DNA of 64,000 nt from Tridacna crocea (Eukaryota; Mollusca; Bivalvia; Cardiida; Cardiidae), in contig OX031060.1 in the NCBI GenBank assembly GCA_943736015.1, positions 1,818,001 through 1,882,000 of the forward strand, read 5' to 3'. How positions within the stretch are numbered: position 1 is the stretch's first letter; every line of letters starts with the position of its first letter. The notes under the pieces were generated by a model that did no database searches, had not been told where the DNA came from, and was given only the letters and a program-made list of their open reading frames with translations. The translations under genes and the position numbers were made by a program. Shown here piece after piece: positions 1-64,000 of the stretch.

Positions 1-202
1 AGAATGCCATCTAGGGGGAGATAATGTTGTAAAACCAGATAAAAGGTTACAAAATAGTGACCTGGCAATTTTTTACCTACCATCAAAATTTGTGAAAAAA
101 ATATTTAAATTCTAACACATTTTAACACCTGCGCAGTGTTTACTTTTTGCTTTGAAGAATGTGATTGTGACAACTTGGCTAAGGTATTTAGTTCTTAAAC
201 AG

Positions 203-247
203 AATGGCTGCTGTATTTCTGCCTGTATCTCTGTGCTATGACTACAG
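203..247 (+). CDS. candidate host exon 1
   Basis: A 45-nt segment sits between an acceptor-like TTCTTAAACAG and a donor-like CAG/GTTTTTTT. Read with one base completing the previous codon it encodes MAAVFLPVSLCYDY and leaves two bases (AG). That phase fits the candidate exon at 5302. The donor is weak and the exon is short, so chance is a real alternative. Confidence 0.22.
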
Positions 248-467
248 GTTTTTTTCGTAAGAATTCTCAAGAAAGGATTTTTTCCTGATGGAGACATTAT
301 TTTTCGCATCTTGATTTCCATCAAAGGTGGAGGTCTTGTTTTGACAAATGTTTATATGGCATGTCAGTCCTGGAATAAATGGAAAAATCAAGTCAACTAG
401 CAATCTGTCTGGGGCCAATGAATGTGATTGTGGGTTTGTGGTTTCTGGGGAATCCAACTGAATTGTC

Positions 468-698
468 TTGAAACTCTTTGCCAAACGACAAAATTTTAGG
501 ATTGTCCATATTGAAAGCATTTGCAGACGACAAAATAAAAGTGACTGAAAAATTGAAATTTGTCTTGTGAAGGGTAGAAAACATTGTGGTAAAAGGAGAA
601 AATGCTAGTAACCAGCATTTTCTCCTTTTCCCACAATTTTTTCTAAAGGCTTCTTTCTCGGGGGCGTCAAAAATTGGGATTGTGTGGTAATGGGTTAA
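468..698 (+). mobile_element. PB-A MITE
   Basis: Long arm, hairpin core and short arm are all present, ending TGGGTTAA. The left TTAA has decayed to TTGAAACTC. The left hairpin arm carries GTGGTAAAAGG and a loop variant TAGTAACCAG. Confidence 0.8.
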
Positions 699-784
699 GC
701 CTTTGTCATATGACAAATATTAGGCATGACAGTAAATTCTGAAAGGTTTTGCTGAAGGTGGTTCAAATGATATGTCTGTGAAAG

Positions 785-955
785 AGTAGAAAAAACATGA
801 AGGAAATAAAAAATACTGGTTTATACCAGCATTTTCTCCTTCTTCCACAATGTTTTTATCCTATTATCAACAAATTTCATCATCTGAGTCACATTTAACT
901 TGTTGTTGGAAAAGCTTTCAATTTAGACAAGTCTAAAATTTTGTTGTGTGGTAAT
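785..955 (-). mobile_element. PB-A MITE, degenerate
   Basis: The hairpin is decayed (TACTGGTTTATACCAGCATT), followed by the long-arm remnant GTCTAAAATTTTGTTGTGTGG. A second long-arm scrap lies at 960-1015. Confidence 0.55.
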
Positions 956-1025
956 GACCCTCAATCTTTGCCCTTTACCTTGTCCAAATTAAAAGTAATT
1001 GCAGATGACAAATGGTGTATTTTTT

Positions 1026-1500
1026 AGCTCACCTTAGCACAAAGTGCTAAAGGTGAACTATTGTGATCGCCCTATGTCCGTCGTCCGCTGTCCGTCAACA
1101 ATTTCTTTAAACATCTTCTCCTAAACCACTGGGCCAATCTTGATGAAACTTGGCAGGGATGTTCCTTGGGTGAAGCTGTACCAAAATTGTTCAAAGAATT
1201 CAATTCTACCCATAACTCTGGTTGCCATGGCAACAAAAAGGAAAACAAGTACAAAATCTTTGAAAATCTTCTCTGAAACTAGAAGGCGTAGATCTTTGAT
1301 ATTTAGTATATGGCATCTCCAAGTGGACCTCTACCAAGTTTGTTCAAATGATGCCCCTGGGGTCAAAACTGGCCTATCCCAGGGGTCACAAGTTTGAGCA
1401 TAGGAACAAAGAAAGAAAACCTTAAAAATCTCCTCCTTTAAAACTTGAAGGTGTAGAGCTTTGATAATTTGGTATGCATGTTTTAATTTTCTTTACAGAA
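1026..1500 (+). repeat. TTTTTAGCTCACC dispersed repeat, 5' part
   Basis: It opens TTTTTAGCTCACCTTAGC, then has the short hairpin GCACAAAGTGCTAAAGGTG and GTCCGTCGTCC. Degenerate lines with the theme CTCTGAAAC and GTTGCCATGGCAAC follow. The closing GGGCCATCTTGGCCCTC is missing, so the copy is truncated. The family is common in bivalve genomes and its replication mechanism is unclear to me. Confidence 0.6.
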
Positions 1501-1904
1501 TCAAACTGTACACATTCTGCTTGGATGCCTGTGAAATTTATTTAAAACCGGGTTAGTGGTTCGATAGAAAAAAGTTGTATGAAAAAAAGAAATCTAGCTA
1601 CAAATGCTATGAAATTAAAAAAAAAAATGAAAATCGTTGAGCTGTTCTTCTTCAAAACAGCCATTTGGAATCCCTACAAATTGGCACAAATGAGTGTTTC
1701 GTTGAATTCTTTTAGATTTCTGAATATTGACTGAATCGGTAAAGATCATGGCTGCTTTTTGTTTGGCTATAATATTGGTCATGAAAATCTGCAGTAAGAC
1801 TTGAAACATCAGAAGTGGCCAAAAGTAAATAAAACGGGTCTTACAATGCAGTTGGATTAAAATTAGAAACAGATATAAACAATATTCTAACACATGCAAA
1901 TTTG
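1501..1904. other. no feature recognised
   Basis: AT-rich sequence. A 94-codon minus-strand ORF has no recognisable motif and no splice context. Confidence 0.4.
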
Positions 1905-2123
1905 GCTCTATTTATAAACACAGAGCAAGGAAAGCGTGGTAAATCTGCGACAATCCATGTAGAGTGACGTCATTCTATATCGAGTGATGTCATTAAATGA
2001 GTGGGTTATTCAATGGAACATAATCTTCATTTGCGTTTTTACTCCAAGTTTGAACTTGTTTTCCTTTCATTAAGAATTTGCCATGTTAGAATCGAAATGA
2101 TCTTCTCTCTATCGTTTTTATCA
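1905..2123 (+). repeat. dispersed repeat, pair with 42275-42450
   Basis: Both places share TTTGGCTCTAT, GTAGAGTGACGTCAT, a second GTGAtGTCAT-like site and TGTTTTCCT followed by TTAAGA. No TSD or ends could be fixed. The two TGACGTCA-type sites resemble CRE motifs. Confidence 0.5.
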
Positions 2124-2232
2124 TTCAATAAACCATGTTGTGTGTTGTGAGGCACAATGAATAAACCACTCAGGTTTTCACCCTCATGGATTACTTATTG
2201 TGCCTCATAACTCACAATTGTGGTTTATTGAA
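2124..2232. repeat. foldback hairpin
   Basis: Left arm TTCAATAAACCA then TGAGGCACAAT pairs with right arm ATTGTGCCTCA then TGGTTTATTGAA. The loop is about 35 bp. It is probably a small foldback element; no TSD was identified. Confidence 0.55.
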
Positions 2233-2861
2233 CCATAACCACAATAGGAAAAAGATTATTTCTTAAATAATATACAGAAACAGGTAAAACACTAACAGTT
2301 TTAATGACTTCTTGTTTGTTTCGGCATGTTTGTCCAATCTCATGGTTGAGTGAGTCTCATCCAACTTCTCACAACCAATTGCACTGCGTTGAGACAACTT
2401 GTGAGACAATGTTGTTTGTCCAACCAGTGGCATGACCGATGTTAGCACTAGGTGCACTTACTCATGCATCTCTCGCGAGTAAATGTATGGTGGCTTGCAT
2501 AAGGATAGGCACCTTTGTCTGGCATTGGTTGTTGAAGTTTTCGTAAAGGATGAAAAATGTAATACAAAAATTGTCAGATTCCTTTACCTTGCAGTCAAAG
2601 ACCTCAGACATATCGCATTTAATGGTTCAAAGAAATCTAGTTACCATGACAACAGAAAAGTTTGAAATTAAAACTATTTTTTTTGTTGAGAAATAATGGG
2701 TCTGAGTTCCAGACCATTCAAAAGAAATGATTCTGTATTGACATTTTTTTGTGTGAAATTGATCTTTCAGTAAAGTGAAACTCTTTGTAAACGATGATGG
2801 AGACTAGATTTTTGGACCAGCTGAAAATGAAAGCAGTTTCAGACAACAAACCAAATGCAAC
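2233..2861. other. no feature recognised
   Basis: No conserved motif, convincing exon or repeat border seen. The tail at 2780-2860 includes scraps resembling a PB long arm. Confidence 0.35.
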
Positions 2862-3090
2862 TTAACTCCTTACCACACGACAAAATTTTAGACTGGTTCA
2901 AATTGAAAGCATTTGCAGACGACAAAATAAAGGTGAATGAAAAATTGAAATTTGTTTTGGGACGGGTAGAAAACACTGTGGGAAAAGGAGAAAATGCTGG
3001 TTACCAGCATTTTCTTCTTTTCCTACAGTGTTTTCAAAAGGCATCTTTCTCAGGGGCATCAAAAGTAGGGATTGTGTGGTAATGGGTTAA
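2862..3090 (+). mobile_element. PB-A MITE, intact
   Basis: TTAA lies at both ends (2862, 3087). The hairpin arms carry the CACTGTGGG / CCTACAGTG variant, with the base change present in both arms. Confidence 0.88.
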
Positions 3091-3220
3091 ATAATGAAAT
3101 TCATCATTGAAAGAGTAGAATACATTATGAAAATGAAAGGCTGGTAACCAGTGCTTTCTCTTTTACTAAAAATGTTCTCAAACGCCAAATTCCCTTAGGC
3201 TGTGAAATCAGGAGACTTTT

Positions 3221-3443
3221 TTAACCCTTTACTCCATAGATACTCATTTCAATGCATTGCTTGTAGGAGCCTTTGGAAAATATTGTGACAAAAGGTGAAA
3301 TTGCTCGTGACGAGCAATTTCACCTTTTGTCACAATGTTTTCTATGCTATCAAAAGGTGTCATATACACATAAGAAACGGCTTCATCCTTGCTGTTATTT
3401 AGGGTCAATTGGAATAGAAATGCCTTATGGGGTAAAGGGTTAA
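3221..3443 (+). mobile_element. PB-B MITE, intact
   Basis: It runs from TTAACCCTTTACTCC to GGGGTAAAGGGTTAA. The core palindrome is GTGACAAAAGGTGAAATTGC with loop TCGTGACGA. The right flank of the core contains CATATACACATAAGAAACGG, which marks subfamily B. Confidence 0.88.
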
Positions 3444-3603
3444 CAGTGCCCTTTACAGATAAGACTTTTTTAGCTTCTTCAATAATTGCAATATTTGCAA
3501 TGGCAAGTGCTCAGAAAGATGTTCAGTGTAATATCTAATAACTGCTGAACCAGTAATATTCATCAGGTACTTGTTTTTGTCGATTTTGTGTGTAGGTTAG
3601 TCC

Positions 3604-3831
3604 CTAACTCTTTACCGCATGACAAATTTTGAACTCTTCCAAACGGAAAGAGTTTGCAGATGACAATTTTAGATTTGGAGAAAATGGTTGAAAGTTCTCG
3701 ATAAGTGTAGAAAACACTGTGGGAAAAGGAGAAATTGCTCGTTACAAGCAATTTCTCCTTTTCCCACAGTGTTTTCAAAAGATTTTTACTGCAAACACGT
3801 AAAAACCAGGGCTTGTTTGGGAAAGAGTTAA
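3604..3831 (+). mobile_element. PB-C MITE
   Basis: The long arm carries CTCTTCCAAACGGAAAGAG and the right end reads GGGCTTGTTTGGGAAAGAG. The left TTAA has mutated to CTAA. The right TTAA (3828) is shared with the next copy. Confidence 0.82.
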
Positions 3832-4056
3832 CACTTTACCGAATGACAAAATTGTAGACTTGTCCAAATTGAAAGCACTTGCAGACCACAAAATAAATGT
3901 GATTCAGACACTGAAATTTAGTCTGGTAAGAGTAGAAAACGTTGTTGGAAAAGGAGAAAATGCTGGTTAGTAGCATTTTCTCCTTTTCCCTCTATATTTT
4001 CAAAAGGGTTCTTTCCCAGGGCCGTCATAACTCAGGATTGTGTGGTAAGAATAGTT
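3828..4056 (+). mobile_element. PB-A MITE abutting PB-C
   Basis: It starts at the shared TTAA of the previous element. The loop is TGGTTAGTAGCA and the right terminus is degraded (GTGGTAAGAATAGTT). Confidence 0.75.
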
Positions 4057-4069
4057 CAAAGAATAGTCC

Positions 4070-4270
4070 AGGGACCGTATTCACCAACCATTCTTAAGAA
4101 CGTTCTTTGTCTTATTCTCCAGAATTTTCTACATTTGTAAGTAACACAAGTTATGATTGGCTAAACCATTCGGTTAAGCCAATCAGAAGTGGTGTTTTAC
4201 TTACAAATTTACTAAACCTTGGAGAGTAAGACTAAGAATATTCTCAAGAATGGTTGGTGAATACCAGCCC
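4070..4270. mobile_element. FB1 foldback element
   Basis: Reference copy of FB1. Inverted ends read TATTCACCAACCATTCTTAA and its complement. The centre GATTGGCTAAACCATTCGGT folds onto TTAAGCCAATC, so almost the whole 200 bp forms a stem. No coding capacity. Other copies lie at 26605, 27273, 31991 and 44222. Superfamily is unresolved because no clean TSD is visible here. Confidence 0.75.
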
Positions 4271-4373
4271 TGAACCCATCCAAACCTAGACCAAAACAAA
4301 ATATAGATGTAGTTCTGATTACCTACTTTTAAGAATTAGGGTCAGTAGGTAGGAAAATGTTTTTTTGATTTTT

Positions 4374-4487
4374 AGCTCCACTGGCTGAAGGCCAGCGGGG
4401 TTATGTCATGGCCCGGTGTCCGTCGTGCGTCTGTCCATCTATGTGTGCGTTAACTTTTTTTCAAACATCTTCTTATACATGTGTTAC
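4374..4487 (+). repeat. TTTTTAGCTCCACTGG repeat, 5' fragment
   Basis: It opens TTTTTAGCTCCACTGGCTG with CCGGTGTCCGTCGTGCGTC and stops abruptly after AAACATCTTCTT, where unrelated sequence begins. Confidence 0.6.
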
Positions 4488-5301
4488 GAGTCAGGCGTAA
4501 CTAGAAAGTAGAAGCCAGCAACAAACGACAACAATTTAAATAACAGAATTTATTAACAAAAATATCAAATAAACAGTGACAATATTACAATAGTACAAAA
4601 CAATACCTTAGACGTTAAATTCAAAAGACAAATTATTCCAGTCTTAATTCCAATCTGATCCTGATCCAAACTGAATGTAATCCAAGCACATGAAATAATC
4701 CTCACTTTAGTCTAGTCTGATCCTAATCCAACTGAATGTAATCCAAGCACTTATTATGACACAAACACAAAATAATCCCCACTGTAGTCTGACAATCATG
4801 TATTAACTAGTGAACACTGAGATGTAAAAAGCTTTTCCTTTTATAATAACAGGGAAACTTCCAGAAAATTCATGTAAAAATGAGTTGCATAACTTCTAGT
4901 AATCAGATTGTATAAAGGCCTGGAAACTTCCAGCACAATATTCCACAAGAGAGAATCCAGTTCTAAAAATAGCAACAGGGGAAAACCATTCAAAAATAGA
5001 TACACACATGAACAAAACTAGGAATAACTGGGTATGTACATAACACATGGCTGTGCCATTATAAATGGCTGTGCCATGTATGTCATTTGGCAATGGCATA
5101 ATTATACAACCACAATGAAGTTATCCGCATCTATCTATCTGTCGGAGAAAACTTCATTTGGAAATGATAAACCAAGTTAAATGAATGTACGAACAGTTTG
5201 TCCACTGAAATATAGTTAGAAATATTTTGATAGAAAATTGAGTTTTTCCTTTTTAAGAGGAGCCTTATAATTTTCAGAGTGATAAACCGGCGTATTTCCA
5301 G
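4488..5301. other. unassigned insertion-like sequence
   Basis: It begins TGTTACGAGTCAGGCGTAAC exactly where the preceding repeat is cut. It contains two near-repeats of ATCCAACTGAATGTAATCC (about 4660-4750) and two of GGCTGTGCCAT (5048-5075). A solo LTR is possible because it starts TGTTAC, but no matching CA end with target duplication was found. Confidence 0.3.
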
Positions 5302-5373
5302 CAATGAAATGTACCATTGTGGTATCAATCCTCCAGATACAGCAGGGGGATTTGATGGCTCCCATCAGCAAAG
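5302..5373 (+). CDS. candidate host exon 2
   Basis: One of the better exon candidates. The acceptor is CGTATTTCCAG and the donor CAAAG/GTATGC is close to consensus. The 72-nt segment is open in phase 1+23 codons+2 and reads NEMYHCGINPPDTAGGFDGS then HQQ. The leftover AG plus the first T of the candidate at 14022 gives Ser. No family recognised. Confidence 0.42.
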
Positions 5374-5425
5374 GTATGCCGAATGATATTATAGTATTGT
5401 ACCTGCCTCAATCAGCATCTATCCA

Positions 5426-5640
5426 TTAACCCATTACCACACAATCCCTACTTTTGACGACCCTGAGAAAGAAGCCTTTAGAAAACATTGTGGGAAAAGG
5501 AGAAAATGCTGGTAACCAGCATTTTCTCCTTTTCCCACAATGTTTTCAACCCTTCAAATTTTCAGTCACTTTAATTTTGTCATCTGCAAATGCTTTCAAT
5601 TTGGACAAACCTAAAACTTTGTTGTTTGGTAATGAGTTAA
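5426..5640 (-). mobile_element. PB-A MITE, intact
   Basis: TTAACCCATTACC to GGTAATGAGTTAA with a perfect GGTAACC-centred hairpin. It is 215 bp because the long arm lacks about 13 bp near the hairpin. Confidence 0.88.
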
Positions 5641-5794
5641 GTTTACAAATAAAAAATTAAAGTTTGGTTACCTTGTCCACATGTTTGCACACATCTTGAG
5701 CCCTTTGTGATGAATAAGCCTGAAGATTTTATTATCTTGCAATGGATTAAACATGAATTTTAGTACTTTCAAATACAAGAAAACTAAACGCATT

Positions 5795-6014
5795 TTAACA
5801 TTTTACTACACAATCTCAGTCCCATGAGAAAGATGACTGTTTAAAACATCGTGAAATGGGAGAAAATGCTGGTGCATTTTCTGCTTTTTCACATTGTAAA
5901 AATGTATTCCCTTCAAAAGACAAATTTTGGTTCTTGTGTCAAGTTTACATAGTTGTCTACAAGTGCTTTGAAATTGACCAAGAACAAAGTTTTGTTGTCA
6001 GATGGACTGTAAAT
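5795..6014 (-). mobile_element. PB-A MITE, degenerate
   Basis: Left TTAACATTTTACTACACAAT is readable. The hairpin is eroded (ATGCTGGTGCATTTTCTGC). Confidence 0.6.
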
Positions 6015-6515
6015 TGCTAGTAAATCGCTTGACCACACAGGATTATAGCCTTGTCACAGTAGAGCATGATGTCAACATTGATTAACTGTGAAAAAAGACA
6101 TGCTTGTACCTATTTATTGTAGAAATAACCAATAATTTCAGCGATGTGCTAGCATGTCATGGAAATTGTCCCTGCCTATTCTCTACAACATAAATGACAT
6201 GCTCTGTGAATTGAAAAGTGCTGACATGCCGACGCGAGATTCTTATGATCATGGACTGTCACACACTTATGGTTTCAAAATTAAAACTGTGACTACAGAA
6301 CTGTGAAAAAGCGTTGGTATTGTGTAAAGAAGTTCAATTCTTAAGGCTTTATTATTGGTTGAGGAATTGTGAAAAGTTTAAGAATTCAAAGCTTCATTTT
6401 ATTGGATGGGAGATTTCGTTATTTCATTGGAATTGTGCAGAGTTCGGGGTTTGTACTCTGAGAGGAGAAATTGAATTATCCTCTGCAATCAACAAGTTGA
6501 TTGCCAGTATGGCAC
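6015..6515. other. no confident feature
   Basis: An acceptor-like AATAATTTCAG at 6141 is followed by an open frame (MSWKLSLPILYNINDMLCEL) but no donor fits and the phase clashes with the exon at 5302. It is listed under rejected items. Confidence 0.3.
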
Positions 6516-6744
6516 TTAACCCTTTACCAGACAACAAAACTTTTGCCTTGTCCAAATTGAAAGCACTTGCAGAAGACAAAATAAAAGTGGCTGAAAATTT
6601 GAAATTTGTTTTGTGAAGGGTAGAAAACATTGTGGGAAAAGGAGAAAATGCTGGTTACCAGCATTTTCTTCTTTTCCCACAATGTTTTCTCAAGGCTTCC
6701 TTCTCAGGGTCATCAAAAGTAGGGATTGTGTGGTAATGTGTTTA
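6516..6744 (+). mobile_element. PB-A MITE
   Basis: Left TTAACCCTTTACCAGAC is intact. The right TTAA has decayed to TTTA where it meets the next copy. Confidence 0.83.
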
Positions 6745-6967
6745 CCCTCTACCAGACAACAAAATTTTTGCCTTGTCCAAATTGAAAGCATTTGCAAACA
6801 ACAAATTAAATGTTACTCAAAACATAAAAATTTGTCTTTCATAGGTAGAAAACATTGTGGGAAAAGGAGAAAATGCTGGTTACCAGCAATTGCTCCTTTT
6901 CCCACAATATTAAGAAAACCTTCTCTCTTAAGGTTGTTTAAAATTGTCATTTTGTAGTGAACGTTAA
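6741..6967 (+). mobile_element. PB-A MITE in tandem
   Basis: It begins at the decayed junction TTTACCCTCTACC and ends at TTAA 6964. The right hairpin arm has GCAATTGCTCC instead of GCATTTTCTCC, so the two arms no longer pair at that point. Confidence 0.78.
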
Positions 6968-7190
6968 CCCTTTACTCCTTGCGTCCCAAAACAATATTGC
7001 AGCGGATCCGGCTTGCAAAACATTAGTATGAAATTTGGAATCCGTATGATTTATGGTAAAGACAGTCATGAGTACAAGTACAAATATGTTGGCAAAAGAA
7101 AGAATTGCTCAAGATGAGAAACTTTTTTCTTGCCACAATCCTTTCCAAAATGGTTCCTTGCAAGTGCAAAAATGTCTATTTTAGTATTTG
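6964..7190. mobile_element. PB-like MITE, highly diverged
   Basis: It starts TTAACCCTTTACTCC like PB-B. The centre TTGGCAAAAGAAAGAATTGC with TTTCTTGCCACAAT is a decayed palindrome. Interior is otherwise unlike PB-B, so this may be a fourth subfamily. Confidence 0.45.
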
Positions 7191-7403
7191 TTTATCTCTT
7201 ACCAAATGACAAAGTTTTAGACTGGTCCAAATTGAAAGCATTTGCAGACAACAAACAAAAGGTGGTTCAAGTGATGAAATTTGTCTTTGGTAGGGTAGAA
7301 AATATTGTGGGAAAAGGAGAAAATGCTGGTTACCAGCATTTTCACCTTTTCCCTGAATGTTTTCAACAGCTTAATTTCTCAGGGTTATTGACAGTCAGGG
7401 TTA
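7191..7403 (+). mobile_element. PB-A MITE, 3'-truncated
   Basis: The long arm and hairpin are clear. The short arm ends early at GTCAGGGTTAA. Confidence 0.72.
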
Positions 7404-7600
7404 AAGGTCCCTGAGGAAAAGGGCTTTTGAAAACATTGCATGAAAAGGTGAAAAGGGATGAGAACTAGCATTTCCTCCTTCTCCAGCAATGTTTTCTAGC
7501 CTTTCAAAGCCAGCTTGTATCATTTGAGTCATACTGAATTTGTTGTCTGCAAATGCTTTCAGTTTGGAAGTGTCAAAGTTTGTCCTTTGTTAAAGACTAA
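7404..7600 (-). mobile_element. PB-A MITE, 5'-truncated
   Basis: It starts inside the short arm (CCCTGAGGAAAAGGGC). The hairpin is imperfect and the long arm ends GTCCTTTGTTAAAGACTAA. Confidence 0.65.
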
Positions 7601-7615
7601 TTGTTGCATAAATGC

Positions 7616-7849
7616 TTAACTCTCTACCACCCAATCCCGACTTTTAACGACCCTGAGAAAAGGCCTTTTGAAAACATTGTTGGAAAAGGAGAAAATGCTG
7701 GTAACCAGCATTTTCTCCTTTTCCCACAATGTTTTCTACCCTTCCCATATCCAAATCAAATTTTAATTTTTCAGTCACATATATTTTGTCGTCTGCAAAT
7801 GCTTTCAATTTGGACCAGTCTATAAATTTGTCGCTTGGTAAAGAGCTAA
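7616..7849 (-). mobile_element. PB-A MITE
   Basis: Left TTAACTCTCTACCACCC. Right end GGTAAAGAGCTAA has one substitution in the TTAA. Confidence 0.85.
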
Positions 7850-7871
7850 TCACAACTAAGATGTCTGGAGA

Positions 7872-7913
7872 CTTTGTAGATCAAGATTAGCCTAGATACA
7901 GAACTACAATGCC
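7872..7913 (+). repeat. half-copy of FB3-like motif, duplicated at 8115
   Basis: GACTTTGTAGATCAAGAT to CAATGCCTT occurs here and again at 8115-8160, flanking a 3'-truncated PB-B MITE. Confidence 0.5.
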
Positions 7914-8114
7914 TTAACCCTTTACTCCATAAGGCATTTCTAAGGTATCTCAAATTGACCCTAAATAACAGCAAGGATGGAGCCATTTCTTACGTGTATA
8001 TGACACCTTTTGATAGCAGAGAAAACATTGCGACAAAAGGTGAAATTGCTTGTCGCGAGCAATTTCACCTTTTGGCACAATGTTTTCAAAAGGCTCCTAC
8101 AAGCAATGTCTTGA
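7914..8114 (-). mobile_element. PB-B MITE, truncated
   Basis: TTAACCCTTTACTCCATAAGG start and the loop CTTGTCGCGAG are present. The terminal segment after the hairpin is lost at CTCCTACAAGCAATG. Confidence 0.75.
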
Positions 8115-8162
8115 GACTTTGTAGATCAAGATCTGCCTATACAGAACTGCAATGCCTTGAGG

Positions 8163-8619
8163 TGAGATTATTTGACTAAAATAGTCCTACAATTGCCATA
8201 TTTCCTACAGACTGAAAATGTCAATTTTGATGATTTATTTGTTCCTCATAGGATTGGAATCAGAATCCCAGATTGAATTAAAAAGACTTATCGGAGGACA
8301 TTTTCCTGGGGCAGGGAGGGAAGTATTCACAGGAATTTATAAATTAAATTCTAATTCAAACAGATCTGTAAAAATTCTCTGTTTCATTGATATCGTAGCT
8401 TGTCTCTTAAAAGGTGTTACTGTTTCTGTGTCATATACGTGTAGTTGCAATATCAAAATGTCATTAAATGTATTTTGCGTTGCAAATATCATTAAATTGC
8501 ATTGGGTATTAACTGACTAAATAAAGATTCAGTGTTGGTGTCACTATTGGCTATTATATAAGCTATGTCAAGATTCTGTGATATTATATGTGATAATTCC
8601 TGTGTTTTTACATCAGCCA
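8163..8619. other. unassigned, weak exon candidate at 8212
   Basis: A good acceptor ATATTTCCTACAG (8211) is followed by long open reading in two frames. A second acceptor TTTGTTCCTCATAG lies at 8252, and AATAAA is at 8520. No donor gives a phase compatible with the neighbours, so no exon is asserted. Confidence 0.3.
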
Positions 8620-10215
8620 TGATGTCATTTTGTGTCATTGTTGGGTAACTCAGAATATGAAGTTGTGATGTCATCATGTGTCATTGTTGGCTAGGTCAGA
8701 ATACAAAGCCATGATTTTATTTTGTGTAATTGTCGGCTAAGTCAGAATACAAAGCCGTTGTCATTTTGTTTTGGCTAAGTCAAAATACAAAGCCATATTG
8801 TCATTTTGTGTCATAGGCTAAGTCAGAATACAAAACTATGGTGTCATTTTGTGTTGGCTAGGTCAGAATACAAAGCCATATTGTCATTTTGTGTCATTGT
8901 TGGCTGAGTCTGAGTACAAGGTCATGATGTCATTTTGTGTCATTGTTGGCTAGGTCAGAATACAAAGCCATGGTGTCATTGTGTGTTGGCAAAGTCAGAA
9001 AACAAAGCCATATTGTCATTTTTTGTCGTTGGCAAAGTCAGAACACAAAGCCATATTGTCATTTTGTGTCTTTGGCTAAGCCAGAATGCAAGGCCGTGAT
9101 GTCATTTTGTGTCATTGTTGGCTAGATCAGAATGCAAGGCCGTGATGTCATTTTGTGTCATTGTTGGCTAGGTCAGAATGCAAGGCCGTGGTGTCATTTT
9201 GTGTCATTGTTGGCTAGGTCAGAATGCAAGGCCGTGGTGTCATTTTGTGTCAGTGTAGGCTAGGTCAGAATGCAAGGCCGTGGTGTCAGTTTGTGTCATT
9301 GTTGGCTAGATCAGAATGCAAGGCCATGTTGGCTAGGTCGGAATACAAGTCCATGATGTCATTTTGTGTCATTGTTGGCTAGGTCGGAATGCAAGGCCAT
9401 GGTGTCATTTTGTTTCATTGTTGGCTAGGTCGGAATCCAAGGCCATGGTGTCATTTTGTTTCATTGTTGGCTAGGTCGGATGCAAGGCCATGGTGTCATT
9501 TTGTGTCATTGTTGGCTAGGTCGGAATGCAAGGCCGTGGTGTCATTTTGTGTCATTGTTGGCTAGGTCGGAATACAAAACCATATTGTCATTTTGTGTCA
9601 TTGTTGGCGAAGTCAGAATACAAAACCATATTGTCATTTTGTGTTATTGGCGAAGTCACAATGCAAGGTCATGATGTCATTTTGTTTCATTGTTAGCTAG
9701 GTCAGAATACAAAGCCATGATGTCATTTTGTTTCATTTCTGGCTAAGTCAGAATACAAAGCCATGATGTCATTTTGTTTCATTTCTGGCTAAGTCAGAAT
9801 ACAAAGCTATGGTGTCATTTTGTGTCATTGTTAGGTAGATCAGAATACAAAGCCATGGTGTCATTTTGTGTCATTGTTGGCTAAGTCGGAATACAAAGCC
9901 ATGATGTAGTTTTGTGTCATTGTTTGCTAAGTCAGAATACAAAGCCATAATGTCATTTTGTGTCATTGTTGGCTAAGTCGGAATACAAAGCCATAATGTC
10001 ATTTTGTGTCATTGTTGTTTTAGTCAGAGTACAAAGCCATAACGTCATGTGTCATCAGTTAAGTTAGAATACAAAGTCATAATATTATGTGCCATTGTTG
10101 GCTAACTCAGAATAAAAAGCTATGCTGTCATTATGTTCCACTGTAGGCTAAATCAGATTACAGAGCCAGGATGTCATTATGTGTTATTGCAAGTTAAGTC
10201 AGGATTCAAATCCAT
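8620..10215. repeat. 46-bp minisatellite
   Basis: Roughly 34 imperfect copies of a unit reading GTCATTTTGTGTCATTGTTG then GCTAGGTCAGAATACAAAGC then CATGGT. Shorter units lacking TTGTTG occur between 8740 and 9090. Edge copies are most diverged and the central block 9100-9560 is the most homogeneous, as expected for unequal exchange. Confidence 0.92.
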
Positions 10216-10669
10216 GATGTTATTGCGTATCTACGGCACATCAGGAAAGTCATGATTAATGTAAATGAATTTGTTTATGGCATTATCTTTCTTTTTCTTT
10301 TCAACTGCAATGTTAAGTTTTCAATTCAGTACATAATTATGTGCTTCAAATAAGTGAGGATATTAAACACAGGCATCTATATCATGTTATTAAGGTGCCT
10401 TATGACAAGTGTGTTGAATTTTACTGAAGTGACATTCTGACTTAAAATTGTTAAAAAGAAAAAAGCATTGCATAATTATGAATAATTATTTATAATAGGC
10501 AATTTTTTAAACAAAGAGACCCAGAAAATACACCGCACAGTTTCAACTCTATCTTATGACAGACAGAAAATGATTGAGACTTCACAATAGTGTGCTTACT
10601 AAATTATTCAATATTTGAGCAAAACTATTGCCAATAAATATAAGCACATCGTGTTTTGAAATAAAGATC
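10216..10669. other. no feature recognised
   Basis: AT-rich unique sequence with no exon-like border pair, repeat border or palindrome noticed. Confidence 0.4.
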
Positions 10670-10897
10670 TTAACCCTTTACCACATGGCAAAATTTTAGA
10701 CCTATCCAAATTGAAAGCGTTTGCAGACAACAATTTCATAGTAACTCACATGCTGAAATTTTCTTTTGATGGGGAAGAAAACTTTGTGGGAAAAGGAGAA
10801 AATGCTGGTTACCAGCATTTGTTCGTTTCCCACAATGTTTTCAACAGGCTTCTTCCTCAGGGTCGTCAGAAGTCGTCATTGTGTGGTAAAGGGTTAA
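10670..10897 (+). mobile_element. PB-A MITE, intact
   Basis: TTAACCCTTTACCACATGG to GGTAAAGGGTTAA. The right hairpin arm has lost several bases of TTTTCTCCTTTT. Confidence 0.85.
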
Positions 10898-11540
10898 AAC
10901 AAGCGACAAGTTTTCATGCATGAAGGCAATAGAAAGAAGTTCTAACAGTTCATACAGGCTCTAGGCATAATTTTACCTCTATGATGGTTTGATGTACATG
11001 AGAACACATTTGTTAATGAGTTTTGTGAAACTTGCTGGTGTCATCAACTTTCATTGGGACAGTAATGTTTGTAATTACATCACTTGATGGTACCAAGCGG
11101 AGATCTGTTGCTTTTTAATAGGGCCCCTGCTTAGACTAGTTTTCCTGTCATCATTTTTGGCTCACCTGAGCTTAAAGGTCATTTATTGTGAGTTGATAGT
11201 TTTGAGGCTGTTTGTCTGTCACCAACTTTTGCCATTTACCAGATTCTCCTTCAGAGCAAGACTGATAAGTCGTTAGAACTAAAAACAGAAATTACTTGAA
11301 TAACTTCAGAGTTCTTCTTTAGCAGGGGATGACAACAAAGGATTATGCACTTTTAGACAATTTCGTACTATATGGATCAGGTGGGCAATCCAGGGCTATT
11401 ACTGTCATTGTGTCTCTTTGTACAGCATTTTTGTATGGATTTCCATTTTACTGACAATTTAGGTGAATGGGTAATTATTATTTGTGTTGCATCGTGTAGT
11501 TGTCTTTATACAGTTATGAGGATAACGGAGCATGCACTTA
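10898..11540. other. mostly unassigned; weak repeat remnant
   Basis: At 11157 TTTGGCTCACCTGAGCTTAA resembles the opening of the TTTTTAGCTCACC repeat, and CAGGTGGGCAATCCAGGGC near 11376 its closing part. The middle is not recognisable. Confidence 0.35.
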
Positions 11541-12613
11541 TGCCCTAGTCACAAACAACCAACTGTTGCCTGATGGCAAGTTATTCAGATTTTGACACAC
11601 AATGGTCCGGGGACCACGCTGCAACCGTTTCGTGACAGTTCAATTCGAATGGCGGCAGTTCAATTTTGAGGCACCATCCGCCGCCTGTTTGAGGTATAAA
11701 ACTAAAGTTATAATTGGATGGTGACTGCATGATTTTTTGGCCATTGGAGAGCCCGATAACTCGTTGTCTGGGCTTCATCCGGACGTTGTCAGATGACCAG
11801 GCTATTACTTCAGAAATCGGACAGTGCCCAGCCGATTTTTATGAAAACCTTTATCACCAAATCGTCCGGCGACCGAATGGCAGCCGTCCAGAGACCGGTT
11901 TGCCTCTGTCCAGGTGCTGGACAGAGCCCCGACAGGTACCGCCCGATCATGAATATTTGTACAGGCACCGTCCAGTGACCATCAGATTGCTGTGTGGCAT
12001 TGATTTTGTTACATCTTTCCGGACGGTGACCGGACGGCGACTGGATGGCAAACATATACTTTGGCAACATAGTGACTATATTACAAAAGTGTAATATTGA
12101 TATCTTACCTCATTATGATTTCTCAGTTTTGAAGGGAAAATGGCACTTATACCTCCTAAAATCTGTTGAATCTTCTCCTTCATCAAGAGAGATTGCAAGC
12201 TGCTCGCCAAAGGCAGATAAATGTAATATCAGCTGCTGATGTTTATGATCAGGAGTATGCTGGGTGAGGCCGCAGAGTGTGGACTGTGTGGGTCAAAACA
12301 TGGCTACAGAGGGGACGTGTCATCCTCTGACAGTATGACATACCTCTGTTGCTAGCGGAATGGCGGCATAAAGTCCGAAAGATGTCCGTCCTGTTGCTGC
12401 CCAGTGACCGTTCCGTTGCCGCCCAGTGCCTTTCTGAACTGAAAAGTGCATGCACGGCATTTCCAAACAAACTGCCATCCGATGCACATTTGATATGTGA
12501 CTGCTTGAGCAAAATGTCATAAAATCGGACAGCGCCCGAATGACATCTCAAACCTTTGAATTGGCGAAGTTGGAAGAAATCGTCCAGTGCCCGTTTTATT
12601 TGTGACTGAGGCA
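11541..12613. mobile_element. Harbinger-like non-autonomous DNA transposon
   Basis: Ends read TGCCCTAGTCACAAA and its near complement TTTGTGACTGAGGCA, each flanked by TTA (11538-11540 and 12614-12616), a 3-bp duplication typical of PIF/Harbinger. The 1073-bp interior is GC-richer than its surroundings and is filled with variants of CCGTCCAGTGACCG and CGGACGGTGACCGG. No transposase is encoded. The assignment rests on TSD length, so another superfamily is possible. Confidence 0.55.
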
Positions 12614-12655
12614 TTACTGGTATAACTAATCTACTGTCCACTGCTTGAGCATGAA

Positions 12656-13120
12656 ATGCTTGAACGCTTACCACACAATAAAATCTCTGACTGGTCCAGA
12701 CTTAAAGCATTTGCAAATGACATGATTGTGATGATAGCTGAAATGATGAAATTTGTCCTTAATAGGGTAGAAAACATTGTTGAAAAAGAAGAAGATGCTG
12801 GTTGCCAGCATTTTCTCCTTTTCCACAATATTTTCAAGAGCTTGAGTTGTGCAGGTCCTTAACCCTTTCCCAAACAATCCCTGGTTTTTACGGGTCTGGA
12901 ATAGTAGCCTTTTGAAAACATGGGGGGAAAAGGAGAAAATGCTGGTAACCAGCATTTTCTCCTTTTTCCACAATGTTTTCTACCCTATCATAGACAGAAA
13001 TCATCTTTTCAGCAAGAGTTGAATTGTCGTCTGCAACTGATTTCAGTTTGGTCTACCATAGTCCAAAAGTTTGTCGTTTGGGAAAGGGTTAAAAGTCGTC
13101 AGTGTGTGGTAAAGAGTTAA
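12656..13120 (+). mobile_element. PB-A MITE split by a nested PB copy
   Basis: Left part 12656-12858 stops at the GGTC-TTAA inside the short arm. The missing tail AAAAGTCGTC to GTGGTAAAGAGTTAA resumes at 13090 after the nested element. Confidence 0.85.
12859..13092 (-). mobile_element. PB MITE nested in another PB MITE
   Basis: TTAACCCTTTCCCAAACAATC to GTTTGGGAAAGGGTTAA. Termini look like PB-C while the loop is that of PB-A. It duplicates the host copy's TTAA. Confidence 0.88.
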
Positions 13121-13321
13121 TTCATTAACCACTAGAGTGCTAAATAATCAAATGGCGTTTCCATTCTTGAAACAAGACTTGAATAATTATACACTGTGTC
13201 AAGGTTGGCTTTGTCAAGATTGTATTTCTTAGCAAAGCCAAAAGTGTAGACCAAAGATCTTGTGCAGGTTGCTCTTGATCTGGGCTTGCTGCAAAAGCCA
13301 GCTCTAGTTGTGAAAGGTCCT

Positions 13322-13803
13322 TTAAGTCTTTACCAAACAATCCCTGGTTTTCACCTGAACCTGAGAGAGTTGTTGGTTGTATTGGGGTTTAATGCCACTT
13401 TAACAGCTAAGGTCATGTCATGGCGGTCAGTGATGCACATGTGTTTCCTGGCTTTCTTTCCAAAGCCACCGACTACTTTTCTCACATGCTTCAGCAGAGG
13501 TGAGAGGCGAAAATACACCAGAAAGAAAGTTCGCCTCAACCAGGTATTGAACTCACAACCACCAGGTCATGAGTCCGACATGCACACCACTGAGCCACCC
13601 GGGTGGGCACCAACCTGAGTGAGAAGACTTCTGAAAACATTATGGGAAAAGGAAAAATTGCTGGTAACCAGCATTTCCTCAGTTTCCCACGTTTTCTTCC
13701 CTTTCCTAAACAGCTTTAAATTTTTGAGTCACAATAATTTTGTCATATGCACATGCTTTCAATTTGGACTAGCCTAAAATTATGTCTTTTGGTAAATAGT
13801 TAA
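13322..13803 (-). mobile_element. PB-A MITE split by a SINE
   Basis: Left 13322-13369 and right 13612-13803 form one element (TTAAGTCTTTACC to GGTAAATAGTTAA) once the SINE and one target copy are removed. Confidence 0.85.
13370..13611 (-). mobile_element. tRNA-derived SINE
   Basis: Read on the minus strand it opens GCCCACCCGGGTGGCTCAG, carries a B-box-like GGTTGTGAGTTCAATACCTG, then CTCACCTCTGCTGAAGCATG, and ends TTAAACCCCAATACAACCAA. A 12-bp target duplication (AACCTGAGAGAG / AACCTGAGTGAG) flanks it, so it moved by target-primed reverse transcription with enzymes supplied in trans. Confidence 0.88.
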
Positions 13804-14021
13804 GTCTTTACCAAACGACAAAATCTTGCCCAAGTCCTGATTGAAAGCATCAAATTACAGAGGTACAAAAAAAATGTGACTGTAAAATTGAAACTTGTTG
13901 CCAGAAGGATAGAAAACAGTGTGGGAAAAGGAGAAAATGCTGGTTACCAGCATTTTCTCCTTTTCCCAAAATGTTTTCTAAAAGCTTTCTCTGTAAAGTT
14001 TTTCTACTCATGCCTGTGTAG
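13800..14021 (+). mobile_element. PB-A MITE abutting candidate exon 3
   Basis: It shares TTAA 13800 with the previous copy. The short arm decays after AAAAGCTTTCT. The pyrimidine-rich tract used by the acceptor at 14021 lies at this decayed edge. Confidence 0.72.
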
Positions 14022-14096
14022 TTTAGGGTTATTGACATGGTGCAAAAATACAGGTATTGACAATGGAACTATGTGGTATACAAGACGGGAATTTCA
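14022..14096 (+). CDS. candidate host exon 3
   Basis: Acceptor TTTTTCTACTCATGCCTGTGTAG fragment and donor TTTCA/GTAAGC. The 75-nt segment has phase 1+24 codons+2 and reads LGLLTWCKNTGIDNGTMWYT then RREF. Leftover CA plus G of the next candidate gives Gln. Composition is protein-like, but no family is recognised. Confidence 0.42.
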
Positions 14097-14289
14097 GTAA
14101 GCTTTTTATTTTCATTTAATCCCTGTCTATTTAGGTATTATCAGTTATCAATGAAAGATTGTATTAGAATCTGCTGGTATGCCACAAACTCTATCCATAA
14201 TTGATTAAAAAAATAAGCCCTACAAAAAGTATGACACTGGGCAAATTAATTCATAGCACACTTCTCCAATCAACACTGTGTAAAACTTT

Positions 14290-14450
14290 TCCATTTTCAA
14301 AACATTTGCAGTTTGCAGATTAGTCTTGCCTTGTATAATTGGACTTTTCTCAAAAGATAGAAAAAAAAATGAAAGGGATAAATTGTTGGTTACCTAGTAT
14401 TCCCGTCTTTTGCCATGATGTTTTCAAAATTGGACATCCCTAGGGTTGTT
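14290..14450 (+). mobile_element. PB-A MITE, very degenerate
   Basis: Only traces remain: CATTTGCAGTTTGCAGATTAG, TTGTTGGTTACCTAGTATT and GATGTTTTCAAAA. Confidence 0.4.
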
Positions 14451-14493
14451 CAAATAGTATTTGTTCAAATTCAAAGCAATAGAAGCCAAGAGA

Positions 14494-14726
14494 TGAACTT
14501 TTTACCACATGACAAAATTTTGGACTCATCCTTATAGTTGACAGCATTTGCAGACAACAGAATAATTGTGAGTCAAAAATTGCAGTTTGACTTGAAAAGA
14601 GTCGAAAAACATTGTGGGAAAAGGAGAAAATGCTGGTTACCAGCATTTTCTCCTTTCCCCCCAATTTTTTCAAAGGCTTTCTTTCTCAGGGTTGTTAAAA
14701 CTTGGGATTGTGTGGAAAAGAGTTAG
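14494..14726 (+). mobile_element. PB-A MITE
   Basis: TGAACTTTTTACCACATGAC to GTGGAAAAGAGTTAG. The hairpin is nearly perfect. Both terminal TTAA sites carry substitutions. Confidence 0.78.
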
Positions 14727-14853
14727 ATTTTGTCATTGAAATGGTAGAAAATATTGTTGGGTAAGGAAAAAATGTACACCAACAGTTTCTCCTTTTCCCT
14801 CAGTGTTTTCAAAAAGCATCTACCTCATGTTCATTAAAGCTTTGGATTTTTAA
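14724..14853 (+). mobile_element. PB-A MITE, 5'-truncated
   Basis: Starts near the hairpin (GGTAGAAAATATTGTTGGG) and ends at TTAA 14850. Confidence 0.6.
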
Positions 14854-15082
14854 CCCTTCAATTGACAACAATGTTTTCTTAAGTCTACCAATCTGAAAGC
14901 ATGTGAATACATAGATAAAATAATGACTCTATTTGTGGAATTTGTAATTTTGAGGGTCTGAGAAAAAACATTATGGGAAAAGGAAAAAAATGCTTGTCTC
15001 AAGCATTTTCATCTTGTCTCATAATGTTTTCAAAAAGCTTCTTTTCCAAGGTCATTAAAAACCAGTATTGTAAGGTAATTAA
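14850..15082 (+). mobile_element. PB-A MITE, degenerate
   Basis: Shares TTAA 14850. The hairpin loop is CTTGTCTCAAG, arms partly decayed, end GGTAATTAA. Confidence 0.62.
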
Positions 15083-15157
15083 TATTGAGTGAAGGGACTT
15101 ACAATTGTAATGGATTTCTTCTATACATGCTATGTTTTTATACCAATTACCTTCCAG

Positions 15158-15217
15158 GCAGTTTTCTCTTTCACAATTTCTTCAAAGCAAACGAGGGGAA
15201 TTATCTGTTGCCAGCCA
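15158..15217 (+). CDS. candidate host exon 4
   Basis: Acceptor ACCAATTACCTTCCAG and donor GCCAGCCA/GTAAAG. Phase 1+19 codons+2 reads QFSLSQFLQSKRGELSVAS. It is phase-compatible with the candidates on both sides (CA+G before, CA+A after). All three frames are fairly open, so the frame is set only by the neighbours. The downstream ORF reaching into the MITE at 15350 is an alternative reading. Confidence 0.33.
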
Positions 15218-15349
15218 GTAAAGTTCTTTTTGAAATTATGCAAGCATTTATCCCTCAACACAATACCACATGCAGTCCGATAACTGTTCTGCATATTGCA
15301 GACAACAAACTTTTCAAAAACTGTAGCAAAGTGGTGTTCATAGCAGAGT

Positions 15350-15578
15350 TTAACTCTTCACTAAACTACATGATTTTAGACTGGTCCAAATTGGAAGCAT
15401 TTGCAGACAACAAAATTAAGGTGACTCAAAAATTGAAATTTGCTTAGGGAAGGGTAGAAAGCATTGTGGGTAAAGGAGAAAATGCTGGTTACCAGCATTT
15501 TCTCCTTTACCCACAATGTTTTCATGTGGCTTCTTTCTCAGGGTCATGAAAACCCTGGATTGTGTGGTAAAAGGTTAA
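15350..15578 (+). mobile_element. PB-A MITE, intact
   Basis: TTAACTCTTCACTAAAC to GGTAAAAGGTTAA, with a perfect core GTGGGTAAAGGAGAAAATGC in which both arms carry the same GGGT change. Confidence 0.87.
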
Positions 15579-15609
15579 CTCCCTCTGAATAGTTCAGGTT
15601 ATACCACAC

Positions 15610-16200
15610 GATCAGTGCACTTATACATACCTTACAATCAGAGTACTTATACATACCACACAATCGGTGCACTTATACATATCACACAGTCGGTGCACTT
15701 ATACATACCGCACAGTCGGTGCACTTACACATACCGCACACACTGTGCGGTGCACTTATACACACCACACAGTCGGTGCACTTATACACACTGCAGTCGG
15801 TGCACTGATACATACCGCACACTTGGTGCTCTTATACACACCGCACAGTCGGTGCACTTACACATACCGCACAGTCGGTGCACTTTTACATACCGCGCAG
15901 ACGGTGCACTTATACATACCGCACAGTCGGTGCACTGATACATACCGCACAGTCGGTGCACTTATACACACTGCAGTCGGTGCACTGATACATACCGCAC
16001 ACTTGGTGCACTTATACACATCGCGCAGAAGGTGCACTTACACATACCGCACAGTCGGTGCACTTATACATACCGCGCAGACAGTGCACTTATACATACT
16101 GCACAGTCGGTGCACTTACACATACCGCGCAGTCGGTGCACTTATACATACCGCGCAGATGGTGCACTTATACATACCGCACAGTCGGTGCACTAATACA
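15610..16200. repeat. 26-bp minisatellite, open in several frames
   Basis: About 22 copies of GGTGCACTTATACATACCGC plus ACAGTC. Since 26 is not a multiple of 3, any frame cycles through the same 26-residue peptide (period 78 nt), giving a 191-codon ORF rich in HTYRC. There is no start context, splice context or homology, so it is not called as a gene. Confidence 0.9.
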
Positions 16201-16214
16201 TATATTTCATGGTT

Positions 16215-16360
16215 TTCTCACATCAGCACTGGCACATTATGACTTTTCTAACATCCATCAGAGGTGAGCTGCAAAAAATCACTGGGAAGAAAGTTTGCAT
16301 CAACTTGGTATCGAACATTTAACCAGCAGGTCATGAGTCTGATGCACTATTCTTTCTGAG
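16215..16360 (-). mobile_element. SINE fragment
   Basis: Minus-strand match to the SINE at 13370: CAGACTCATGACCTGCTGG region, GGTATCGAACATT in place of the B box, and TCAGAGGTGAG. Both ends are lost. Confidence 0.6.
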
Positions 16361-16483
16361 GATTGATGATAGTGCGACAGGATTCTTTCCTCTCCCTCTG
16401 CTGGCCATTGTTTAAATGATAAAAGAAACTCCAGGAAAGCATGGATAGGTGCACTTGCTGCAGTGATATAACTAAAATAATGT

Positions 16484-16725
16484 TTAACCCATTACCAGAC
16501 AATCCCTACTTTTGATGATCCTGAGAAATAAGTCTTTGGAAATTATTGTGGGAAATTATTGTGAGAAAAGGAGAAAATGCTGGTTACCAGCATTTTCTCC
16601 TTTTCTCACAATGTTTTCTACCTTTCACAAAACAAATTTCAAATTTTCAGTCACTTTCATTTCGTCGCCTACAAATGCTTTCAGCTTGGACAAACCTAAA
16701 ATTTTGTTGTTTGATAATGAGTTAA
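16484..16725 (-). mobile_element. PB-A MITE with internal duplication
   Basis: TTAACCC to GATAATGAGTTAA. AAATTATTGTGGG is duplicated as AAATTATTGTGAG, lengthening one side of the hairpin base. Confidence 0.85.
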
Positions 16726-17006
16726 AACAGGGTATTATTAATTAATCAAAAACTTCATCTGCAGTAAGCTTGTGCAAAGAGTCTTTCAGAAATTATATGT
16801 AAGTTATGCATCCCGAATGTCAAGGAAATAAGATCACAAAGTTTTGGAAAAGGGGTTCCTAGTTACATGGATTACATGGATTAGTGATGAAAGTGTAGGA
16901 TTTGCTATCAGGTGGTCAAGGGCCTGATCCTAATTGGGCTCTTTGAGATAGTGCCTTCAGCAAGACATCAGCATGGCACTGGTGAAACCTAGGACTTGTA
17001 GGTTGT

Positions 17007-17230
17007 ATACCTCTGTACCAAACGACAACATTTTAGGTCCAGTTTGAAAGCATTTGCAGATGACAAAAAAAAATGTAATTAAAGAATTGAATTTTCTTTT
17101 AGGAAGGGAAGAAAACATTGTGGGAAAGGAGAAAATGCTAGTTACCAGCATTTTCTCCTTTTCCCACAATGTTTTCAAAAGCGTTCTTCTTCACGGTCAT
17201 TAAAATTCGGGATTGTGTGGTAAACAGATA
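17007..17230 (+). mobile_element. PB-A MITE
   Basis: Interior GTACCAAACGACAACATTTTA to GGGATTGTGTGGTAAACAGA. Terminal TTAA sites are decayed. Confidence 0.78.
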
Positions 17231-17381
17231 CTGTGAGCTATCACTGTCATATAACTGAAATAATATTAAAAGTGGCATAAAACACCTTTCAATCTCAAAC
17301 TTTTGCTATGTATATTTTTAAGAACAATTCAACAGATTGCATTGTTTGTCAATTGACCTTTCTGCCGATTTTGATTGACAG

Positions 17382-17431
17382 GTCTACCAACATCTTAATG
17401 GCCAATGAAAATGCAGCATTCAGGGGGTCAT
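17382..17431 (+). CDS. weak candidate host exon 5
   Basis: Acceptor GCCGATTTTGATTGACAG and donor TCAT/GTAAAC. Phase 1+16 codons+1 reads STNILMANENAAFRGS. The leftover base does not fit the candidate at 19480, so either another exon intervenes or this is spurious. Confidence 0.22.
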
Positions 17432-17742
17432 GTAAACAAAAAAGTCTGTCAGAATTTCTGGTTAGCGTATCAGGCTTGACAACCAGTATAGCACATTACT
17501 AAGGGGGATGTGCCAAACTCATCTTTACAGAAAGGTCATTTCTGGCAAAGCAATGTTTTCACACGAGTTTACAACTTTTGGATGTATTTAGGATCAAAGA
17601 CACAGGAATCGACTGATCATTCCTATAATATTTCTATCATGTACTCATTGAAAAGGAAGTAGATGTTTCCCATAATTCCTTGGAGAGATTAGTTCTAAGT
17701 ATTGCTTGCCTTTGACCTTGTTAATCATTGATTAGCTTACTT
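17432..17742. other. no feature recognised
   Basis: Unique AT-rich sequence without borders or palindromes. Confidence 0.35.
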
Positions 17743-17951
17743 CTTTAACAAACATGCCAGAGTTATAAAGACCCTGTGGGAAGCCTTTGAAAACATTGTT
17801 TAACTAGCTAACCAGCATTTTCTCATTTTCCAACAATATTTTCTACTATATTAATTAGAAATCCTGTCATTGGAGCTACCTTTAACTTGTTATCTGCAAA
17901 ATGCCATTGATTTGGACAAGACTAAAATTTTGTTGTCTGGTAAAGCCTTAA
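17743..17951 (-). mobile_element. PB-A MITE, degenerate hairpin
   Basis: The left arm has lost most of GTGGGAAAAGGAGAAAATG (reads ATTGTTTAACTAGCTAACC). The right end GTCTGGTAAAGCCTTAA is clear. Confidence 0.72.
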
Positions 17952-18169
17952 CCTTTTACCAAACAATCCCTGGTTTTTATGACTCTGAGAAAGAAGCCTT
18001 TTGAAAACATTGTGGGAAAAGGAAAACATGCTGGTAACCAGGATTTTCTCCTAATGTTTCCACCCTACCAAGTACAAATTCCTTTTTTTTTGCCACATTA
18101 ATTTTGTTGTCTACACAATTATGTTTTCAATTTGGACCATTCTAATTTTGTCGTTTGGTAAAGAGTTAA
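17948..18169 (-). mobile_element. PB-A MITE, one hairpin arm shortened
   Basis: Shares TTAA 17948. The right arm jumps from GATTTTCTCC to AATGTTTCC, deleting TTTTCCCAC. Confidence 0.82.
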
Positions 18170-18339
18170 CCCATTAATCTTATGATCAGCTATAGGTGAT
18201 TGCTGACATAAGCCTCCACAAAAGTATCCATTCACAGAATGTTTTTGTTTTGAAGTATTTCACAGAGCAGCAATTCCTATTAGTTCAAGGAAATGGTGAT
18301 GATTGCTGATTTGATTATTTTCTGAAATAGCTAACCCCA

Positions 18340-18520
18340 TACCAGAGCCCCAGATAAGAGGGAGTGATGGTTCTCTAAATTCTTTATTTCTCTTTGAAAC
18401 CCTATGTTGTGGATACTCGATGAGACGATTCGGAGTACCCACAACAAAGGGTTTAGTGGAGGATAACCAATATTTTCAATTTTGAAATCAAAATCGTTCC
18501 CTCTTCCTGGATTTCTGTCT
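18340..18520. mobile_element. FB2 foldback element
   Basis: Ends CCAGAGCCCCAGATAAGAGG and CCTCTTCCTGGATTTCTG. Centre CCCTATGTTGTGGATACTCG folds onto GGAGTACCCACAACAAAGGG. Same family as 27562-27753 and 61370-61570. Confidence 0.68.
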
Positions 18521-18930
18521 TACCACATGACACAATTTTAGACTCATCCATATTTGAAGCATTTGTAGAGGAGAAACAAGGATTGGTTCAATGTTGAACT
18601 TTGTTTTTGACATAGTAGAAAACATTGTTTGGAAAGGAGAAATTATTGCTTACCTGTATTTTCTCGTTTTCGACAATGTTAACAAAAGTCTCTTTCCTAT
18701 GGGTCATTTAACCCATTACCACATAATCCCTAATTTTGACGACCCTCAGAAAGAAGCCTTTTGAATACATGGTGGGAAAAGGAAAAAATGTTGGTAACCA
18801 GCATTTTCTCCTTTTCCTACCATTTTTGCTAAAATTTCAGAATATCAGTCACTTAATTTGTTGTCTGCAAATGCTTTGAATTTGAACAACCCAAAAATTT
18901 TTTGGTAATCAGTTAAAGTCGGGTTTGATA
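18517..18930 (+). mobile_element. PB-A MITE split by a nested PB copy
   Basis: Left 18517-18707 ends GGGTCAT at the internal TTAA. After the nested copy the tail AAGTCGGGTTTG resumes at 18917 and then runs into the minisatellite instead of a normal terminus. Confidence 0.75.
18708..18916 (-). mobile_element. PB-A MITE nested in another PB MITE
   Basis: TTAACCCATTACCACATAATC to TTTGGTAATCAGTTAA. It uses the same internal TTAA of its host as the nesting event at 12859. Confidence 0.82.
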
Positions 18931-19440
18931 TCAAGGAGCCTAGCGCACATGTCTTTTCTTCGGGTATATCAAGGAGCCTAGTGCACATGTCTTTTCGGGT
19001 ATATCAAGCAGCCTAGTGTTTTCGGGTATATCAAGGAGCCGTGTGCACATGTCACTTCGGGTATATCAAGGAGCCTAGTGCACGTATCTTTTCGGGTATA
19101 TGAAGGAGCCTAGTGCACGTATCTTTTCGGGTATATCAAGGAGCTTAGTGCACGTTTCTTTTCGGGTATATCAAGGAGCCTAGTGCACGTATCTTTTCAG
19201 TATATCTAGGAGCCTAGTGCACGTGTCTTTTCGGGTACATCAAGGAGCCTAGTGCACGTGTCTTTTCGGGTATATCAAGGAGCCTAGTGCACATGTATCT
19301 TTTCGTGTATATCAAGGAGCCTAGTGCATGTATCTTTTCGGGTATATCAAGGAGCCTAGTGCACATGTCTTTTCGGGTATATCAAGGAGCCTAGTGCACA
19401 TGTCTTTTCGGGTATATCAAGGAGCTTAGTGCACGTATCC
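18928..19440. repeat. 34-35-bp minisatellite
   Basis: About 15 units of TATATCAAGGAGCCTAGTGC then ACATGTCTTTTCGGG. It starts exactly at the broken 3' end of the split MITE (GGGTTTGATATCAAGG). Confidence 0.9.
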
Positions 19441-19479
19441 ATGCTTTCCTGAAATTTCTTTTACTACTACTCTTCACAG

Positions 19480-19538
19480 AATTGTTTTCAAGCCACTGGC
19501 TGCTTTCCTGCATAAAAGCATCGAAAAAATGATCAGCT
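19480..19538 (+). CDS. candidate host exon 6
   Basis: Very good acceptor, TACTACTACTCTTCACAG, and donor AGCT/GTGAGA. Phase 1+19 codons+1 reads IVFKPLAAFLHKSIEKMIS, amphipathic and helix-like. The leftover T joins TC of the next candidate to give Phe. No family recognised. Confidence 0.42.
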
Positions 19539-19702
19539 GTGAGAGAGGAATGAACCATGTAGCAATGATTATCATCAATCCATGGAAAGAAATTGGGCGA
19601 GACGGGGACTGAACCATTGACATCCCTCTTCTCAAGTCTTGTGCACTACCCACTGAGCCTCTGCATCACCAGAGCCTCTGCATTACAAGTCTGGACTGTT
19701 TG

Positions 19703-19890
19703 TTAACTCTCTACCAAACAATCTCTTGTTTTTACAACCCTGTGATAAAAGCCAATTGAATACATTTTCCCACGTAGAATGTGTTCTATATTTCCAAAAA
19801 AAAAAGTTCAATTTTGAGTTACTTTAATTTTGTCTACTAATGCTTTCAAATTGGAACATTCTAAAATTATGATGTCTGGTGAAGAGTTAA
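19703..19890 (-). mobile_element. PB-A MITE, hairpin deleted
   Basis: TTAACTCTCTACCAAAC to GAAGAGTTAA. The core is reduced to TACATTTTCCCACGTAGAATG, so most of the palindrome is gone. Confidence 0.75.
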
Positions 19891-20018
19891 CCCTTTAACC
19901 CATAAGGTATTTCTATGGTATCTCTAATTGACCCTAAATAACAGCAAGGATGAAGCCATTTCTTATGTGTATATGAGACCTTTTGAAAGCATAGAAAACA
20001 TTGTGACAAAAGGGTTAA
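19887..20018 (-). mobile_element. PB-B MITE, deletion derivative
   Basis: 132 bp. It shares TTAA 19887 and jumps from the start of the hairpin (TGTGACAAAAGGG) directly to a TTAA. Confidence 0.68.
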
Positions 20019-20138
20019 TTGTATTTAATGTTCCTGTTTATGGCAAATTATCTGTAAAGGGCCAGAGCAATTTTAACTGTACCGGTAACTAAATTTGGTT
20101 CTATATCTGATTCCATTCAATTGTCCATCTTTTACTTT

Positions 20139-20340
20139 ACTAAACCATTCCTTGTTTGTAAGACCCTTTGAAAAGAGATTGTTTGCAAATTGTTTGAAAA
20201 TGTTATTGGAATTGGAGGAAATGCTGTTTACTAGCATTTTCTCCTTTTCCCACTATGTTTGTACTATCTGAAAACAGATACTATCATTTTAGCTACATTA
20301 GAATCATTGTTTGCAAATACTTTCAATATAGGCATTAGGC
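20139..20340 (-). mobile_element. PB-A MITE, degenerate
   Basis: The hairpin TGCTGTTTACTAGCATTTTC and long-arm scraps (TTTGCAAATACTTTCAAT) survive. Confidence 0.55.
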
Positions 20341-20542
20341 AAGTCCGTAGTTTGGCCCCTCGAGGAAAGCATTCAAACTTTTCCTGAAGATATTTTCAAG
20401 GCAGACAATTAGATTGGCTGAAAATCAAATTTGGCTCAAAATTTAAACTTTGACATACAATTTTTTTTTCCTTGCCAATTTTTCTTTCTGTCTTTTCCTT
20501 CACCCACATTAATGGAGCTTGTCAACTTATTTTTCCATGCGA

Positions 20543-20776
20543 TTAACCCTATAGCAGACGACAGAATTCTAGCCTTATCAAAATTGAAAGCATTTGCAGA
20601 TGACAATTTCAGTCTGGCTCAAATGGTGTAATTTTTCCTTGATAGAGTAGAGAACATTGTTGGAAAACGATTAAATGCTGGTTACCAGCATTTTCTACTT
20701 TTCCCACAATGTCTTCAAAAGGCTTCTTTTCTAGGGGTGTCTAGGGGTAAGTTGGCATTGTGTGGTAAAGGGTTAA
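20543..20776 (+). mobile_element. PB-A MITE
   Basis: TTAACCCTATAGCAGACGAC to GGTAAAGGGTTAA. A short duplication (TCTAGGGGTG) sits in the short arm. Confidence 0.83.
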
Positions 20777-20840
20777 ACAAGCTTTCATTATTTGATATTG
20801 CTGATTGTTGTAATTGAAATTGTAGCTATGGTACAAGGTC

Positions 20841-21072
20841 ATGTTCTTTATCAAACTACAAAACTTTAGACTTGTCCAAATTGAAAGCATTAATTTTGCA
20901 GATGAGACAATAAATGTTGGTCAAAAATTGAAATTTGTGTCCAGCAGGGTAGAAAACATTGTTGGAAAAGGAGAAAATGCTGGTAACCAGCATTTTCTCC
21001 TTTTCCTACATGTTTTCAGAAGGCCTGTCTGTCAGGGTCATTAAAAGTTGGGATTTTGTGGTAAAGAGTTAA
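20841..21072 (+). mobile_element. PB-A MITE
   Basis: Left TTAA decayed (TTCTTTATCAAAC). Right GGTAAAGAGTTAA. The long arm has an extra AATTTT before GCAGATGAG. Confidence 0.8.
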
Positions 21073-21135
21073 AATACAGGATTGATGTATCTCAGCCCTA
21101 TCCAGGAGGCCCATGGTAGTCCGTTCTTCTTTCTT

Positions 21136-21195
21136 AGGTGGGGGTGGGATTGGGGGTGAGGTGGGGGTGGGATTGGGGGTGGGGTGGGGAGGGAG
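21136..21195 (+). repeat. G-rich tract, quadruplex-prone
   Basis: GGTGGGGGTGGGATTGGGGG is nearly duplicated, followed by GGGGTGGGGAGGG. At least seven runs of three or more G lie within 60 bp. Confidence 0.7.
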
Positions 21196-21516
21196 GAGTT
21201 GATCAACAACATTACAAGACATGTATGTCATAGCTTTCTCACTGCAGCCAAGGTATTATTACAGAGCTCCCATTGCAAGTCATGGCAGCCTTATAGAGTT
21301 CTTCATGGTTGTTTTCTGCACACTCATTGTGGTGCCACTGCATGCAGTGCACTTTCATAGTGCTCACACAGCGTGCACTCGGCCTTTATGACATGTTTCA
21401 CGTTCACCGCTCATACTGTGCCGACAGCATGTTCATTATGTTACTTTGCACAACCTGTAAAAATAAATATATGCATATTCACTCATCAGTTACTCTTTTG
21501 CTTTGCTCTCCAACAG

Positions 21517-21560
21517 TCAGTACAGAATTGCTTGCTGGTGTACATCAGCTAGCTGCCATT
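21517..21560 (+). CDS. candidate host exon 7
   Basis: Excellent acceptor TTTGCTTTGCTCTCCAACAG and donor GCCATT/GTAAGATA. Phase 2+14 codons+0 reads STELLAGVHQLAAI. The leading TC completes the T left by candidate exon 6. The next phase-0 exon was not found. Confidence 0.43.
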
Positions 21561-21655
21561 GTAAGATAAATGTTAAGTTGCATACTTTGTCATATGTCAT
21601 TGTGTTTGTCATATTTGCAAAGACACATTGGTGTGATAAAAGCTCCATGGGAGTA

Positions 21656-23006
21656 CAGTGGAACCCCGTTACAACGAAGTGCGCTATAGCGCTGATTCCG
21701 TTATAACGCGGGTGTCCTTTGGCTCCCAAAATTTCGGGGGTTGACCATTTTCGAGTCTGATCCGAATCTACCGTTGCTCTCACAAGAATCTTCGATGTAA
21801 AAAAAGACCTCTCGGTAAAAAAAAAAAAATCGATACCGTACACATAACGTGACAATTTTTCACACCTTTACCTTGTTGATTACATTTATCACCTATGACT
21901 TTGCACAATTACTTTGACAAATACACGCACAGTAGGTAACAAAAGGCCCTCGTCCCATAATTGTCTTTGCAAACTATCTTGCATTATACAAACTTTACGT
22001 CAATATGTCTGTCTGCATGTAGATCGTAACGGCGATATCAGAAAATAGCCGAATGACTCTCTTTCTACCGACTACACAACGTGCACGTGACACGACTGGG
22101 GTACTCTTGCAATTATCATTACGATACGCAGAAGGGTTGTATCAGTAAATATAAAGCAACAGAGATACTGGCTTATAGCGTGATTGCATAGTTTTGAATG
22201 GAGGTCAGCCCATAGCCAGGTGTAAATTTTTCAGGCAAAAGAGTTTAAGTGTGTACGACAAACACTTGCACTTACAACCCTTTCGCTTTGCATTATTGGT
22301 GCGTTACGTCATACATGTACCACTAATGCAAACTTTACTACAAACATTGTGTGGATAAACAACTGATGTGATTTCTTTACGGATAGTAGGTTAAATTCCC
22401 CTATGACTTACAACATGTACGGGAGTCTTATCTCGTTTGATTATGAAAGAGATTTCTTTCGTCATTGCCGATTAGGGTTCGTTTTGCAATCGTCAGCATG
22501 ATTAAAAAAACATGGCGGCGGCACTGTCTGCAATCCAAAACGATACCGTTTAATTTAACTTAATTTTGGAATGAATCTTGCAGTAATTTAGCAAAACAGC
22601 GGCTGAATAATTCTAAAAGAAACGGTCCTAAAGGTAAAATAAGCTCTTTTACATAGTTGTAATGTTATTTGATGTCAGAAACTAACTGGGAATAGTTCAG
22701 GCGTTACGTAGAAAAGAATCTAAATTGTTCAATGTCCTATAAATAATGTTTAAACGTAAATAGGCATGTCTTAGTTTTAGTATTTGGAACATTGCTATTT
22801 CATTTTTGTCAGAATAAATTTGCGATAAACTGTAATTAATAAGCCATAGTTCTGTAGTCTGGCAATGATTTGCGGATGGGCTGCTGATAGTGTGTGTGTG
22901 TGTTTAGGGGAGGGGGGGGGGGAATCAGCGTTATAAACGTAACCCCGGATATAACGCTGTTGACAACCATGGCTCCCACCGACAGCGTTATAACGGAGCT
23001 CCACTG
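21656..23006. mobile_element. pogo-like non-autonomous DNA transposon
   Basis: Ends CAGTGGAACCCCGTTACAAC and GTTATAACGGAGCTCCACTG are inverted repeats flanked by TA on both sides. CAGTGGAACC...GTTATAACG ends with TA targets are typical of pogo-type Tc1/mariner elements. The subterminal GTTATAACGC motif recurs inside both ends (21705 and near 22930). The 1351-bp interior has no transposase ORF. A TG run and a G tract lie at 22890-22921. Confidence 0.68.
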
Positions 23007-23173
23007 TACAATGATTGCAGTCGCAGTTCTCAACAGTTGCAGCAAAATAAATAACTCTCTTTTGATGCAACATTGACATGCCTTTCAAGTGCAGTAGAGT
23101 CATAGTGACATAGAATCCTCTGTGCAAGCCTCACAGACAGCCATTCATACTGTGACCTCTGTAGGCAGAGCTC

Positions 23174-23402
23174 TTAACTCTTTACCAAATAACAAAATTG
23201 TAGGCTGGTCCAAATTGAAAGCATTTGAAGACGACAAAATAAGGGTGACTGAAAAATCGAAATTTGTCCTGGGAAGGGTAGAAAACATTGTGGGAAAAGG
23301 AGAAAATGCTGGCTACCAGCATTTTCTCCTTTTCCCATAGTGTTTTCAAAAGGCTTCTTTCTCAGGGGCGTCAAAAGTAGGGATTGTGTGGTAATGTGTT
23401 AA
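23174..23402 (+). mobile_element. PB-A MITE, intact
   Basis: TTAACTCTTTACC to GGTAATGTGTTAA. The loop reads CTGGCTACCAG, a single change in one arm of the centre. Confidence 0.87.
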
Positions 23403-23497
23403 AGTGCATGCAGTCTTTCAGCTTTCTATATGATCCCAGAGCTTCTATTATAGAGATGCTACTGCCTTGCTGTAGCAATACTTTCATGCTCCTTGGC

Positions 23498-25103
23498 TTT
23501 TTAGCTCACCTGAGCACAATGTGCTCAAGGGGAGCTTTTAGGATCACCCGGTGTCCGTCGTGCGTCGTGCGTCGTCCGTCGTGCGTCGTCTACAATTCTT
23601 TAAACATCAACTCCTCCTAAACCGCTGGGCGGATTTGGACCAAACTTGGCAGGAATGTTCCTTGGGAGGTCCTCTTTAAAAATTGTTCACAGAATTTGAT
23701 TCCATCAAAAACTCTGGTTGCCATGGCAACCAAATGGAATTTTTTAGCAAATTCTTTAAAAATCTTCTCCTCTGAAACCACTGGTTGGATTTTGAAATAA
23801 TTTCACAGATATGTTCCTTGGGTGACCCTTTTCAAAAATTGTTCATAAAATTTTGATTCGTCAAAAATTGTGGCTCTGGTGAATGGGGGCTTCTTGCACT
23901 ATACAGAAATGAAGGAATTCTTTAAAAATCTTCTCCTCTGAAACCGCTGGTCGGATTTTGAAATGATTTCACAGATATGTTCCTTGGGTGACCCTTTTCA
24001 AAAATTGATCGTGAAATTTTGATCCGTCAAAAAATGTGGCTCTGGTGAATGGGGGCTTCTTGCACTATACAGAAATGAAGGAATTCTTAAAAAATCTTCT
24101 TCTCTGAAACCGCTGGTCAGATTTTGAAATAATTTCACAGAGTTGTTCCATGGGTGACCCTTTTAAAAAATTGTTCGCGAAATTTTGATTGGTCAAGAAA
24201 CATGGCTCTGGTGAATGGGGGCTTCTTGCACTATACAGAAATGAAGAAATTCTTGAAAATTCTTCTTCTCTGAAACAGCTGGTTAGATTTTGAAATAATT
24301 TCAGAGACATGTTCCTTGGGTTACCCTTTTCAAAAATTGTTCGCGAAATTTTGATTGGTCAAGAAACATGGCTCTGGTGAATGGGGGCTACTTGCACTAT
24401 ACAGAAATGAAGAAATTCTTGAAAATTCTTCTTCTCCGAAATGGCTGGACAGATTTTGAAAAAATTTTACAGAGATGTTCCTTGGGTGACCCTTTTCTAA
24501 AATTGTTTGCGAAATTTTGATTGGCCAAGAAACATAGCTCTAGTGAATGGGGGCTACTTGCACTATATGGAAATGAAGAAATTCTTGAAAATTCTTCTTC
24601 TCTGAAACCCGTGGTCAGATTTTAAAATAATCTGACAGAGATGTTCTTTGGGTGACCCTTTCCAAAAGCTGTACATATAATTTTGATCTGTCAAGAAACA
24701 TGGCTCTTGTGAATGGGGGCTACTTGCACTATACGGACATGATGAAATTCTTTAAAATTCTCTCTTCTCTGAAACCTGTGGTCAGATTTTGAAATAATTT
24801 CAGAGAGATGTTCCTTGGGTGACCCTTTTCAAAACTTGTTTGTAAATTTTGATCCATCAAGAAACATGGCTCTCGTGGATGGGGGCTACTTGCTCTTATA
24901 CAGAAATGAAGAATTCTTAAAAATTCTTCTTTTTGAAACTGATGGTCAGATTTCGAAATGACTTTTACAGGTGACCTTTTGAAAATTGCTTGGCAAAATT
25001 ATAAATTTGGTGCCAATGTTTCAGTACCTCAAAAAAAAAAAATAGACTATGGTCATCTCAAAAATTCAGGTGAGCGATCCAGGGCCATCTTGGCCCTCTT
25101 GTT
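23498..25103 (+). repeat. TTTTTAGCTCACC dispersed repeat, complete
   Basis: It opens TTTTTAGCTCACCTGAGCAC with hairpin GAGCACAATGTGCTC and the block GTCCGTCGTGCGTC. It closes AATTCAGGTGAGCGATCCAG then GGCCATCTTGGCCCTCTTG. Both ends are present. The interior is a tandem array. No TSD was detected and no reading frame is sustained. Confidence 0.82.
23750..25010 (+). repeat. 165-bp tandem array inside the repeat
   Basis: About eight copies of a unit including GAATGGGGGCTTCTTGCACT, then CTTCTCCTCTGAAAC, then TGTTCCTTGGGTGACCC. Later copies drift (TACTTGCTCTTATACAG). Confidence 0.85.
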
Positions 25104-25202
25104 TAATTTTTTATGGACGGGGTGGGATGGCAGCTCCAGTCTGGTCATCTAGAATCTAGCTAATATGTTTATTCCTAAGTGGTTCTCTAATTTGAATTTC
25201 AG

Positions 25203-25239
25203 TGAAGATCACAACTTTCTCTCATCAATCTGACATAAA
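25203..25239 (+). CDS. candidate host exon 8
   Basis: Strong acceptor CTCTAATTTGAATTTCAG and donor CATAAA/GTATGC. Only the phase 2+11 codons+2 frame is open, reading KITTFSHQSDI. The leftover AA plus G of the next candidate gives Lys. Confidence 0.38.
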
Positions 25240-25501
25240 GTATGCAAAGTTGGCAATAATATACAGCTGAAAGGTAAAACAATAATCTCCGTTTCTAAAC
25301 TATCAGATATACAATGTTCATAATAACATGTAACCAGAGTTGACAGAGGATCAATATACAAATGCAATAGTATTTAAAAATTCATCAGTCTGTTCTGTTT
25401 AACTTACAATTTGTAATCAAGAGTTTGCATCTTCACCAGACTGCCTTTGAAAAGGTAGCAAAAGGAATAGTTTGTGACAAGTGAATTGCATAGATAGACA
25501 G

Positions 25502-25730
25502 TTAACCCTTTACTCCATAGATACTCATTTCTACGCATTGCTTGTAGGAGCCTTTGGAAAACATTGTGGCAAAAGGTGAAATTACTTGTGACGAGCAGTT
25601 TCACCTTTTGTCACAATATTTTCTATGCTATCAAAAGGTGTCATATACACATAAGAAACGGCCTCATCCTTGCTGTTATTTAGGGTCAATTAGAGACACC
25701 ATAGAAATGTCTTATGGGGTAAAGGGTTAA
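25502..25730 (+). mobile_element. PB-B MITE, intact
   Basis: TTAACCCTTTACTCC to GGGGTAAAGGGTTAA. The right arm shows CACAATATT against the left CATTGTGGC. It shares TTAA 25727 with the next copy. Confidence 0.88.
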
Positions 25731-25933
25731 CCACTCGTTCCCTACTTTTGATGACCCTGACAAAGAAACCTTTAGAAAACATTGTAGGAAAAGGAGAAAA
25801 TGCTGGTAACCAGCAAATCAATGTTTTCTTCCCTTCACAAATCACATTTCAAATTTTCAGTCACTTTTATTTTGTCGTCTGCAAATGCTTTCGATTTGGA
25901 CAAGCCAAAAATTTTACTGCTTGGTAAGGAGTG
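25727..25933 (-). mobile_element. PB-A MITE, right hairpin arm deleted
   Basis: After GGTAACCAGCA the sequence jumps to AATCAATGTTTTC. The long arm is normal. The terminal TTAA is lost (GGTAAGGAGTGC). Confidence 0.75.
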
Positions 25934-25964
25934 CAGGGCTGTTTTGAATTAAATTAGTATTGTG

Positions 25965-26440
25965 AAAGCCTGCTGTGGTAGGTCAGTGGTTAGCATATTT
26001 GACCCATGGCCCAATGGTTGCAAATTCGATACCTGGTTGAAGCAAATTTTCTTTTGGGCGATTTTGCGCTTCTCATGCATGATTCATGCGAGAAAAGTAA
26101 CCAGTGACTTGGAAAGAAAAATGTGTCAGTCCAGGTCTGAGAAAGCCTGGAAAGACATGGGACTAGGTGCACTGACCACTATGATGACCTAAGCTGTTTA
26201 ACCCTTTCCCAAACAACAAATTTTGGACTCTTCCAAACTGAAAGAGTTTGCAGACAACAATGTTAGATTTTGAGAAAATGGCAGCATGTTCTCAAAAAGG
26301 GTAGAAAACACTGTGGGAAAAGGAGAAATTGCTCGTAACGAGCAATTTCTCCTTTTCCCACAGTGTTTTCAAAAGACTTTTACTGCAGACATGTAAAAAC
26401 CAGGGCTTGTTTGGGAAAGGATTAAACCGTGTTAACTCCA
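25965..26440 (+). mobile_element. SINE interrupted by a PB-C MITE
   Basis: tRNA-like head GTAGGTCAGTGGTTAGC with GGTTGCAAATTCGATACCTG, body GCATGATTCATGCGAGAAAA, tail GATGACCTAAGCTG. The tail resumes after the MITE as ACCGTGTTAACTCCAATG, matching the SINE end GGCGTTAAACCCCAATAC. Confidence 0.75.
26198..26425 (+). mobile_element. PB-C MITE, reference copy
   Basis: TTAACCCTTTCCCAAACAAC to GTTTGGGAAAGGATTAA. Its long arm contains a small secondary palindrome, CTCTTCCAAACTGAAAGAG. The core is GGAGAAATTGCTCGTAACGA. It is inserted at the TTAA in a SINE tail. Confidence 0.88.
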
Positions 26441-26494
26441 ATGTGAATTGTCAATTGTCAATTTTAACATGAAGTGAGCATCAGCACTTCCCAG

Positions 26495-26551
26495 GACCAC
26501 CTCTATCTTCACAGCATGCAACATAGGGACATCTCATGCATCAAATAACAG
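26495..26551 (+). CDS. candidate host exon 9
   Basis: Acceptor CAGCACTTCCCAG and donor AACAG/GTCTTA. Phase 1+18 codons+2 reads TTSIFTACNIGTSHASNN. It fits AA from exon 8 and passes AG to exon 10. The acceptor tract is short. Confidence 0.33.
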
Positions 26552-26604
26552 GTCTTACAGTGTTTTGTGGGATTCCCTGGTTTTCTAGAACAATAAAGTT
26601 ATTG

Positions 26605-27077
26605 AAAGGCCTGGTCTGTATTCACCATCCTCGGATACCCTGGGGTCTCCCTATTTGCTACGCTACATCAACCCTGGGACAATTGACTAATAAAACTTTG
26701 AATCAGCCGCCGAAAATCGATACGAAACGTCATAGCGTACAGTCCACTCGCCCATCACAAAATGATGATGGAACCAATGAAAAGCCAGCATTCGGCCAGC
26801 AGTAAAGCAAGGGAAATTCAATTAATTGTCTCAGGGGTTGATGTAGCGTAGCAAATAGGGAGACCCCGGGGTATCCGAGGATGTGTATTCACCAACCATT
26901 CTTAGAAAAACTCTTAGTCTTATTCTTCAGAATTTCATCAATGTGAAAGTAACAGAACTTCTGATTGGCTAAACCATTTGGTTTGGCCAATCAGAAGTTC
27001 AGTTACTTTCACATTTGGACATTTTGAAGAACAAGACAAAAGAATGTTCTTAAGAATGGTTGATGAATACAGACCCT
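26605..27077. mobile_element. FB1 foldback element split by a nested element
   Basis: Left end GGCCTGGTCTGTATTCAC, then after the insertion TGTATTCACCAACCATTC to GGTTGATGAATACAGACC. Central stem CTGATTGGCTAAACCATTTG pairs with GGTTTGGCCAATCAG. Confidence 0.8.
26626..26883. mobile_element. MULE-like foldback, 9-bp TSD
   Basis: 258 bp with about 57-bp inverted ends starting CATCCTCGGATACCC. Each end is flanked by TGTATTCAC (26617-26625, 26884-26892). A 9-bp duplication with long inverted ends fits Mutator-like elements. The interior of about 140 bp has no coding capacity. Deleting the element and one duplicate restores the FB1 sequence exactly. Confidence 0.75.
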
Positions 27078-27272
27078 GATTGTGAGAAGACCATGAAAAT
27101 CAATTTTCTATACTAGTTATCTGCATTCTTCATGAAATTTTTCAGGCCATTAATCTTGATCTAGTTTCAAATAGTATTTTAATTATTCATACTCTCTGTC
27201 AAGGTTCTGTGCAAATGTGATTGACTGGAATGATTTACTGTAAGGATGTTGTAGAAAGTTTTAGATGCTTTC

Positions 27273-27473
27273 AGGGCCTGTATTTCACCAACCATTCTTA
27301 CGAATATTCTTTATCTTATTCTTGAAAATTTTCCATATTTAAAAGTACCTAACACAACTTCTGAATGGCTAAATCAAATGTTTTAGCCAATCAAAAGTTG
27401 TGATTCTTTCAAACTTTGAATATCTTGGAGAATAAGATTAAGAATATTCTCAAGAATGATTGGTAACAGGCCC
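27273..27473. mobile_element. FB1 foldback element
   Basis: GGGCCTGTATTTCACCAACC to GATTGGTAACAGGCCC. Stem GGCTAAATCAAATG pairs with TTTTAGCCAATC. Confidence 0.75.
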
Positions 27474-27504
27474 AGCTTGTACATAAAGATCAGGCTGTTT
27501 GAAA

Positions 27505-27850
27505 TTTGTACCAGGCCAGTTAGCTCATTGGTCATGTATCTGACTTGACCTCAGGTGGTTGCAGAGCCCCAGATAGAGGGAGTGATTTCGATTTCAAAAT
27601 TGAAAACATTAATTATTCTCTACTCAACCCTATGTTGTGGGTACTCATTAGAATCGTCTCATCGAGACAATTCTAATGAGTATCCACAACATAGGGTTTG
27701 GAAGAGAAATAAACGATTTAGAAAACCATCACTGCCTTCCATCTGGAGCTCTGTGGTTGGGAGTTCAACATCTGGATGAGGCAAACTTTTTTTCAGCCAA
27801 TTTTACTCTTGTCAACTTTGATGCATGTGAGAAAAGTAGTAAATGGATTA
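27505..27850 (+). mobile_element. SINE interrupted by FB2
   Basis: Head GCCAGTTAGCTCATTGGTC to CAGGTGGTTG, then after the insertion TGGTTGGGAGTTCAACATC and GATGCATGTGAGAAAAGTAG. The 3' third is lost. Confidence 0.72.
27562..27753. mobile_element. FB2 foldback with 6-bp TSD
   Basis: 192 bp, ends CAGAGCCCCAGAT and ATCTGGAGCTCTG, flanked by TGGTTG on both sides inside the SINE B box. Centre CTATGTTGTGGGTACTCATT folds onto AATGAGTATCCACAACATAG. Confidence 0.75.
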
Positions 27851-28119
27851 AGCCTTGGTCATACCGAGCTAACAGACAACTAAAGGATAAAAATCATTTT
27901 ATCTGTTTGAATCTCTTTGTATCTGTTTTATGTCTGTTTCTTATTTAGTGAATCCGCTATTTGTCCAGCGACATACATTCCATCCATTGGGAAGTTTTGA
28001 GCATGTTCAAAATTTCCACTGAACAAAACAGACAGAGACATGCAAATTACAGACTTTGGATACATCTGACTATTTATTACCTTGGAATGTCACATGACTG
28101 GTACATTCTTCTTAAGTTG

Positions 28120-28335
28120 GTATTTGGTACATTTCCGTTCACCGAACGTTGTTTGAAGAATGTTTTATCCGCTGCTCATGTGTTGCACTCGCATTTTATC
28201 CAGTAGAAGTCTCTTACCCGTTTATAGACTGTTTATTGTCTGGTACATATGTGGTAAACATGCATTTTTTCCAGTACATTTGCGGTCATTATATGGCTTC
28301 TTCGCTCCACACACTGATTGCGTGAGCCTCGAGTG
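28120..28335 (-). repeat. dispersed repeat, inverted pair with 48880-49110
   Basis: Shares GTATTTGGTACATTTCCG, GTAAACATGC and GGCTTCTTCGCTCCA with the reverse strand of the other locus. A further piece (28376-28440) matches 50052-50114 inverted. Confidence 0.65.
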
Positions 28336-28445
28336 AGTGGTGGGCTGCAAATACATTTTAGTGAATGAGTTGGGTAAAATGATAATACATAAACAAAAAT
28401 GTGAGATTCTATTTATCACATAAAACGAATGACAGACATTCATTT

Positions 28446-28567
28446 AGAGTAGAAAACATTGTGGGAGAAAATGCTGGTTATCAGCATTTTCTCCTTTTCC
28501 AACAATGTTTTCAAAAGGCTTCTGTCTCATAGTCATGAAAACCTGGGATTGTTTGGTAAAGAGTTAA
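28446..28567 (+). mobile_element. PB-A MITE, long arm missing
   Basis: Starts at GTAGAAAACATTGTGGGAG. The left hairpin arm lacks AAAAGGA. Ends GGTAAAGAGTTAA. Confidence 0.75.
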
Positions 28568-29046
28568 AAGAAATACAGATACAGAAGTTGTGTTTGTGAT
28601 TGACAGATGAGCTCAGTTTATTTTTGGAATACATTTCCTGGAATGACTGATTTATTTCTACCTAAAACATGCATTATTCTGCTAAAGTAGGGTATTGCTC
28701 TCTCCAAAATTACCATCTGTGCATAAAAGGACAATTAATTTCATTTACCTTTTCAATTCTTTTACTGGTGTCCATGGTTGTGAGCTAGAGCCTTGGCCTT
28801 GTAATCATAAGGTCCTGAGTTTGATACTTAGAGCGGGTGTCAACTTTGGAATTGTTTAATGGACCACATCTTTGGCACAAATACTGGTGCAGTTCCCAGG
28901 AGGCAGAACCAAGAGAGATAAGTACAAGTTGAAAGAACTTGTTTCTCAATTAATGTAAAATAAGTATGACTAATTTCTAATTCTTTCATTTGCATTTTCT
29001 GAGGCGGGAATTTGAACTGTAGTCTGCATTTTGTGTACTCATATTC
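28568..29046. other. mostly unassigned; tRNA-like stretch
   Basis: 28785-28850 has GCTAGAGCCTTGGCCTTGTA and GGTCCTGAGTTTGATAC, resembling A and B boxes of a decayed tRNA-derived SINE. The rest shows nothing. An acceptor-like GTGATTGACAG at 28608 lacks a usable donor. Confidence 0.35.
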
Positions 29047-29205
29047 CTAAACTCTTTACCAAACGACAAAATTTCTGACTTGTCCAAATTAGAAACATTT
29101 GCAGATGTCAAGTTGAAAGTTACTCAGAAATAGAAATTTGCATTGGGAAGGGTAGAAAACATTGTGGAAAATGTAGAAAATGCTGGTAACCAGCATTTTC
29201 TCATT
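29047..29205 (+). mobile_element. PB-A MITE, 3'-truncated
   Basis: CTAAACTCTTTACC start and hairpin present. It is cut at TTTTTAGGTCCACTAGCCGA, the opening of a TTTTTAGCTCCACTGG repeat. Confidence 0.72.
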
Positions 29206-29229
29206 TTTAGGTCCACTAGCCGAAGGCCT

Positions 29230-29335
29230 TTTAACCCTGAAAGAGAAGGCTTTTAAAAACATTTTGAGAAAAGGAGAAAATACTGGTTAATCAGCATTTT
29301 CTCCTTTTTCCTTTCTCAACCCTACCAAGGACATC
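29230..29335 (-). mobile_element. PB-A MITE fragment
   Basis: TTAACCCTGAAAGAGAAGGC then hairpin TACTGGTTAATCAGCATTTT. The left end is internally shortened and the long arm is missing. Confidence 0.6.
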
Positions 29336-29479
29336 TTCGCAAGCCAAGGGTGACGATCCACTACGCTACTCTACCCTTGGTAGATTGAGCTTGATTTCGA
29401 CAATAGCCCGATACACATTTCCATTGGTTGCAGCTAGCTCTAACTGCATCAAATCAGATCGCGCGTAGCGATTGGGCGA

Positions 29480-29696
29480 TTTATCCAAAAACTTATTTGC
29501 AGAATTTGATTCATCAAAATCATTGCTTTGGTGATGATTGTAGGGGTGGTGACAGATTTTGAAATGACTTTTACAGATGACCATTAAAAATCATTTGGCA
29601 AAATAATGATTTTGTTTCCTAAGTTAAAAAAAAATTGGCTATGGTCCTCTTAAAAATTCAGCTGAGCAATCCAGGGCCATCTTGGCCTTCTTGTTC
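29480..29696 (+). repeat. TTTTTAGCTCACC repeat, 3' end
   Basis: GAAATGACTTTTACAGATGA then GCTGAGCAATCCAGGGCCAT then CTTGGCCTTCTTG match the last 150 bp of the element at 23498. Confidence 0.65.
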
Positions 29697-29710
29697 TCAG
29701 TTGCTTTCAG

Positions 29711-29740
29711 TTTCGAAAAAGAAGAATCTGGATTTCTGAG
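29711..29740 (+). CDS. candidate host exon 10
   Basis: Acceptor CTCAGTTGCTTTCAG and donor CTGAG/GTAATG. The 30-nt phase 1+9+2 reading is FEKEESGFL. It fits AG from exon 9 (Ser) and AG to exon 11 (Arg). A phase-0 reading is also open. Confidence 0.35.
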
Positions 29741-29933
29741 GTAATGAGTTGAAGAAAGAGAGATAAAATTACCCCAGAATGACTAATATCTAGTATATCC
29801 TGTAAAGAATGAGAAAATTTAGTTTATTGTGGTGATTTTGCTTAATTAGGGAGAAACTATCCTCTTATTGACCATCAGGGGGCAACCAGATTTTCCCGAC
29901 TCTATACTGCTTTCTTTATGATGTACTCTCTAG

Positions 29934-29954
29934 AAATGACATCTTTCCTCCTAG
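29934..29954 (+). CDS. candidate 21-nt micro-exon 11
   Basis: Acceptor GATGTACTCTCTAG and donor CTAG/GTAAAC. Phase 1+6+2 reads NDIFPP, giving FEKEESGFLRNDIFPP across exons 10-11. Such a short segment needs transcript proof. Confidence 0.28.
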
Positions 29955-30000
29955 GTAAACGCTTTCCTAAACAATAGATTGTTAGTGTTGGGCAATCTGT

Positions 30001-30229
30001 TTAACTCTTTACCACACAATCCCTACTTTTGACGCCCCTGAGAAAGAAGCCTTTAGAAAACATTGTGGGAAAAGGAGAAAATGCTGGTAACCAGCATTTT
30101 CTCCTTTTCCCACAATGTTTTCTACCCTTAACAAAACAAATTTCAAATTTTCAGTCACTTTTATTTTGTTGTCTGCAAATGCTTTGAATTTGGATAAGTC
30201 AAAAATAGTGTCGTCTGGTAATGAGTTAA
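30001..30229 (-). mobile_element. PB-A MITE, reference copy
   Basis: Reference for PB-A. It is 229 bp from TTAACTCTTTACCACACAAT to GGTAATGAGTTAA. Order here: short arm with CTACTTTTGACGCCCCTGAG, core left arm GAAAACATTGTGGGAAAAGG and AGAAAATGCTGGT, centre A, perfect complement, then long arm with CAGTCACTTTTATTTTG and GTCTGCAAATGCTTTGAATT. TTAA targets and TTAACYC ends fit piggyBac MITEs. It has no ORF of its own; short ORFs across it are a reading artefact shared by all copies. Confidence 0.9.
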
Positions 30230-30380
30230 CTCTTTACCACACAATCTTTACTTTTGATGCCCCTGAGAAAGAAGCCTTTTGAAAACACTGTGGCAAAAGG
30301 AGAAAATGCTGGTAACCAGCATTTTTTCCTTTTCCCACAGTGTTTTCTACCCTTCCAAGAACAAATTTTAATTTTTCACG
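30226..30380 (-). mobile_element. PB-A MITE, long arm truncated
   Basis: Shares TTAA 30226. Hairpin arms both carry CACTGTGG / CCCACAGTG. Cut after TTTTAATTTTTCA by the next repeat. Confidence 0.82.
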
Positions 30381-30602
30381 CAAAGCGTTGTCTCGGATCA
30401 GCCTGAGCAGTCCGCACAGGCTAATACAAGACGGCACTTTACGACTGTATTAGATTTTGTGCTACAGTAGACTTGCGCACAACAGAAAAAAACATAAAGA
30501 TGGAAAGTGTCATTTCGGATTAGCCTGCGCGCACTGTGCAGGCTGATCCGAAACGATACTTTATGCAAATGTCCGAATGCCCCTTTTTGCATGTTACAGG
30601 CC
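30381..30602 (+). repeat. AGTCCGCACAGGCTAAT repeat
   Basis: GCGTTGTCTCGGATCAGCCT then AGTCCGCACAGGCTAATAC, and a near-inverted second half TTCGGATTAGCCTGCGCGCA then CTGTGCAGGCTGATCCGAAA. The two halves form a foldback. The core motif is one I know from bivalve genomes. Confidence 0.7.
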
Positions 30603-30833
30603 ATATAATATAAAGTTTATAGAGATTCCATGTTTTGTACTTTAAGACTTTAATTTCATTTCAAATTTCCAAGGGTCAAAACCCTGGTCCCGGGGTTAAA
30701 TGAGAACCCTGCAAAGTTATCAAGTTTTGTCGACACAACCATGTAGAAATTTCTTGCTCATTTTCCCGGCCAATTATCATGTTTGTTGTACACCATGTTC
30801 ATCCAAGTGTGAGATTAGTCACAGGAAATGGGA

Positions 30834-31071
30834 TAAATCTTTACCAAACGACAAAATTATAGACTGGTCCAAAGTGGAAGCATTTGCAGACAACATAATA
30901 AATGTGACTGAAAAATTAAAATTTGTTTTGGGAAGGGTAGAAAACATTGTGGGAAAAGGAGAAAATGCTGGTTACCAGCATTTTCTCCTTTTCTCACAAT
31001 GTTTTCAAAAGACTTCATAAGGCTCTTATCTCAGGGTCATTAAACTTTGAGATTGTGTGGTAATGGACTAA
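30834..31071 (+). mobile_element. PB-A MITE
   Basis: Left TTAA decayed to ATAAA. The right end is CTAA shared with the next copy. A local duplication (CTTCATAAGGCTCTTATCTC) sits in the short arm. Confidence 0.8.
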
Positions 31072-31282
31072 CCCTTTTCAAGACCTTGAGAAAGAAGCCT
31101 TCTGAAAACATTGTGGGAAAACAAGAAAATGCTGGTAATCAGCATTAAAATTTTGCTCCTTTTCCCACAATGTTTTCTACCCTTTCCAAACAAATTTCAA
31201 CTTTTGAGTCACATTAAATTAGTCGTCTACAATGCTTCTAATTTGGACTATTCTAAAATCATGTCATTTAATAAATAGTTAA
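31068..31282 (-). mobile_element. PB-A MITE, hairpin expanded
   Basis: AAAATTTT-like bases are inserted in the right arm (GCATTAAAATTTTGCTCC). Ends ATAAATAGTTAA. Confidence 0.78.
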
Positions 31283-31319
31283 TATACAAAATATAAAGAT
31301 AAATTTAGCACAAAAATTA

Positions 31320-31474
31320 GCTCAATTTCAGAGCCTCATCTTCCAAAGAGTAGAAAACATGATGGATAAAGGAGAAGATGCCAGTTACCAGCTTTTTCTC
31401 CTTTTTACACAATGTTTTCAAAAGCCTTCCCCTGAAGGATTGTGAAGGCATCTAATAGTTCTGCATTGGGTTAA
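31320..31474 (+). mobile_element. PB-A MITE, 5'-truncated
   Basis: Hairpin loop CCAGTTACCAGC, right end GCATTGGGTTAA. Confidence 0.62.
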
Positions 31475-31548
31475 CAATGGCGGCGCTTTGATTCTGCAAT
31501 GTGGGTTATGAAAAAAAGATAATACAAGGAAAGAATGAATCAGACCAT

Positions 31549-31771
31549 CAACTCTACCACACAATCCAAACTTATAACGACCCAGAGAAAGAAGTCCATT
31601 GAAAACATTATAGGAAAAGGAGAAAATGCAGGTAACCAGCATTTTCTCCTTTTCCCATATATTTTCTACCCTATCAAAGTCAGAAATCATCATGGTACCA
31701 AGATTAATAAGTTGTCCGCAGATGTGCTGAATTTGGTTCAGTCCAAAAATTTGTCGTAAGGTAAAGAGTCA
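31549..31771 (-). mobile_element. PB-A MITE
   Basis: ACTCTACCACACAATCC to GGTAAAGAGTCAA. The left TTAA is lost and one base of the right is changed. Confidence 0.78.
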
Positions 31772-31990
31772 AAGACTCTACTAAAATATACTTTATTATC
31801 AATTAATATAACTTATAGGAACAATTTATTGTCATTATCACCTGCGATAATACATGTTGTCATAGCAACCTCTGTGACACCTTTGTTTACATTTGGTTTA
31901 TGACATGTATTTGCTGATTATCCATGTTCCATATTTGGATTCACTGTGATTTACCTCAATTTTGAAACTCCTTTTTTGTCCCAACATTTC
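31772..31990. other. no feature recognised
   Basis: Short AT-rich linker without repeat borders. Confidence 0.3.
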
Positions 31991-32335
31991 TGGCCTACTT
32001 CACCAACCATTCTTAAGAAGAATCTTGGCATAATTCAGAAGAACTTCCGTGTTGAATGTAACACAATTTCTGACTGGCTTAACTCACACAATCCCGACTT
32101 TTAACAACCCAGAGAAAGAACGCTTTAGAAAACACTGTTGGAAAAGGTGAAAATGCTGGTAACCAGCATTTTCTTCTTTTCCCACAAGGTTTTCTATCCT
32201 TCCAGAGAAAAACTGCACCATTTGAGCCATGCTGAAATTGCTGTCTGCAAATGTTTTCGATTTGGACAAGGCTAAAATTTTGTCCTCTGGTAAAGGGTTA
32301 ACCATATACATGTATTTTGGCCAATTGGAATTGGT
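31991..32335. mobile_element. FB1 foldback split by a PB-A MITE
   Basis: CTTCACCAACCATTCTTAAG to CTGACTGGC, then after the insertion CCATATACATGTATTTTGGC then CAATTGGAATTGGTGTTGC. The far end is lost. Confidence 0.68.
32079..32301 (-). mobile_element. PB-A MITE in the loop of FB1
   Basis: TTAACTCACACAATCCC to GGTAAAGGGTTAA, inserted at the TTAA of the FB1 centre GGCTTAACC. The short end lacks about 6 bp (CTTTACC). Confidence 0.83.
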
Positions 32336-32365
32336 GTTGCTTGATAGATCTATCTGAAATAACGC

Positions 32366-32712
32366 TTAAAGGTGGCCCTTCAGATTTTGGGACGAAAATT
32401 GTACAAAAGTGCAAAAAAAATCATCCTTATACTCCAAAAGCCTTTTAATTTTCATTCATAAAACGCCAGTAGTCAAACACCGTCCGACAACATGAGAAAT
32501 TAGAGATTTACTACAGCCCAGATCGACACCGACGGGAGACACGTTCTATTTTTAGATGACGAATTCCCTCATTTACATACAGGAATACACAGATTAAATT
32601 TCAAACATAGGGTCTGAAGAAGATATTATGGAAAATAATTATTAAATGTTTGTTATGTAATGGAATTTAAGCATTATGAGTCACGTGCCAGTCACTTGGC
32701 ATTCCCAATATT
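32366..32712 (+). repeat. 350-bp dispersed repeat, pair with 41487
   Basis: AAAGGTGGCCCTTCAGATTT to GCCAGTCACTTGGCATTCCC. About 85% similar by eye to 41487-41838 over its length. It includes GGAGACACGTTCTATTTTTA. No TSD found. Confidence 0.72.
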
Positions 32713-33141
32713 GTCATAGATTGTACATTTTTAGGGGCTGTTTTATGATGTAGAAGTCATACTAATAAAAAATATGGATGTTCTTTCTGAAGAAACTAGG
32801 GCTGTCACTGAATGTGACTTGATACATCAACCAGCGCTTTGACAGAAAAAAGGTTTCATGTTCAAGGGGAGATAATTCCTCAACCAGGAAGAGTTGACAC
32901 TTGAAAATTGCATCTTGCAAATCTTCAATATATGACCAGTATATGTGCAAAGTTTCAATACAATTGAAGGAAAGCTATAAGAGAAGTCCGCAATACAAAA
33001 TTACTAGTATTTTGTACACAGATGGACACACGGATGGACGGACACACAGCCGTTCGTTTTGCAGGGTAATAAATAGGAATTAGAATATTGTGACATGGTT
33101 CCTTTTTAAAAAAAGCAAGTTTCTCTCAATGAGGGTTAATC
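32713..33141. other. repeat-derived, poorly resolved
   Basis: GAAACTAGGGCTGTCACTG to CAGATGGACACACGGATGGA looks like bivalve dispersed-repeat sequence but no borders were found. Confidence 0.3.
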
Positions 33142-33370
33142 TTAACCTTCTACCACACAATCCTGACTTTTAATGACCCTAAGAAAGAAACCTTCTGAAA
33201 ACATTGTGGGAAAAGGAGAAAATGCTGGTAACCAGCATTTTCTCCTTTTCATACAATGTTCTCTTCCCTTCCCACTAGAAGTTTCAAATTTTCATTCACT
33301 TTTATTTTGTCATCTGCAAATGCTTTGAATTTGGACCAGTCTAAAGTTTTGTTGTTTGGTAAAGTGTTAA
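33142..33370 (-). mobile_element. PB-A MITE, intact
   Basis: TTAACCTTCTACC to GGTAAAGTGTTAA. Confidence 0.87.
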
Positions 33371-33394
33371 GACAATGAAATAAATAAAAAGACA

Positions 33395-33623
33395 TTAACT
33401 CGTTACCACTTGACAAAATTTTAGACTGATTCAAATTGAAAGCATTTGCAGACGTCAAAATAAAGGTAACTGAAAAATTGAAATTTGTTCTGGGAAGGGT
33501 AGAAGACACTGTGGGAAAAGGAGAAGATGCTGGTTACCAGCATTTTCTCCTTTTCCTACAGTGTTTTCAAAAGGCTTCTTTCTCAGGGGTGTCAAAAGTA
33601 GGGATTGTGTGGTAATGGGTTAA
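33395..33623 (+). mobile_element. PB-A MITE, intact
   Basis: TTAACTCGTTACCACTTGAC to GGTAATGGGTTAA. Hairpin with CACTGTGGG / CCTACAGTG in the two arms. Confidence 0.87.
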
Positions 33624-33671
33624 TAGGATAGAAAATACTGAATTTGCAGGAGAATGTAACAATGTGACATG

Positions 33672-33745
33672 GACAATGTAGATCAAAGATCAGACTGCAC
33701 AAATGTACACACACCTGTAGTCTGATCATGATCTACATTGTCCAC
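33672..33745. repeat. FB3 hairpin
   Basis: GACAATGTAGATCAAAGATC then AGACTGCAC, facing GTAGTCTGATCATGATCTAC then ATTGTC. Reference copy of the family also seen at 45996, 51343, 51640 and 59938. Confidence 0.68.
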
Positions 33746-33881
33746 AGAAGCAATTGTGTATGTGTCTTGGGTCCTAAGGGTTAATACAAGGAAAGATAAG
33801 GCCAGAAGCTTGTGACATGTAATCAAGATAGACATGATTGCATTTCCAATAAAAAAAAAATAGGGACTGGTTCCCTCACAG

Positions 33882-33935
33882 AGTCACGGAACTTTGAAAT
33901 CATAAGCAGCTTTCTGAGAAGTTACACTATTTCTG
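33882..33935 (+). CDS. candidate host exon 12
   Basis: Acceptor CTGGTTCCCTCACAG and donor TTTCTG/GTATTCC. Only phase 2+17+1 is open, reading SRNFEIISSFLRSYTIS. The leftover G joins CA of exon 13 to give Ala. Confidence 0.38.
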
Positions 33936-33956
33936 GTATTCCTCAAACTTTGATAA

Positions 33957-34166
33957 TTAACTCATTACTAAACGACAACATTTTCGGCTTGTCTGAGTGG
34001 AAAGTGTTTGCAGACAACAAAATAAAAGTGACTGTGAAAGGTATAAAACAATGTGGGAAAAGGAGAAAAATGCTGGTTACCAGCATTTTCTCCTTTTCCT
34101 GCAATGTTTTCAAAAGCCTTCTTTCTCAGGGTCATCAAAAGTAGGGATTGTGTGGTAATAGGTTAA
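33957..34166 (+). mobile_element. PB-A MITE, shortened long arm
   Basis: TTAACTCATTACTAAAC to GGTAATAGGTTAA. It lacks about 20 bp between the long arm and the hairpin. It sits 21 bp after candidate exon 12. Confidence 0.84.
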
Positions 34167-34208
34167 AAGTTTGGGATTGAAAGAATTTTAGATTTACTAT
34201 CATTTTAG

Positions 34209-34255
34209 CACAGCTGTTTTCAAAGAAAATTTGGCATTGTAACAGCCCTGTTGAG
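34209..34255 (+). CDS. candidate host exon 13
   Basis: Acceptor TTTACTATCATTTTAG and donor TTGAG/GTGTTT. Phase 2+15+0 reads QLFSKKIWHCNSPVE. An alternative acceptor CACAG four bases on would change phase. Confidence 0.35.
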
Positions 34256-34269
34256 GTGTTTGTCATTAT

Positions 34270-35241
34270 CAGGGGTCAAATTTAACTTTTTTGTCAACTA
34301 GCAATAATTTACTAGTGGCCATTTTTTCTACTAGCAAAAATCAATTTTGTACTAGCAATATTTTAACCCATTGCCACTCAGTCCCCTGTTTTAACAACTC
34401 AGAAATGGGAAACTTACGAAAACATTGATGAGCAATTTCTCCTTTTCCAGCAATGTTTTCTACATTATTAGAGAATTAAGTTTCCATTGTACCAATTTTG
34501 AAATTGTCGGCTGCAGACTATCAATTTGGGAGAGTCTAAATATTGTTGAGTGGGTCTCCTCTGTTTGCTTATGTAATAGCTGTATTCGACTGGTCAACTT
34601 TCGTAAAGCACAAAAATAAATAATAAGCTCCGCCTACTTGTAAGATGCCTGTTTTGTGCTTCACAAACATTACTTCGATTTGAGAGTGTAAGGTTTGTGC
34701 TTACCAAAAGTTTACGAAATTGTGAAATTTACAATTTGAGTACAAAGAGTGCAACACGAAAAACCGTGATAACCCGTCAAATACGGCTAATATTATAGCT
34801 CAGACTCTACACATTTGACAGTTTTATCGTTTTGGGGATCTGTGTATTCCGGCAATGTCAGGGAATACGGCCTTTTGCTGAAAAAACTAGCTATTTTCCA
34901 CTCCATACTCTCAGAGAGGCAATGCAGACAGACGTAAAAACAACGTCAGAATCGTCTACACGCTTAAAATTTCGGAAATATGTATTTACAGTATCGCAAC
35001 AAGCGTCTCTATGAATGTCACGTGGTCGGTGATACTCTCAATGGATAGTTCTACGCCGCATGCGGCAACACAGTGTACACGAAAAGCAACTGCATTCATA
35101 GATTAATTCAGATTTTTAAGCGGTAGGTTTACCCATTTTCCGGCGCACTGGCAAATCATTTCGACTGTTAGAATTTGACACTTGCATTTTTTCATTTCAG
35201 CCTGCATTTTGTGAGTTTGCGACTGTTAAATTTGAACCCTG
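34270..35241. mobile_element. hAT-like non-autonomous DNA transposon
   Basis: Ends CAGGGGTCAAATTTAAC and GTTAAATTTGAACCCTG, flanked by CATTAT on both sides (34264-34269, 35242-35247). CAGGG ends and the subterminal CTAGCAATA/ACTAGTGGCC motif are typical of hAT. The 972-bp interior has no transposase and hosts a PB-A MITE. The direct repeat is 6 bp, shorter than the usual 8. Confidence 0.65.
34363..34555 (-). mobile_element. PB-A MITE, left hairpin arm deleted
   Basis: TTAACCCATTGCCACTCAGT, then GAAAACATTGATGAGCAATTT, so most of the left arm is missing. Right end is poorly preserved. Confidence 0.68.
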
Positions 35242-35302
35242 CATTATTGGGCAAAAAGTAGGTTATTACCTGACAGGTCAATCTATCTTTTGTTTACTTT
35301 CT

Positions 35303-35529
35303 TTAACCCTGTACCACACAGTCTCGACCTTTAACGACTGGAAGAAAGAAGGCATTTAAAACATTGTAGGAAAAGGAGAAAATTCTGGATACCAGCATTC
35401 TCTCCTATTCCCAGAATATTTTCCACGGTATCATATACAAAATCCATCATTGAGTCAAATTTAAATTGGCTTCTGCAGATGTTTTCAATTTGGACAAGTC
35501 AAAATTTTTCTCGAATGGTAAGGGGTTAA
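35303..35529 (-). mobile_element. PB-A MITE, intact
   Basis: TTAACCCTGTACC to GGTAAGGGGTTAA. Loop CTGGATACCAG. Confidence 0.85.
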
Positions 35530-35754
35530 CCCTTTACCACACAAGAAAATTTTAGACTGGTCCAAATTAGAAGCATTTGCAGACGACAAAATCAAGGTGA
35601 GCGAAAAATCGAAATTTGGTTTGGAAAGGATAGAAAACACTGTGGGAAAAGGAGAAAATGCTGGTTACCAGCATTTTCTTTTTTTCCCACAGTGTTTTCA
35701 AAAGGCTTCTTTCTCAGGGTCATTAAAAGTCGGGATTGTGTGGTTAAGAGTTAA
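35526..35754 (+). mobile_element. PB-A MITE in head-to-head pair
   Basis: Shares TTAA 35526 and lies in opposite orientation to its neighbour. Both hairpin arms carry the ACACTGTGGG / CCCACAGTGT version. Confidence 0.87.
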
Positions 35755-35918
35755 GATTCATTTTTCTGCCAGGGAATAACACTGACACTGTCCACACATA
35801 AGAGATTGTAATTTTCACAATATTTTTTCCATACTTATAAATGTTATGACTAAAATTCAAATGTGTTTTAATACTTGCCTTTATTTTTTTGCCGCTATTG
35901 AGCCAATAATGATGGTCC

Positions 35919-36146
35919 TTAACTCTTTACTACACAATCCCGACTTTTAACGTCCCTGAGAAAGAAGCCTGTAGACAACTTTGTGGGAAAAGAAGAAAAA
36001 GCTGGTAACCAGCATTTTCTCCTTTTCCCACAATTTTTCTATCCTATCAAAGTCAAAAATCATTGTATTACCAAACTTTAATTTGTTGTCTGCAGATGCT
36101 TTGAATTTGGTCTAGTCCAAAAGTATGTTGTTTGCTAAAGGGTTAA
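35919..36146 (-). mobile_element. PB-A MITE, intact
   Basis: TTAACTCTTTACTACAC to GCTAAAGGGTTAA. Hairpin arms begin ACTTTGTGGG / CCCACAATTT. Confidence 0.85.
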
Positions 36147-36300
36147 CCCTTTACTCCATAAATACTCATTTCTGCATTGCGTGTAGGAGCCTTTGGAAAA
36201 CATTGTGGCAAAAGGTGAAATTGCTCGTGAGGAGCAATTTCACCTTTTGCCACAATGTTTTCTATGCTATCAAAAGGTGTCATATACGGTTAAGGGTTAA
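36143..36300 (+). mobile_element. PB-B MITE, deletion derivative
   Basis: Shares TTAA 36143. The core palindrome TCGTGAGGA-centred is intact, but the right arm jumps from GTCATATAC to GGTTAAGGGTTAA. Confidence 0.82.
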
Positions 36301-36404
36301 CAAAAAAGATAAATCCAGAAATGTCAACCAGTACAACAATCATGCTCAATAGTCTAGACCTTGAATGCTCTCAGGTATCAAAGCGCCCACAGTATATTAG
36401 ACCA

Positions 36405-36622
36405 TTGTATTGTATTGGAGTTTGAATGCCATTGTAACACCTGAGGTTATGTCATAGCATCCAGTACACCTATGCGTGTCTTTCACGGCTTCCTCACACA
36501 TGTAGTAACACAGCCTTTTTTTCCCAAACTCCTGACTATCTCTCGCATTAGAGATGAGAGTCAAAAGATCACCATTAAAAAAAGTGTGACAATCTGGGTA
36601 TAGAACCTGCAATGACCAAATA
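36405..36622 (-). mobile_element. SINE, diverged
   Basis: TTGTATTGGAGTTTGAATGC (tail), GTCTTTCACGGCTTCCTCAC, GATGAGAGTC and GGGTATAGAACCTGCAATGA match the minus-strand SINE at 13370. Confidence 0.6.
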
Positions 36623-36646
36623 ATATGTCATCCCTGGAACCCATGT

Positions 36647-36875
36647 TTAACCCATTACCACACCATCCCTACTTTTGATGACCCTGAGAAAGAAGTCTTT
36701 AGAAAACATTGTGGGAAAAGGAGAAAATGCTGGTAACCAGCATTTTCTCCTTTTCCCACAATGTTTTCTACTCTTCACAAAACAAATTTCAAATTTTCAG
36801 TCACTTTTATTATGCTGTCTGCAATTGCTTTCGATTTGGACAAGCCTAAAATATTGTCATTTGGTAATAGGTTAA
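36647..36875 (-). mobile_element. PB-A MITE, intact
   Basis: TTAACCCATTACCACACC to GGTAATAGGTTAA with a perfect hairpin. Confidence 0.88.
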
Positions 36876-36989
36876 ACATTACAATATTCTCCATGAATTA
36901 CAGAATGAATCAACTAGGATAATACGCCAGATAAACCAACCACAGAGCTGTAACCAAGCTGGTTAGCTTTTGTAGAGACTAGCATTGCT

Positions 36990-37335
36990 ATACTTATTGC
37001 ATGATGCCTGTAAATGCTAGCCTTGTGGCTAGGACACCAGTCTGAAGAACAGAAGGTTGTTGGTCTGATTCCTGGTCAATAGATAAGAACTTTACTAGGA
37101 AGGTTGTTTGGGGAAATCTCTGATCAATAAACATGAACTGAAATACTCTTATTTATCAGGAAACATTGGTATTTTAGAGGCACATGGAGTTATTCTAGAG
37201 AGAGTGTCCCTTTTTAATGACATCCGCTGTGTGGCATGGCGTCCCTTATTGCGAGGCAGTGTCTGATCATGTGGGTAGGGCTTCTGTGGCTTATTTAGAA
37301 AGGTTCTAGGTCCAATACCTGATCTCGTCTTATTA
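36990..37335 (+). repeat. two decayed tRNA-like SINE heads
   Basis: First: CTTGTGGCTAGGACACCAGT and GTTGTTGGTCTGATTCCTGG. Second: CATGTGGGTAGGGCTTCTG and GGTTCTAGGTCCAATACCTG. Both resemble pol III A and B boxes, too diverged to be tRNA genes. Confidence 0.4.
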
Positions 37336-37359
37336 AGTCTTTACCACATTATTCCATGG

Positions 37360-37589
37360 GAATAGTCATTACCAAACAACCAAATTTTAAGCTTGTCCAT
37401 ATCGAAAGCATTTGCAGATGACAAAATTTAAGTGACTGAAAATTTGAAATTTGTGTTGGGAAGGTTAGAAAACTTTGTGGGAAAAGGAGAAAATGCTGGT
37501 TACCAGCATTTTCTCCTTTTCCCACAATGTTTTCTAAAGGCTTTTTTTTGAGGGGCATCCAAAGTAGGGATTGTGTGGTAATGGGTTAA
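37360..37589 (+). mobile_element. PB-A MITE
   Basis: GTCATTACCAAACAACC to GGTAATGGGTTAA. A short extra terminus (TTAAGTCTTTACCACATT, 37333) precedes it. Confidence 0.82.
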
Positions 37590-37704
37590 TGACCAGATTT
37601 CATTTTCTTGTTGGGCACCATTTTTCCTGTCCTTGTACAGGAAACTGCTCCTTCATGCATAGCTTTGTCCAGATTTAAATACAATACCTAACAACAGTTA
37701 CCTC

Positions 37705-38030
37705 ATTAGGAAGATAGCTCTATAGATCAGTGGTTATGATGTTGGTCTTTTAACCCATTACCACACAATCCCTGTTTTTGACGACCCTGAGAAAGAAGCA
37801 TTTAGAAAACATCGTGGGAAAAGGAGAAAATGCTGGTAACCAGCATTTTCTCCTTTTCCCACGATGTTTTCTACCCTTCACAAAACAAATTTCAAGTTTT
37901 GAGTTACGTGTATTTCGTCGTCTGCAAATGCTTTCTATTTGGACAAACCTAAAATTGTGTCGCTTGGTAAAGACTTAAACCTAAAAAAAAAAGGATCCTG
38001 TCCACATGGGTTCAAATCCCGCCAGATGCG
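37705..38030 (+). mobile_element. tRNA-like sequence split by a PB-A MITE
   Basis: GATAGCTCTATAGATCAGTG then GTTGGTCT, the MITE, then ACC, a run of A, GGATCCTGTCCACATGG and the B box GGTTCAAATCCCGCC. Removing the MITE leaves GGTCTTTTAAACC, a tRNA-Lys-like anticodon loop. An inserted A run makes this a SINE head or pseudogene, not a functional tRNA. Confidence 0.55.
37750..37978 (-). mobile_element. PB-A MITE with covarying hairpin
   Basis: TTAACCCATTACC to GGTAAAGACTTAA. Left arm CATCGTGGG and right arm CCCACGATG carry matching changes from the family ATTGTGGG. Confidence 0.88.
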
Positions 38031-38068
38031 GTTTGTATTTTAGCTATGTATTTATTGTGAACTTTCAA

Positions 38069-38280
38069 GTTCGTAAGACTCAGAGCCATCCCTGTTTACT
38101 TATCTGCAAATACCTTGAGTTAGGATGAGCCTGAACATCAAATTTGCCACCGGGTAAAGAGTTTAACTTTAAATTTGACCTTCAAGTTTGTAAGACTGAC
38201 CCATCCCTGTTTTCTTATCTGCAAATACCTTGAGTTGGGATGAGCCTGAACATCAAATTTGTCGTCAGGTAAAGAGTTAA
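38069..38280 (-). mobile_element. two tandem PB-A long-arm fragments
   Basis: CAAGTTCGTAAGACTCAGAG to GGTAAAGAGTTTAAC and CAAGTTTGTAAGACTGACCC to GGTAAAGAGTTAA are ~100-bp direct repeats derived from a PB long arm (TTATCTGCAAATACCTTGAG). The hairpin is gone. Confidence 0.65.
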
Positions 38281-38440
38281 AGTAATGAAGAATAATGAAG
38301 AGTTACAGCAAGAAAATAAAAACTTTATAACATCAGCTCTCCCTGCAGAATCAATAGCAGACTGTCATATTATGTCAGACTTGGTTATATTTTTTGTATA
38401 TCATTTTATGGTACCTCATATATTTGATGCTATAATATAA

Positions 38441-38605
38441 TAGAGGATATTTGTTTTTTTCGGTGAAAGTTCAAAATTTATTTCATAGAGTGAACACCAT
38501 CAGTAACTTTTTCACGAGTGGCTATGCCACTCATGAAAATATTACCAATGGTGATCACTCGTTGAAATAAATTTCGATTTTTCACTGAAAAAAACAAATA
38601 TTCTA
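38441..38605. mobile_element. foldback MITE with TAGA ends
   Basis: ATATTTGTTTTTTTCGGTGA faces TTTTTCACTGAAAAAAACAA then ATATTCTA. Second paired block CACCATCAGTAA / TTACCAATGGTG. The centre CACGAGTGGCTATGCCACTC is itself palindromic. Confidence 0.68.
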
Positions 38606-39018
38606 TTTATATCATGCTTTTAACCCTTTCTGGGAGGAGCTTTATCAAAATCCAGTACAGTTCTTTTCCGTAATTCCTCGTGGTGTACCCCTCCTGCATA
38701 GCAACGCATTACAATATTACGTCAAGTGCAAGAAATGTAAGGTGTATGACGTCATATTTCCCATCTGGTTGTGAGGCATGCGCATTTTACCTAGGCAACA
38801 AGAACGTGAAAATCGGTATTTACACTGGTGGTACCAGTGTAAGATCGAAAAATATATTCACTGCTATTTCTCGATATCCTACCGGAAAGCATGAAATAAT
38901 CTTTGATATTCCTGTTTGTTTGTTTTTTGCACACGATGAAAGTAAGCAATAATTTTTTTATATTGCCTGCTTTGATATAGCACTCATATCTTTTTCGTGT
39001 GTGGCTAAGAGTGGGACT
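38606..39018. other. unassigned, CRE/NRF1-like sites
   Basis: TTACGTCA (38719), ATGACGTCATA (38748) and GCATGCGCA (38777) cluster, followed by palindrome CACTGGTGGTACCAGTG. A 90-codon plus-strand ORF (38680-38952) begins in this block but has no family likeness. Promoter activity is only a possibility. Confidence 0.3.
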
Positions 39019-39247
39019 TTAACCCTTTACGGAACAATCCTGAATTTTAACGTCCCTTGGAAAGAAGCCTTTTGGAAACACTTTGGGAAAAGGAGAAAAT
39101 GCTGGTAACCAGCATTTTCTCCTTTTCCCACAATGTTTTCAACTCTATCATGGACAAATTCTACCATTTCAGCCACTTTTAATTTGTCATCTGCAAATGC
39201 TTTCAATTTGGACCAGTCTAAAATTTTGTTGTTTGGGAAAGAGTTAA
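39019..39247 (-). mobile_element. PB-A MITE, intact
   Basis: TTAACCCTTTACGGAAC to GGGAAAGAGTTAA. The left arm has ACTTTGGG where the right has CCCACAAT. Confidence 0.86.
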
Positions 39248-39249
39248 AG

Positions 39250-39705
39250 CCATTTTGTCAACAGATGAAAATAAGAATGGCTGCCATTAACGATGTATAC
39301 CACAAATTTTCTTACAGACAGATTTTTTTTTTAAAACTGCACATACAAAGCTCATCATGTTTCTAGGAGATTAAAAGATTATATGGGTTACCATGCTTGT
39401 CAGTGAGAAATTTGTCTTTATCTAAAAAGAGTACCCGATATAATTTCAGTTTCAAAATATCAGCTTATATTGGATCTAACTTCCCTTTCTTTAAGAATAA
39501 AAAATTCAATTCGTTTTGCAAAAAAAATTATAGAAGCCTGGTTTTGACCATGGTAAATGTACAAATATGCATGATCATAATATAGACCATTGAGTTAAAA
39601 GGAGGAAATGGTTTGACAGTTATTAATAGTCAATATTTAATAAATACATATGTTCAAATTGACTTACTTTTCTTAAAATTTCTACAGTTATAGTATTTAG
39701 AATTT
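39250..39705. other. no feature recognised
   Basis: AT-rich. Acceptor-like TTTCTTACAG (39326) and AAATTTCTACAG (39689) lack coding partners. Confidence 0.35.
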
Positions 39706-39794
39706 ACAAAGTGAATAAACTCTAAACTAGTAGGAATAGAGTTACAAGAGTTATCCTACTAGCTTAGAGTTTATTCACTTTGTAAATTTTAATT
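39706..39794. repeat. 39-bp-arm hairpin
   Basis: AATTTACAAAGTGAATAAAC then TCTAAACTAGTAGGA faces TCCTACTAGCTTAGAG then TTTATTCACTTTGTAAATTT. Nearly perfect arms with a short loop. Likely a small foldback element. Confidence 0.72.
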
Positions 39795-39799
39795 TTTTT

Positions 39800-40108
39800 T
39801 CAGGAGCATAACAGTTACTTATAATTGACACAGTCCTGTTCTGTGACATTTAGGCGCTTTGTGGGGGTGTACGACACTTTTGTGACAGTTCTAGTTTCAT
39901 TCATTCCTATTTATACTACATTGTGTTATGGAAAAAGAGGGCCTGATGACAAATATCTCAAACACTAAGTTTATAAATTTTTAATTTGTTTTTTTTATCA
40001 AACAATTTTGCCATTACTATAATAGTAATGTTTGATTTACAGATTGTTCACATTGACAGGACGTTTTACTCCACTGTTCAAAGAGTTATGCCCCTTCTTT
40101 AATTATTT
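39800..40108. other. repeat remnant
   Basis: CAAAGAGTTATGCCCCTTCT is a phrase often seen in the TTTTTAGCTCACC repeat family. Otherwise nothing. Confidence 0.3.
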
Positions 40109-41080
40109 GAATATTGGCAAGGAAGCTTCGCGGTAAATATAAATTGATTTCGGCATACCTTCCTGTGAGAAGATATCGATTCCGTACAGAAATGTATTTA
40201 TCCTTGGACTGTCCGCGGAATTCTTGCTAGCATACTTAGGATTGTCTGCGTAAACAATCCGGAATAGGTCCGAAAGTTCAGGCGTGAAAGCGGATCGTTT
40301 CAGGACAACGCGGACACCTTTAGGATTACACCAGGAAACGTTTGGGACAACCAATTTCAGTGCACAACACTAGGCGGAGACGGTATGGAAATGCAGAAGT
40401 TGCATTCATAGTTTATGTTTGAGCGTTTGGATCTCTTGTTCCACAGACTGACATCGACAAATTTGCAGTGTAACGTCGCTCTAGACAAACAAGGATTAAA
40501 ATTACCACAAACTTCTAGTCGACTGTTTTTTCCCATGATCGACTTTTTTTTTCTTTTTTGTATCGGCATATTGTGTGCAGGAGAGATTAAAAACACATCC
40601 ACCCTGGTGGAAGTCAAACTGCAAGTGACAGAGCAATGATTTTGATATGTTAAAGGAGTAGGTTGCCTAGATACATTTTCCATTCATTGTTCAGAGAGCA
40701 TACCGCGACTGCTCTGGACGTTCAGGAAAGGTTCCGCGAACCTTCTGTATAGATTCCTCCTAGTGTCCGCAAGCTGTCCGCGTCGCTGAAGCTTTCTGGA
40801 ATATATGCGGAAGACTCGGGATGTTCTGACGATGTCCTGACGACGTTCTGACGACAACGCGGACAAGATGCCGAAGGTGTAAGGAAATTCATTTCCTCGT
40901 CCAAATTTTGCTCTTGATCAAAATTTCGACGCGGACAAAATTGCCAATCCGGAAGCTCCGAATCAGGCTGAAGCATCTAGGACAACAATAAGAAGCCATC
41001 AGGAACATGCGGAAGCTTTGCCGAATATCAAATTTGTTGTCCGCATGCTATCCGCGTATTGTCCTGGCCCTAGTGTACGC
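40109..41080. repeat. GC-rich unit with GTCCGCG/TTCTGACGAC motifs
   Basis: Dense GTCCGCG, ACGCGGAC and the triple GATGTCCTGACGACGTTCTG. It ends where a PB-A MITE is cut at 41081. Probably a non-autonomous DNA transposon similar in style to 11541-12613, but ends and TSD were not found. Confidence 0.4.
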
Positions 41081-41277
41081 TTGCCCAAATTGAAAGCATT
41101 TGCAGACGACAAAATAAAAGTGACTGAAAATTTGAAATTTGTTTTGTGTAGGGTAGAAAACATTGTGGGAAATGGAGTTAATATTGGTTACCAGCATTTT
41201 CTCCTTTTCCCACAATGTTTTCCAAAGGCTTTTTTCTCAGGGGTGTCAAAAATAGGGATTGTGTGGTAATGGGTTAA
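41081..41277 (+). mobile_element. PB-A MITE, 5'-truncated
   Basis: Starts within the long arm at TTGCCCAAATTGAAAGC. The left hairpin arm is decayed (AATGGAGTTAATATTGGTTA). Confidence 0.78.
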
Positions 41278-41486
41278 GCCTAAAACTATGTTGCATTTAG
41301 AATGTGTTTGCCTGCTGAATAATGTATGGCATGATTTTAGTATAATGAGCTTTATTTGCACCACAGGGACCTATCTGGAAAAAAGGTTAGGTAATTGTAT
41401 ATTGTTTTACATAATAGATCATCTGTACAGAATATCCTCTATTAACTGGAAGAACTGACTGAGGATATTCTTGATTCTTTACTTAT
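41278..41486. other. no feature recognised
   Basis: Short unique stretch. Confidence 0.3.
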
Positions 41487-41838
41487 TAAAGGTGGCCCTT
41501 TAGTTCTTGGGACAAAAATTTTACAAAAAATGCAAAGAAAATCATCCTTATATTCCCAAAGCCTTTTAATTTGCATTCATAAAACCCCCCCGTAGTCGAA
41601 AACCATCCAACAACACAAGAAATTAGAGATTTACTACAGCCAAGGTTGACACCAACGGGGGACACGTTCTATTTTTAGATGATCAGTTCTCTCATTTACA
41701 TACAGGAATACACAGAACTGATGAAGTTTCAAACATAGCGTCTGAAGAAGACATTATGGAAAATAATTATTACATGATTTTAATATGTAATGGAATTTAA
41801 GCGTTATTAGTCATGTGCCAGTCACTTGACATTCCCAT
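41487..41838 (+). repeat. 350-bp dispersed repeat, second copy
   Basis: AAAGGTGGCCCTTTAGTTCT to GCCAGTCACTTGACATTCCC, direct-orientation partner of 32366-32712. Confidence 0.72.
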
Positions 41839-42048
41839 AATGCTTTATTGATTTTTGGCGCGAAATCTAAAAATAGCTTAAGAGGCTATGTAGCCTGTTA
41901 AGGGAACACCATAAAAAAAATTTTTTTTGTAATTTTATGAGTCTTAATTATTGATGACTTGTATTATTTTTCATATAAATTTCAGTGATATATATATATA
42001 TATTTTAATTTGGTGAGATGTAAAAATTCTAAATACCCACCTTTAACC

Positions 42049-42260
42049 TAGTTTCTACCACACAATCAAGAGTTTCAACAATACCAATGAAAAGAACTAA
42101 TTATATCATTGCGAGTAAAGGAGATGCTAGTTACCAGTACTTTCCTTTTCCCACAATGCTCTCAAAGACAAATTTCATAACTTATGCAACATTTAAGATA
42201 TTTTCTGCAAATCCTTTAGATCTGGACCACTCTACAATTCAGTTGTCTGATAAAGAGTAA
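42049..42260 (-). mobile_element. PB-A MITE, degenerate
   Basis: TTTCTACCACACAATC, GGAGATGCTAGTTACCAGTA, TTTCTGCAAATCC and TGATAAAGAGTAAAC remain. Confidence 0.58.
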
Positions 42261-42274
42261 ACTGTAACATGACA

Positions 42275-42450
42275 TGTGAATTTGGCTCTATAAGCTGAGT
42301 GCATTATTCTATGTAGAGTGACGTCATGCCATATAAAGTGACATCATTCTGTATAAAGTAAGTTATGGAATATAATCTCCATCCGTGTTTTCACTCTAAG
42401 TATGAATTTGTTTTCCTCTGATTAAGAGTTGGTCATGTTAAAATTAAAAG
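42275..42450 (+). repeat. dispersed repeat, second copy
   Basis: Partner of 1905-2123, with GTAGAGTGACGTCATGCC and a second GTGACATCAT. Confidence 0.5.
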
Positions 42451-42595
42451 GATAATCTGCGGAATACTGATATAAGAAACTGAAGGCAAGCATGGATAGG
42501 TGCACTTGCCACTGCGATATAACTGAAATAATGTGGAAATGGGGTAGAAATTAAATAACTTAAAAGTTTTGTCAAAGATTCCATGCTGGCAAGAT

Positions 42596-42824
42596 TTAAC
42601 TCTTGACCAACAGTCAAAATTGTGCTCTTGTCCAAATTGAAACCATTTGCGGATGACAAAATAAGTGTGACTCAAAAATTGAAATTTGATTTTGGAAGGG
42701 TAGAAAAAACTGTGGAAAAAGGAGAACATGCTGTTTACCAGCATTTTCTCCTTTTCCTACTATATTTTCAAAAGCTTTCTTTTTCAGGGTCGCTAAAAGT
42801 TAGGATTGTGTGGTAAAGAGTTAA
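42596..42824 (+). mobile_element. PB-A MITE, intact
   Basis: TTAACTCTTGACCAACAG to GGTAAAGAGTTAA. Loop CTGTTTACCAG. Confidence 0.85.
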
Positions 42825-43049
42825 CCCTTTACTCCACAGATACTCATTTCTACGCATTACTTGTAGAAGCCTTTGGAAAACATCTTGGCAAAAGGTGAAA
42901 TTGCTCGTCACGAGCAATTTCACCTTTTCCCAAGATGTTTTCTATGCTATCAAAAGGTGTCAGATACACGTAAAAAATGGCTTTATCCTTGCTGTTATTT
43001 TGGGTCTATTAGAGATACCATAGAAATGCCTTATGGGGTAAAGGGTTAA
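42821..43049 (+). mobile_element. PB-B MITE with covarying hairpin
   Basis: Shares TTAA 42821. Left arm CATCTTGGC and right arm CCAAGATG carry matching changes from CATTGTGGC / CACAATG. Loop CTCGTCACGAG. Confidence 0.88.
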
Positions 43050-43429
43050 ACCATAATTGTAATTGCAAAAGGTAGCAATATGCGATATTTAACTTTGTGA
43101 CTTTTTAATTGTGCTTTGGACTTTTTAAACCGTTTTCCGATAAAAAGTGTTATATTTCACATGTATATATATTATTTTATCAATATTTTGAACATCAATG
43201 GAATACAAATGAATTACAATTAAGGCAAATTGTATCAAAGCTTGTTAATGTTCCAGCTGATTTTTAACCTGCAACTAGCGCTGCAATTTTAGACATACTA
43301 AGTGTATACCATTTAGATCTCTCAAACATGAATCAGTGAGTTGTTGCTGTGGTACACCCAAAAAATTGATGAAAGCAGCTGTATACAATAAGACCAGTAA
43401 ATATTTCATTGAAACCTCCCCCTGCGAAA
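43050..43429. other. no feature recognised
   Basis: AT-rich, no borders found. Confidence 0.35.
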
Positions 43430-43745
43430 TTTTTAAGAGCAGTTCAAGAAAAATTATTTCACAGTTCAAGAACAGTGTTCAAGAACTAGACATGAACTGC
43501 TCTTAAAGTGTTCAAGAACAGTTCAAGTACATTCTAAGAAATGTTAAATTGGACAAATTTTAAGAACAAGTATTCTTGAAAAGTTCTTAAAGACTGTTCT
43601 TGAACAGTTCAAGAATGAAGTTCTTACACTGTTCAAGAACGAATGTTCTTGAACCGTTTTAAGAATTTTTGTTCTTGAACTGTTTTTGAACTATTCAAGA
43701 ACAGCTTTTAAGAACTTTTCAAGAATACTTGTTCTTACTGTAAGA
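43430..43745. mobile_element. GTTCTTGAAC foldback cluster
   Basis: At least 15 copies of TTCAAGAAC or GTTCTTGAA in 310 bp. The block 43560-43735 is itself an inverted repeat: AAGAACAAGTATTCTTGAAA at the left faces its complement ending at 43735. The result is palindromes nested within a palindrome. Confidence 0.65.
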
Positions 43746-43904
43746 AGGGAACAATATATTCCAATTTCTGATGAGCCCCAAAGCTCTATAGTAGGCAATA
43801 CTAAGTAATCAGCGGTAATTTATGTTCACAATTTATAATGTAGACAGACAGGAGACATTAGGTAGTCCAGCCTACATTTCCCTAATGGTTCCTGCTTATC
43901 GCTT

Positions 43905-44112
43905 ATCTAGACACCACAATGTTGGATTTGTCCTTGACTAATGCATATGCAGATAATGCAATACTTGTAGGTCAAATGTTTGAGTTTGTATTTAACATGT
44001 CAGAAGGCATTTGGGAAAAGGAGAAAATGCTGCACCATCATTTTCTCCTAATAAATTCCCAGTGCTGTCTTCTTCTGAGATATGAATACATGGGATATTT
44101 GGTGAAAGGTTA
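43905..44112 (+). mobile_element. PB-A MITE, degenerate
   Basis: GATTTGTCCTTGACTAATGC (long arm) and GGGAAAAGGAGAAAATGCTG then CACCATCATTTTCTCCT. Ends GGTGAAAGGTTATG. Confidence 0.6.
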
Positions 44113-44221
44113 TGATGGTATTTGTATAAGGTCTGCTGTCTGGTTGTCAATAAATTGCTACTGATAATTGTCCATGAAAGATGTTGTTGACAGTCTGCTT
44201 AAGTCAGAAGTTTTGTTTGTC

Positions 44222-44655
44222 AGACCGGGGTCCTTATAATTATACCAACCATTCTTAAGAACGTTCTTGGTCTTTTTTCTTCAAGATTTTCTGACTGTGA
44301 AAGTAACAAAACTTCTGATTGGCAAAACCAAATGGTTTAGCCAATCAGAAGTTCTGTTACTTTCACATTGAGAAAATTCTGAAGAATTAACCCATTACCA
44401 CACAATACCTACTTTTGACGCCCCTGAGAAAGAAGCTTTTTGAAAACACTGTAGGAAAAGGAGAAAATGCTGGTAACCAGCATTTTCTCCCTTTACCACT
44501 GTGTTTTCTACCCTTGCCAGAACAAATTTCAATTTTTCAGTCACTTTTATTTTGTCATCTGCAAATGCTTTCAATTTGAACCAGTCTAAAACTTTGTTGT
44601 TTGGTAATGAGTTAAGACAAACATTCTAAAGAATCAGGTTGGTGAATATAGTAAT
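44222..44655. mobile_element. FB1 foldback split by a PB-A MITE
   Basis: TTATACCAACCATTCTTAAG, stem GGCAAAACCAAATGGTTTAG, then CTGAAGAA-TTAA, MITE, TTAA-GACAAACATTC to GGTTGGTGAATATA. The rejoined junction matches other FB1 copies (GAAGAACAAGACAAAAG). Confidence 0.8.
44387..44615 (-). mobile_element. PB-A MITE nested in FB1
   Basis: TTAACCCATTACC to GGTAATGAGTTAA, 229 bp, with TTAA duplicated on both sides. Confidence 0.88.
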
Positions 44656-44829
44656 TTTCTTTGCCAGAATATGTTAGGAACATGGTAGAACAGTGTAGTA
44701 TCAAAACGAGACTGCTCAGAGCTGAGTCTAATCGTAGATCTACAGTACTAGTAAATATTTCTGAAGGAAACAAGCATGAAAATAGAAATAGAAATATGGG
44801 TTCTTGGTAATAGCTAGCCTGGCTTTCAG

Positions 44830-44860
44830 GCCCTGCATTTAAGTCATTTTAATAAACAAG
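44830..44860 (+). CDS. candidate host exon 14
   Basis: Acceptor CTAGCCTGGCTTTCAG and donor CAAG/GTACAC. Phase 0+10+1 reads ALHLSHFNKQ. Leftover G plus AA of exon 15 gives Glu. Short, so modest support. Confidence 0.3.
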
Positions 44861-45250
44861 GTACACAACTACATCAACTCACAGAAATATGTGTTGTTAC
44901 TTGCCCTTCTTCTGAAATACAGACATCAGAACATTGAGAACACAGAGATTTCATTTTGCAGTTTTACTTGATGATTTTGTTTTAATGAAAAGGCTCTATT
45001 TAACGGACTGACACCAGTCTACGTTTCCATGACAGGTACATGTATGCAATATAATGTACCAAAAGGTTTCCAAAAGAAAAGAATAACGATTGAAGCTTTT
45101 GGCTTGTTTGAAACCATCTTATAGGATTGAACTTTTGAATACAATGGTTCAAAGTTCCTGTACGAAGTATTATAAAAGATCAATGGAGCACATTGTCACA
45201 ACATTAAATTTTAGATTACTAAAGTCAAGTTATTGTTTTCACTTATCATA
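44861..45250. other. no feature recognised
   Basis: Unique sequence, no repeat border seen. Confidence 0.35.
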
Positions 45251-45477
45251 TTAACCCTTTCCCAAACAAGCCCTGGTTTTTACATGTCTGCAGTAAAAGT
45301 CTTTTGAAAACACTGTGAGAAAAGGAGAAATTGCTCGTAACGAGCAATTTCTCCTTTTCCTACAGTGTTTTGTACCCTTTTTGAGAACTTTCTGGCATTT
45401 TCTCCAAATCTTAAATTGTTGTCTGCAAACTCTTTTGGTTTGGAAGAGTCCAAATTTGTTCTTTGGGAAAGGGTTAA
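45251..45477 (-). mobile_element. PB-C MITE, intact
   Basis: TTAACCCTTTCCCAAACAAG to TTTGGGAAAGGGTTAA. Core GTGAGAAAAGGAGAAATTGC with TCGTAACGA loop. Confidence 0.88.
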
Positions 45478-45569
45478 GTTTCTCCTAATAAAATCACCCT
45501 CCCAGGCATTAGCTAAGGTCCTCCCACGAAAACAACTTGAATTATGATAACCTTGTATTCATTAGTTGA

Positions 45570-45804
45570 TTAACTCATTATCACACTATCCTTACTTTTG
45601 ATGACCCCCAAGAAAAAAAAAACCCCTTAGAAAACACTGTGGGAAAAGGAGAAAATGCTGGTAACCAGCATTTTCTCCTTTCTCCACAATGTTTTCTACC
45701 CTTCACAAAACAAATTTCAAATTTTCAGTCCCTTTTTATTTTGTCATCTGCAAATGCTTTTGATTTGGACAAGCCTGAATTATTGTTGTTTGGTAATGAG
45801 TTGA
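45570..45804 (-). mobile_element. PB-A MITE
   Basis: TTAACTCATTATC to GGTAATGAGTTGA. An A-run expansion (AAGAAAAAAAAAACCCC) sits in the short arm. Confidence 0.84.
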
Positions 45805-46130
45805 AATGACAATATTTGAAGAATTTAATGAATATTTCGACTTTAACATTTCTTCTTCACAATCACTAAAACTCAAAGAACCACAAAACTGGCCAGACTT
45901 TTGGCTTTGCATAATTGGGTACCAAATAATAGCCTCCCTATCTGTGAATGTTTTCAAAAATTTTTTCCCTTGGACATAAGGTTGATCCTGAAGGCGCCTT
46001 TCATGATTATAGTTACCCTTGAATATAGCGTAGATCAAGATCAGGCTGCACAAAATACCCTGCCTGATCTTTGATCTAAAATGTCAGCTTTACTGAAACA
46101 CTGCAGACAAAAGTATCTATGGACTTGCAA
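45805..46130. other. unassigned with an FB3 copy
   Basis: 45996-46082 holds GCGTAGATCAAGATCAGGCT and CCTGATCTTTGATC, a diverged FB3 hairpin. The rest is unassigned. Confidence 0.4.
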
Positions 46131-46405
46131 TTAACCCTTTACCAAACAACAGAATTCTAGACTTGATCAAATAGTATTCACAGACGACAAAATAAATGGG
46201 ACTCAAAAATTGAAATTTGTTTTGCGAAGGGCAGAAAATATTGTGGGAAAAGGAGAAAATGCTGATGACCAGCATTTTCTCCTTTTCCTAGAATGTTTTC
46301 TACCCTGCTGGAAATTTCAATTTTTGAATTACGTTTATTTTGTTGTCTGCAAGTGCTTTCAATTTGGATCTGAATTAAATTGTGTAGTTTAGTAAAGACC
46401 TGATG
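46131..46405. mobile_element. chimeric PB-A MITE with two long arms
   Basis: Left half is a normal long arm (GACGACAAAATAAATGGGAC). The right half is also a long arm inverted (GTTGTCTGCAAGTGCTTTC), so the element is a palindrome over most of its length. Right terminus is degraded (TAGTAAAGACCTG). Confidence 0.75.
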
Positions 46406-46589
46406 AAACCAGTATATCCCTTTTACTTTAGGTGGAGGGATGTTACAGAAATCTAAATAGGTTCTTCAATACATCTCGGCCAAAACAGTCCTTTTAATGT
46501 ATACATGCAATGATTTGTTACAGTCTACCATCTACCAATTGGAAAGGCCATTTTCATTTAATTATATCCAGTGACCTATGAATAAGAGA

Positions 46590-46822
46590 TGGTTATTCTG
46601 GTTTCACTATGTCCATGGGGTTATCCTGGTTTCACCATGTCCATTGGGTTATCCTGGTTTCACTATGTCCAATGGGTTATCCTGGTTTCACTATGTCCAT
46701 GGGGTATCCTGGTTTCACTATGTCCATTTGGCTATTCTGGTTTCACTATGTCCATCGGGTTATCCTGGTTTCACTATGTTCTTCGGGTTATTCTGGTTTC
46801 ACTATGTCCATCCGTCTGTCTA
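46590..46822 (+). repeat. 28-bp minisatellite
   Basis: About 8 units of TTATCCTGGTTTCACTATGT then CCATGGGG. Period 28 leaves all three plus frames open, making overlapping GYPGFTMSM-type ORFs with no sign of being genes. Confidence 0.88.
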
Positions 46823-47090
46823 GACTTTTTAATCAATTCAATGCTCTAACTCAATATATCTTTGACTTAGAACCCTGAAACTTTCTATAAGACGTTGCCA
46901 ATGATCCAAGGAGCTACTGTATAGTTTTTGGGTCACATTGGTCAAAGGTCAAGGTCACTGGTGATGTTTCTTTTGAGAATCATTCCCTTTTCTCTGATTT
47001 TACTGCTTCAATGACAAGGTGCCGTTGTCTGCTCATGTCATATTCTTCAAAGATTCAACCTGTCTTATAGCCCTGAAAGCGGGCAGACTG
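46823..47090 (+). repeat. dispersed-repeat tail
   Basis: GTCCATCCGTCTGTC, then TTTTTGGGTCACATTGGTCA then AAGGTCAAGGTCACTGGTGA, phrases typical of the interior of TTTTTAGCTCACC elements. Confidence 0.45.
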
Positions 47091-47734
47091 TAATATTACG
47101 CTCAAAAAGTAGTAATGTAGAAAATAGCTTTTATCAATATGTTTGAGGAGAAATGAGACCTGCTTTAGCTCCAGATTTCTCTAAACTGCTGATCATAGCT
47201 GAGTGAATTGCACGAGGTAGCGTTTTATTGAGTAAACGTTTATTTTACTTTGAAATTCAAAGTAACGGTTGTTGCGTAGGAAAGTGGTTCGGTTTTGTAC
47301 CCAGGATACCCAAATTAGATAGATGAGTATTTATAGAATACCATCTAGCGGGAGATAATAGATAAGGTGCTAGTGGGGAGCATTTGTGCACTATGGGACA
47401 GTTCTAAAGTCTATAGAATGATTTGGTTTGAAAAGCTGTATGAAGGGTTATAACTATGTAATGATTTATTTGCACTATCTGACTGGTCGACCATTTTTCT
47501 AGATGTCTGCCCCACTAACAGGAATTTTATGGGACTACTAAAGTATGATTGCCCCCATTTCTAGAAATAAAATATTACAAAATGATGCAGTTGAGATAAT
47601 TGGCTATGTCATTTTTAACCCTAGACTTTTTTCTGGATGATATAATCCTTATCTTGTCTATATTTCATACATTTTCAAATAACATATTGTTGCAAAAGTT
47701 CAAGGATTAGTTGTTACAGGGTCGAAAACATTGT
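47091..47734. other. mostly unassigned
   Basis: AGAATACCATCTAGCGGGAG then ATAATAG at 47337 repeats the opening of this window (AGAATGCCATCTAGGGGGAG). Nothing else recognised. Confidence 0.35.
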
Positions 47735-47955
47735 CTAACTCTTTACCAAATGACAAAGTTTCATACTCGTTCAAATTCAAAGCATCTGTAGATGGTAAAA
47801 TAAATGTGGCTCAAAAACTAAAATATGGTTATGGAAGGGTAGAAAACATTGTGGGAAAAGGAGAAAATGCTTGTAACCAGCATTTTCTCCTTTTCTCACA
47901 GAGTTTTCAAAAGCTTTTTGTTTGAAGATTAGAAGTCTGGATTATGTGGTCAACC
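47735..47955 (+). mobile_element. PB-A MITE
   Basis: CTAACTCTTTACCAAATGAC to GATTATGTGGTCAA. Preceded by GGGTCGAAAACATTGT, a scrap of another PB hairpin edge. Confidence 0.76.
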
Positions 47956-47961
47956 CCTAGA

Positions 47962-48229
47962 GCCCGCCCGGGTGGCTCAATGGTGAGCGTTTCAGACTTA
48001 TAACCTGGTGGTTGTGAGTTCAATACCCAGTTGAGGCAAACTTTCTTTCCAGCATATTTTCGCCTCTCACCTCTGCTGAAGCATGTGAGAAAAGTAGTCT
48101 GTAGCTTTGGAAAGAAAGTTTTGTTAGTACTGGTTGAGAAAGCCAGGAAACATGTGCGTCACCGGCAGCCATGATAATTATGACCTTAGCTGTTAAAGTG
48201 GCGTTAAACGGCAATACAACCAACCAACC
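47962..48229 (+). mobile_element. tRNA-derived SINE, full length
   Basis: GCCCGGGTGGCTCAATGGTG (A box region), TGGTTGTGAGTTCAATACCC (B box), body CACCTCTGCTGAAGCATGTG, tail TTAAAGTGGCGTTAAACGGC then AATACAACCAACCAACC. It is the same family as 13370 and useful as its consensus. Confidence 0.85.
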
Positions 48230-48404
48230 AGTATACCCTTAAAGTGTACCAAGTGCCATCTTGCTTTGGCAGACATTGAGAGAACAGAGAGATCTCTGAC
48301 CTTCAATCTGTTCTGACAAATATTCTGTGAGATATTTTTATGCAAAACAGCCTCCTTTGTCTGGAATCTTGTAACTGGCGGAATAGTTTTGTCTTCATTT
48401 ACTC

Positions 48405-48556
48405 CTTTAACAATTTACAATTCAAAACTAGCATTTCTCCTTTTCCTACAATGTTTTCTACCCTTTGAAAGACAGAATTCAAAATTTGAACTACATTGTC
48501 TGCACCTGCTTTCATTGTAGATCAGTCTAAGATTTTATCGTCTGTTATAGAGTTAA
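48405..48556 (-). mobile_element. PB-A MITE, 5'-truncated
   Basis: Only the right hairpin arm (AGCATTTCTCCTTTTCCTAC) and the long arm to TTAA 48553 survive. Confidence 0.7.
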
Positions 48557-48782
48557 CTCCTAACCAAATAGCTGCTGGTTTTCACGACCCTGGGAAAGAC
48601 CACTTTTGAAATCATTGTTGGAAAAGGAGAAAATGCTGGTAACCAGCACTTTCTCCTTTTCCAACAATGATTTCTCTTCTATCAGAGAGATTTAAAGCTT
48701 GTTAATGTAACAATGTTAAATTTGTTATCTGCTGATATTTTGAATTTGAAAGGTCTAAATTTGTTGTTTGGGAAAGAGTCAA
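48553..48782 (-). mobile_element. PB-A MITE with covarying hairpin
   Basis: Shares TTAA 48553, ends GGGAAAGAGTCAA. Arms read GAAATCATTGTTGGAAAAGG and CCTTTTCCAACAATGATTTC, both differing from the family in matching positions. Confidence 0.85.
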
Positions 48783-48784
48783 GA

Positions 48785-49110
48785 CTTGGTCAGACAGATT
48801 AACAGAAATGTAACGGAGGGAAAACAGGAAAAAACATGCAAAATTTGGTTATGCGGTAACAAAATTAATCTCCTCTGCTGTTCGAGGCTCATGCAATCAG
48901 TTTATGGAGCGAAGAAACCACACAATTACCACACGAATATTGCACATGTAACAGGAAAACGCATGTTTACCGTATACATGTATGTACCGGATGATAAACT
49001 GTATTGTAAACAGATATCACCGTACGAAAAATGGACTTGTACCGGATAGAACAGATTAGAACCAGACAAAACATTCTGCCAGCGTAGGCTGACCGGAAAT
49101 GTACCAAACA
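48785..49110 (+). repeat. dispersed repeat, partner of 28120
   Basis: GGCTCATGCAATCAGTTTAT then GGAGCGAAGAAACC to CCGGAAATGTACCAAACACC matches the reverse strand of 28120-28335. Confidence 0.65.
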
Positions 49111-49412
49111 CCATCATACAAGGAACGTACCCTTCATGTGTGTAGTAATGGGTTATGTAAGGAAACAAGGAAAAATGGGGTCTATTCTGTGATCTGGTTC
49201 CTATCAAAAGCTGTCTCCTGGATTAACATGCCAGAAACCTGTTACATGACAAGATAATAGTAATACTGTTTCTTACTGCTGTCTTCCACAGCTTTTTTCT
49301 AGATCAAAGAAAAAAAAAAAGCTTTTTGCGGTATTATTCAACCATAAGGCCCTGAAAGCTTTTCACAACCAGATTCCATTTTTGATTATTTAAATTTAAC
49401 ATTAATTCTATA
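49111..49412. other. no feature recognised
   Basis: No borders or palindromes found. Confidence 0.3.
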
Positions 49413-49560
49413 CTGTACAGTAAATTTTTGGACTGGACCAAATTCAAAGCATCTGCAGACAAAAAATTGAATCTTGGTAATATGACGATTTCTGGCTTTG
49501 ATAGGGGAGGGAAATATTGTGGGAAAGGGAGAAAATGCTGTTTACCAAATCAAAAAGGGC
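49413..49560 (+). mobile_element. PB-A MITE, 3'-truncated and degenerate
   Basis: GGACTGGACCAAATTCAAAG and ATTGTGGGAAAGGGAGAAAA then TGCTGTTTACC. The right hairpin arm is missing. Confidence 0.58.
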
Positions 49561-50051
49561 ATCATCTCCAGCTATTGCCAAAATATTTTCAGGAGTCCAC
49601 TGCATGATGCAAAAATTTTATCACATAAAACCTCCTCCGGCAGTGTATTAAACGCATGACTTATTTTTAATAATACAATAGGGAATTATCATATTTTGGG
49701 TCCTGGTTCTAGTCAGTTTTCAGTCACGAGCATGTGAAGCCAGAGAAACAGTTTGTGGGGAAATTTATACTGTTATGACGTTTCAGGGAAAAAATGACGT
49801 CACTGTTGCTGAGACATATCTGTGTGGAATGTTGTTGATTTTCATGGTTTATAAAAACCAAGAAATGGTGCAAAGTCTATATTATTGTGGAAATAGATGG
49901 ACTGAACTCCTCTAAAACTGTTTCAATCTTCTTTCGGTGTAAATATAACAGAACGATCTAGTTGCGTATGTACACATTTGAACCAAACTACAACATAAAC
50001 ATGAACCTGTGAACGATACAGAGGCTGAAGGTAATGATGCGGGGTATTTTT
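49561..50051. other. no feature recognised
   Basis: Unique. GACGTCACTG at 49795 is an isolated CRE-like site. Confidence 0.3.
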
Positions 50052-50111
50052 CTGTCTGTCATTTGTTTTATGTGATAAATAGAATCTCACATTCATGTTT
50101 ATGTATTATCA

Positions 50112-50928
50112 TTTTTAGCTCCACTGGCCAAAGGCCAGCGGGCTAATGTCATGGCCTGGTGTCAGTCATGCGTCTGTGCGTCTGTCAGTGAGTGTGTTAA
50201 ATTTTATTTCAAACATCTTCTTCTCTGAAACTACCCATCCAAATTTGATGAAACTTCACAGAAATGATCCTGCCATGGACCTCTTCAGAATTTCTTGAAA
50301 GAATTTGATTGCATCAAAAAAACTCTGGTTGCCATGGCAACAAAACTAATAAACATTAACATTTTCAGATATCTTCTTCTCTGAAACCACAAGGCCAGTG
50401 CTACTGAACTTGGCATGTAGCTTTATCTAATGGACCTTTAACAGGTTTCTTCATATTAAATGCCTGGGGTCATAATTGGCTCCATTCCAGGGATCACAAG
50501 TTTAAACATGGGTAATATAGTCATTTCCATTAATTTTAAACATCAGTCAAGGGAAATAACTCTTTGTAAATGATAAAGTTTGTTACTATTTACTGACCTT
50601 GATTATCAAACTGCAGTGATAAATGATTGGTGCTAGATGATGAATTTTTTTGTTAGAAAATATTCTGTTTTCAGGGAGTGTGATTTATTTTGATGTTAAT
50701 AGTATGCTCATATGATTGGAATATTAAATCCAGTGTAAGGTTTCTATCATTTAGGATATTTTTCCAAGAACTTTATCTTTCATCCCAATGAATTAACTGC
50801 TTGTATTGCCTGACAGTCTTCACTGTTTTCAAAGGCCCTCTTTTTCAAGGTCACTTTAATTTTTGTGGTAAAGGGTTAAAAAGCCAATGGAGTGATATAG
50901 GGCCATCATGGCCCTCTTGTTATCAAAC
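50112..50928 (+). repeat. TTTTTAGCTCCACTGG dispersed repeat, complete
   Basis: It opens TTTTTAGCTCCACTGGCC with hairpin GGCCAAAGGCCAGC and closes ATAGGGCCATCATGGCCCTC then TTGTT. The interior has CTCTGGTTGCCATGGCAACA. A PB-A tail fragment (50815-50879, ending GGTAAAGGGTTAA) lies near the 3' end. Confidence 0.75.
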
Positions 50929-51125
50929 TTGTTGACTAAAATGTATTCAATGCTTTCCAAGGATTGCATCATACAATTTTAGTCATTCCGTTTGATAAAA
51001 TTGATAATACATAAGCAGCCATGTAAGATCCTCTGTTTATGCATGTGCTCTCGTCTAATGGTTGAGATTAAAAAGTTACTTCAGCCGAGTCTGCATATAG
51101 TAACATTTTTCCTGAACTGTAACAG

Positions 51126-51310
51126 AAAACTTTTATGATGCATTGGAATACCTCATCCATAATTTTGTGCAATTTGTGTTTGACTGTACAGAAAGCATGT
51201 TACAAAGCTCTCTTCAAAGGGTTACTGATGACAAGTTCTTTAACAAGATCAATCTTTATGCAGATGATCACAAGAGACTCATTGAAATGTCATCTCTCTT
51301 GACTTTCGGA
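51126..51310 (+). CDS. candidate host exon 15
   Basis: The longest candidate, 185 nt. Acceptor CATTTTTCCTGAACTGTAACAG, phase 2+61+0, donor GGA/GTGTTA (weak). Reads NFYDALEYLIHNFVQFVFDC then TESMLQSSLQRVTDDKFFNK, an amphipathic helical pattern. Its phases fit exon 14 before and exon 16 after. No family recognised. Confidence 0.4.
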
Positions 51311-51342
51311 GTGTTAACCCTCAGGCTACTCTGCGGGACTCA

Positions 51343-51425
51343 AGGACCATTTGCGGACAGAATAGATCAAGATCAGACTGCACGTTCTGTGCAGTCTGAT
51401 CTTGGATCTACACTGTCTGCCAGTA
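51343..51425. repeat. FB3 hairpin, well preserved
   Basis: GGACAGAATAGATCAAGATC then AGACTGCAC, short loop, GTGCAGTCTGATCTTGGATC then TACACTGTC. Confidence 0.7.
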
Positions 51426-51639
51426 GATATTGTTTTAAAAAAGAATACACTTGAAATGGAAAAATTTGGGCTTTTAATATGAGCTTAAAAGTTTCATTTC
51501 CCATATTTAGTCGGATGAGGGCTGACTTTTAGACTTGTCGAGGAAAGTGAGGGATACATTCTGGTCAGCAGAAAAGACCAAGTTAGTGTAAATGGAATGT
51601 TGTTTTTGTTCTATTGAACATATTTGACTCTGTTAGACA

Positions 51640-51712
51640 GTTTAGGTCAAAGATCAGGTTACACACTATTTGCAGTCTGAACTTAAATCTAGACTGTCCT
51701 CAAAAGAATGTA
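51640..51712. repeat. FB3 hairpin, diverged
   Basis: GACAGTTTAGGTCAAAGATC and GTCTGAACTTAAATCTAGAC then TGTC. Confidence 0.55.
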
Positions 51713-51896
51713 ATCATTGCTTGTAGCTTGCAATGATGCGAATGTGGGAATTTGCAGTTTAGACCCTTCTAGGTTTAACATTTTGTGAAGTAACACAATC
51801 CAGAGGACAATAGACTGATTAGGGTTGCATTTACTGAAAATGTGTAAGATTTCTGTTTTTAATGCAACACTTTCTTTTCACTTTAAATCTTGTCAG

Positions 51897-51976
51897 TCAA
51901 TGCTTACCAGCAAATTGAATCAAAGCATTGAGAACGTTGAAGTGGAATTTGTCAAGGAACCCATTGTATGGAATAA
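51897..51976 (+). CDS. candidate host exon 16
   Basis: Excellent acceptor TTTCACTTTAAATCTTGTCAG fragment and donor GAATAA/GTAATT. Only the phase 0 frame is open: 26 codons plus two bases, starting SMLTSKLNQSIENVEVEFVK and ending EPIVWN. It joins exon 15 in phase. Confidence 0.43.
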
Positions 51977-52788
51977 GTAATTTTGAAAAAGAGACATATT
52001 CTTCAAATATTGGCTTAAAAGTCAACCTACTATGCAAATGAATACCTTTTCGGTTGAAGGGAGAGTACTCATGACAAAGTGTGGATTATTTGCGTATTAG
52101 TGGTCTCCCTCTCATCATTTGGAGGAGTCAGGAGTAACATCCCTTGTCAGTAGGATGCATGATGGATAGAGAGAAAAAAATATGTGAATATATCGAATAA
52201 AATTAAGTTTGTACCTGAAAACTATGATTTTGAAATATCTTTAGCTGTTAACATTTAATTCCTAACATTATAATCAATTATTTCAATCTATGAATATTCA
52301 TGCACAATCAAATGGAGTAGCGTGCAGTCATAGCATGAACAAGCCATGGGACAAACTGGTTTGGAAAGAAAAGGCTCAGGACCAAGATCAGTAGACCAGT
52401 TTTGTATCTTTGCACCAATAAAAGGTTATGACCGAGAGACACTATTTTCAATCAAATATTGGTATTTTCATGGACGATGGCCTCAACCAATATATTTTGA
52501 TATGCCATTTCCAATTACATATCTGAGTGCTACCAAAAAAATCATTTGCCTGAGAAAATTTAGTTTAATTGGGTTTATTTCCGTTGGCTTTGCACAAAAT
52601 AAGGTTAATGGTCTTTAAAATTCAATATTGAACTCATAGTGATATTGTCTTCAAAAAATCCCACAAAAATAGTCTGAAAAATAAAGACTCAGCTGACCCT
52701 GAGCACTGATTACTATTCACTGTCCTTTAATCTACACATGTAATTTGTGCATTGATTTCATACTATTACCTTGTTTTCTGTTTTTTAG
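51977..52788. other. unassigned
   Basis: A 90-codon ORF at 52346-52618 was examined and not accepted (see rejected). No repeat recognised. Confidence 0.3.
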
Positions 52789-52819
52789 ACCCCAAATTCT
52801 ATACAACCTAGGGGCTTGA
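52789..52819 (+). CDS. possible terminal host exon
   Basis: Strong acceptor CCTTGTTTTCTGTTTTTTAG. In the phase left by exon 16 it reads PQILYNLGA then stop. No polyadenylation signal follows before the DIRS insertion at 52895. Weak because of its size. Confidence 0.22.
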
Positions 52820-52894
52820 AAATGATCCTAAGCAAGTTTTGTTAGCTCAAAATTTATGTTGCTCATTTATTTTGCACCAAAAGCCCTAATGGTT

Positions 52895-53077
52895 AATGGC
52901 CCCCCATCCAAGCCTTGGTGATGGATGGAGGGCATTATTGAAGTAAAGCCGGAGGCTGAGCATGTAGAAAACAGCATATCGTTCCGAACCTTAAACGACC
53001 ATCGCGCTTTAAAAACAAACAAGTGTACCCCATTGCGTCACCACCGGAAGTCACAAACATGTGTTTCTCATAATTCA
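52895..53077. repeat. DIRS left inverted terminal repeat
   Basis: The outer part (GGCCCCCCATCCAAGCCTTG to GAGCATGTAG) is unique to this end. The inner part (CAGCATATCGTTCCGAACCT to GTGTTTCTCATAAT) matches the complement of 57712-57825 with one visible difference (CCGGAAG against CCGAAAG). Confidence 0.9.
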
Positions 53078-53179
53078 AAGAAATGTCTGTTTAGTTGCTG
53101 TAAGAACCCTGGGCGGGTATGAATCAGAGTAGTACAAGACACATATGGAAAGGTAATGTAATCAAAAAGGGATGGGTTC

Positions 53180-53298
53180 CTACATGCTCAGCCTCCGGCT
53201 TTACTTCAATAATGCCCTCCATCCATCACCAAGGCTTGGATGGGGGGGCCATTATTTCCCGTAAAGCCTTTGGCTTTCACATGTAGAAAACAGCATAT
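53180..53298. repeat. DIRS internal complementary region
   Basis: 53180-53250 is the inverted copy of the left outer end (CTACATGCTCAGCCTCCGGC), and 53250-53298 the inverted copy of the right outer end (CATTATTTCCCGTAAAGCC). Their fusion is the expected template for circle closure. It has one more G in the G run than the left terminus. Confidence 0.9.
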
Positions 53299-53463
53299 TC
53301 AAAGAGCAACTAAACAAGCAAGAACAGCTAGACAGACAAAAAAGTTACACGAACATGAAAGCACTAGTAATGAACTTAAGTTAAGCAATACAAGTCAATG
53401 TAACTCCAAAAACCAACTGAAACATCTATATACACAGTTAAGTAATAACGATACATGTCTGTA

Positions 53464-54552
53464 CTATTTTAGAACTGCACTTGCAAAGGATAACTGTTCA
53501 CTACTCACAGTCTGTCTATGGTAGAACTTTCTGAAATTTTTGTCTGAAGACCAGTCTGCAGTAGACAGTATATTACTCAAAGAGCATCCCTTCCGAAATG
53601 CAGCAGAAACAGAAGCACTGCGAAAAGAATGAGCTTTGAAAATTGATGTATCAATTCCTGACAGATCTAAAACACATCTAAGCCATCTGGCTATAGTACT
53701 CGTACTAACTGCTTTGTAAGTCTTATAGGACACAAGCAAGAAGTTACTTTGTCTTGAACATTTGGTTCTTCTCAAATAATGAACTAATGTATGAAAAGCA
53801 CACAAGCTCTCATCCCTGAAATGTTCTACTTTGAAAACATATGTATGTCCATTTCTTGAGGATTTCAATCGATTTGGAAAAGTGAAAGTCATAATATTCT
53901 GTGTTTTACACAAGTAATCTAAATGCAAATTGGCCAAAGTCTGCGCTCTAGGGGCTGAAGCTAAAGCTAAAAGAGCAACCAGTTTATATGTAAGTTGTTT
54001 CAGGGACAAATTTTGCAAAGGATACAAATCTGAAAGGTACTTTAACACAGATGTAACATCCCACGTGAACTGATATCGAGGCAGAGGTGGTTTTTGAAAG
54101 AAAACTCCTTTCATAAATCTAGTTATAAGAACACAGTCCTTACACCATGTATTACCAAGCAGAGGTAATGTTTGTAACAGCATAGCCTTATGACTATTAA
54201 TACATGAGTATGATTTACCTGATTTTAGCAGAAAAAACAAGAACTGAATTACTTTAACCTCAGTCGTGTGAAACAGATCTCCTGCCCTGAGAGAGTTCCA
54301 AAGACACCATTTTCGCCAAGCCAAGTTGTACTGTTTTTGGGTACCTTTGCTCCATGAACTGGTAATAATTCCTGTAATTTCTTCCTGAAGGCCTGTCTTA
54401 TGTAACTCCTGCCTGATACAACTACAGCGATCATCTGGATGGAATTGTGAAGAGGATGTATTTGACCGTTGTGTGGCAATACTAGAAGATCTTTGTGCCT
54501 TGGTAACCTGGTAGGAAAAGAGCAAATATTCTCTAATACAAGAGGAAACCAT
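53464..54552 (-). CDS. DIRS ORF3: tyrosine recombinase
   Basis: 362 codons from ATG at 54552. This is the integrase equivalent of DIRS elements, inserting a circular DNA copy. Catalytic landmarks are all visible: Arg in SAPRAQTL (about 53940-53960), HxxR in AHSFRSAS (about 53620-53635), and the nucleophile Tyr in FRKFYHR (codon 53521-53523). The N-terminal part has SKGTQKQYNLAWRKWCLW, the usual SAM-like/core-binding start. It overlaps the end of ORF2 by 304 nt in the -1 frame relative to ORF2. No internal stops. Confidence 0.88.
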   Translation of the reverse strand: MVSSCIREYLLFSYQVTKAQRSSSIATQRSNTSSSQFHPDDRCSCIRQELHKTGLQEEITGIITSSWSKGTQKQYNLAWRKWCLWNSLRAGDLFHTTEVKVIQFLFFLLKSGKSYSCINSHKAMLLQTLPLLGNTWCKDCVLITRFMKGVFFQKPPLPRYQFTWDVTSVLKYLSDLYPLQNLSLKQLTYKLVALLALASAPRAQTLANLHLDYLCKTQNIMTFTFPNRLKSSRNGHTYVFKVEHFRDESLCAFHTLVHYLRRTKCSRQSNFLLVSYKTYKAVSTSTIARWLRCVLDLSGIDTSIFKAHSFRSASVSAAFRKGCSLSNILSTADWSSDKNFRKFYHRQTVSSEQLSFASAVLK

Positions 54553-56387
54553 GCCTGTGCTTTCCAGAAAGGGAATACCAGAATAGCTCTCTCAACCTGA
54601 TCCTGCAGAATTTTATTCATGATACGACTTATCAAATTAAAAGGAGGAAAAATGTACGGACTAAGATCAGCCCAGGTTAAGGTAAAGGCATTATAATGCA
54701 TAGCACCAGGCTCAGGGAACCAAGAAACAAAACTGTTCAAGCGAGTATTTAGCCTTGAGGCAAACAAATCAATGTCTGGTTGAAAGAAATGAATACAGAG
54801 TCTATCAAAAATATCCTGTTTCAGCATCCACTCTGTGGAATCAGAAAACTTCCTAGAAAGGGAATCTGCAGAGTTCTCTTTACGGGCTATATAAACAGCA
54901 GAAATAAAAATATGTCTCTCTACACACCAATTCCACAGATTCCCCGCAAGCAGGTCAAGGCTTTGAGAACACATTCCTCCCATATCATTCACATATGTCA
55001 CAGCACAAACATTATTAGACTGAATTTCTATGTGAACATTACTGCATTTGGAATAAAACGCTTGTACTGCATGAAAAATGGCTAGCAACTCTAAGAAATT
55101 GATGTTTTCATTGGCCTCTAACAAATTCCACCTTCCCTGTGCACATAGCTCAGTTTCTAAATTGATTGCCCCCCAACCGGCAAAGCTAGCATCAGTTCTA
55201 CACCTATAGTCAACCTCTCTTGGACGTATATGTTTTCCATTTTTCTGATAAACATTTTCTTGCCACCAATGCAATTCTGCAAGGCTATGATCAGATAACA
55301 CAACCTCATTTTCAAAATTACCATCTGATCCTAAGCCATAAAGTTTATTTCTTTCCAGTGCTCTGTAATGAAGAGGCGCTTCAAGGATAGCATTAAATGC
55401 ACTAACAACAAGACCAATGAAAGAAGCGAGCTCTCTGACTGTTACCTTTGCAGCCTCAATTAGCATTTTTGCCTTAGTGACAATCTTCAGAATCTTCTCA
55501 TCAGTTAGAAAGACCATAAATTTTATGGAATCAATGACAAAACCAAAAAATGTAATTCTCCGAGTAGGAATTAACACGGATTTCTTGACATTTATAGAAT
55601 AACCTAGATCTTGCAAAGTGACTACTATTGTTCTAGTGTTATTTTTGCAGATAAGCTCATCTGAGTTCATGTTTAAAGAGTCATCTATATAGTAACTACA
55701 ACGTATGTTTTGTTGTCTAAACCAGGCATAAACAGGCTTGAGAATTTTGGTAAAGACATATGGAGATGATTTTAAACCAAAGGGAAGGCAAACAAACTTA
55801 TAAAGTTTCCCTTTCCATGAAAACTTGAGAAATTTTTGGTAATTTTCATGAACTGGTACAGAGAAATAGGCATCACTCAAATCAATTGACGTGAAATAAT
55901 CATTTTCTTGTATCAGATCCAGAACAACTTTGAAAGTCTCCTGTTTGAAGTGATCATAGTGGACAAACTGATTTAAATATCTCAAATTAATAACCGGTCT
56001 GAACTTTCCATTCTTTTTGGGTACTATAAATAAAGTAGATATGAACTCGCCATCCTCAGATTCTGAAGGAACAATTGCTCCTTTAGACAGCAATTCCTGA
56101 ACTTCGTTATCTACCAAAAGGAACTGGTCCCCACTAAATGGGATTTCATTAGGTACTTTGTACTGACAAGGGAGACTATCGAAATGAATTTTATAACCAG
56201 AAATAGTTTCTAATACCCATGAGTCATTGGTAATCTGATGCCATTTCTCTGTATGTTTTTTAAGTTTTCCAACATTTGAGTAAGTGATACTTACATTTGA
56301 TTGTATATCTACTCGTTTGGGGAGGTCTGTGTGGCTGTTGGGGACTTTTTTGGTATTCGAAAGTTTTTTGAACCCCTTTGTTGACCT
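54249..56387 (-). CDS. DIRS ORF2: RT, RNase H, methyltransferase-like
   Basis: Open frame of 712 codons with no ATG before the RT, so translation probably enters by -1 frameshift from ORF1. The lead section KWHQITNDSWVLETISGY is typical of DIRS. RT: NGKFRPVINLRYLN, SIDLSDAYFSVPV, VCLPFGLKSSPYVF and the YIDD catalytic box near 55680-55692. RNase H: RTDASFAGWGA, FLELLA and ARKENSADSLSR, but QSNN where the usual motif has an Asp. C-terminal region with DLFASRLN and YIFPPFNLI resembles the Dam-like methyltransferase region described in DIRS elements. Start and end overlap ORF1 and ORF3. Confidence 0.88.
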   Translation of the reverse strand, partial: RSTKGFKKLSNTKKVPNSHTDLPKRVDIQSNVSITYSNVGKLKKHTEKWHQITNDSWVLETISGYKIHFDSLPCQYKVPNEIPFSGDQFLLVDNEVQELLSKGAIVPSESEDGEFISTLFIVPKKNGKFRPVINLRYLNQFVHYDHFKQETFKVVLDLIQENDYFTSIDLSDAYFSVPVHENYQKFLKFSWKGKLYKFVCLPFGLKSSPYVFTKILKPVYAWFRQQNIRCSYYIDDSLNMNSDELICKNNTRTIVVTLQDLGYSINVKKSVLIPTRRITFFGFVIDSIKFMVFLTDEKILKIVTKAKMLIEAAKVTVRELASFIGLVVSAFNAILEAPLHYRALERNKLYGLGSDGNFENEVVLSDHSLAELHWWQENVYQKNGKHIRPREVDYRCRTDASFAGWGAINLETELCAQGRWNLLEANENINFLELLAIFHAVQAFYSKCSNVHIEIQSNNVCAVTYVNDMGGMCSQSLDLLAGNLWNWCVERHIFISAVYIARKENSADSLSRKFSDSTEWMLKQDIFDRLCIHFFQPDIDLFASRLNTRLNSFVSWFPEPGAMHYNAFTLTWADLSPYIFPPFNLISRIMNKILQDQVERAILVFPFWKAQAWFPLVLENICSFPTRLPRHKDLLVLPHNGQIHPLHNSIQMIAVVVSGRSYIRQAFRKKLQELLPVHGAKVPKNSTTWLGENGVFGTLSGQEICFTRLRLK

Positions 56388-57574
56388 CTATTTGAAGAGT
56401 AAGGTTGAAACCTTTGATTGCCACCACTATACGAGTTGGTATTATAACTGTTATTGAAACCATAGTTTCCTCTTCTTTGAAATCTGCCTCTGCCACGAAA
56501 GGACGAAGGTCTATAAGAGTAAGACTGCTCTTTGCCAATTGCAACCAAAGAATCACAAGTTTTTATGTCCTTTGAAATCTCATCTCCAAACAGATTAGTA
56601 GTAATTGGCATAGAAACATTGCAAAGTGAATGGTATTTTTTCTTGAGTGTGGGTCTAATCATGTATCTTCTCCTTACTGACAAATTGAACTGGACTTGAC
56701 CCAGTAATGTGAGAGAATCTGCTAACAGCATCTTAGCTTCATTGTTCCCCGATATCTGAGGTTTCAACACTTTAGCTAACTGAATGATAGGGGTCATACC
56801 AGAACCCACCAGGTTCTGAATGTCTGCTAGACTTCTGTCAAGAGTCTGACTTCTTTTATCCATAACCTTCCATATCTCATGATTAACAAGAGGGGCACAG
56901 GCTTTATCGCAATTCTCCGGTACCCTATACTTTCCAAGCAAAGTTTCAGTGTCACACTGAGACGTGCATGCCGTGTTTATCAAGTTGGCAAGAGACTTCA
57001 ACACCGGCTTCCCTTTGACAGGTGCTTTCAAACGGGGCAACTCCCACTCAGATACATCGTCAGTGTCACTTTCTCCAAATAAGGCACTGGTCATGTCTTT
57101 TATATTTCTATTTGGTTCTCTCAATGGGGATTCACCTCCAGAAATGTCATCTCTATCAATACTGACAGTCAAGTTACGAGAATTAGACAATGAATGGCCA
57201 TACAGTTCCTGCATGTCCTGGTTTTCCAAATTTTCACTATCACTTAGTTGAGGGTTTTCAATGCCCAAGAGCGTTCTCAAATTCACTATGTCAGACTGAG
57301 TCAGTTTTGACAAGTCAAACTTGTTAAATTTAGACGAACTAGAATTCGAAGATTTTTTCTTCGTTTTCGGAGAAGTTTTCTTCTTTTTACTGACGACTTT
57401 CTCCTTCGGAGTGTCTTTCTTTTTCTCAACAACCTTAGCAGGCTTTTTCACAGACAAAGTCGTCGACTCCTTTGGTGGTAATTCACGTTCGGATTCGCTC
57501 AGCGAGCTAAATCCCGAGAAAGATTTGTCGGATTCATCAATGCTCAAGACAGCGTCTTGTTCATTTGAGGCCAT
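56309..57574 (-). CDS. DIRS ORF1: Gag-like protein
   Basis: 421 codons from ATG 57574 (an in-frame ATG 105 nt upstream is less likely as it lies close to an A-rich leader). N-terminus acidic and Ser-rich, then a Lys-rich stretch (KKKKTSPKTKKKS), a central predicted helical Gag-type core (WKVMDKRSQTLDRSLADIQN), then an RG/NQ-rich tail (FRGRGRFQRRGNYG) likely to bind nucleic acid. No zinc knuckle. Expected role is packaging of the element RNA. ORF1 ends 79 nt inside the ORF2 open frame. Confidence 0.82.
   Translation of the reverse strand: MASNEQDAVLSIDESDKSFSGFSSLSESERELPPKESTTLSVKKPAKVVEKKKDTPKEKVVSKKKKTSPKTKKKSSNSSSSKFNKFDLSKLTQSDIVNLRTLLGIENPQLSDSENLENQDMQELYGHSLSNSRNLTVSIDRDDISGGESPLREPNRNIKDMTSALFGESDTDDVSEWELPRLKAPVKGKPVLKSLANLINTACTSQCDTETLLGKYRVPENCDKACAPLVNHEIWKVMDKRSQTLDRSLADIQNLVGSGMTPIIQLAKVLKPQISGNNEAKMLLADSLTLLGQVQFNLSVRRRYMIRPTLKKKYHSLCNVSMPITTNLFGDEISKDIKTCDSLVAIGKEQSYSYRPSSFRGRGRFQRRGNYGFNNSYNTNSYSGGNQRFQPYSSNRGQQRGSKNFRIPKKSPTATQTSPNE
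56345..56369 (-). promoter_or_regulatory. predicted -1 frameshift signal between ORF1 and ORF2
   Basis: On the coding strand ORF1 reads TCA AAA AAC (heptamer A-AAA-AAC, 56369-56363) and 18 nt later CCA AAA AAG (A-AAA-AAG, 56351-56345). Both are in the ORF1 zero frame, and a -1 slip at either enters ORF2. The overlap window is only 56309-56387. A downstream pseudoknot was not modelled. Confidence 0.6.
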
Positions 57575-57711
57575 TATGTAGTACAATATAGTCTCTGAAT
57601 ACTGAGGACAGCGTCCACAGAAGCCTCTACGTCGAGCACTTACCTCGAAAAAAAAAAAATAATAGACGAAGCGCGACAATTTTCGATGTTCACAGGTCGC
57701 ACGCCAGAACG

Positions 57712-57855
57712 ATTATGAGAAACACATGTTTGTGACTTTCGGTGGTGACGCAATGGGGTACACTTGTTTGTTTTTAAAGCGCGATGGTCGTTTAAGGTTC
57801 GGAACGATATGCTGTTTTCTACATGTGAAAGCCAAAGGCTTTACGGGAAATAATG
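57712..57855. repeat. DIRS right inverted terminal repeat
   Basis: ATTATGAGAAACACATG to CTGTTTTCTACATG pairs with the left repeat. The outer TGAAAGCCAAAGGCTTTACG then GGAAATAATG is unique to this end and is copied in the internal region. It contains the small palindrome AAAGCCAAAGGCTTT. Confidence 0.88.
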
Positions 57856-58085
57856 TGTACCTGAATCACAGACAGCCCAATCTGACCAAACCATTATAAA
57901 GATGTTCATCAAACATTACAGACAAAAAAACTCCCAATCTCATAGGAACAGCCTTGATCTATGAGAACAATAACTGGGTCAATGTATAGACAAAGTTAGA
58001 GTATTGGAGATATGTCAGTCTGTGAAAAGGCTTCTTTTTCTGAGCCCATTCTTCTTGCTCCTCTCTTTGGTTGTTTCTTTATGTA
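57856..58085. other. right flank of the DIRS insertion
   Basis: No feature recognised. Joined to the left flank it would read GGTTAATGTGTACCTG. Confidence 0.4.
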
Positions 58086-59640
58086 CTTTTTAACTCGCCC
58101 TAGCACAAAATACTGCGATTTTCTTTTGGTCAAGATGAAAGAACTTTCATCAAATCTTTGCAACTTTTTTTATCATACTTATTTCAATTGATAACTTAAC
58201 AAAATGTGGAATATAGTTATAGGATGAAAGTGGTTAAATTATTGAAATATCTTGTGAAGACTGTTGGAGCCCACAATTTTTGGATGATCTCCAATACATT
58301 TTTGTTGAGCATTTTGCTTCACAATATTTTGCTATTTTAAAGGATGATCATTGATCACAAGGTCACATTAATGGAGAATCTTTTTATCTCACCTAGGCAC
58401 AAAAAAGGCAAGATTAGCTTTTGTGATGACAAGCTGTGTCTGTTTGACATCATCCAATATGCAGGCATGAAGAATTACCTTGTGTGCTCTCAAGAAGCCA
58501 CATTTTCAGTCCAATGCTCATGGAACTTGGTCAGAATGTTTGTCGTAGTATTGTTTTGGACTTGCTTAAAAATTGGATCACCTTGGGTCAAAAAATAGAT
58601 TACTAGGACAAAAAAGCCTTAGGTGCCCTCAAGAGGCTTTATTTTTTAGCAGATACTTATGAAGCTTGGCTTGAATGTTCATCTTCGCAAGTTTAAATTC
58701 GAGTCATTTAAGGTAAAAAAGTAGGTAGCTCACTGGGACAAATCTTTAAAAAGCCTTCTGTTGCACTCCATTTGTTATATTTTCAGTCTGATACTGATAA
58801 AATTTGGTCAGTGTCTTGATGAAATCTTTGAGTGCAGGAGTTCAGATCAGATCAAAAAGTGGTTCTCGGGTACAAATCTTAGAAAACCCTTGAATGCACC
58901 CTGGAAGGCATATTTTCAGTCCAATACCCTTGAAACTTGGTCAGAAAATTATTTTTGATGATATCTTGGACATGATTGAAATTAGGTCACTTTAGGTCAA
59001 CAACAAGGCCTCTGGGGAAAATCTTTGAAAAACCTTCTTTGCATTCTAAAGGCCACATTTTGAGTCTGATACTTATAAAACTTGGTCAGATTGTTTTTTC
59101 TAAGTGATATCTCAGACATTTTTAAAGCTTGAATATGTGGGTTCAAAATATAGGTCACTGGATGAAATCTTAAAAAACCTACGTGTGCGCTGTAGAAGCC
59201 ATATTTTCTGTCCGAGACGCATTACACTTGGTCAGAATGTTCGTCTTGATTTTATCGGGGACAAGTTTGAAATAAGGTTGCATAAGGTCAAAAAGTACCG
59301 TATCAGTGGACATTTTTGCGATTTTGCAAATTTGTGAACTTTTCTGGTCCATATTTTACAAGTATACCAACAAATAACAAGTGTTTTAAATTCGCAGATA
59401 TTTTTGTATGCAGAATGTTCACATTTAGTTCTTCGCAAATTTTTCAACACAATTGTAAATATCATAATTATGCAGTAGGTCATGTGAATAGATCTTGGTA
59501 AAACCTTGTCTGCACTCTAGAGGCCATGTTTTCAACCGATACTGATAAAACTTGATCAGAATGTCTTGATGATTACTTTGAAATCTGAATATGTGGAGCC
59601 AAAATTTAGGTTGAATTCAAAATCGAATTCTCAATGAGGT
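58086..59640 (+). repeat. dispersed repeat with 140-bp tandem units
   Basis: Opens TTTTTAACTCGCCCTAGCAC with TTTTTATCTCACCTAGGCAC at 58381. Then about eight diverged units near 140 bp, each with a version of GAAGCCACATTTTCAGTCC then ACTTGGTCAGAATGTT and GGTCA. Related in style to the element at 23498 but with different units. Confidence 0.7.
59298..59475. mobile_element. 178-bp insertion with TA flanks
   Basis: CCGTATCAGTGGAC to AATTATGCAG interrupts a unit whose uninterrupted form reads AAAAAGTAGGTCA. TA flanks both sides. The weak inverted ends leave the class open (Tc1/mariner-type MITE possible). Confidence 0.5.
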
Positions 59641-59676
59641 GACTGAAATGTGTATCTGGAAGACAGGTTCAAGCCC

Positions 59677-59904
59677 TTAACTCTTTAACACTCAATCCCG
59701 ACTTTTAATGACCCTGTGAAAGAAGCTTTTGAAAACATTGTGGGAAAAGGAGAAAATGCTGGTAACCAGCATTTTCTCCTTTTCCCACAATGTTTTATAC
59801 TCTTCCTAAATTGATTTTCAATTTTTGAGTCACATTTATTTCGCCGTCTGCGAGTGCTTCCAATTTGGACTAGTCCAAAATTTTGCCATTTGGTAAAGAG
59901 TTGG
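59677..59904 (-). mobile_element. PB-A MITE
   Basis: TTAACTCTTTAACACTC to GGTAAAGAGTTGG. Perfect core hairpin. Confidence 0.84.
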
Positions 59905-59937
59905 AGGGCTAAGGTTGACTTGAGGTGCTTTTGGAGC

Positions 59938-60008
59938 TTGTAGACCAAGATCAGACCACAGAAAAATGCAGTATAGTTTTAGATCTACAATGTCTGGTTG
60001 TGGTGGAA
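59938..60008. repeat. FB3 hairpin, diverged
   Basis: CTTGTAGACCAAGATCAGAC and TTTTAGATCTACAATGTCTG. Confidence 0.5.
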
Positions 60009-60070
60009 ACAACAGTAAAATGGTGATACTTTGGCTGCTTTTCCTAATTGAAAAAGTCCAATTCAGCACT

Positions 60071-60300
60071 TTAACCCTTTATGGCACAATCAGGACTTTT
60101 TATGACCCTGAGAAAGAAGCCTGTTGAAAACAATGTGGGATTAAGAGAAAGTTCTGGTAACCATAATTTTCTCCTTTTCCCCACAATGTTTTCTACCCTC
60201 TCCAAAACAAATTTCAGAATTTTAGTCACATTTATTTTTGCGTTGTCAGATGCTTTAAATTAGGACCAGTCCAAAATTATGTCATTTGGTAAAGAGTTAA
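60071..60300 (-). mobile_element. PB-A MITE
   Basis: TTAACCCTTTATGGCAC to GGTAAAGAGTTAA. Hairpin eroded in both arms (GGGATTAAGAGAAAGTTCTG). Confidence 0.8.
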
Positions 60301-60488
60301 CCAATTACCACACAATCCCTACTTTTGACGCCTCTGAGAAAGAAGCCTTTAGAAAACATTGTGGGAAAAGGAGAAAATGCTGGTAACCAGCATTTTCTCC
60401 TTTTCCCACAATGTTTTCTACCCTTTACAAAACAAATTTCAAATTTTCAGTCACTTTTATATTGTCGTTTGGTAATGGGTTGGGTTAA
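60297..60488 (-). mobile_element. PB-A MITE, long arm deleted
   Basis: Shares TTAA 60297. After CAGTCACTTTTATATTG it jumps to GTCGTTTGGTAATGG, losing GCAAATGCTTTC. Ends GGGTTGGGTTAA. Confidence 0.82.
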
Positions 60489-60844
60489 CAAAAAAAATTT
60501 ACCGTTAGTTTGCAAATGGAATCCTATAACATTTCTCTTATTTAATGGTGAAGATAGAGCGATTGCATTTGTGACAAAAGGAAGAGCAAGATTATGCAGT
60601 AAAATGTGCAACGTATTATTTTTTCTCTCTCCGCAAGTTGCATTATGGTGTAAGTATTGATCGAGAGTTTGGTGTTAGGAATCATAATCTGTCTGCCGAA
60701 GTCTGAAGTTTGTCCCTGGCGATTCCAGAATTTCTGATCGTTCAAGAGAGAAGTTTCCCGTTATTGCAGAAGAGAAATTCTTGCTTTGTCCATTCAATCT
60801 AAGAATGTATGGTAAGGGTTAAATATGGTTCAATACAGGTACTT
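60489..60844. other. no feature recognised
   Basis: Unique sequence. Near 60792-60822, TGTATGGTAAGGGTTAAA resembles a PB terminus. Confidence 0.3.
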
Positions 60845-61064
60845 TTAACCCTTTACCACTCAGTCCCAACTTTTGACAACCTTGCGATAGAAGACTTTTG
60901 AAAACATTGTGGGAAAAGGAGAAAATGCTGGTACCGGCATTTTCTCCTTTTCCCACAATGTTTTCTACCCTGCTGGAAACAAATTTCAATTTTTGAGTGA
61001 CTTTATTTGTCGCCTGCAAGTGCTTTGGACCAGTCTAAAATTTTCTCGTTTAGTAAAGGGTTAA
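60845..61064 (-). mobile_element. PB-A MITE, intact
   Basis: TTAACCCTTTACCACTCAG to TAGTAAAGGGTTAA. Loop shortened to CTGGTACCGG. Confidence 0.84.
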
Positions 61065-61117
61065 GACTGTAATGATTTTCACAATAAAGAAGGTCTGTGA
61101 CAGTGAGTAAATTTGAA

Positions 61118-61345
61118 ATGTTTTTTACCAAACGACAAAATTTTAGACTTTCCCAAATTCAAAACTTTTGTGGACAACATATTAAACATGACAAAAAAAT
61201 CAAGATTTCTTTTAGAATGGGGTAGAAAACATTGTAGGAAAAGGAGAAAATACTAGTTACCAGCATTTTCTCCTTTTCCTAAAATGCTTTTAAAGGCTTC
61301 TTTTTCAAGGTCGTTAAAAGTTAGCATTGTGTGGGAAAGGGTTGA
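61118..61345 (+). mobile_element. PB-A MITE
   Basis: TTTTTTACCAAACGAC to GGGAAAGGGTTGA. Confidence 0.78.
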
Positions 61346-61369
61346 ACAAGTAAATTCATTTGAGCATTG

Positions 61370-61575
61370 ACCACTAAAGCTCTAGATAGAGGGAGTGATT
61401 TTGATTTCAAAATTGAAAATGTTAATAATTCTCCACTAAACCATATGCTGTGGACACTTATTAGAATTGTCTCATCAAGATGATTCTAATGAGTACCCAC
61501 CACATAGGGTTTGGAAGAGAAATAATGGATTTAGAATACCATCACTCTCTCATATTTGGAGCTCTGACCCATTTC
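61370..61575. mobile_element. FB2 foldback element
   Basis: AGCTCTAGATAGAGGGAGTG to CATATTTGGAGCTCTG. Centre CATATGCTGTGGACACTTAT faces ATGAGTACCCACCACATAGG. Confidence 0.65.
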
Positions 61576-61644
61576 AAGAATTCCACAACATAGTCAGGTT
61601 GAAGTGGCAGGACTGGAAACTGTGGAAAGATTTTGTCTTGCTAG

Positions 61645-61787
61645 CTTACCCCATTACCACTCAATCCCTACTTTTGACGCCCCTGAGAAAGAAGCCTTTT
61701 GAAAACACTGAGTCACCTTTATTTTGTCGTCTGCAAATGCTTTCAATTTGGACCAGTCCAAAATTTTCTCGTGTGGTAATGAGTTAC
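61645..61787 (-). mobile_element. PB-A MITE lacking its hairpin
   Basis: Both termini and both arms are intact, but GAAAACACTG runs directly into AGTCACCTTTATTTTG. The deletion removes the palindrome plus the inner long arm, leaving 143 bp. Confidence 0.8.
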
Positions 61788-62403
61788 TTACTCCAGCAGA
61801 AAGTGCTCAATGAGAGGTTTTGTGATTGTAATGTGTTTGCTTTCTGTTGAGCCAACATTTTATTTGATATTTGGGTTGATACTGACAAAAGGTAAAAAAG
61901 TAGGCCATTGGGACAAATTTTAGAAATTTTTTCGTTGGAAATAAAAATATTGCAAGGTTATGAAGAAATTAGTATTTATTTCAAAATTTGTATTTGTCCA
62001 AGATTATTTTGTGGTATGGCATTCCTGTAGATCGAGTACTTAAACTTAAAAGAAAAATCATGGACAGAGAAGTATAAAAAAGCAATTTATTTTTAACAGA
62101 GGAAATGAAATGGGATCCATGTCATTCAAGAGATTGGCAAACAAAGCTTCATGCCTTTACATGATTTTGATTTCTGAAAACTACTGTTAATGTATTTTTT
62201 CCCTATACCAAACTGTATGACAATTCCATGATATTAGACCATGGAGAAAGAGTTTATTAAAAGATTATGAAGAAGGACAATTTTCGTCAAAGTAGCATGT
62301 GTTTTTTCACTATAATTTGCATAAATCGAATCTTTTAACTTGAATCTTTATTCAATGTTTAGAAATGCTTCCAACATGGAGGACTGTGTGGTTTTGTGAA
62401 CAT
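61788..62403. other. unassigned, weak exon signal at 62100
   Basis: Acceptor TTTATTTTTAACAG (62099) followed by an open frame GNEMGSMSFKRLANKASCLY. No good donor, so not called. Confidence 0.25.
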
Positions 62404-62632
62404 TTAACTCATTACTAAACGACAAAATTTTAGTTTTGTCAAAATCAAAGGCACTTGCAGACGACAACATAAAAGTGACTGAAAAATTGAAATTCATTTT
62501 GTGAAGGGTAGAAAACATTGTTGGAAAAGGAGAAAATGCTGGTTACCAGCATTTTCTCCTTTTCCCACAATGTTTTCTAAAGGCTTCTTTCTCAGGGTCA
62601 TCAAAAATGGGGATTATGTGGTAATGGGTTAA
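62404..62632 (+). mobile_element. PB-A MITE, intact
   Basis: TTAACTCATTACTAAACGAC to GGTAATGGGTTAA. Nearly perfect hairpin (ATTGTTGG against CCCACAAT). Confidence 0.87.
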
Positions 62633-63067
62633 CCATGAGTTCAAAATATGGCCAAAGAAACAGTTGAATTTTTTATGAGATAAGCCAATTCCACATAAAT
62701 ACTTAACTATTTACAACTTGGCTATTGAAAAAAACTTATAAAAATTTGGGTGGGAAAGATGCAATAATTTCTAGTATTTCATCATGGCTTCTGTACATGC
62801 AAACATGCAAGAGACATTTTTTTTTTCCTCATCCAACCAGTCTTAAAAGTCCTTATGGTCACTTTTACTTATTTTGATATGCTTTGCATTATCTAGAATA
62901 GTAATTTGGGTAAATTTTCCGGTAGCAAAGATAGAGCTCTATACAGTGACTTTCTGTGTTGTAGGTTAAATCTGTATTGCAGAGAAATGCAACTGACTTT
63001 AAGTAACAAATATGAACAAAGACAAATTAATAAACCTTTCATTGCATAAAGAGCTGGTAGAAGGCGT
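62633..63067. other. no feature recognised
   Basis: AT-rich unique sequence. Confidence 0.35.
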
Positions 63068-63296
63068 TTAACCCATTACCACACAATCCCTACTTTTGAC
63101 GCCCCTGAGAAAGAAGCCTTTTGAAAACACTGTTGGAAAAGGAGAAAATGCTGGTAACCAGCATTTTCTCCTTTTCCCACAGTGTTTTCTACCCATCCCA
63201 GAACAAATTTCAACTTTTCAGTCACCTTTATTTTGTCTTCTGCAAATGCTTTCAATTTGAACCAGTCTAAAATTTTGTCGTGTGGTAAAGAGTTAA
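63068..63296 (-). mobile_element. PB-A MITE, intact
   Basis: TTAACCCATTACC to GGTAAAGAGTTAA. Arms with ACACTGTTGG / CCCACAGTGT. Confidence 0.88.
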
Positions 63297-63677
63297 AACA
63301 TGTAAATCTGGGAAAAAACATTGAAGAAATTTGTCACGCGTGGCAGCCATTTTGTTCTTTTTCTGGAGACAACTCGAGTAACAGATGAAATGCATGGTTT
63401 TCTCTATGTTCGGCATTTAAATTGAAAATATTTGTATTTCAAACAAAGAGTTAATAAATATGCAAGCAACAGGTATGTTTAAATCCTAGTTTTATGCTCT
63501 AGTTGCAATTTATATTTTAGAGTTCAACACGCGCACAAAATCTGTGTGGAACTTTCAACTAATTTTGTCGTGATCGTCTCTATACCCAGAGGCAACCAAT
63601 CGAAAAGTGACATCGCCTTTGGGGGCAGTTATTTGCACTAGGTGAATAGCTTAACTTGCACGATTAACTTACATCAT
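63297..63677. other. no feature recognised
   Basis: Unique sequence. ACACGCGCACAAAATC (63526) is the only GC-richer spot. Confidence 0.3.
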
Positions 63678-63750
63678 TTAATTCATTACCACACAATCCC
63701 CAACTTTTAACAACCCTTTTTTGAAAAGGCTCTTGAAAACAATGTCAGAA
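63678..63750 (-). mobile_element. PB-A MITE, terminal fragment
   Basis: TTAATTCATTACCACACAATC to CTTGAAAACAATGTCAG, cut at the hairpin base. Confidence 0.62.
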
Positions 63751-63975
63751 ATGTGGACCCTTGCTGTATTTCCAGGCAGTTTCACACTGTCTGTCTTTAT
63801 AAAGATATTCTTGTTGCAGTTGGTATAGGGTTGACTCTGTTATCTTCCATGATTTATCTACCTGAGCCTCATAAATCATGAAATCATGCAATAATTACAA
63901 TAGGATCAAGCACTGTCTTTACCTGTACTATGAGTTTCTACTCTCCGGTGCTTTTGCTGTTCTGCATATTAAATT

Positions 63976-64000
63976 TTAACCCCTTGCCATACAATCCAGA
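63976..64000 (-). mobile_element. PB-A MITE, cut by window end
   Basis: TTAACCCCTTGCCATACAAT then CCAGA, the first 25 bp of a copy. Confidence 0.6.

Follow-up and report, generated by a model that had tools for sequence, protein, structure and literature searches.

The window, a stretch of 64,000 nucleotides of Tridacna crocea DNA, contains hairpins that are the 71-bp central palindromes of a 229-bp TTAA-flanked element, and this element looks like a piggyBac-type MITE (Table 1). In the palindrome of the 37750 copy, two 35-nt arms are 100% complementary around 1 nt. The same 71-mer has 7 exact copies in the genome. Three of them, L009, L011 and L012, have similar flanks (1–8 differences in 156), and the remaining 4 do not (18–36 differences). 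All five arm variants quoted in the sequence-only reading of this DNA were found in the sequence. The 42821 copy has 2 arm mismatches, with offset 20 among the mismatched pairs and a mismatch of left C versus right C inside the quoted CATCTTGGC stretch.

Table 1. Copies of the element in the window; arm mismatch counts take in offset 34, a position that has no pairing in the family consensus either
Feature	Position	Strand	Remarks
Copy with mirrored A.T to T.A at offset 19	15350..15578	-	3 mismatches in 35 pairs
Family 2 (CGATC) copy	26198..26425	-	mirrored 26, 8, 3
Full-length copy	30001..30229	+	right TTAA common to next copy; perfect consensus palindrome at 30054-30124
TCTTC-family copy	36143..36275	+	mirrored 20, 13, 8, 3
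Full-length MITE copy, TTAA to TTAA, 229 bp	37750..37978	+	sits in dispersed repeat
Central palindrome of 37750 copy	37803..37873	.	mirrored T.A to C.G at offset 25
Copy with 8 arm mismatches and zero mirrored changes	42596..42824	-	within the range of the sequence-only reading
Copy with mirrored pairs 3, 8, 13, 24, 25	42821..42955	+	related to TCTTC family
Copy with mirrored pairs 22 and 29	48553..48781	+	3 arm mismatches
Subfamily 1b (CGAAG) copy	63068..63296	+	mirrored 26

Structure and abundance of the element

In 170 kb of sampled sequence, 180 copies or fragments of the element occupy 18% of the sequence, which projects to about a million copies or fragments in total, and the 35-bp palindrome core is found unchanged at 173,858 places in the genome. 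The palindrome is placed 53 bp from one end of the element and 105 bp from the other. A foldback element was rejected, because inverted repeats make up only 71 of the 229 bp. Both ends are TTAA in 130 of 150 full-length copies, as expected of a TTAA target site. At locus L004, an unoccupied copy of a repeat (2114-2224) aligns gap-free over one TTAA with the flanks of the copy at 1423-1651; many of the 683 junction-spanning matches are adjacent MITE copies, not empty sites. The left end is CCCA or CCCT, position 8 being T in 58% of 231 copies, and the right end is CTC[A/T], which departs from CC[C/T]T, the terminal motif of piggyBac/TTAA MITEs in the excerpted text of PMC2872659. The two ends align imperfectly over ~15 bp as judged by eye, for a terminal inverted repeat yardstick of 12–19 bp. 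Half copies were also compared by eye as possible longer elements with separated arms, and the 12 left-half and 20 right-half matches contained no same-strand left-right pair. No tRNA gene was found in the window. We derived the element profile from 134 full-length copies, among which were window duplicates and chosen copies.

The element is probably a non-autonomous, piggyBac-type MITE family. The genome has 118 piggyBac-domain matches, and piggyBac-domain genes with open frames exist. As to an autonomous partner, the one piggyBac element with both ends located (L057/L058) differs after TTAACCC and no palindrome was seen in it; no ends were found in the flanks of the other pair read (L055/L056).

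Mirrored and one-sided changes

According to the sequence-only reading, each change is mirrored in the other arm. The genome shows otherwise: in 297 copies, 1,597 one-sided pair changes dominate over 205 mirrored ones, beside 119 that are double but unmatched. Pure chance is insufficient as the source of the mirrored changes, for which 67 were expected. In the 132 copies of the window and eight 10-kb regions, 671 changes were one-sided (54 of them at offset 34), 73 were mirrored (24 expected from independent arms) and 43 were double but unmatched (32 expected). Mirrored changes thus beat chance yet are a minority, and the excess is concentrated at few pairs, with 125 of the 205 at five family-diagnostic pairs. 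Copies with at least 28 pairs (297-copy set) or 25 pairs (132-copy set) were counted. L001 and L010, which lie inside the window, were excluded from all analyses after the element profile. The central copies of L002–L037, which had been picked by similarity, were excluded from the 297-copy counts, divergence rates, closest pairs, genotype groups, flank tree and centre-by-age counts, and retained in the flank clusters and the T-centre neighbour test.

Consensus palindromes of families with 30–50% flank difference differ by mirrored pairs. Family 2 comprises 10 copies, was set on the basis of flanks only, and has consensus flanks that differ by 31%; of its 33 consensus pairs, 3 have changed in mirrored fashion and none in an unmatched way. 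The TCTTC group (6 copies), with a left flank of its own, has 4 mirrored and 0 unmatched consensus changes, although matching at these four pairs is partly built in, as the group was chosen by palindrome state. Genotype groups omit copies mismatched at a diagnostic pair, marked x (for TCTTC, 2 TCTxx and 2 TCTTx). In subfamily 1b, the mirrored change at 26 falls on a 23-tip branch of the flank tree, and ACACTGTGGG/CCCACAGTGT is a subfamily state: 35 of 287 copies have C.G at offset 26. For C.G(10), ~280 copies are projected (10 places, or 20 of 100 listed rows, with 2,788 matches) versus ~1 expected from independent arms. Flank changes are common to 8 of 10 fetched C.G(10) copies and 2 have unlike flanks; L059–L077 entered this comparison and no other. 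The sole unmatched consensus change, at offset 28, is doubtful; it belongs to a 4-copy cluster that also has two ambiguous positions, and two other flank clusters have one and two ambiguous positions. Mirrored changes therefore occurred at six pairs (26, 20, 13, 8, 3 and 10) at family or subfamily level, with pair 26 on two flank backgrounds, against one doubtful unmatched consensus change, and so symmetry appears to be held in spreading lineages.

These family-level changes bear on shared ancestry as the only cause, in which a few ancestral subfamilies chanced to differ at mirrored pairs and symmetry was not maintained. The weight of the five diagnostic pairs and the common flank changes of most C.G(10) copies are consistent with it, and post-insertion changes look independent. 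The sequence-only reading had set against itself the case of all paired variants tracing to a few subfamilies with no independent paired changes, and much of the excess indeed traces there. However, the six mirrored pairs, the two backgrounds of pair 26 and the slow divergence of the palindrome between distant copies (below) make ancestry alone very unlikely.

Alternatively, the palindrome could be kept as a nucleic-acid hairpin, either cruciform DNA or a transcript stem, and not as a dimer-binding site. Angel and other palindromic MITEs are comparable MITE-like elements, with a putative hairpin role. Folded as single-stranded DNA, five of six window palindromes reach -33 to -40 kcal/mol (z -13.7 to -16.5), the sixth, a decayed one, reaches -16.8 kcal/mol (z -6.6), and mirrored changes preserve pairing though the sequence alters. 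Yet between flank clusters the palindrome sequence is conserved as well as its pairing, and no Rfam family matched in the window at gathering thresholds; we regard a hairpin function as doubtful.

Divergence of copies and the flank tree

Among the closest copy pairs (flank distance <0.06), which share copies and are not independent, there were 224 one-sided, 0 mirrored and 11 both-unmatched differences. The next bin (0.06–0.10) held 68 mirrored, 1,472 one-sided and 49 unmatched differences. In the rate comparison, palindrome and flanks diverge at similar rates in the two nearest distance bins (ratios 1.45 and 0.82), whereas between farther copies the palindrome has about half the divergence rate of the flanks (0.48–0.55 from 0.15 up).

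The earlier reading had proposed to count compensated against uncompensated changes on a tree built from flanks. Our flank tree of 232 copies is weak, with ~156 columns. In favour of upkeep, 7 doubles on its internal branches are mirrored and 2 unmatched, out of 7,590 cells, and a shifted-pair control (16 in 54,280) gives ~2 expected. At its tips the both-arm rate is 1.04% versus 0.88% for shifted pairs, with a slight lean to mirrored tips (41, and 37 unmatched). Internal branches also contain 94 one-sided breaks, and 11 of these lie on branches with at least 5 tips.

At offsets 2, 6, 12 and 14, 17 of 27 double changes among the matches listed were mirrored, with 13.5 expected from the base spectrum and 347 one-sided rows alongside; offset 2 alone had 1 mirrored and 4 unmatched among those matches. 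Double changes of both kinds exceed the product of one-sided frequencies, the mirrored kind more so at offsets 14, 12 and 6. For offset 14, ~1,990 mirrored and ~880 unmatched are projected from the matches listed (~190 and ~185 expected). The rows for single offsets were counted by eye and are, out of thousands sorted by place, the first 100, all on contig C1; the genome figures are projections. Offset 10 has 33 C, 14 G and 29 T among its 76 one-sided rows (among the matches listed). C-only is commoner there than elsewhere; an unmatched state may thus have amplified, which counts against upkeep of symmetry.

The palindrome centre

Of 35,130 places with the exact 54-base oriented context, 2,842 (8.1%) have a central T in place of A. 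The 70 fetched copies with <12% flank divergence have centre A in 61, T in 8 and G in 1, against A-to-T rates of 2.4–2.8% at other A sites; at some flank A sites, differences between subfamilies lead to higher T shares. T-centre copies do not cluster by flanks: 150 nearest neighbours include 10 with T, for a shuffle mean of 17. The T share does not rise with age, at 1/19 and 3/38 in the middle bins and 14/104 in the two oldest, and 5 of the first 100 core places, taken without orientation, have G or C as the central base. The A-to-T flips suggest rare, low-rate strand switching at the centre, or the centre may simply be variable.

Template switching during replication in a hairpin could copy arm onto arm, giving mirrored changes in one step and free of selection. 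Spacer inversion and arm homogenisation by this route are known (excerpts of PMC8604942 and PMC8794818). The T excess at the centre, its scatter over flank backgrounds and the excess of mirrored doubles at offsets 14, 12 and 6 agree with this. However, when unmatched doubles serve as a mixed-age control, the 17 of 27 show no clear excess over the 13.5 expected, and the closest pairs have no mirrored change at all. The T share without age rise, the G or C centres and the T-rich flank A sites also speak against it, and flips would be too few to erase the ~20 single changes by which families should differ at flank rates. Arm-to-arm correction is an unlikely explanation. As the main cause after insertion, general correction is not supported, given the closest pairs, the lack of a clear excess at the four other pairs and the both-arm rate at the tips of the flank tree. 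Of the two causes offered by the sequence-only reading, arm correction or selected pairing, the results favour upkeep of symmetry in spreading lineages and give no support to general correction after insertion.

Discussion

Family consensuses that changed in mirrored fashion with one doubtful exception, together with one-sided changes after insertion, indicate that symmetry is held while lineages spread and is lost arm by arm later. We lean to the view that the palindrome is a functional two-fold-symmetric site of the MITE, which is needed while the element is mobile and whose arms decay singly after insertion. Inserted copies change one arm at a time, and symmetry in spreading lineages is probably held by selection. 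Selection on transposition would keep both arms alike, most likely since one protein reads both, for which a piggyBac-like transposase with palindrome-binding paired C-terminal domains is a candidate; the palindrome might otherwise be used as a DNA hairpin or cruciform. For a mirrored change to spread, the second arm would follow the first ahead of amplification of the lineage, through either a second mutation or a rare event of strand switching. Once a copy has inserted, such selection would be gone, and strand switching would be so rare that at most a few percent of changes become mirrored.

Several further observations are counted against upkeep: the 94 internal-branch breaks, the absence of a transposase linked to the MITE, the CTC[A/T] right end, the 2 of 10 C.G(10) copies with unlike flanks, the unmatched and ambiguous positions in flank clusters, the slight lean to mirrored tips on the tree, and the 68 mirrored differences already present in the 0.06–0.10 bin.

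In the excerpted text of PMC11707139, paired C-terminal domains bind palindromes in the ends of piggyBac, where identical 19-bp palindromic sequences are placed asymmetrically from the tips. The piggyBac and piggyBat ends described there share the TTAA target with the T. crocea element, but their palindromes are 14–19 bp, partly imperfect and near the tips, and here a single 71-bp palindrome is internal. The closest precedent is the CMITEs of Acropora corals (PMC2872659, in part), which are likewise small, TTAA-flanked, piggyBac-related MITEs with tandem copies. Across CMITE families the 75-base internal region is better conserved than the TIRs; in our element, the interior likewise varies less between families than the flanks taken whole, TIRs included. 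CMITEs are ~100 bp with ~1,600 copies in A. millepora, against 229 bp and a projected million copies or fragments here. The accessible portion of that paper describes no palindrome or compensated changes for them, and the likeness drawn here is one of description. Template-switch or quasipalindrome mutation, as portions of PMC8794818, PMC3820800 and PMC8604942 describe it, predicts arm homogenisation and spacer inversion; a centre-T excess was seen here, but arm homogenisation accounts for at most a few percent of changes.

It is also conceivable, if improbable, that the palindrome is an active amplification device, in which a hairpin or strand-switching step in transposition or gap repair copies arm onto arm and drives the spread to about a million copies. 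The mirrored family changes and centre flips would then be footprints of the amplification mechanism.

With 173,858 identical cores in one genome, upkeep of symmetry in spreading lineages can be separated from mutation in dead copies, which are usually confounded. The family bounds how frequently a 71-bp palindrome is rewritten in vivo, and it yields a countable centre-flip signal. A symmetric recognition site is also suggested for the conserved interior of some piggyBac MITEs, which has lacked an explanation.

Results

The MITE repeat unit is 229 bp long and starts and ends with TTAA, a feature that 130 of 150 full-length copies show at both ends. A MITE-free copy of a dispersed repeat aligns gap-free over a single TTAA (84.7% identity). 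The termini are imperfect inverted repeats of each other, and the palindrome (35 bp + 1 nt + 35 bp) occupies element positions 54-124. The TTAA target and the inverted-repeat ends make a piggyBac-type MITE probable, with Kolobok and Sola3 elements, which use TTAA as well, as possible alternatives. Copies and fragments number 89 in the window (27% of bases) and 180 in a genome sample of seventeen 10-kb regions, each taken at the 20-Mb mark of a different contig (18% of 170 kb), which projects to about a million when scaled to 1.05 Gb. The consensus 71-mer occurs exactly at 4,657 + 4,713 places and the 35-bp core at 173,858.

Matches spanning the junction of the 37750 copy with its host repeat occur at other genome places, and the two are perhaps a composite element. 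Among 469 matches, 20 right-half and 12 left-half ones break near the palindrome centre, two left ones being cut by the end of a fetched piece and some right ones adjoining other MITE pieces; match starts number 21 at element positions 80-99, 6 at 60-79 and 7 at 100-119. The half-only matches suggest that the element breaks, or loses one arm, at the centre.

Coordinates of features (L numbers, fetched genome pieces)
Feature	Location	Strand	Remarks
MITE repeat unit	window 37750-37978	+	
Repeat around this MITE	window 37650-38060; L003, L004, L005, L007		tRNA-like, B-box-like stretch; ARAGORN found no tRNA gene
Empty site	L004 2114-2224		
Neighbouring MITE copies	window 30001-30382, 35303-35754, 33142-33623, 60071-60477		some with common TTAA, some inverted pairs
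Half-only MITE places	window 48426-48556; L053, L038, L034, L029, L043 and others		
Palindromic repeats	window 26940-27015, 44277-44386, 27616-27708, 38444-38604		arms unlike those of the MITE
Reverse transcriptase element	window 53464-57679	-	RVT_1 (4.7e-25) beside weak Phage_integrase (tyrosine recombinase) match (25 bits, under cut-off 27.1); resembles a DIRS-type retroelement
piggyBac element	G000 C3, about 66850925-66853689		624-aa open frame; flanks L057/L058

The sequence-only reading had every arm change mirrored, that is, both arms changed and still complementary. This does not hold generally: among the 297 copies with at least 28 pairs, pair changes in one arm only (one-sided) number 1,597 (120 at offset 34, which does not pair in the consensus; offsets count nt from the centre) and mirrored ones 205, and the copies cited for the claim at 15350, 42821 and 48553 do have mirrored pairs but also mismatches. 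Independent arms would give 67 mirrored changes, and 86 double unmatched changes against 119 observed. Offset 22 is an asymmetric hot spot, changed in the left arm alone in 60 of 290 copies and in the right alone in 32.

Offsets 26, 20, 13, 8 and 3 hold 125 of the 205 mirrored changes. Groups named by these pairs are subfamily 1b (C.G at offset 26; 17 copies), CGATC (7), TGATC (3, two of which differ from the main family by about 50% in their flanks) and TCTTC (6). Because palindrome state defined these groups, some of the matching at the defining pairs follows from the choice itself. Family 2, clustered by flanks alone (10 copies, consensus flanks 31% different), has mirrored consensus changes at 26, 8 and 3 and 0 unmatched ones. 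Five other flank clusters have consensuses that differ by 12-25% from the main family: the palindrome is unchanged in two, ambiguous at offset 25 in one and ambiguous at two positions in another; a 4-copy cluster has an unmatched change at offset 28 and two ambiguous positions. The flank tree places a mirrored change at 26 on a 23-tip branch and again on a 10-tip branch. Pair 26 occurs in both states whichever state pairs 8 and 3 have, and hence it either changed repeatedly or was exchanged. The C.G group at offset 10 has common flank changes in 8 of 10 fetched copies (L060 and L068 lack them). Nine fetched copies with A.T at 14 form no flank group (pairwise 0.13-0.45).

Changes after insertion are mostly one-sided. 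The closest copies (flank distance <0.06, 60 pairs) differ by 224 one-sided, 0 mirrored and 11 double unmatched changes, and the next bin (0.06-0.10, 384 pairs) by 1,472, 68 and 49, the pairs having copies in common. Tips of the flank tree (232 copies) carry 887 one-sided breaks, 41 mirrored changes and 37 unmatched doubles, so that the rate of change in both arms is 1.04% (78/7,526) versus 0.88% (483/54,752) for shifted pairs. In the first 100 genome-wide matches listed for each of offsets 2, 6, 12 and 14, 347 one-sided rows stand beside 17 mirrored and 10 unmatched places, where one-sided base spectra predict 13.5 of 27 mirrored. Among the matches listed, both kinds of doubles are commoner than multiplying the one-sided frequencies would predict, as would be the case with copies of unequal age. 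Offset 10 departs from the other four, with 11 mirrored and 1 unmatched place versus 76 one-sided rows among the matches listed, mostly from its C.G group.

Discussion

Arm correction, one of the two explanations offered by the sequence-only reading, may account for a few percent of changes: among the matches listed, mirrored doubles exceed the product somewhat more than unmatched ones do at offsets 14, 12 and 6 but not at 2, which is compatible with correction on this scale. Strand switching could mirror changes. When an exact 54-base context is required and the sequence is oriented from the right flank, A stands at the centre in 32,288 places and T in 2,842 (8.1% T). The 70 fetched copies with <12% flank divergence have 61 A, 8 T and 1 G, compared with an A-to-T frequency of 2.4-2.8% at the remaining A sites. 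Copies with a T centre form no flank group, and the T is most simply explained by an inverted centre. However, the share of T shows no increase with age, and G or C occupies the unoriented-core centre in 5 of the first 100 matches listed. If about 6% of young copies are inverted, roughly 1-3% of changes would be mirrored, which would be compatible with 17 versus 13.5; the family pattern would lie beyond the reach of inversion alone.

Computed without consensus CpG sites, the palindrome/flank divergence ratio is 1.45 at <0.05 and 0.82 at 0.05-0.10, the two diverging alike in the closest pairs, versus 0.60 at 0.10-0.15 and 0.48-0.55 beyond. This pattern fits constraint on source elements and not on inserted copies.

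None of the papers in the capped lists from the literature searches describes this MITE; subscription journals were mostly outside coverage, and a description could be missed. The genome holds piggyBac-domain genes with open frames. MITE-like ends are absent from the one piggyBac element with both ends located, whose ends are TTAACCCTTTATATAC; a MITE copy lies immediately outside it. piggyBac transposases bind palindromes via paired C-terminal domains (PMC11707139). In coral piggyBac-related MITEs, too, the interior is more conserved than the ends, and the authors of that study propose that it has a role in transposition (PMC2872659). Of two candidate roles for the MITE palindrome, a DNA or RNA hairpin and a symmetric transposase site, we therefore favour the transposase site.
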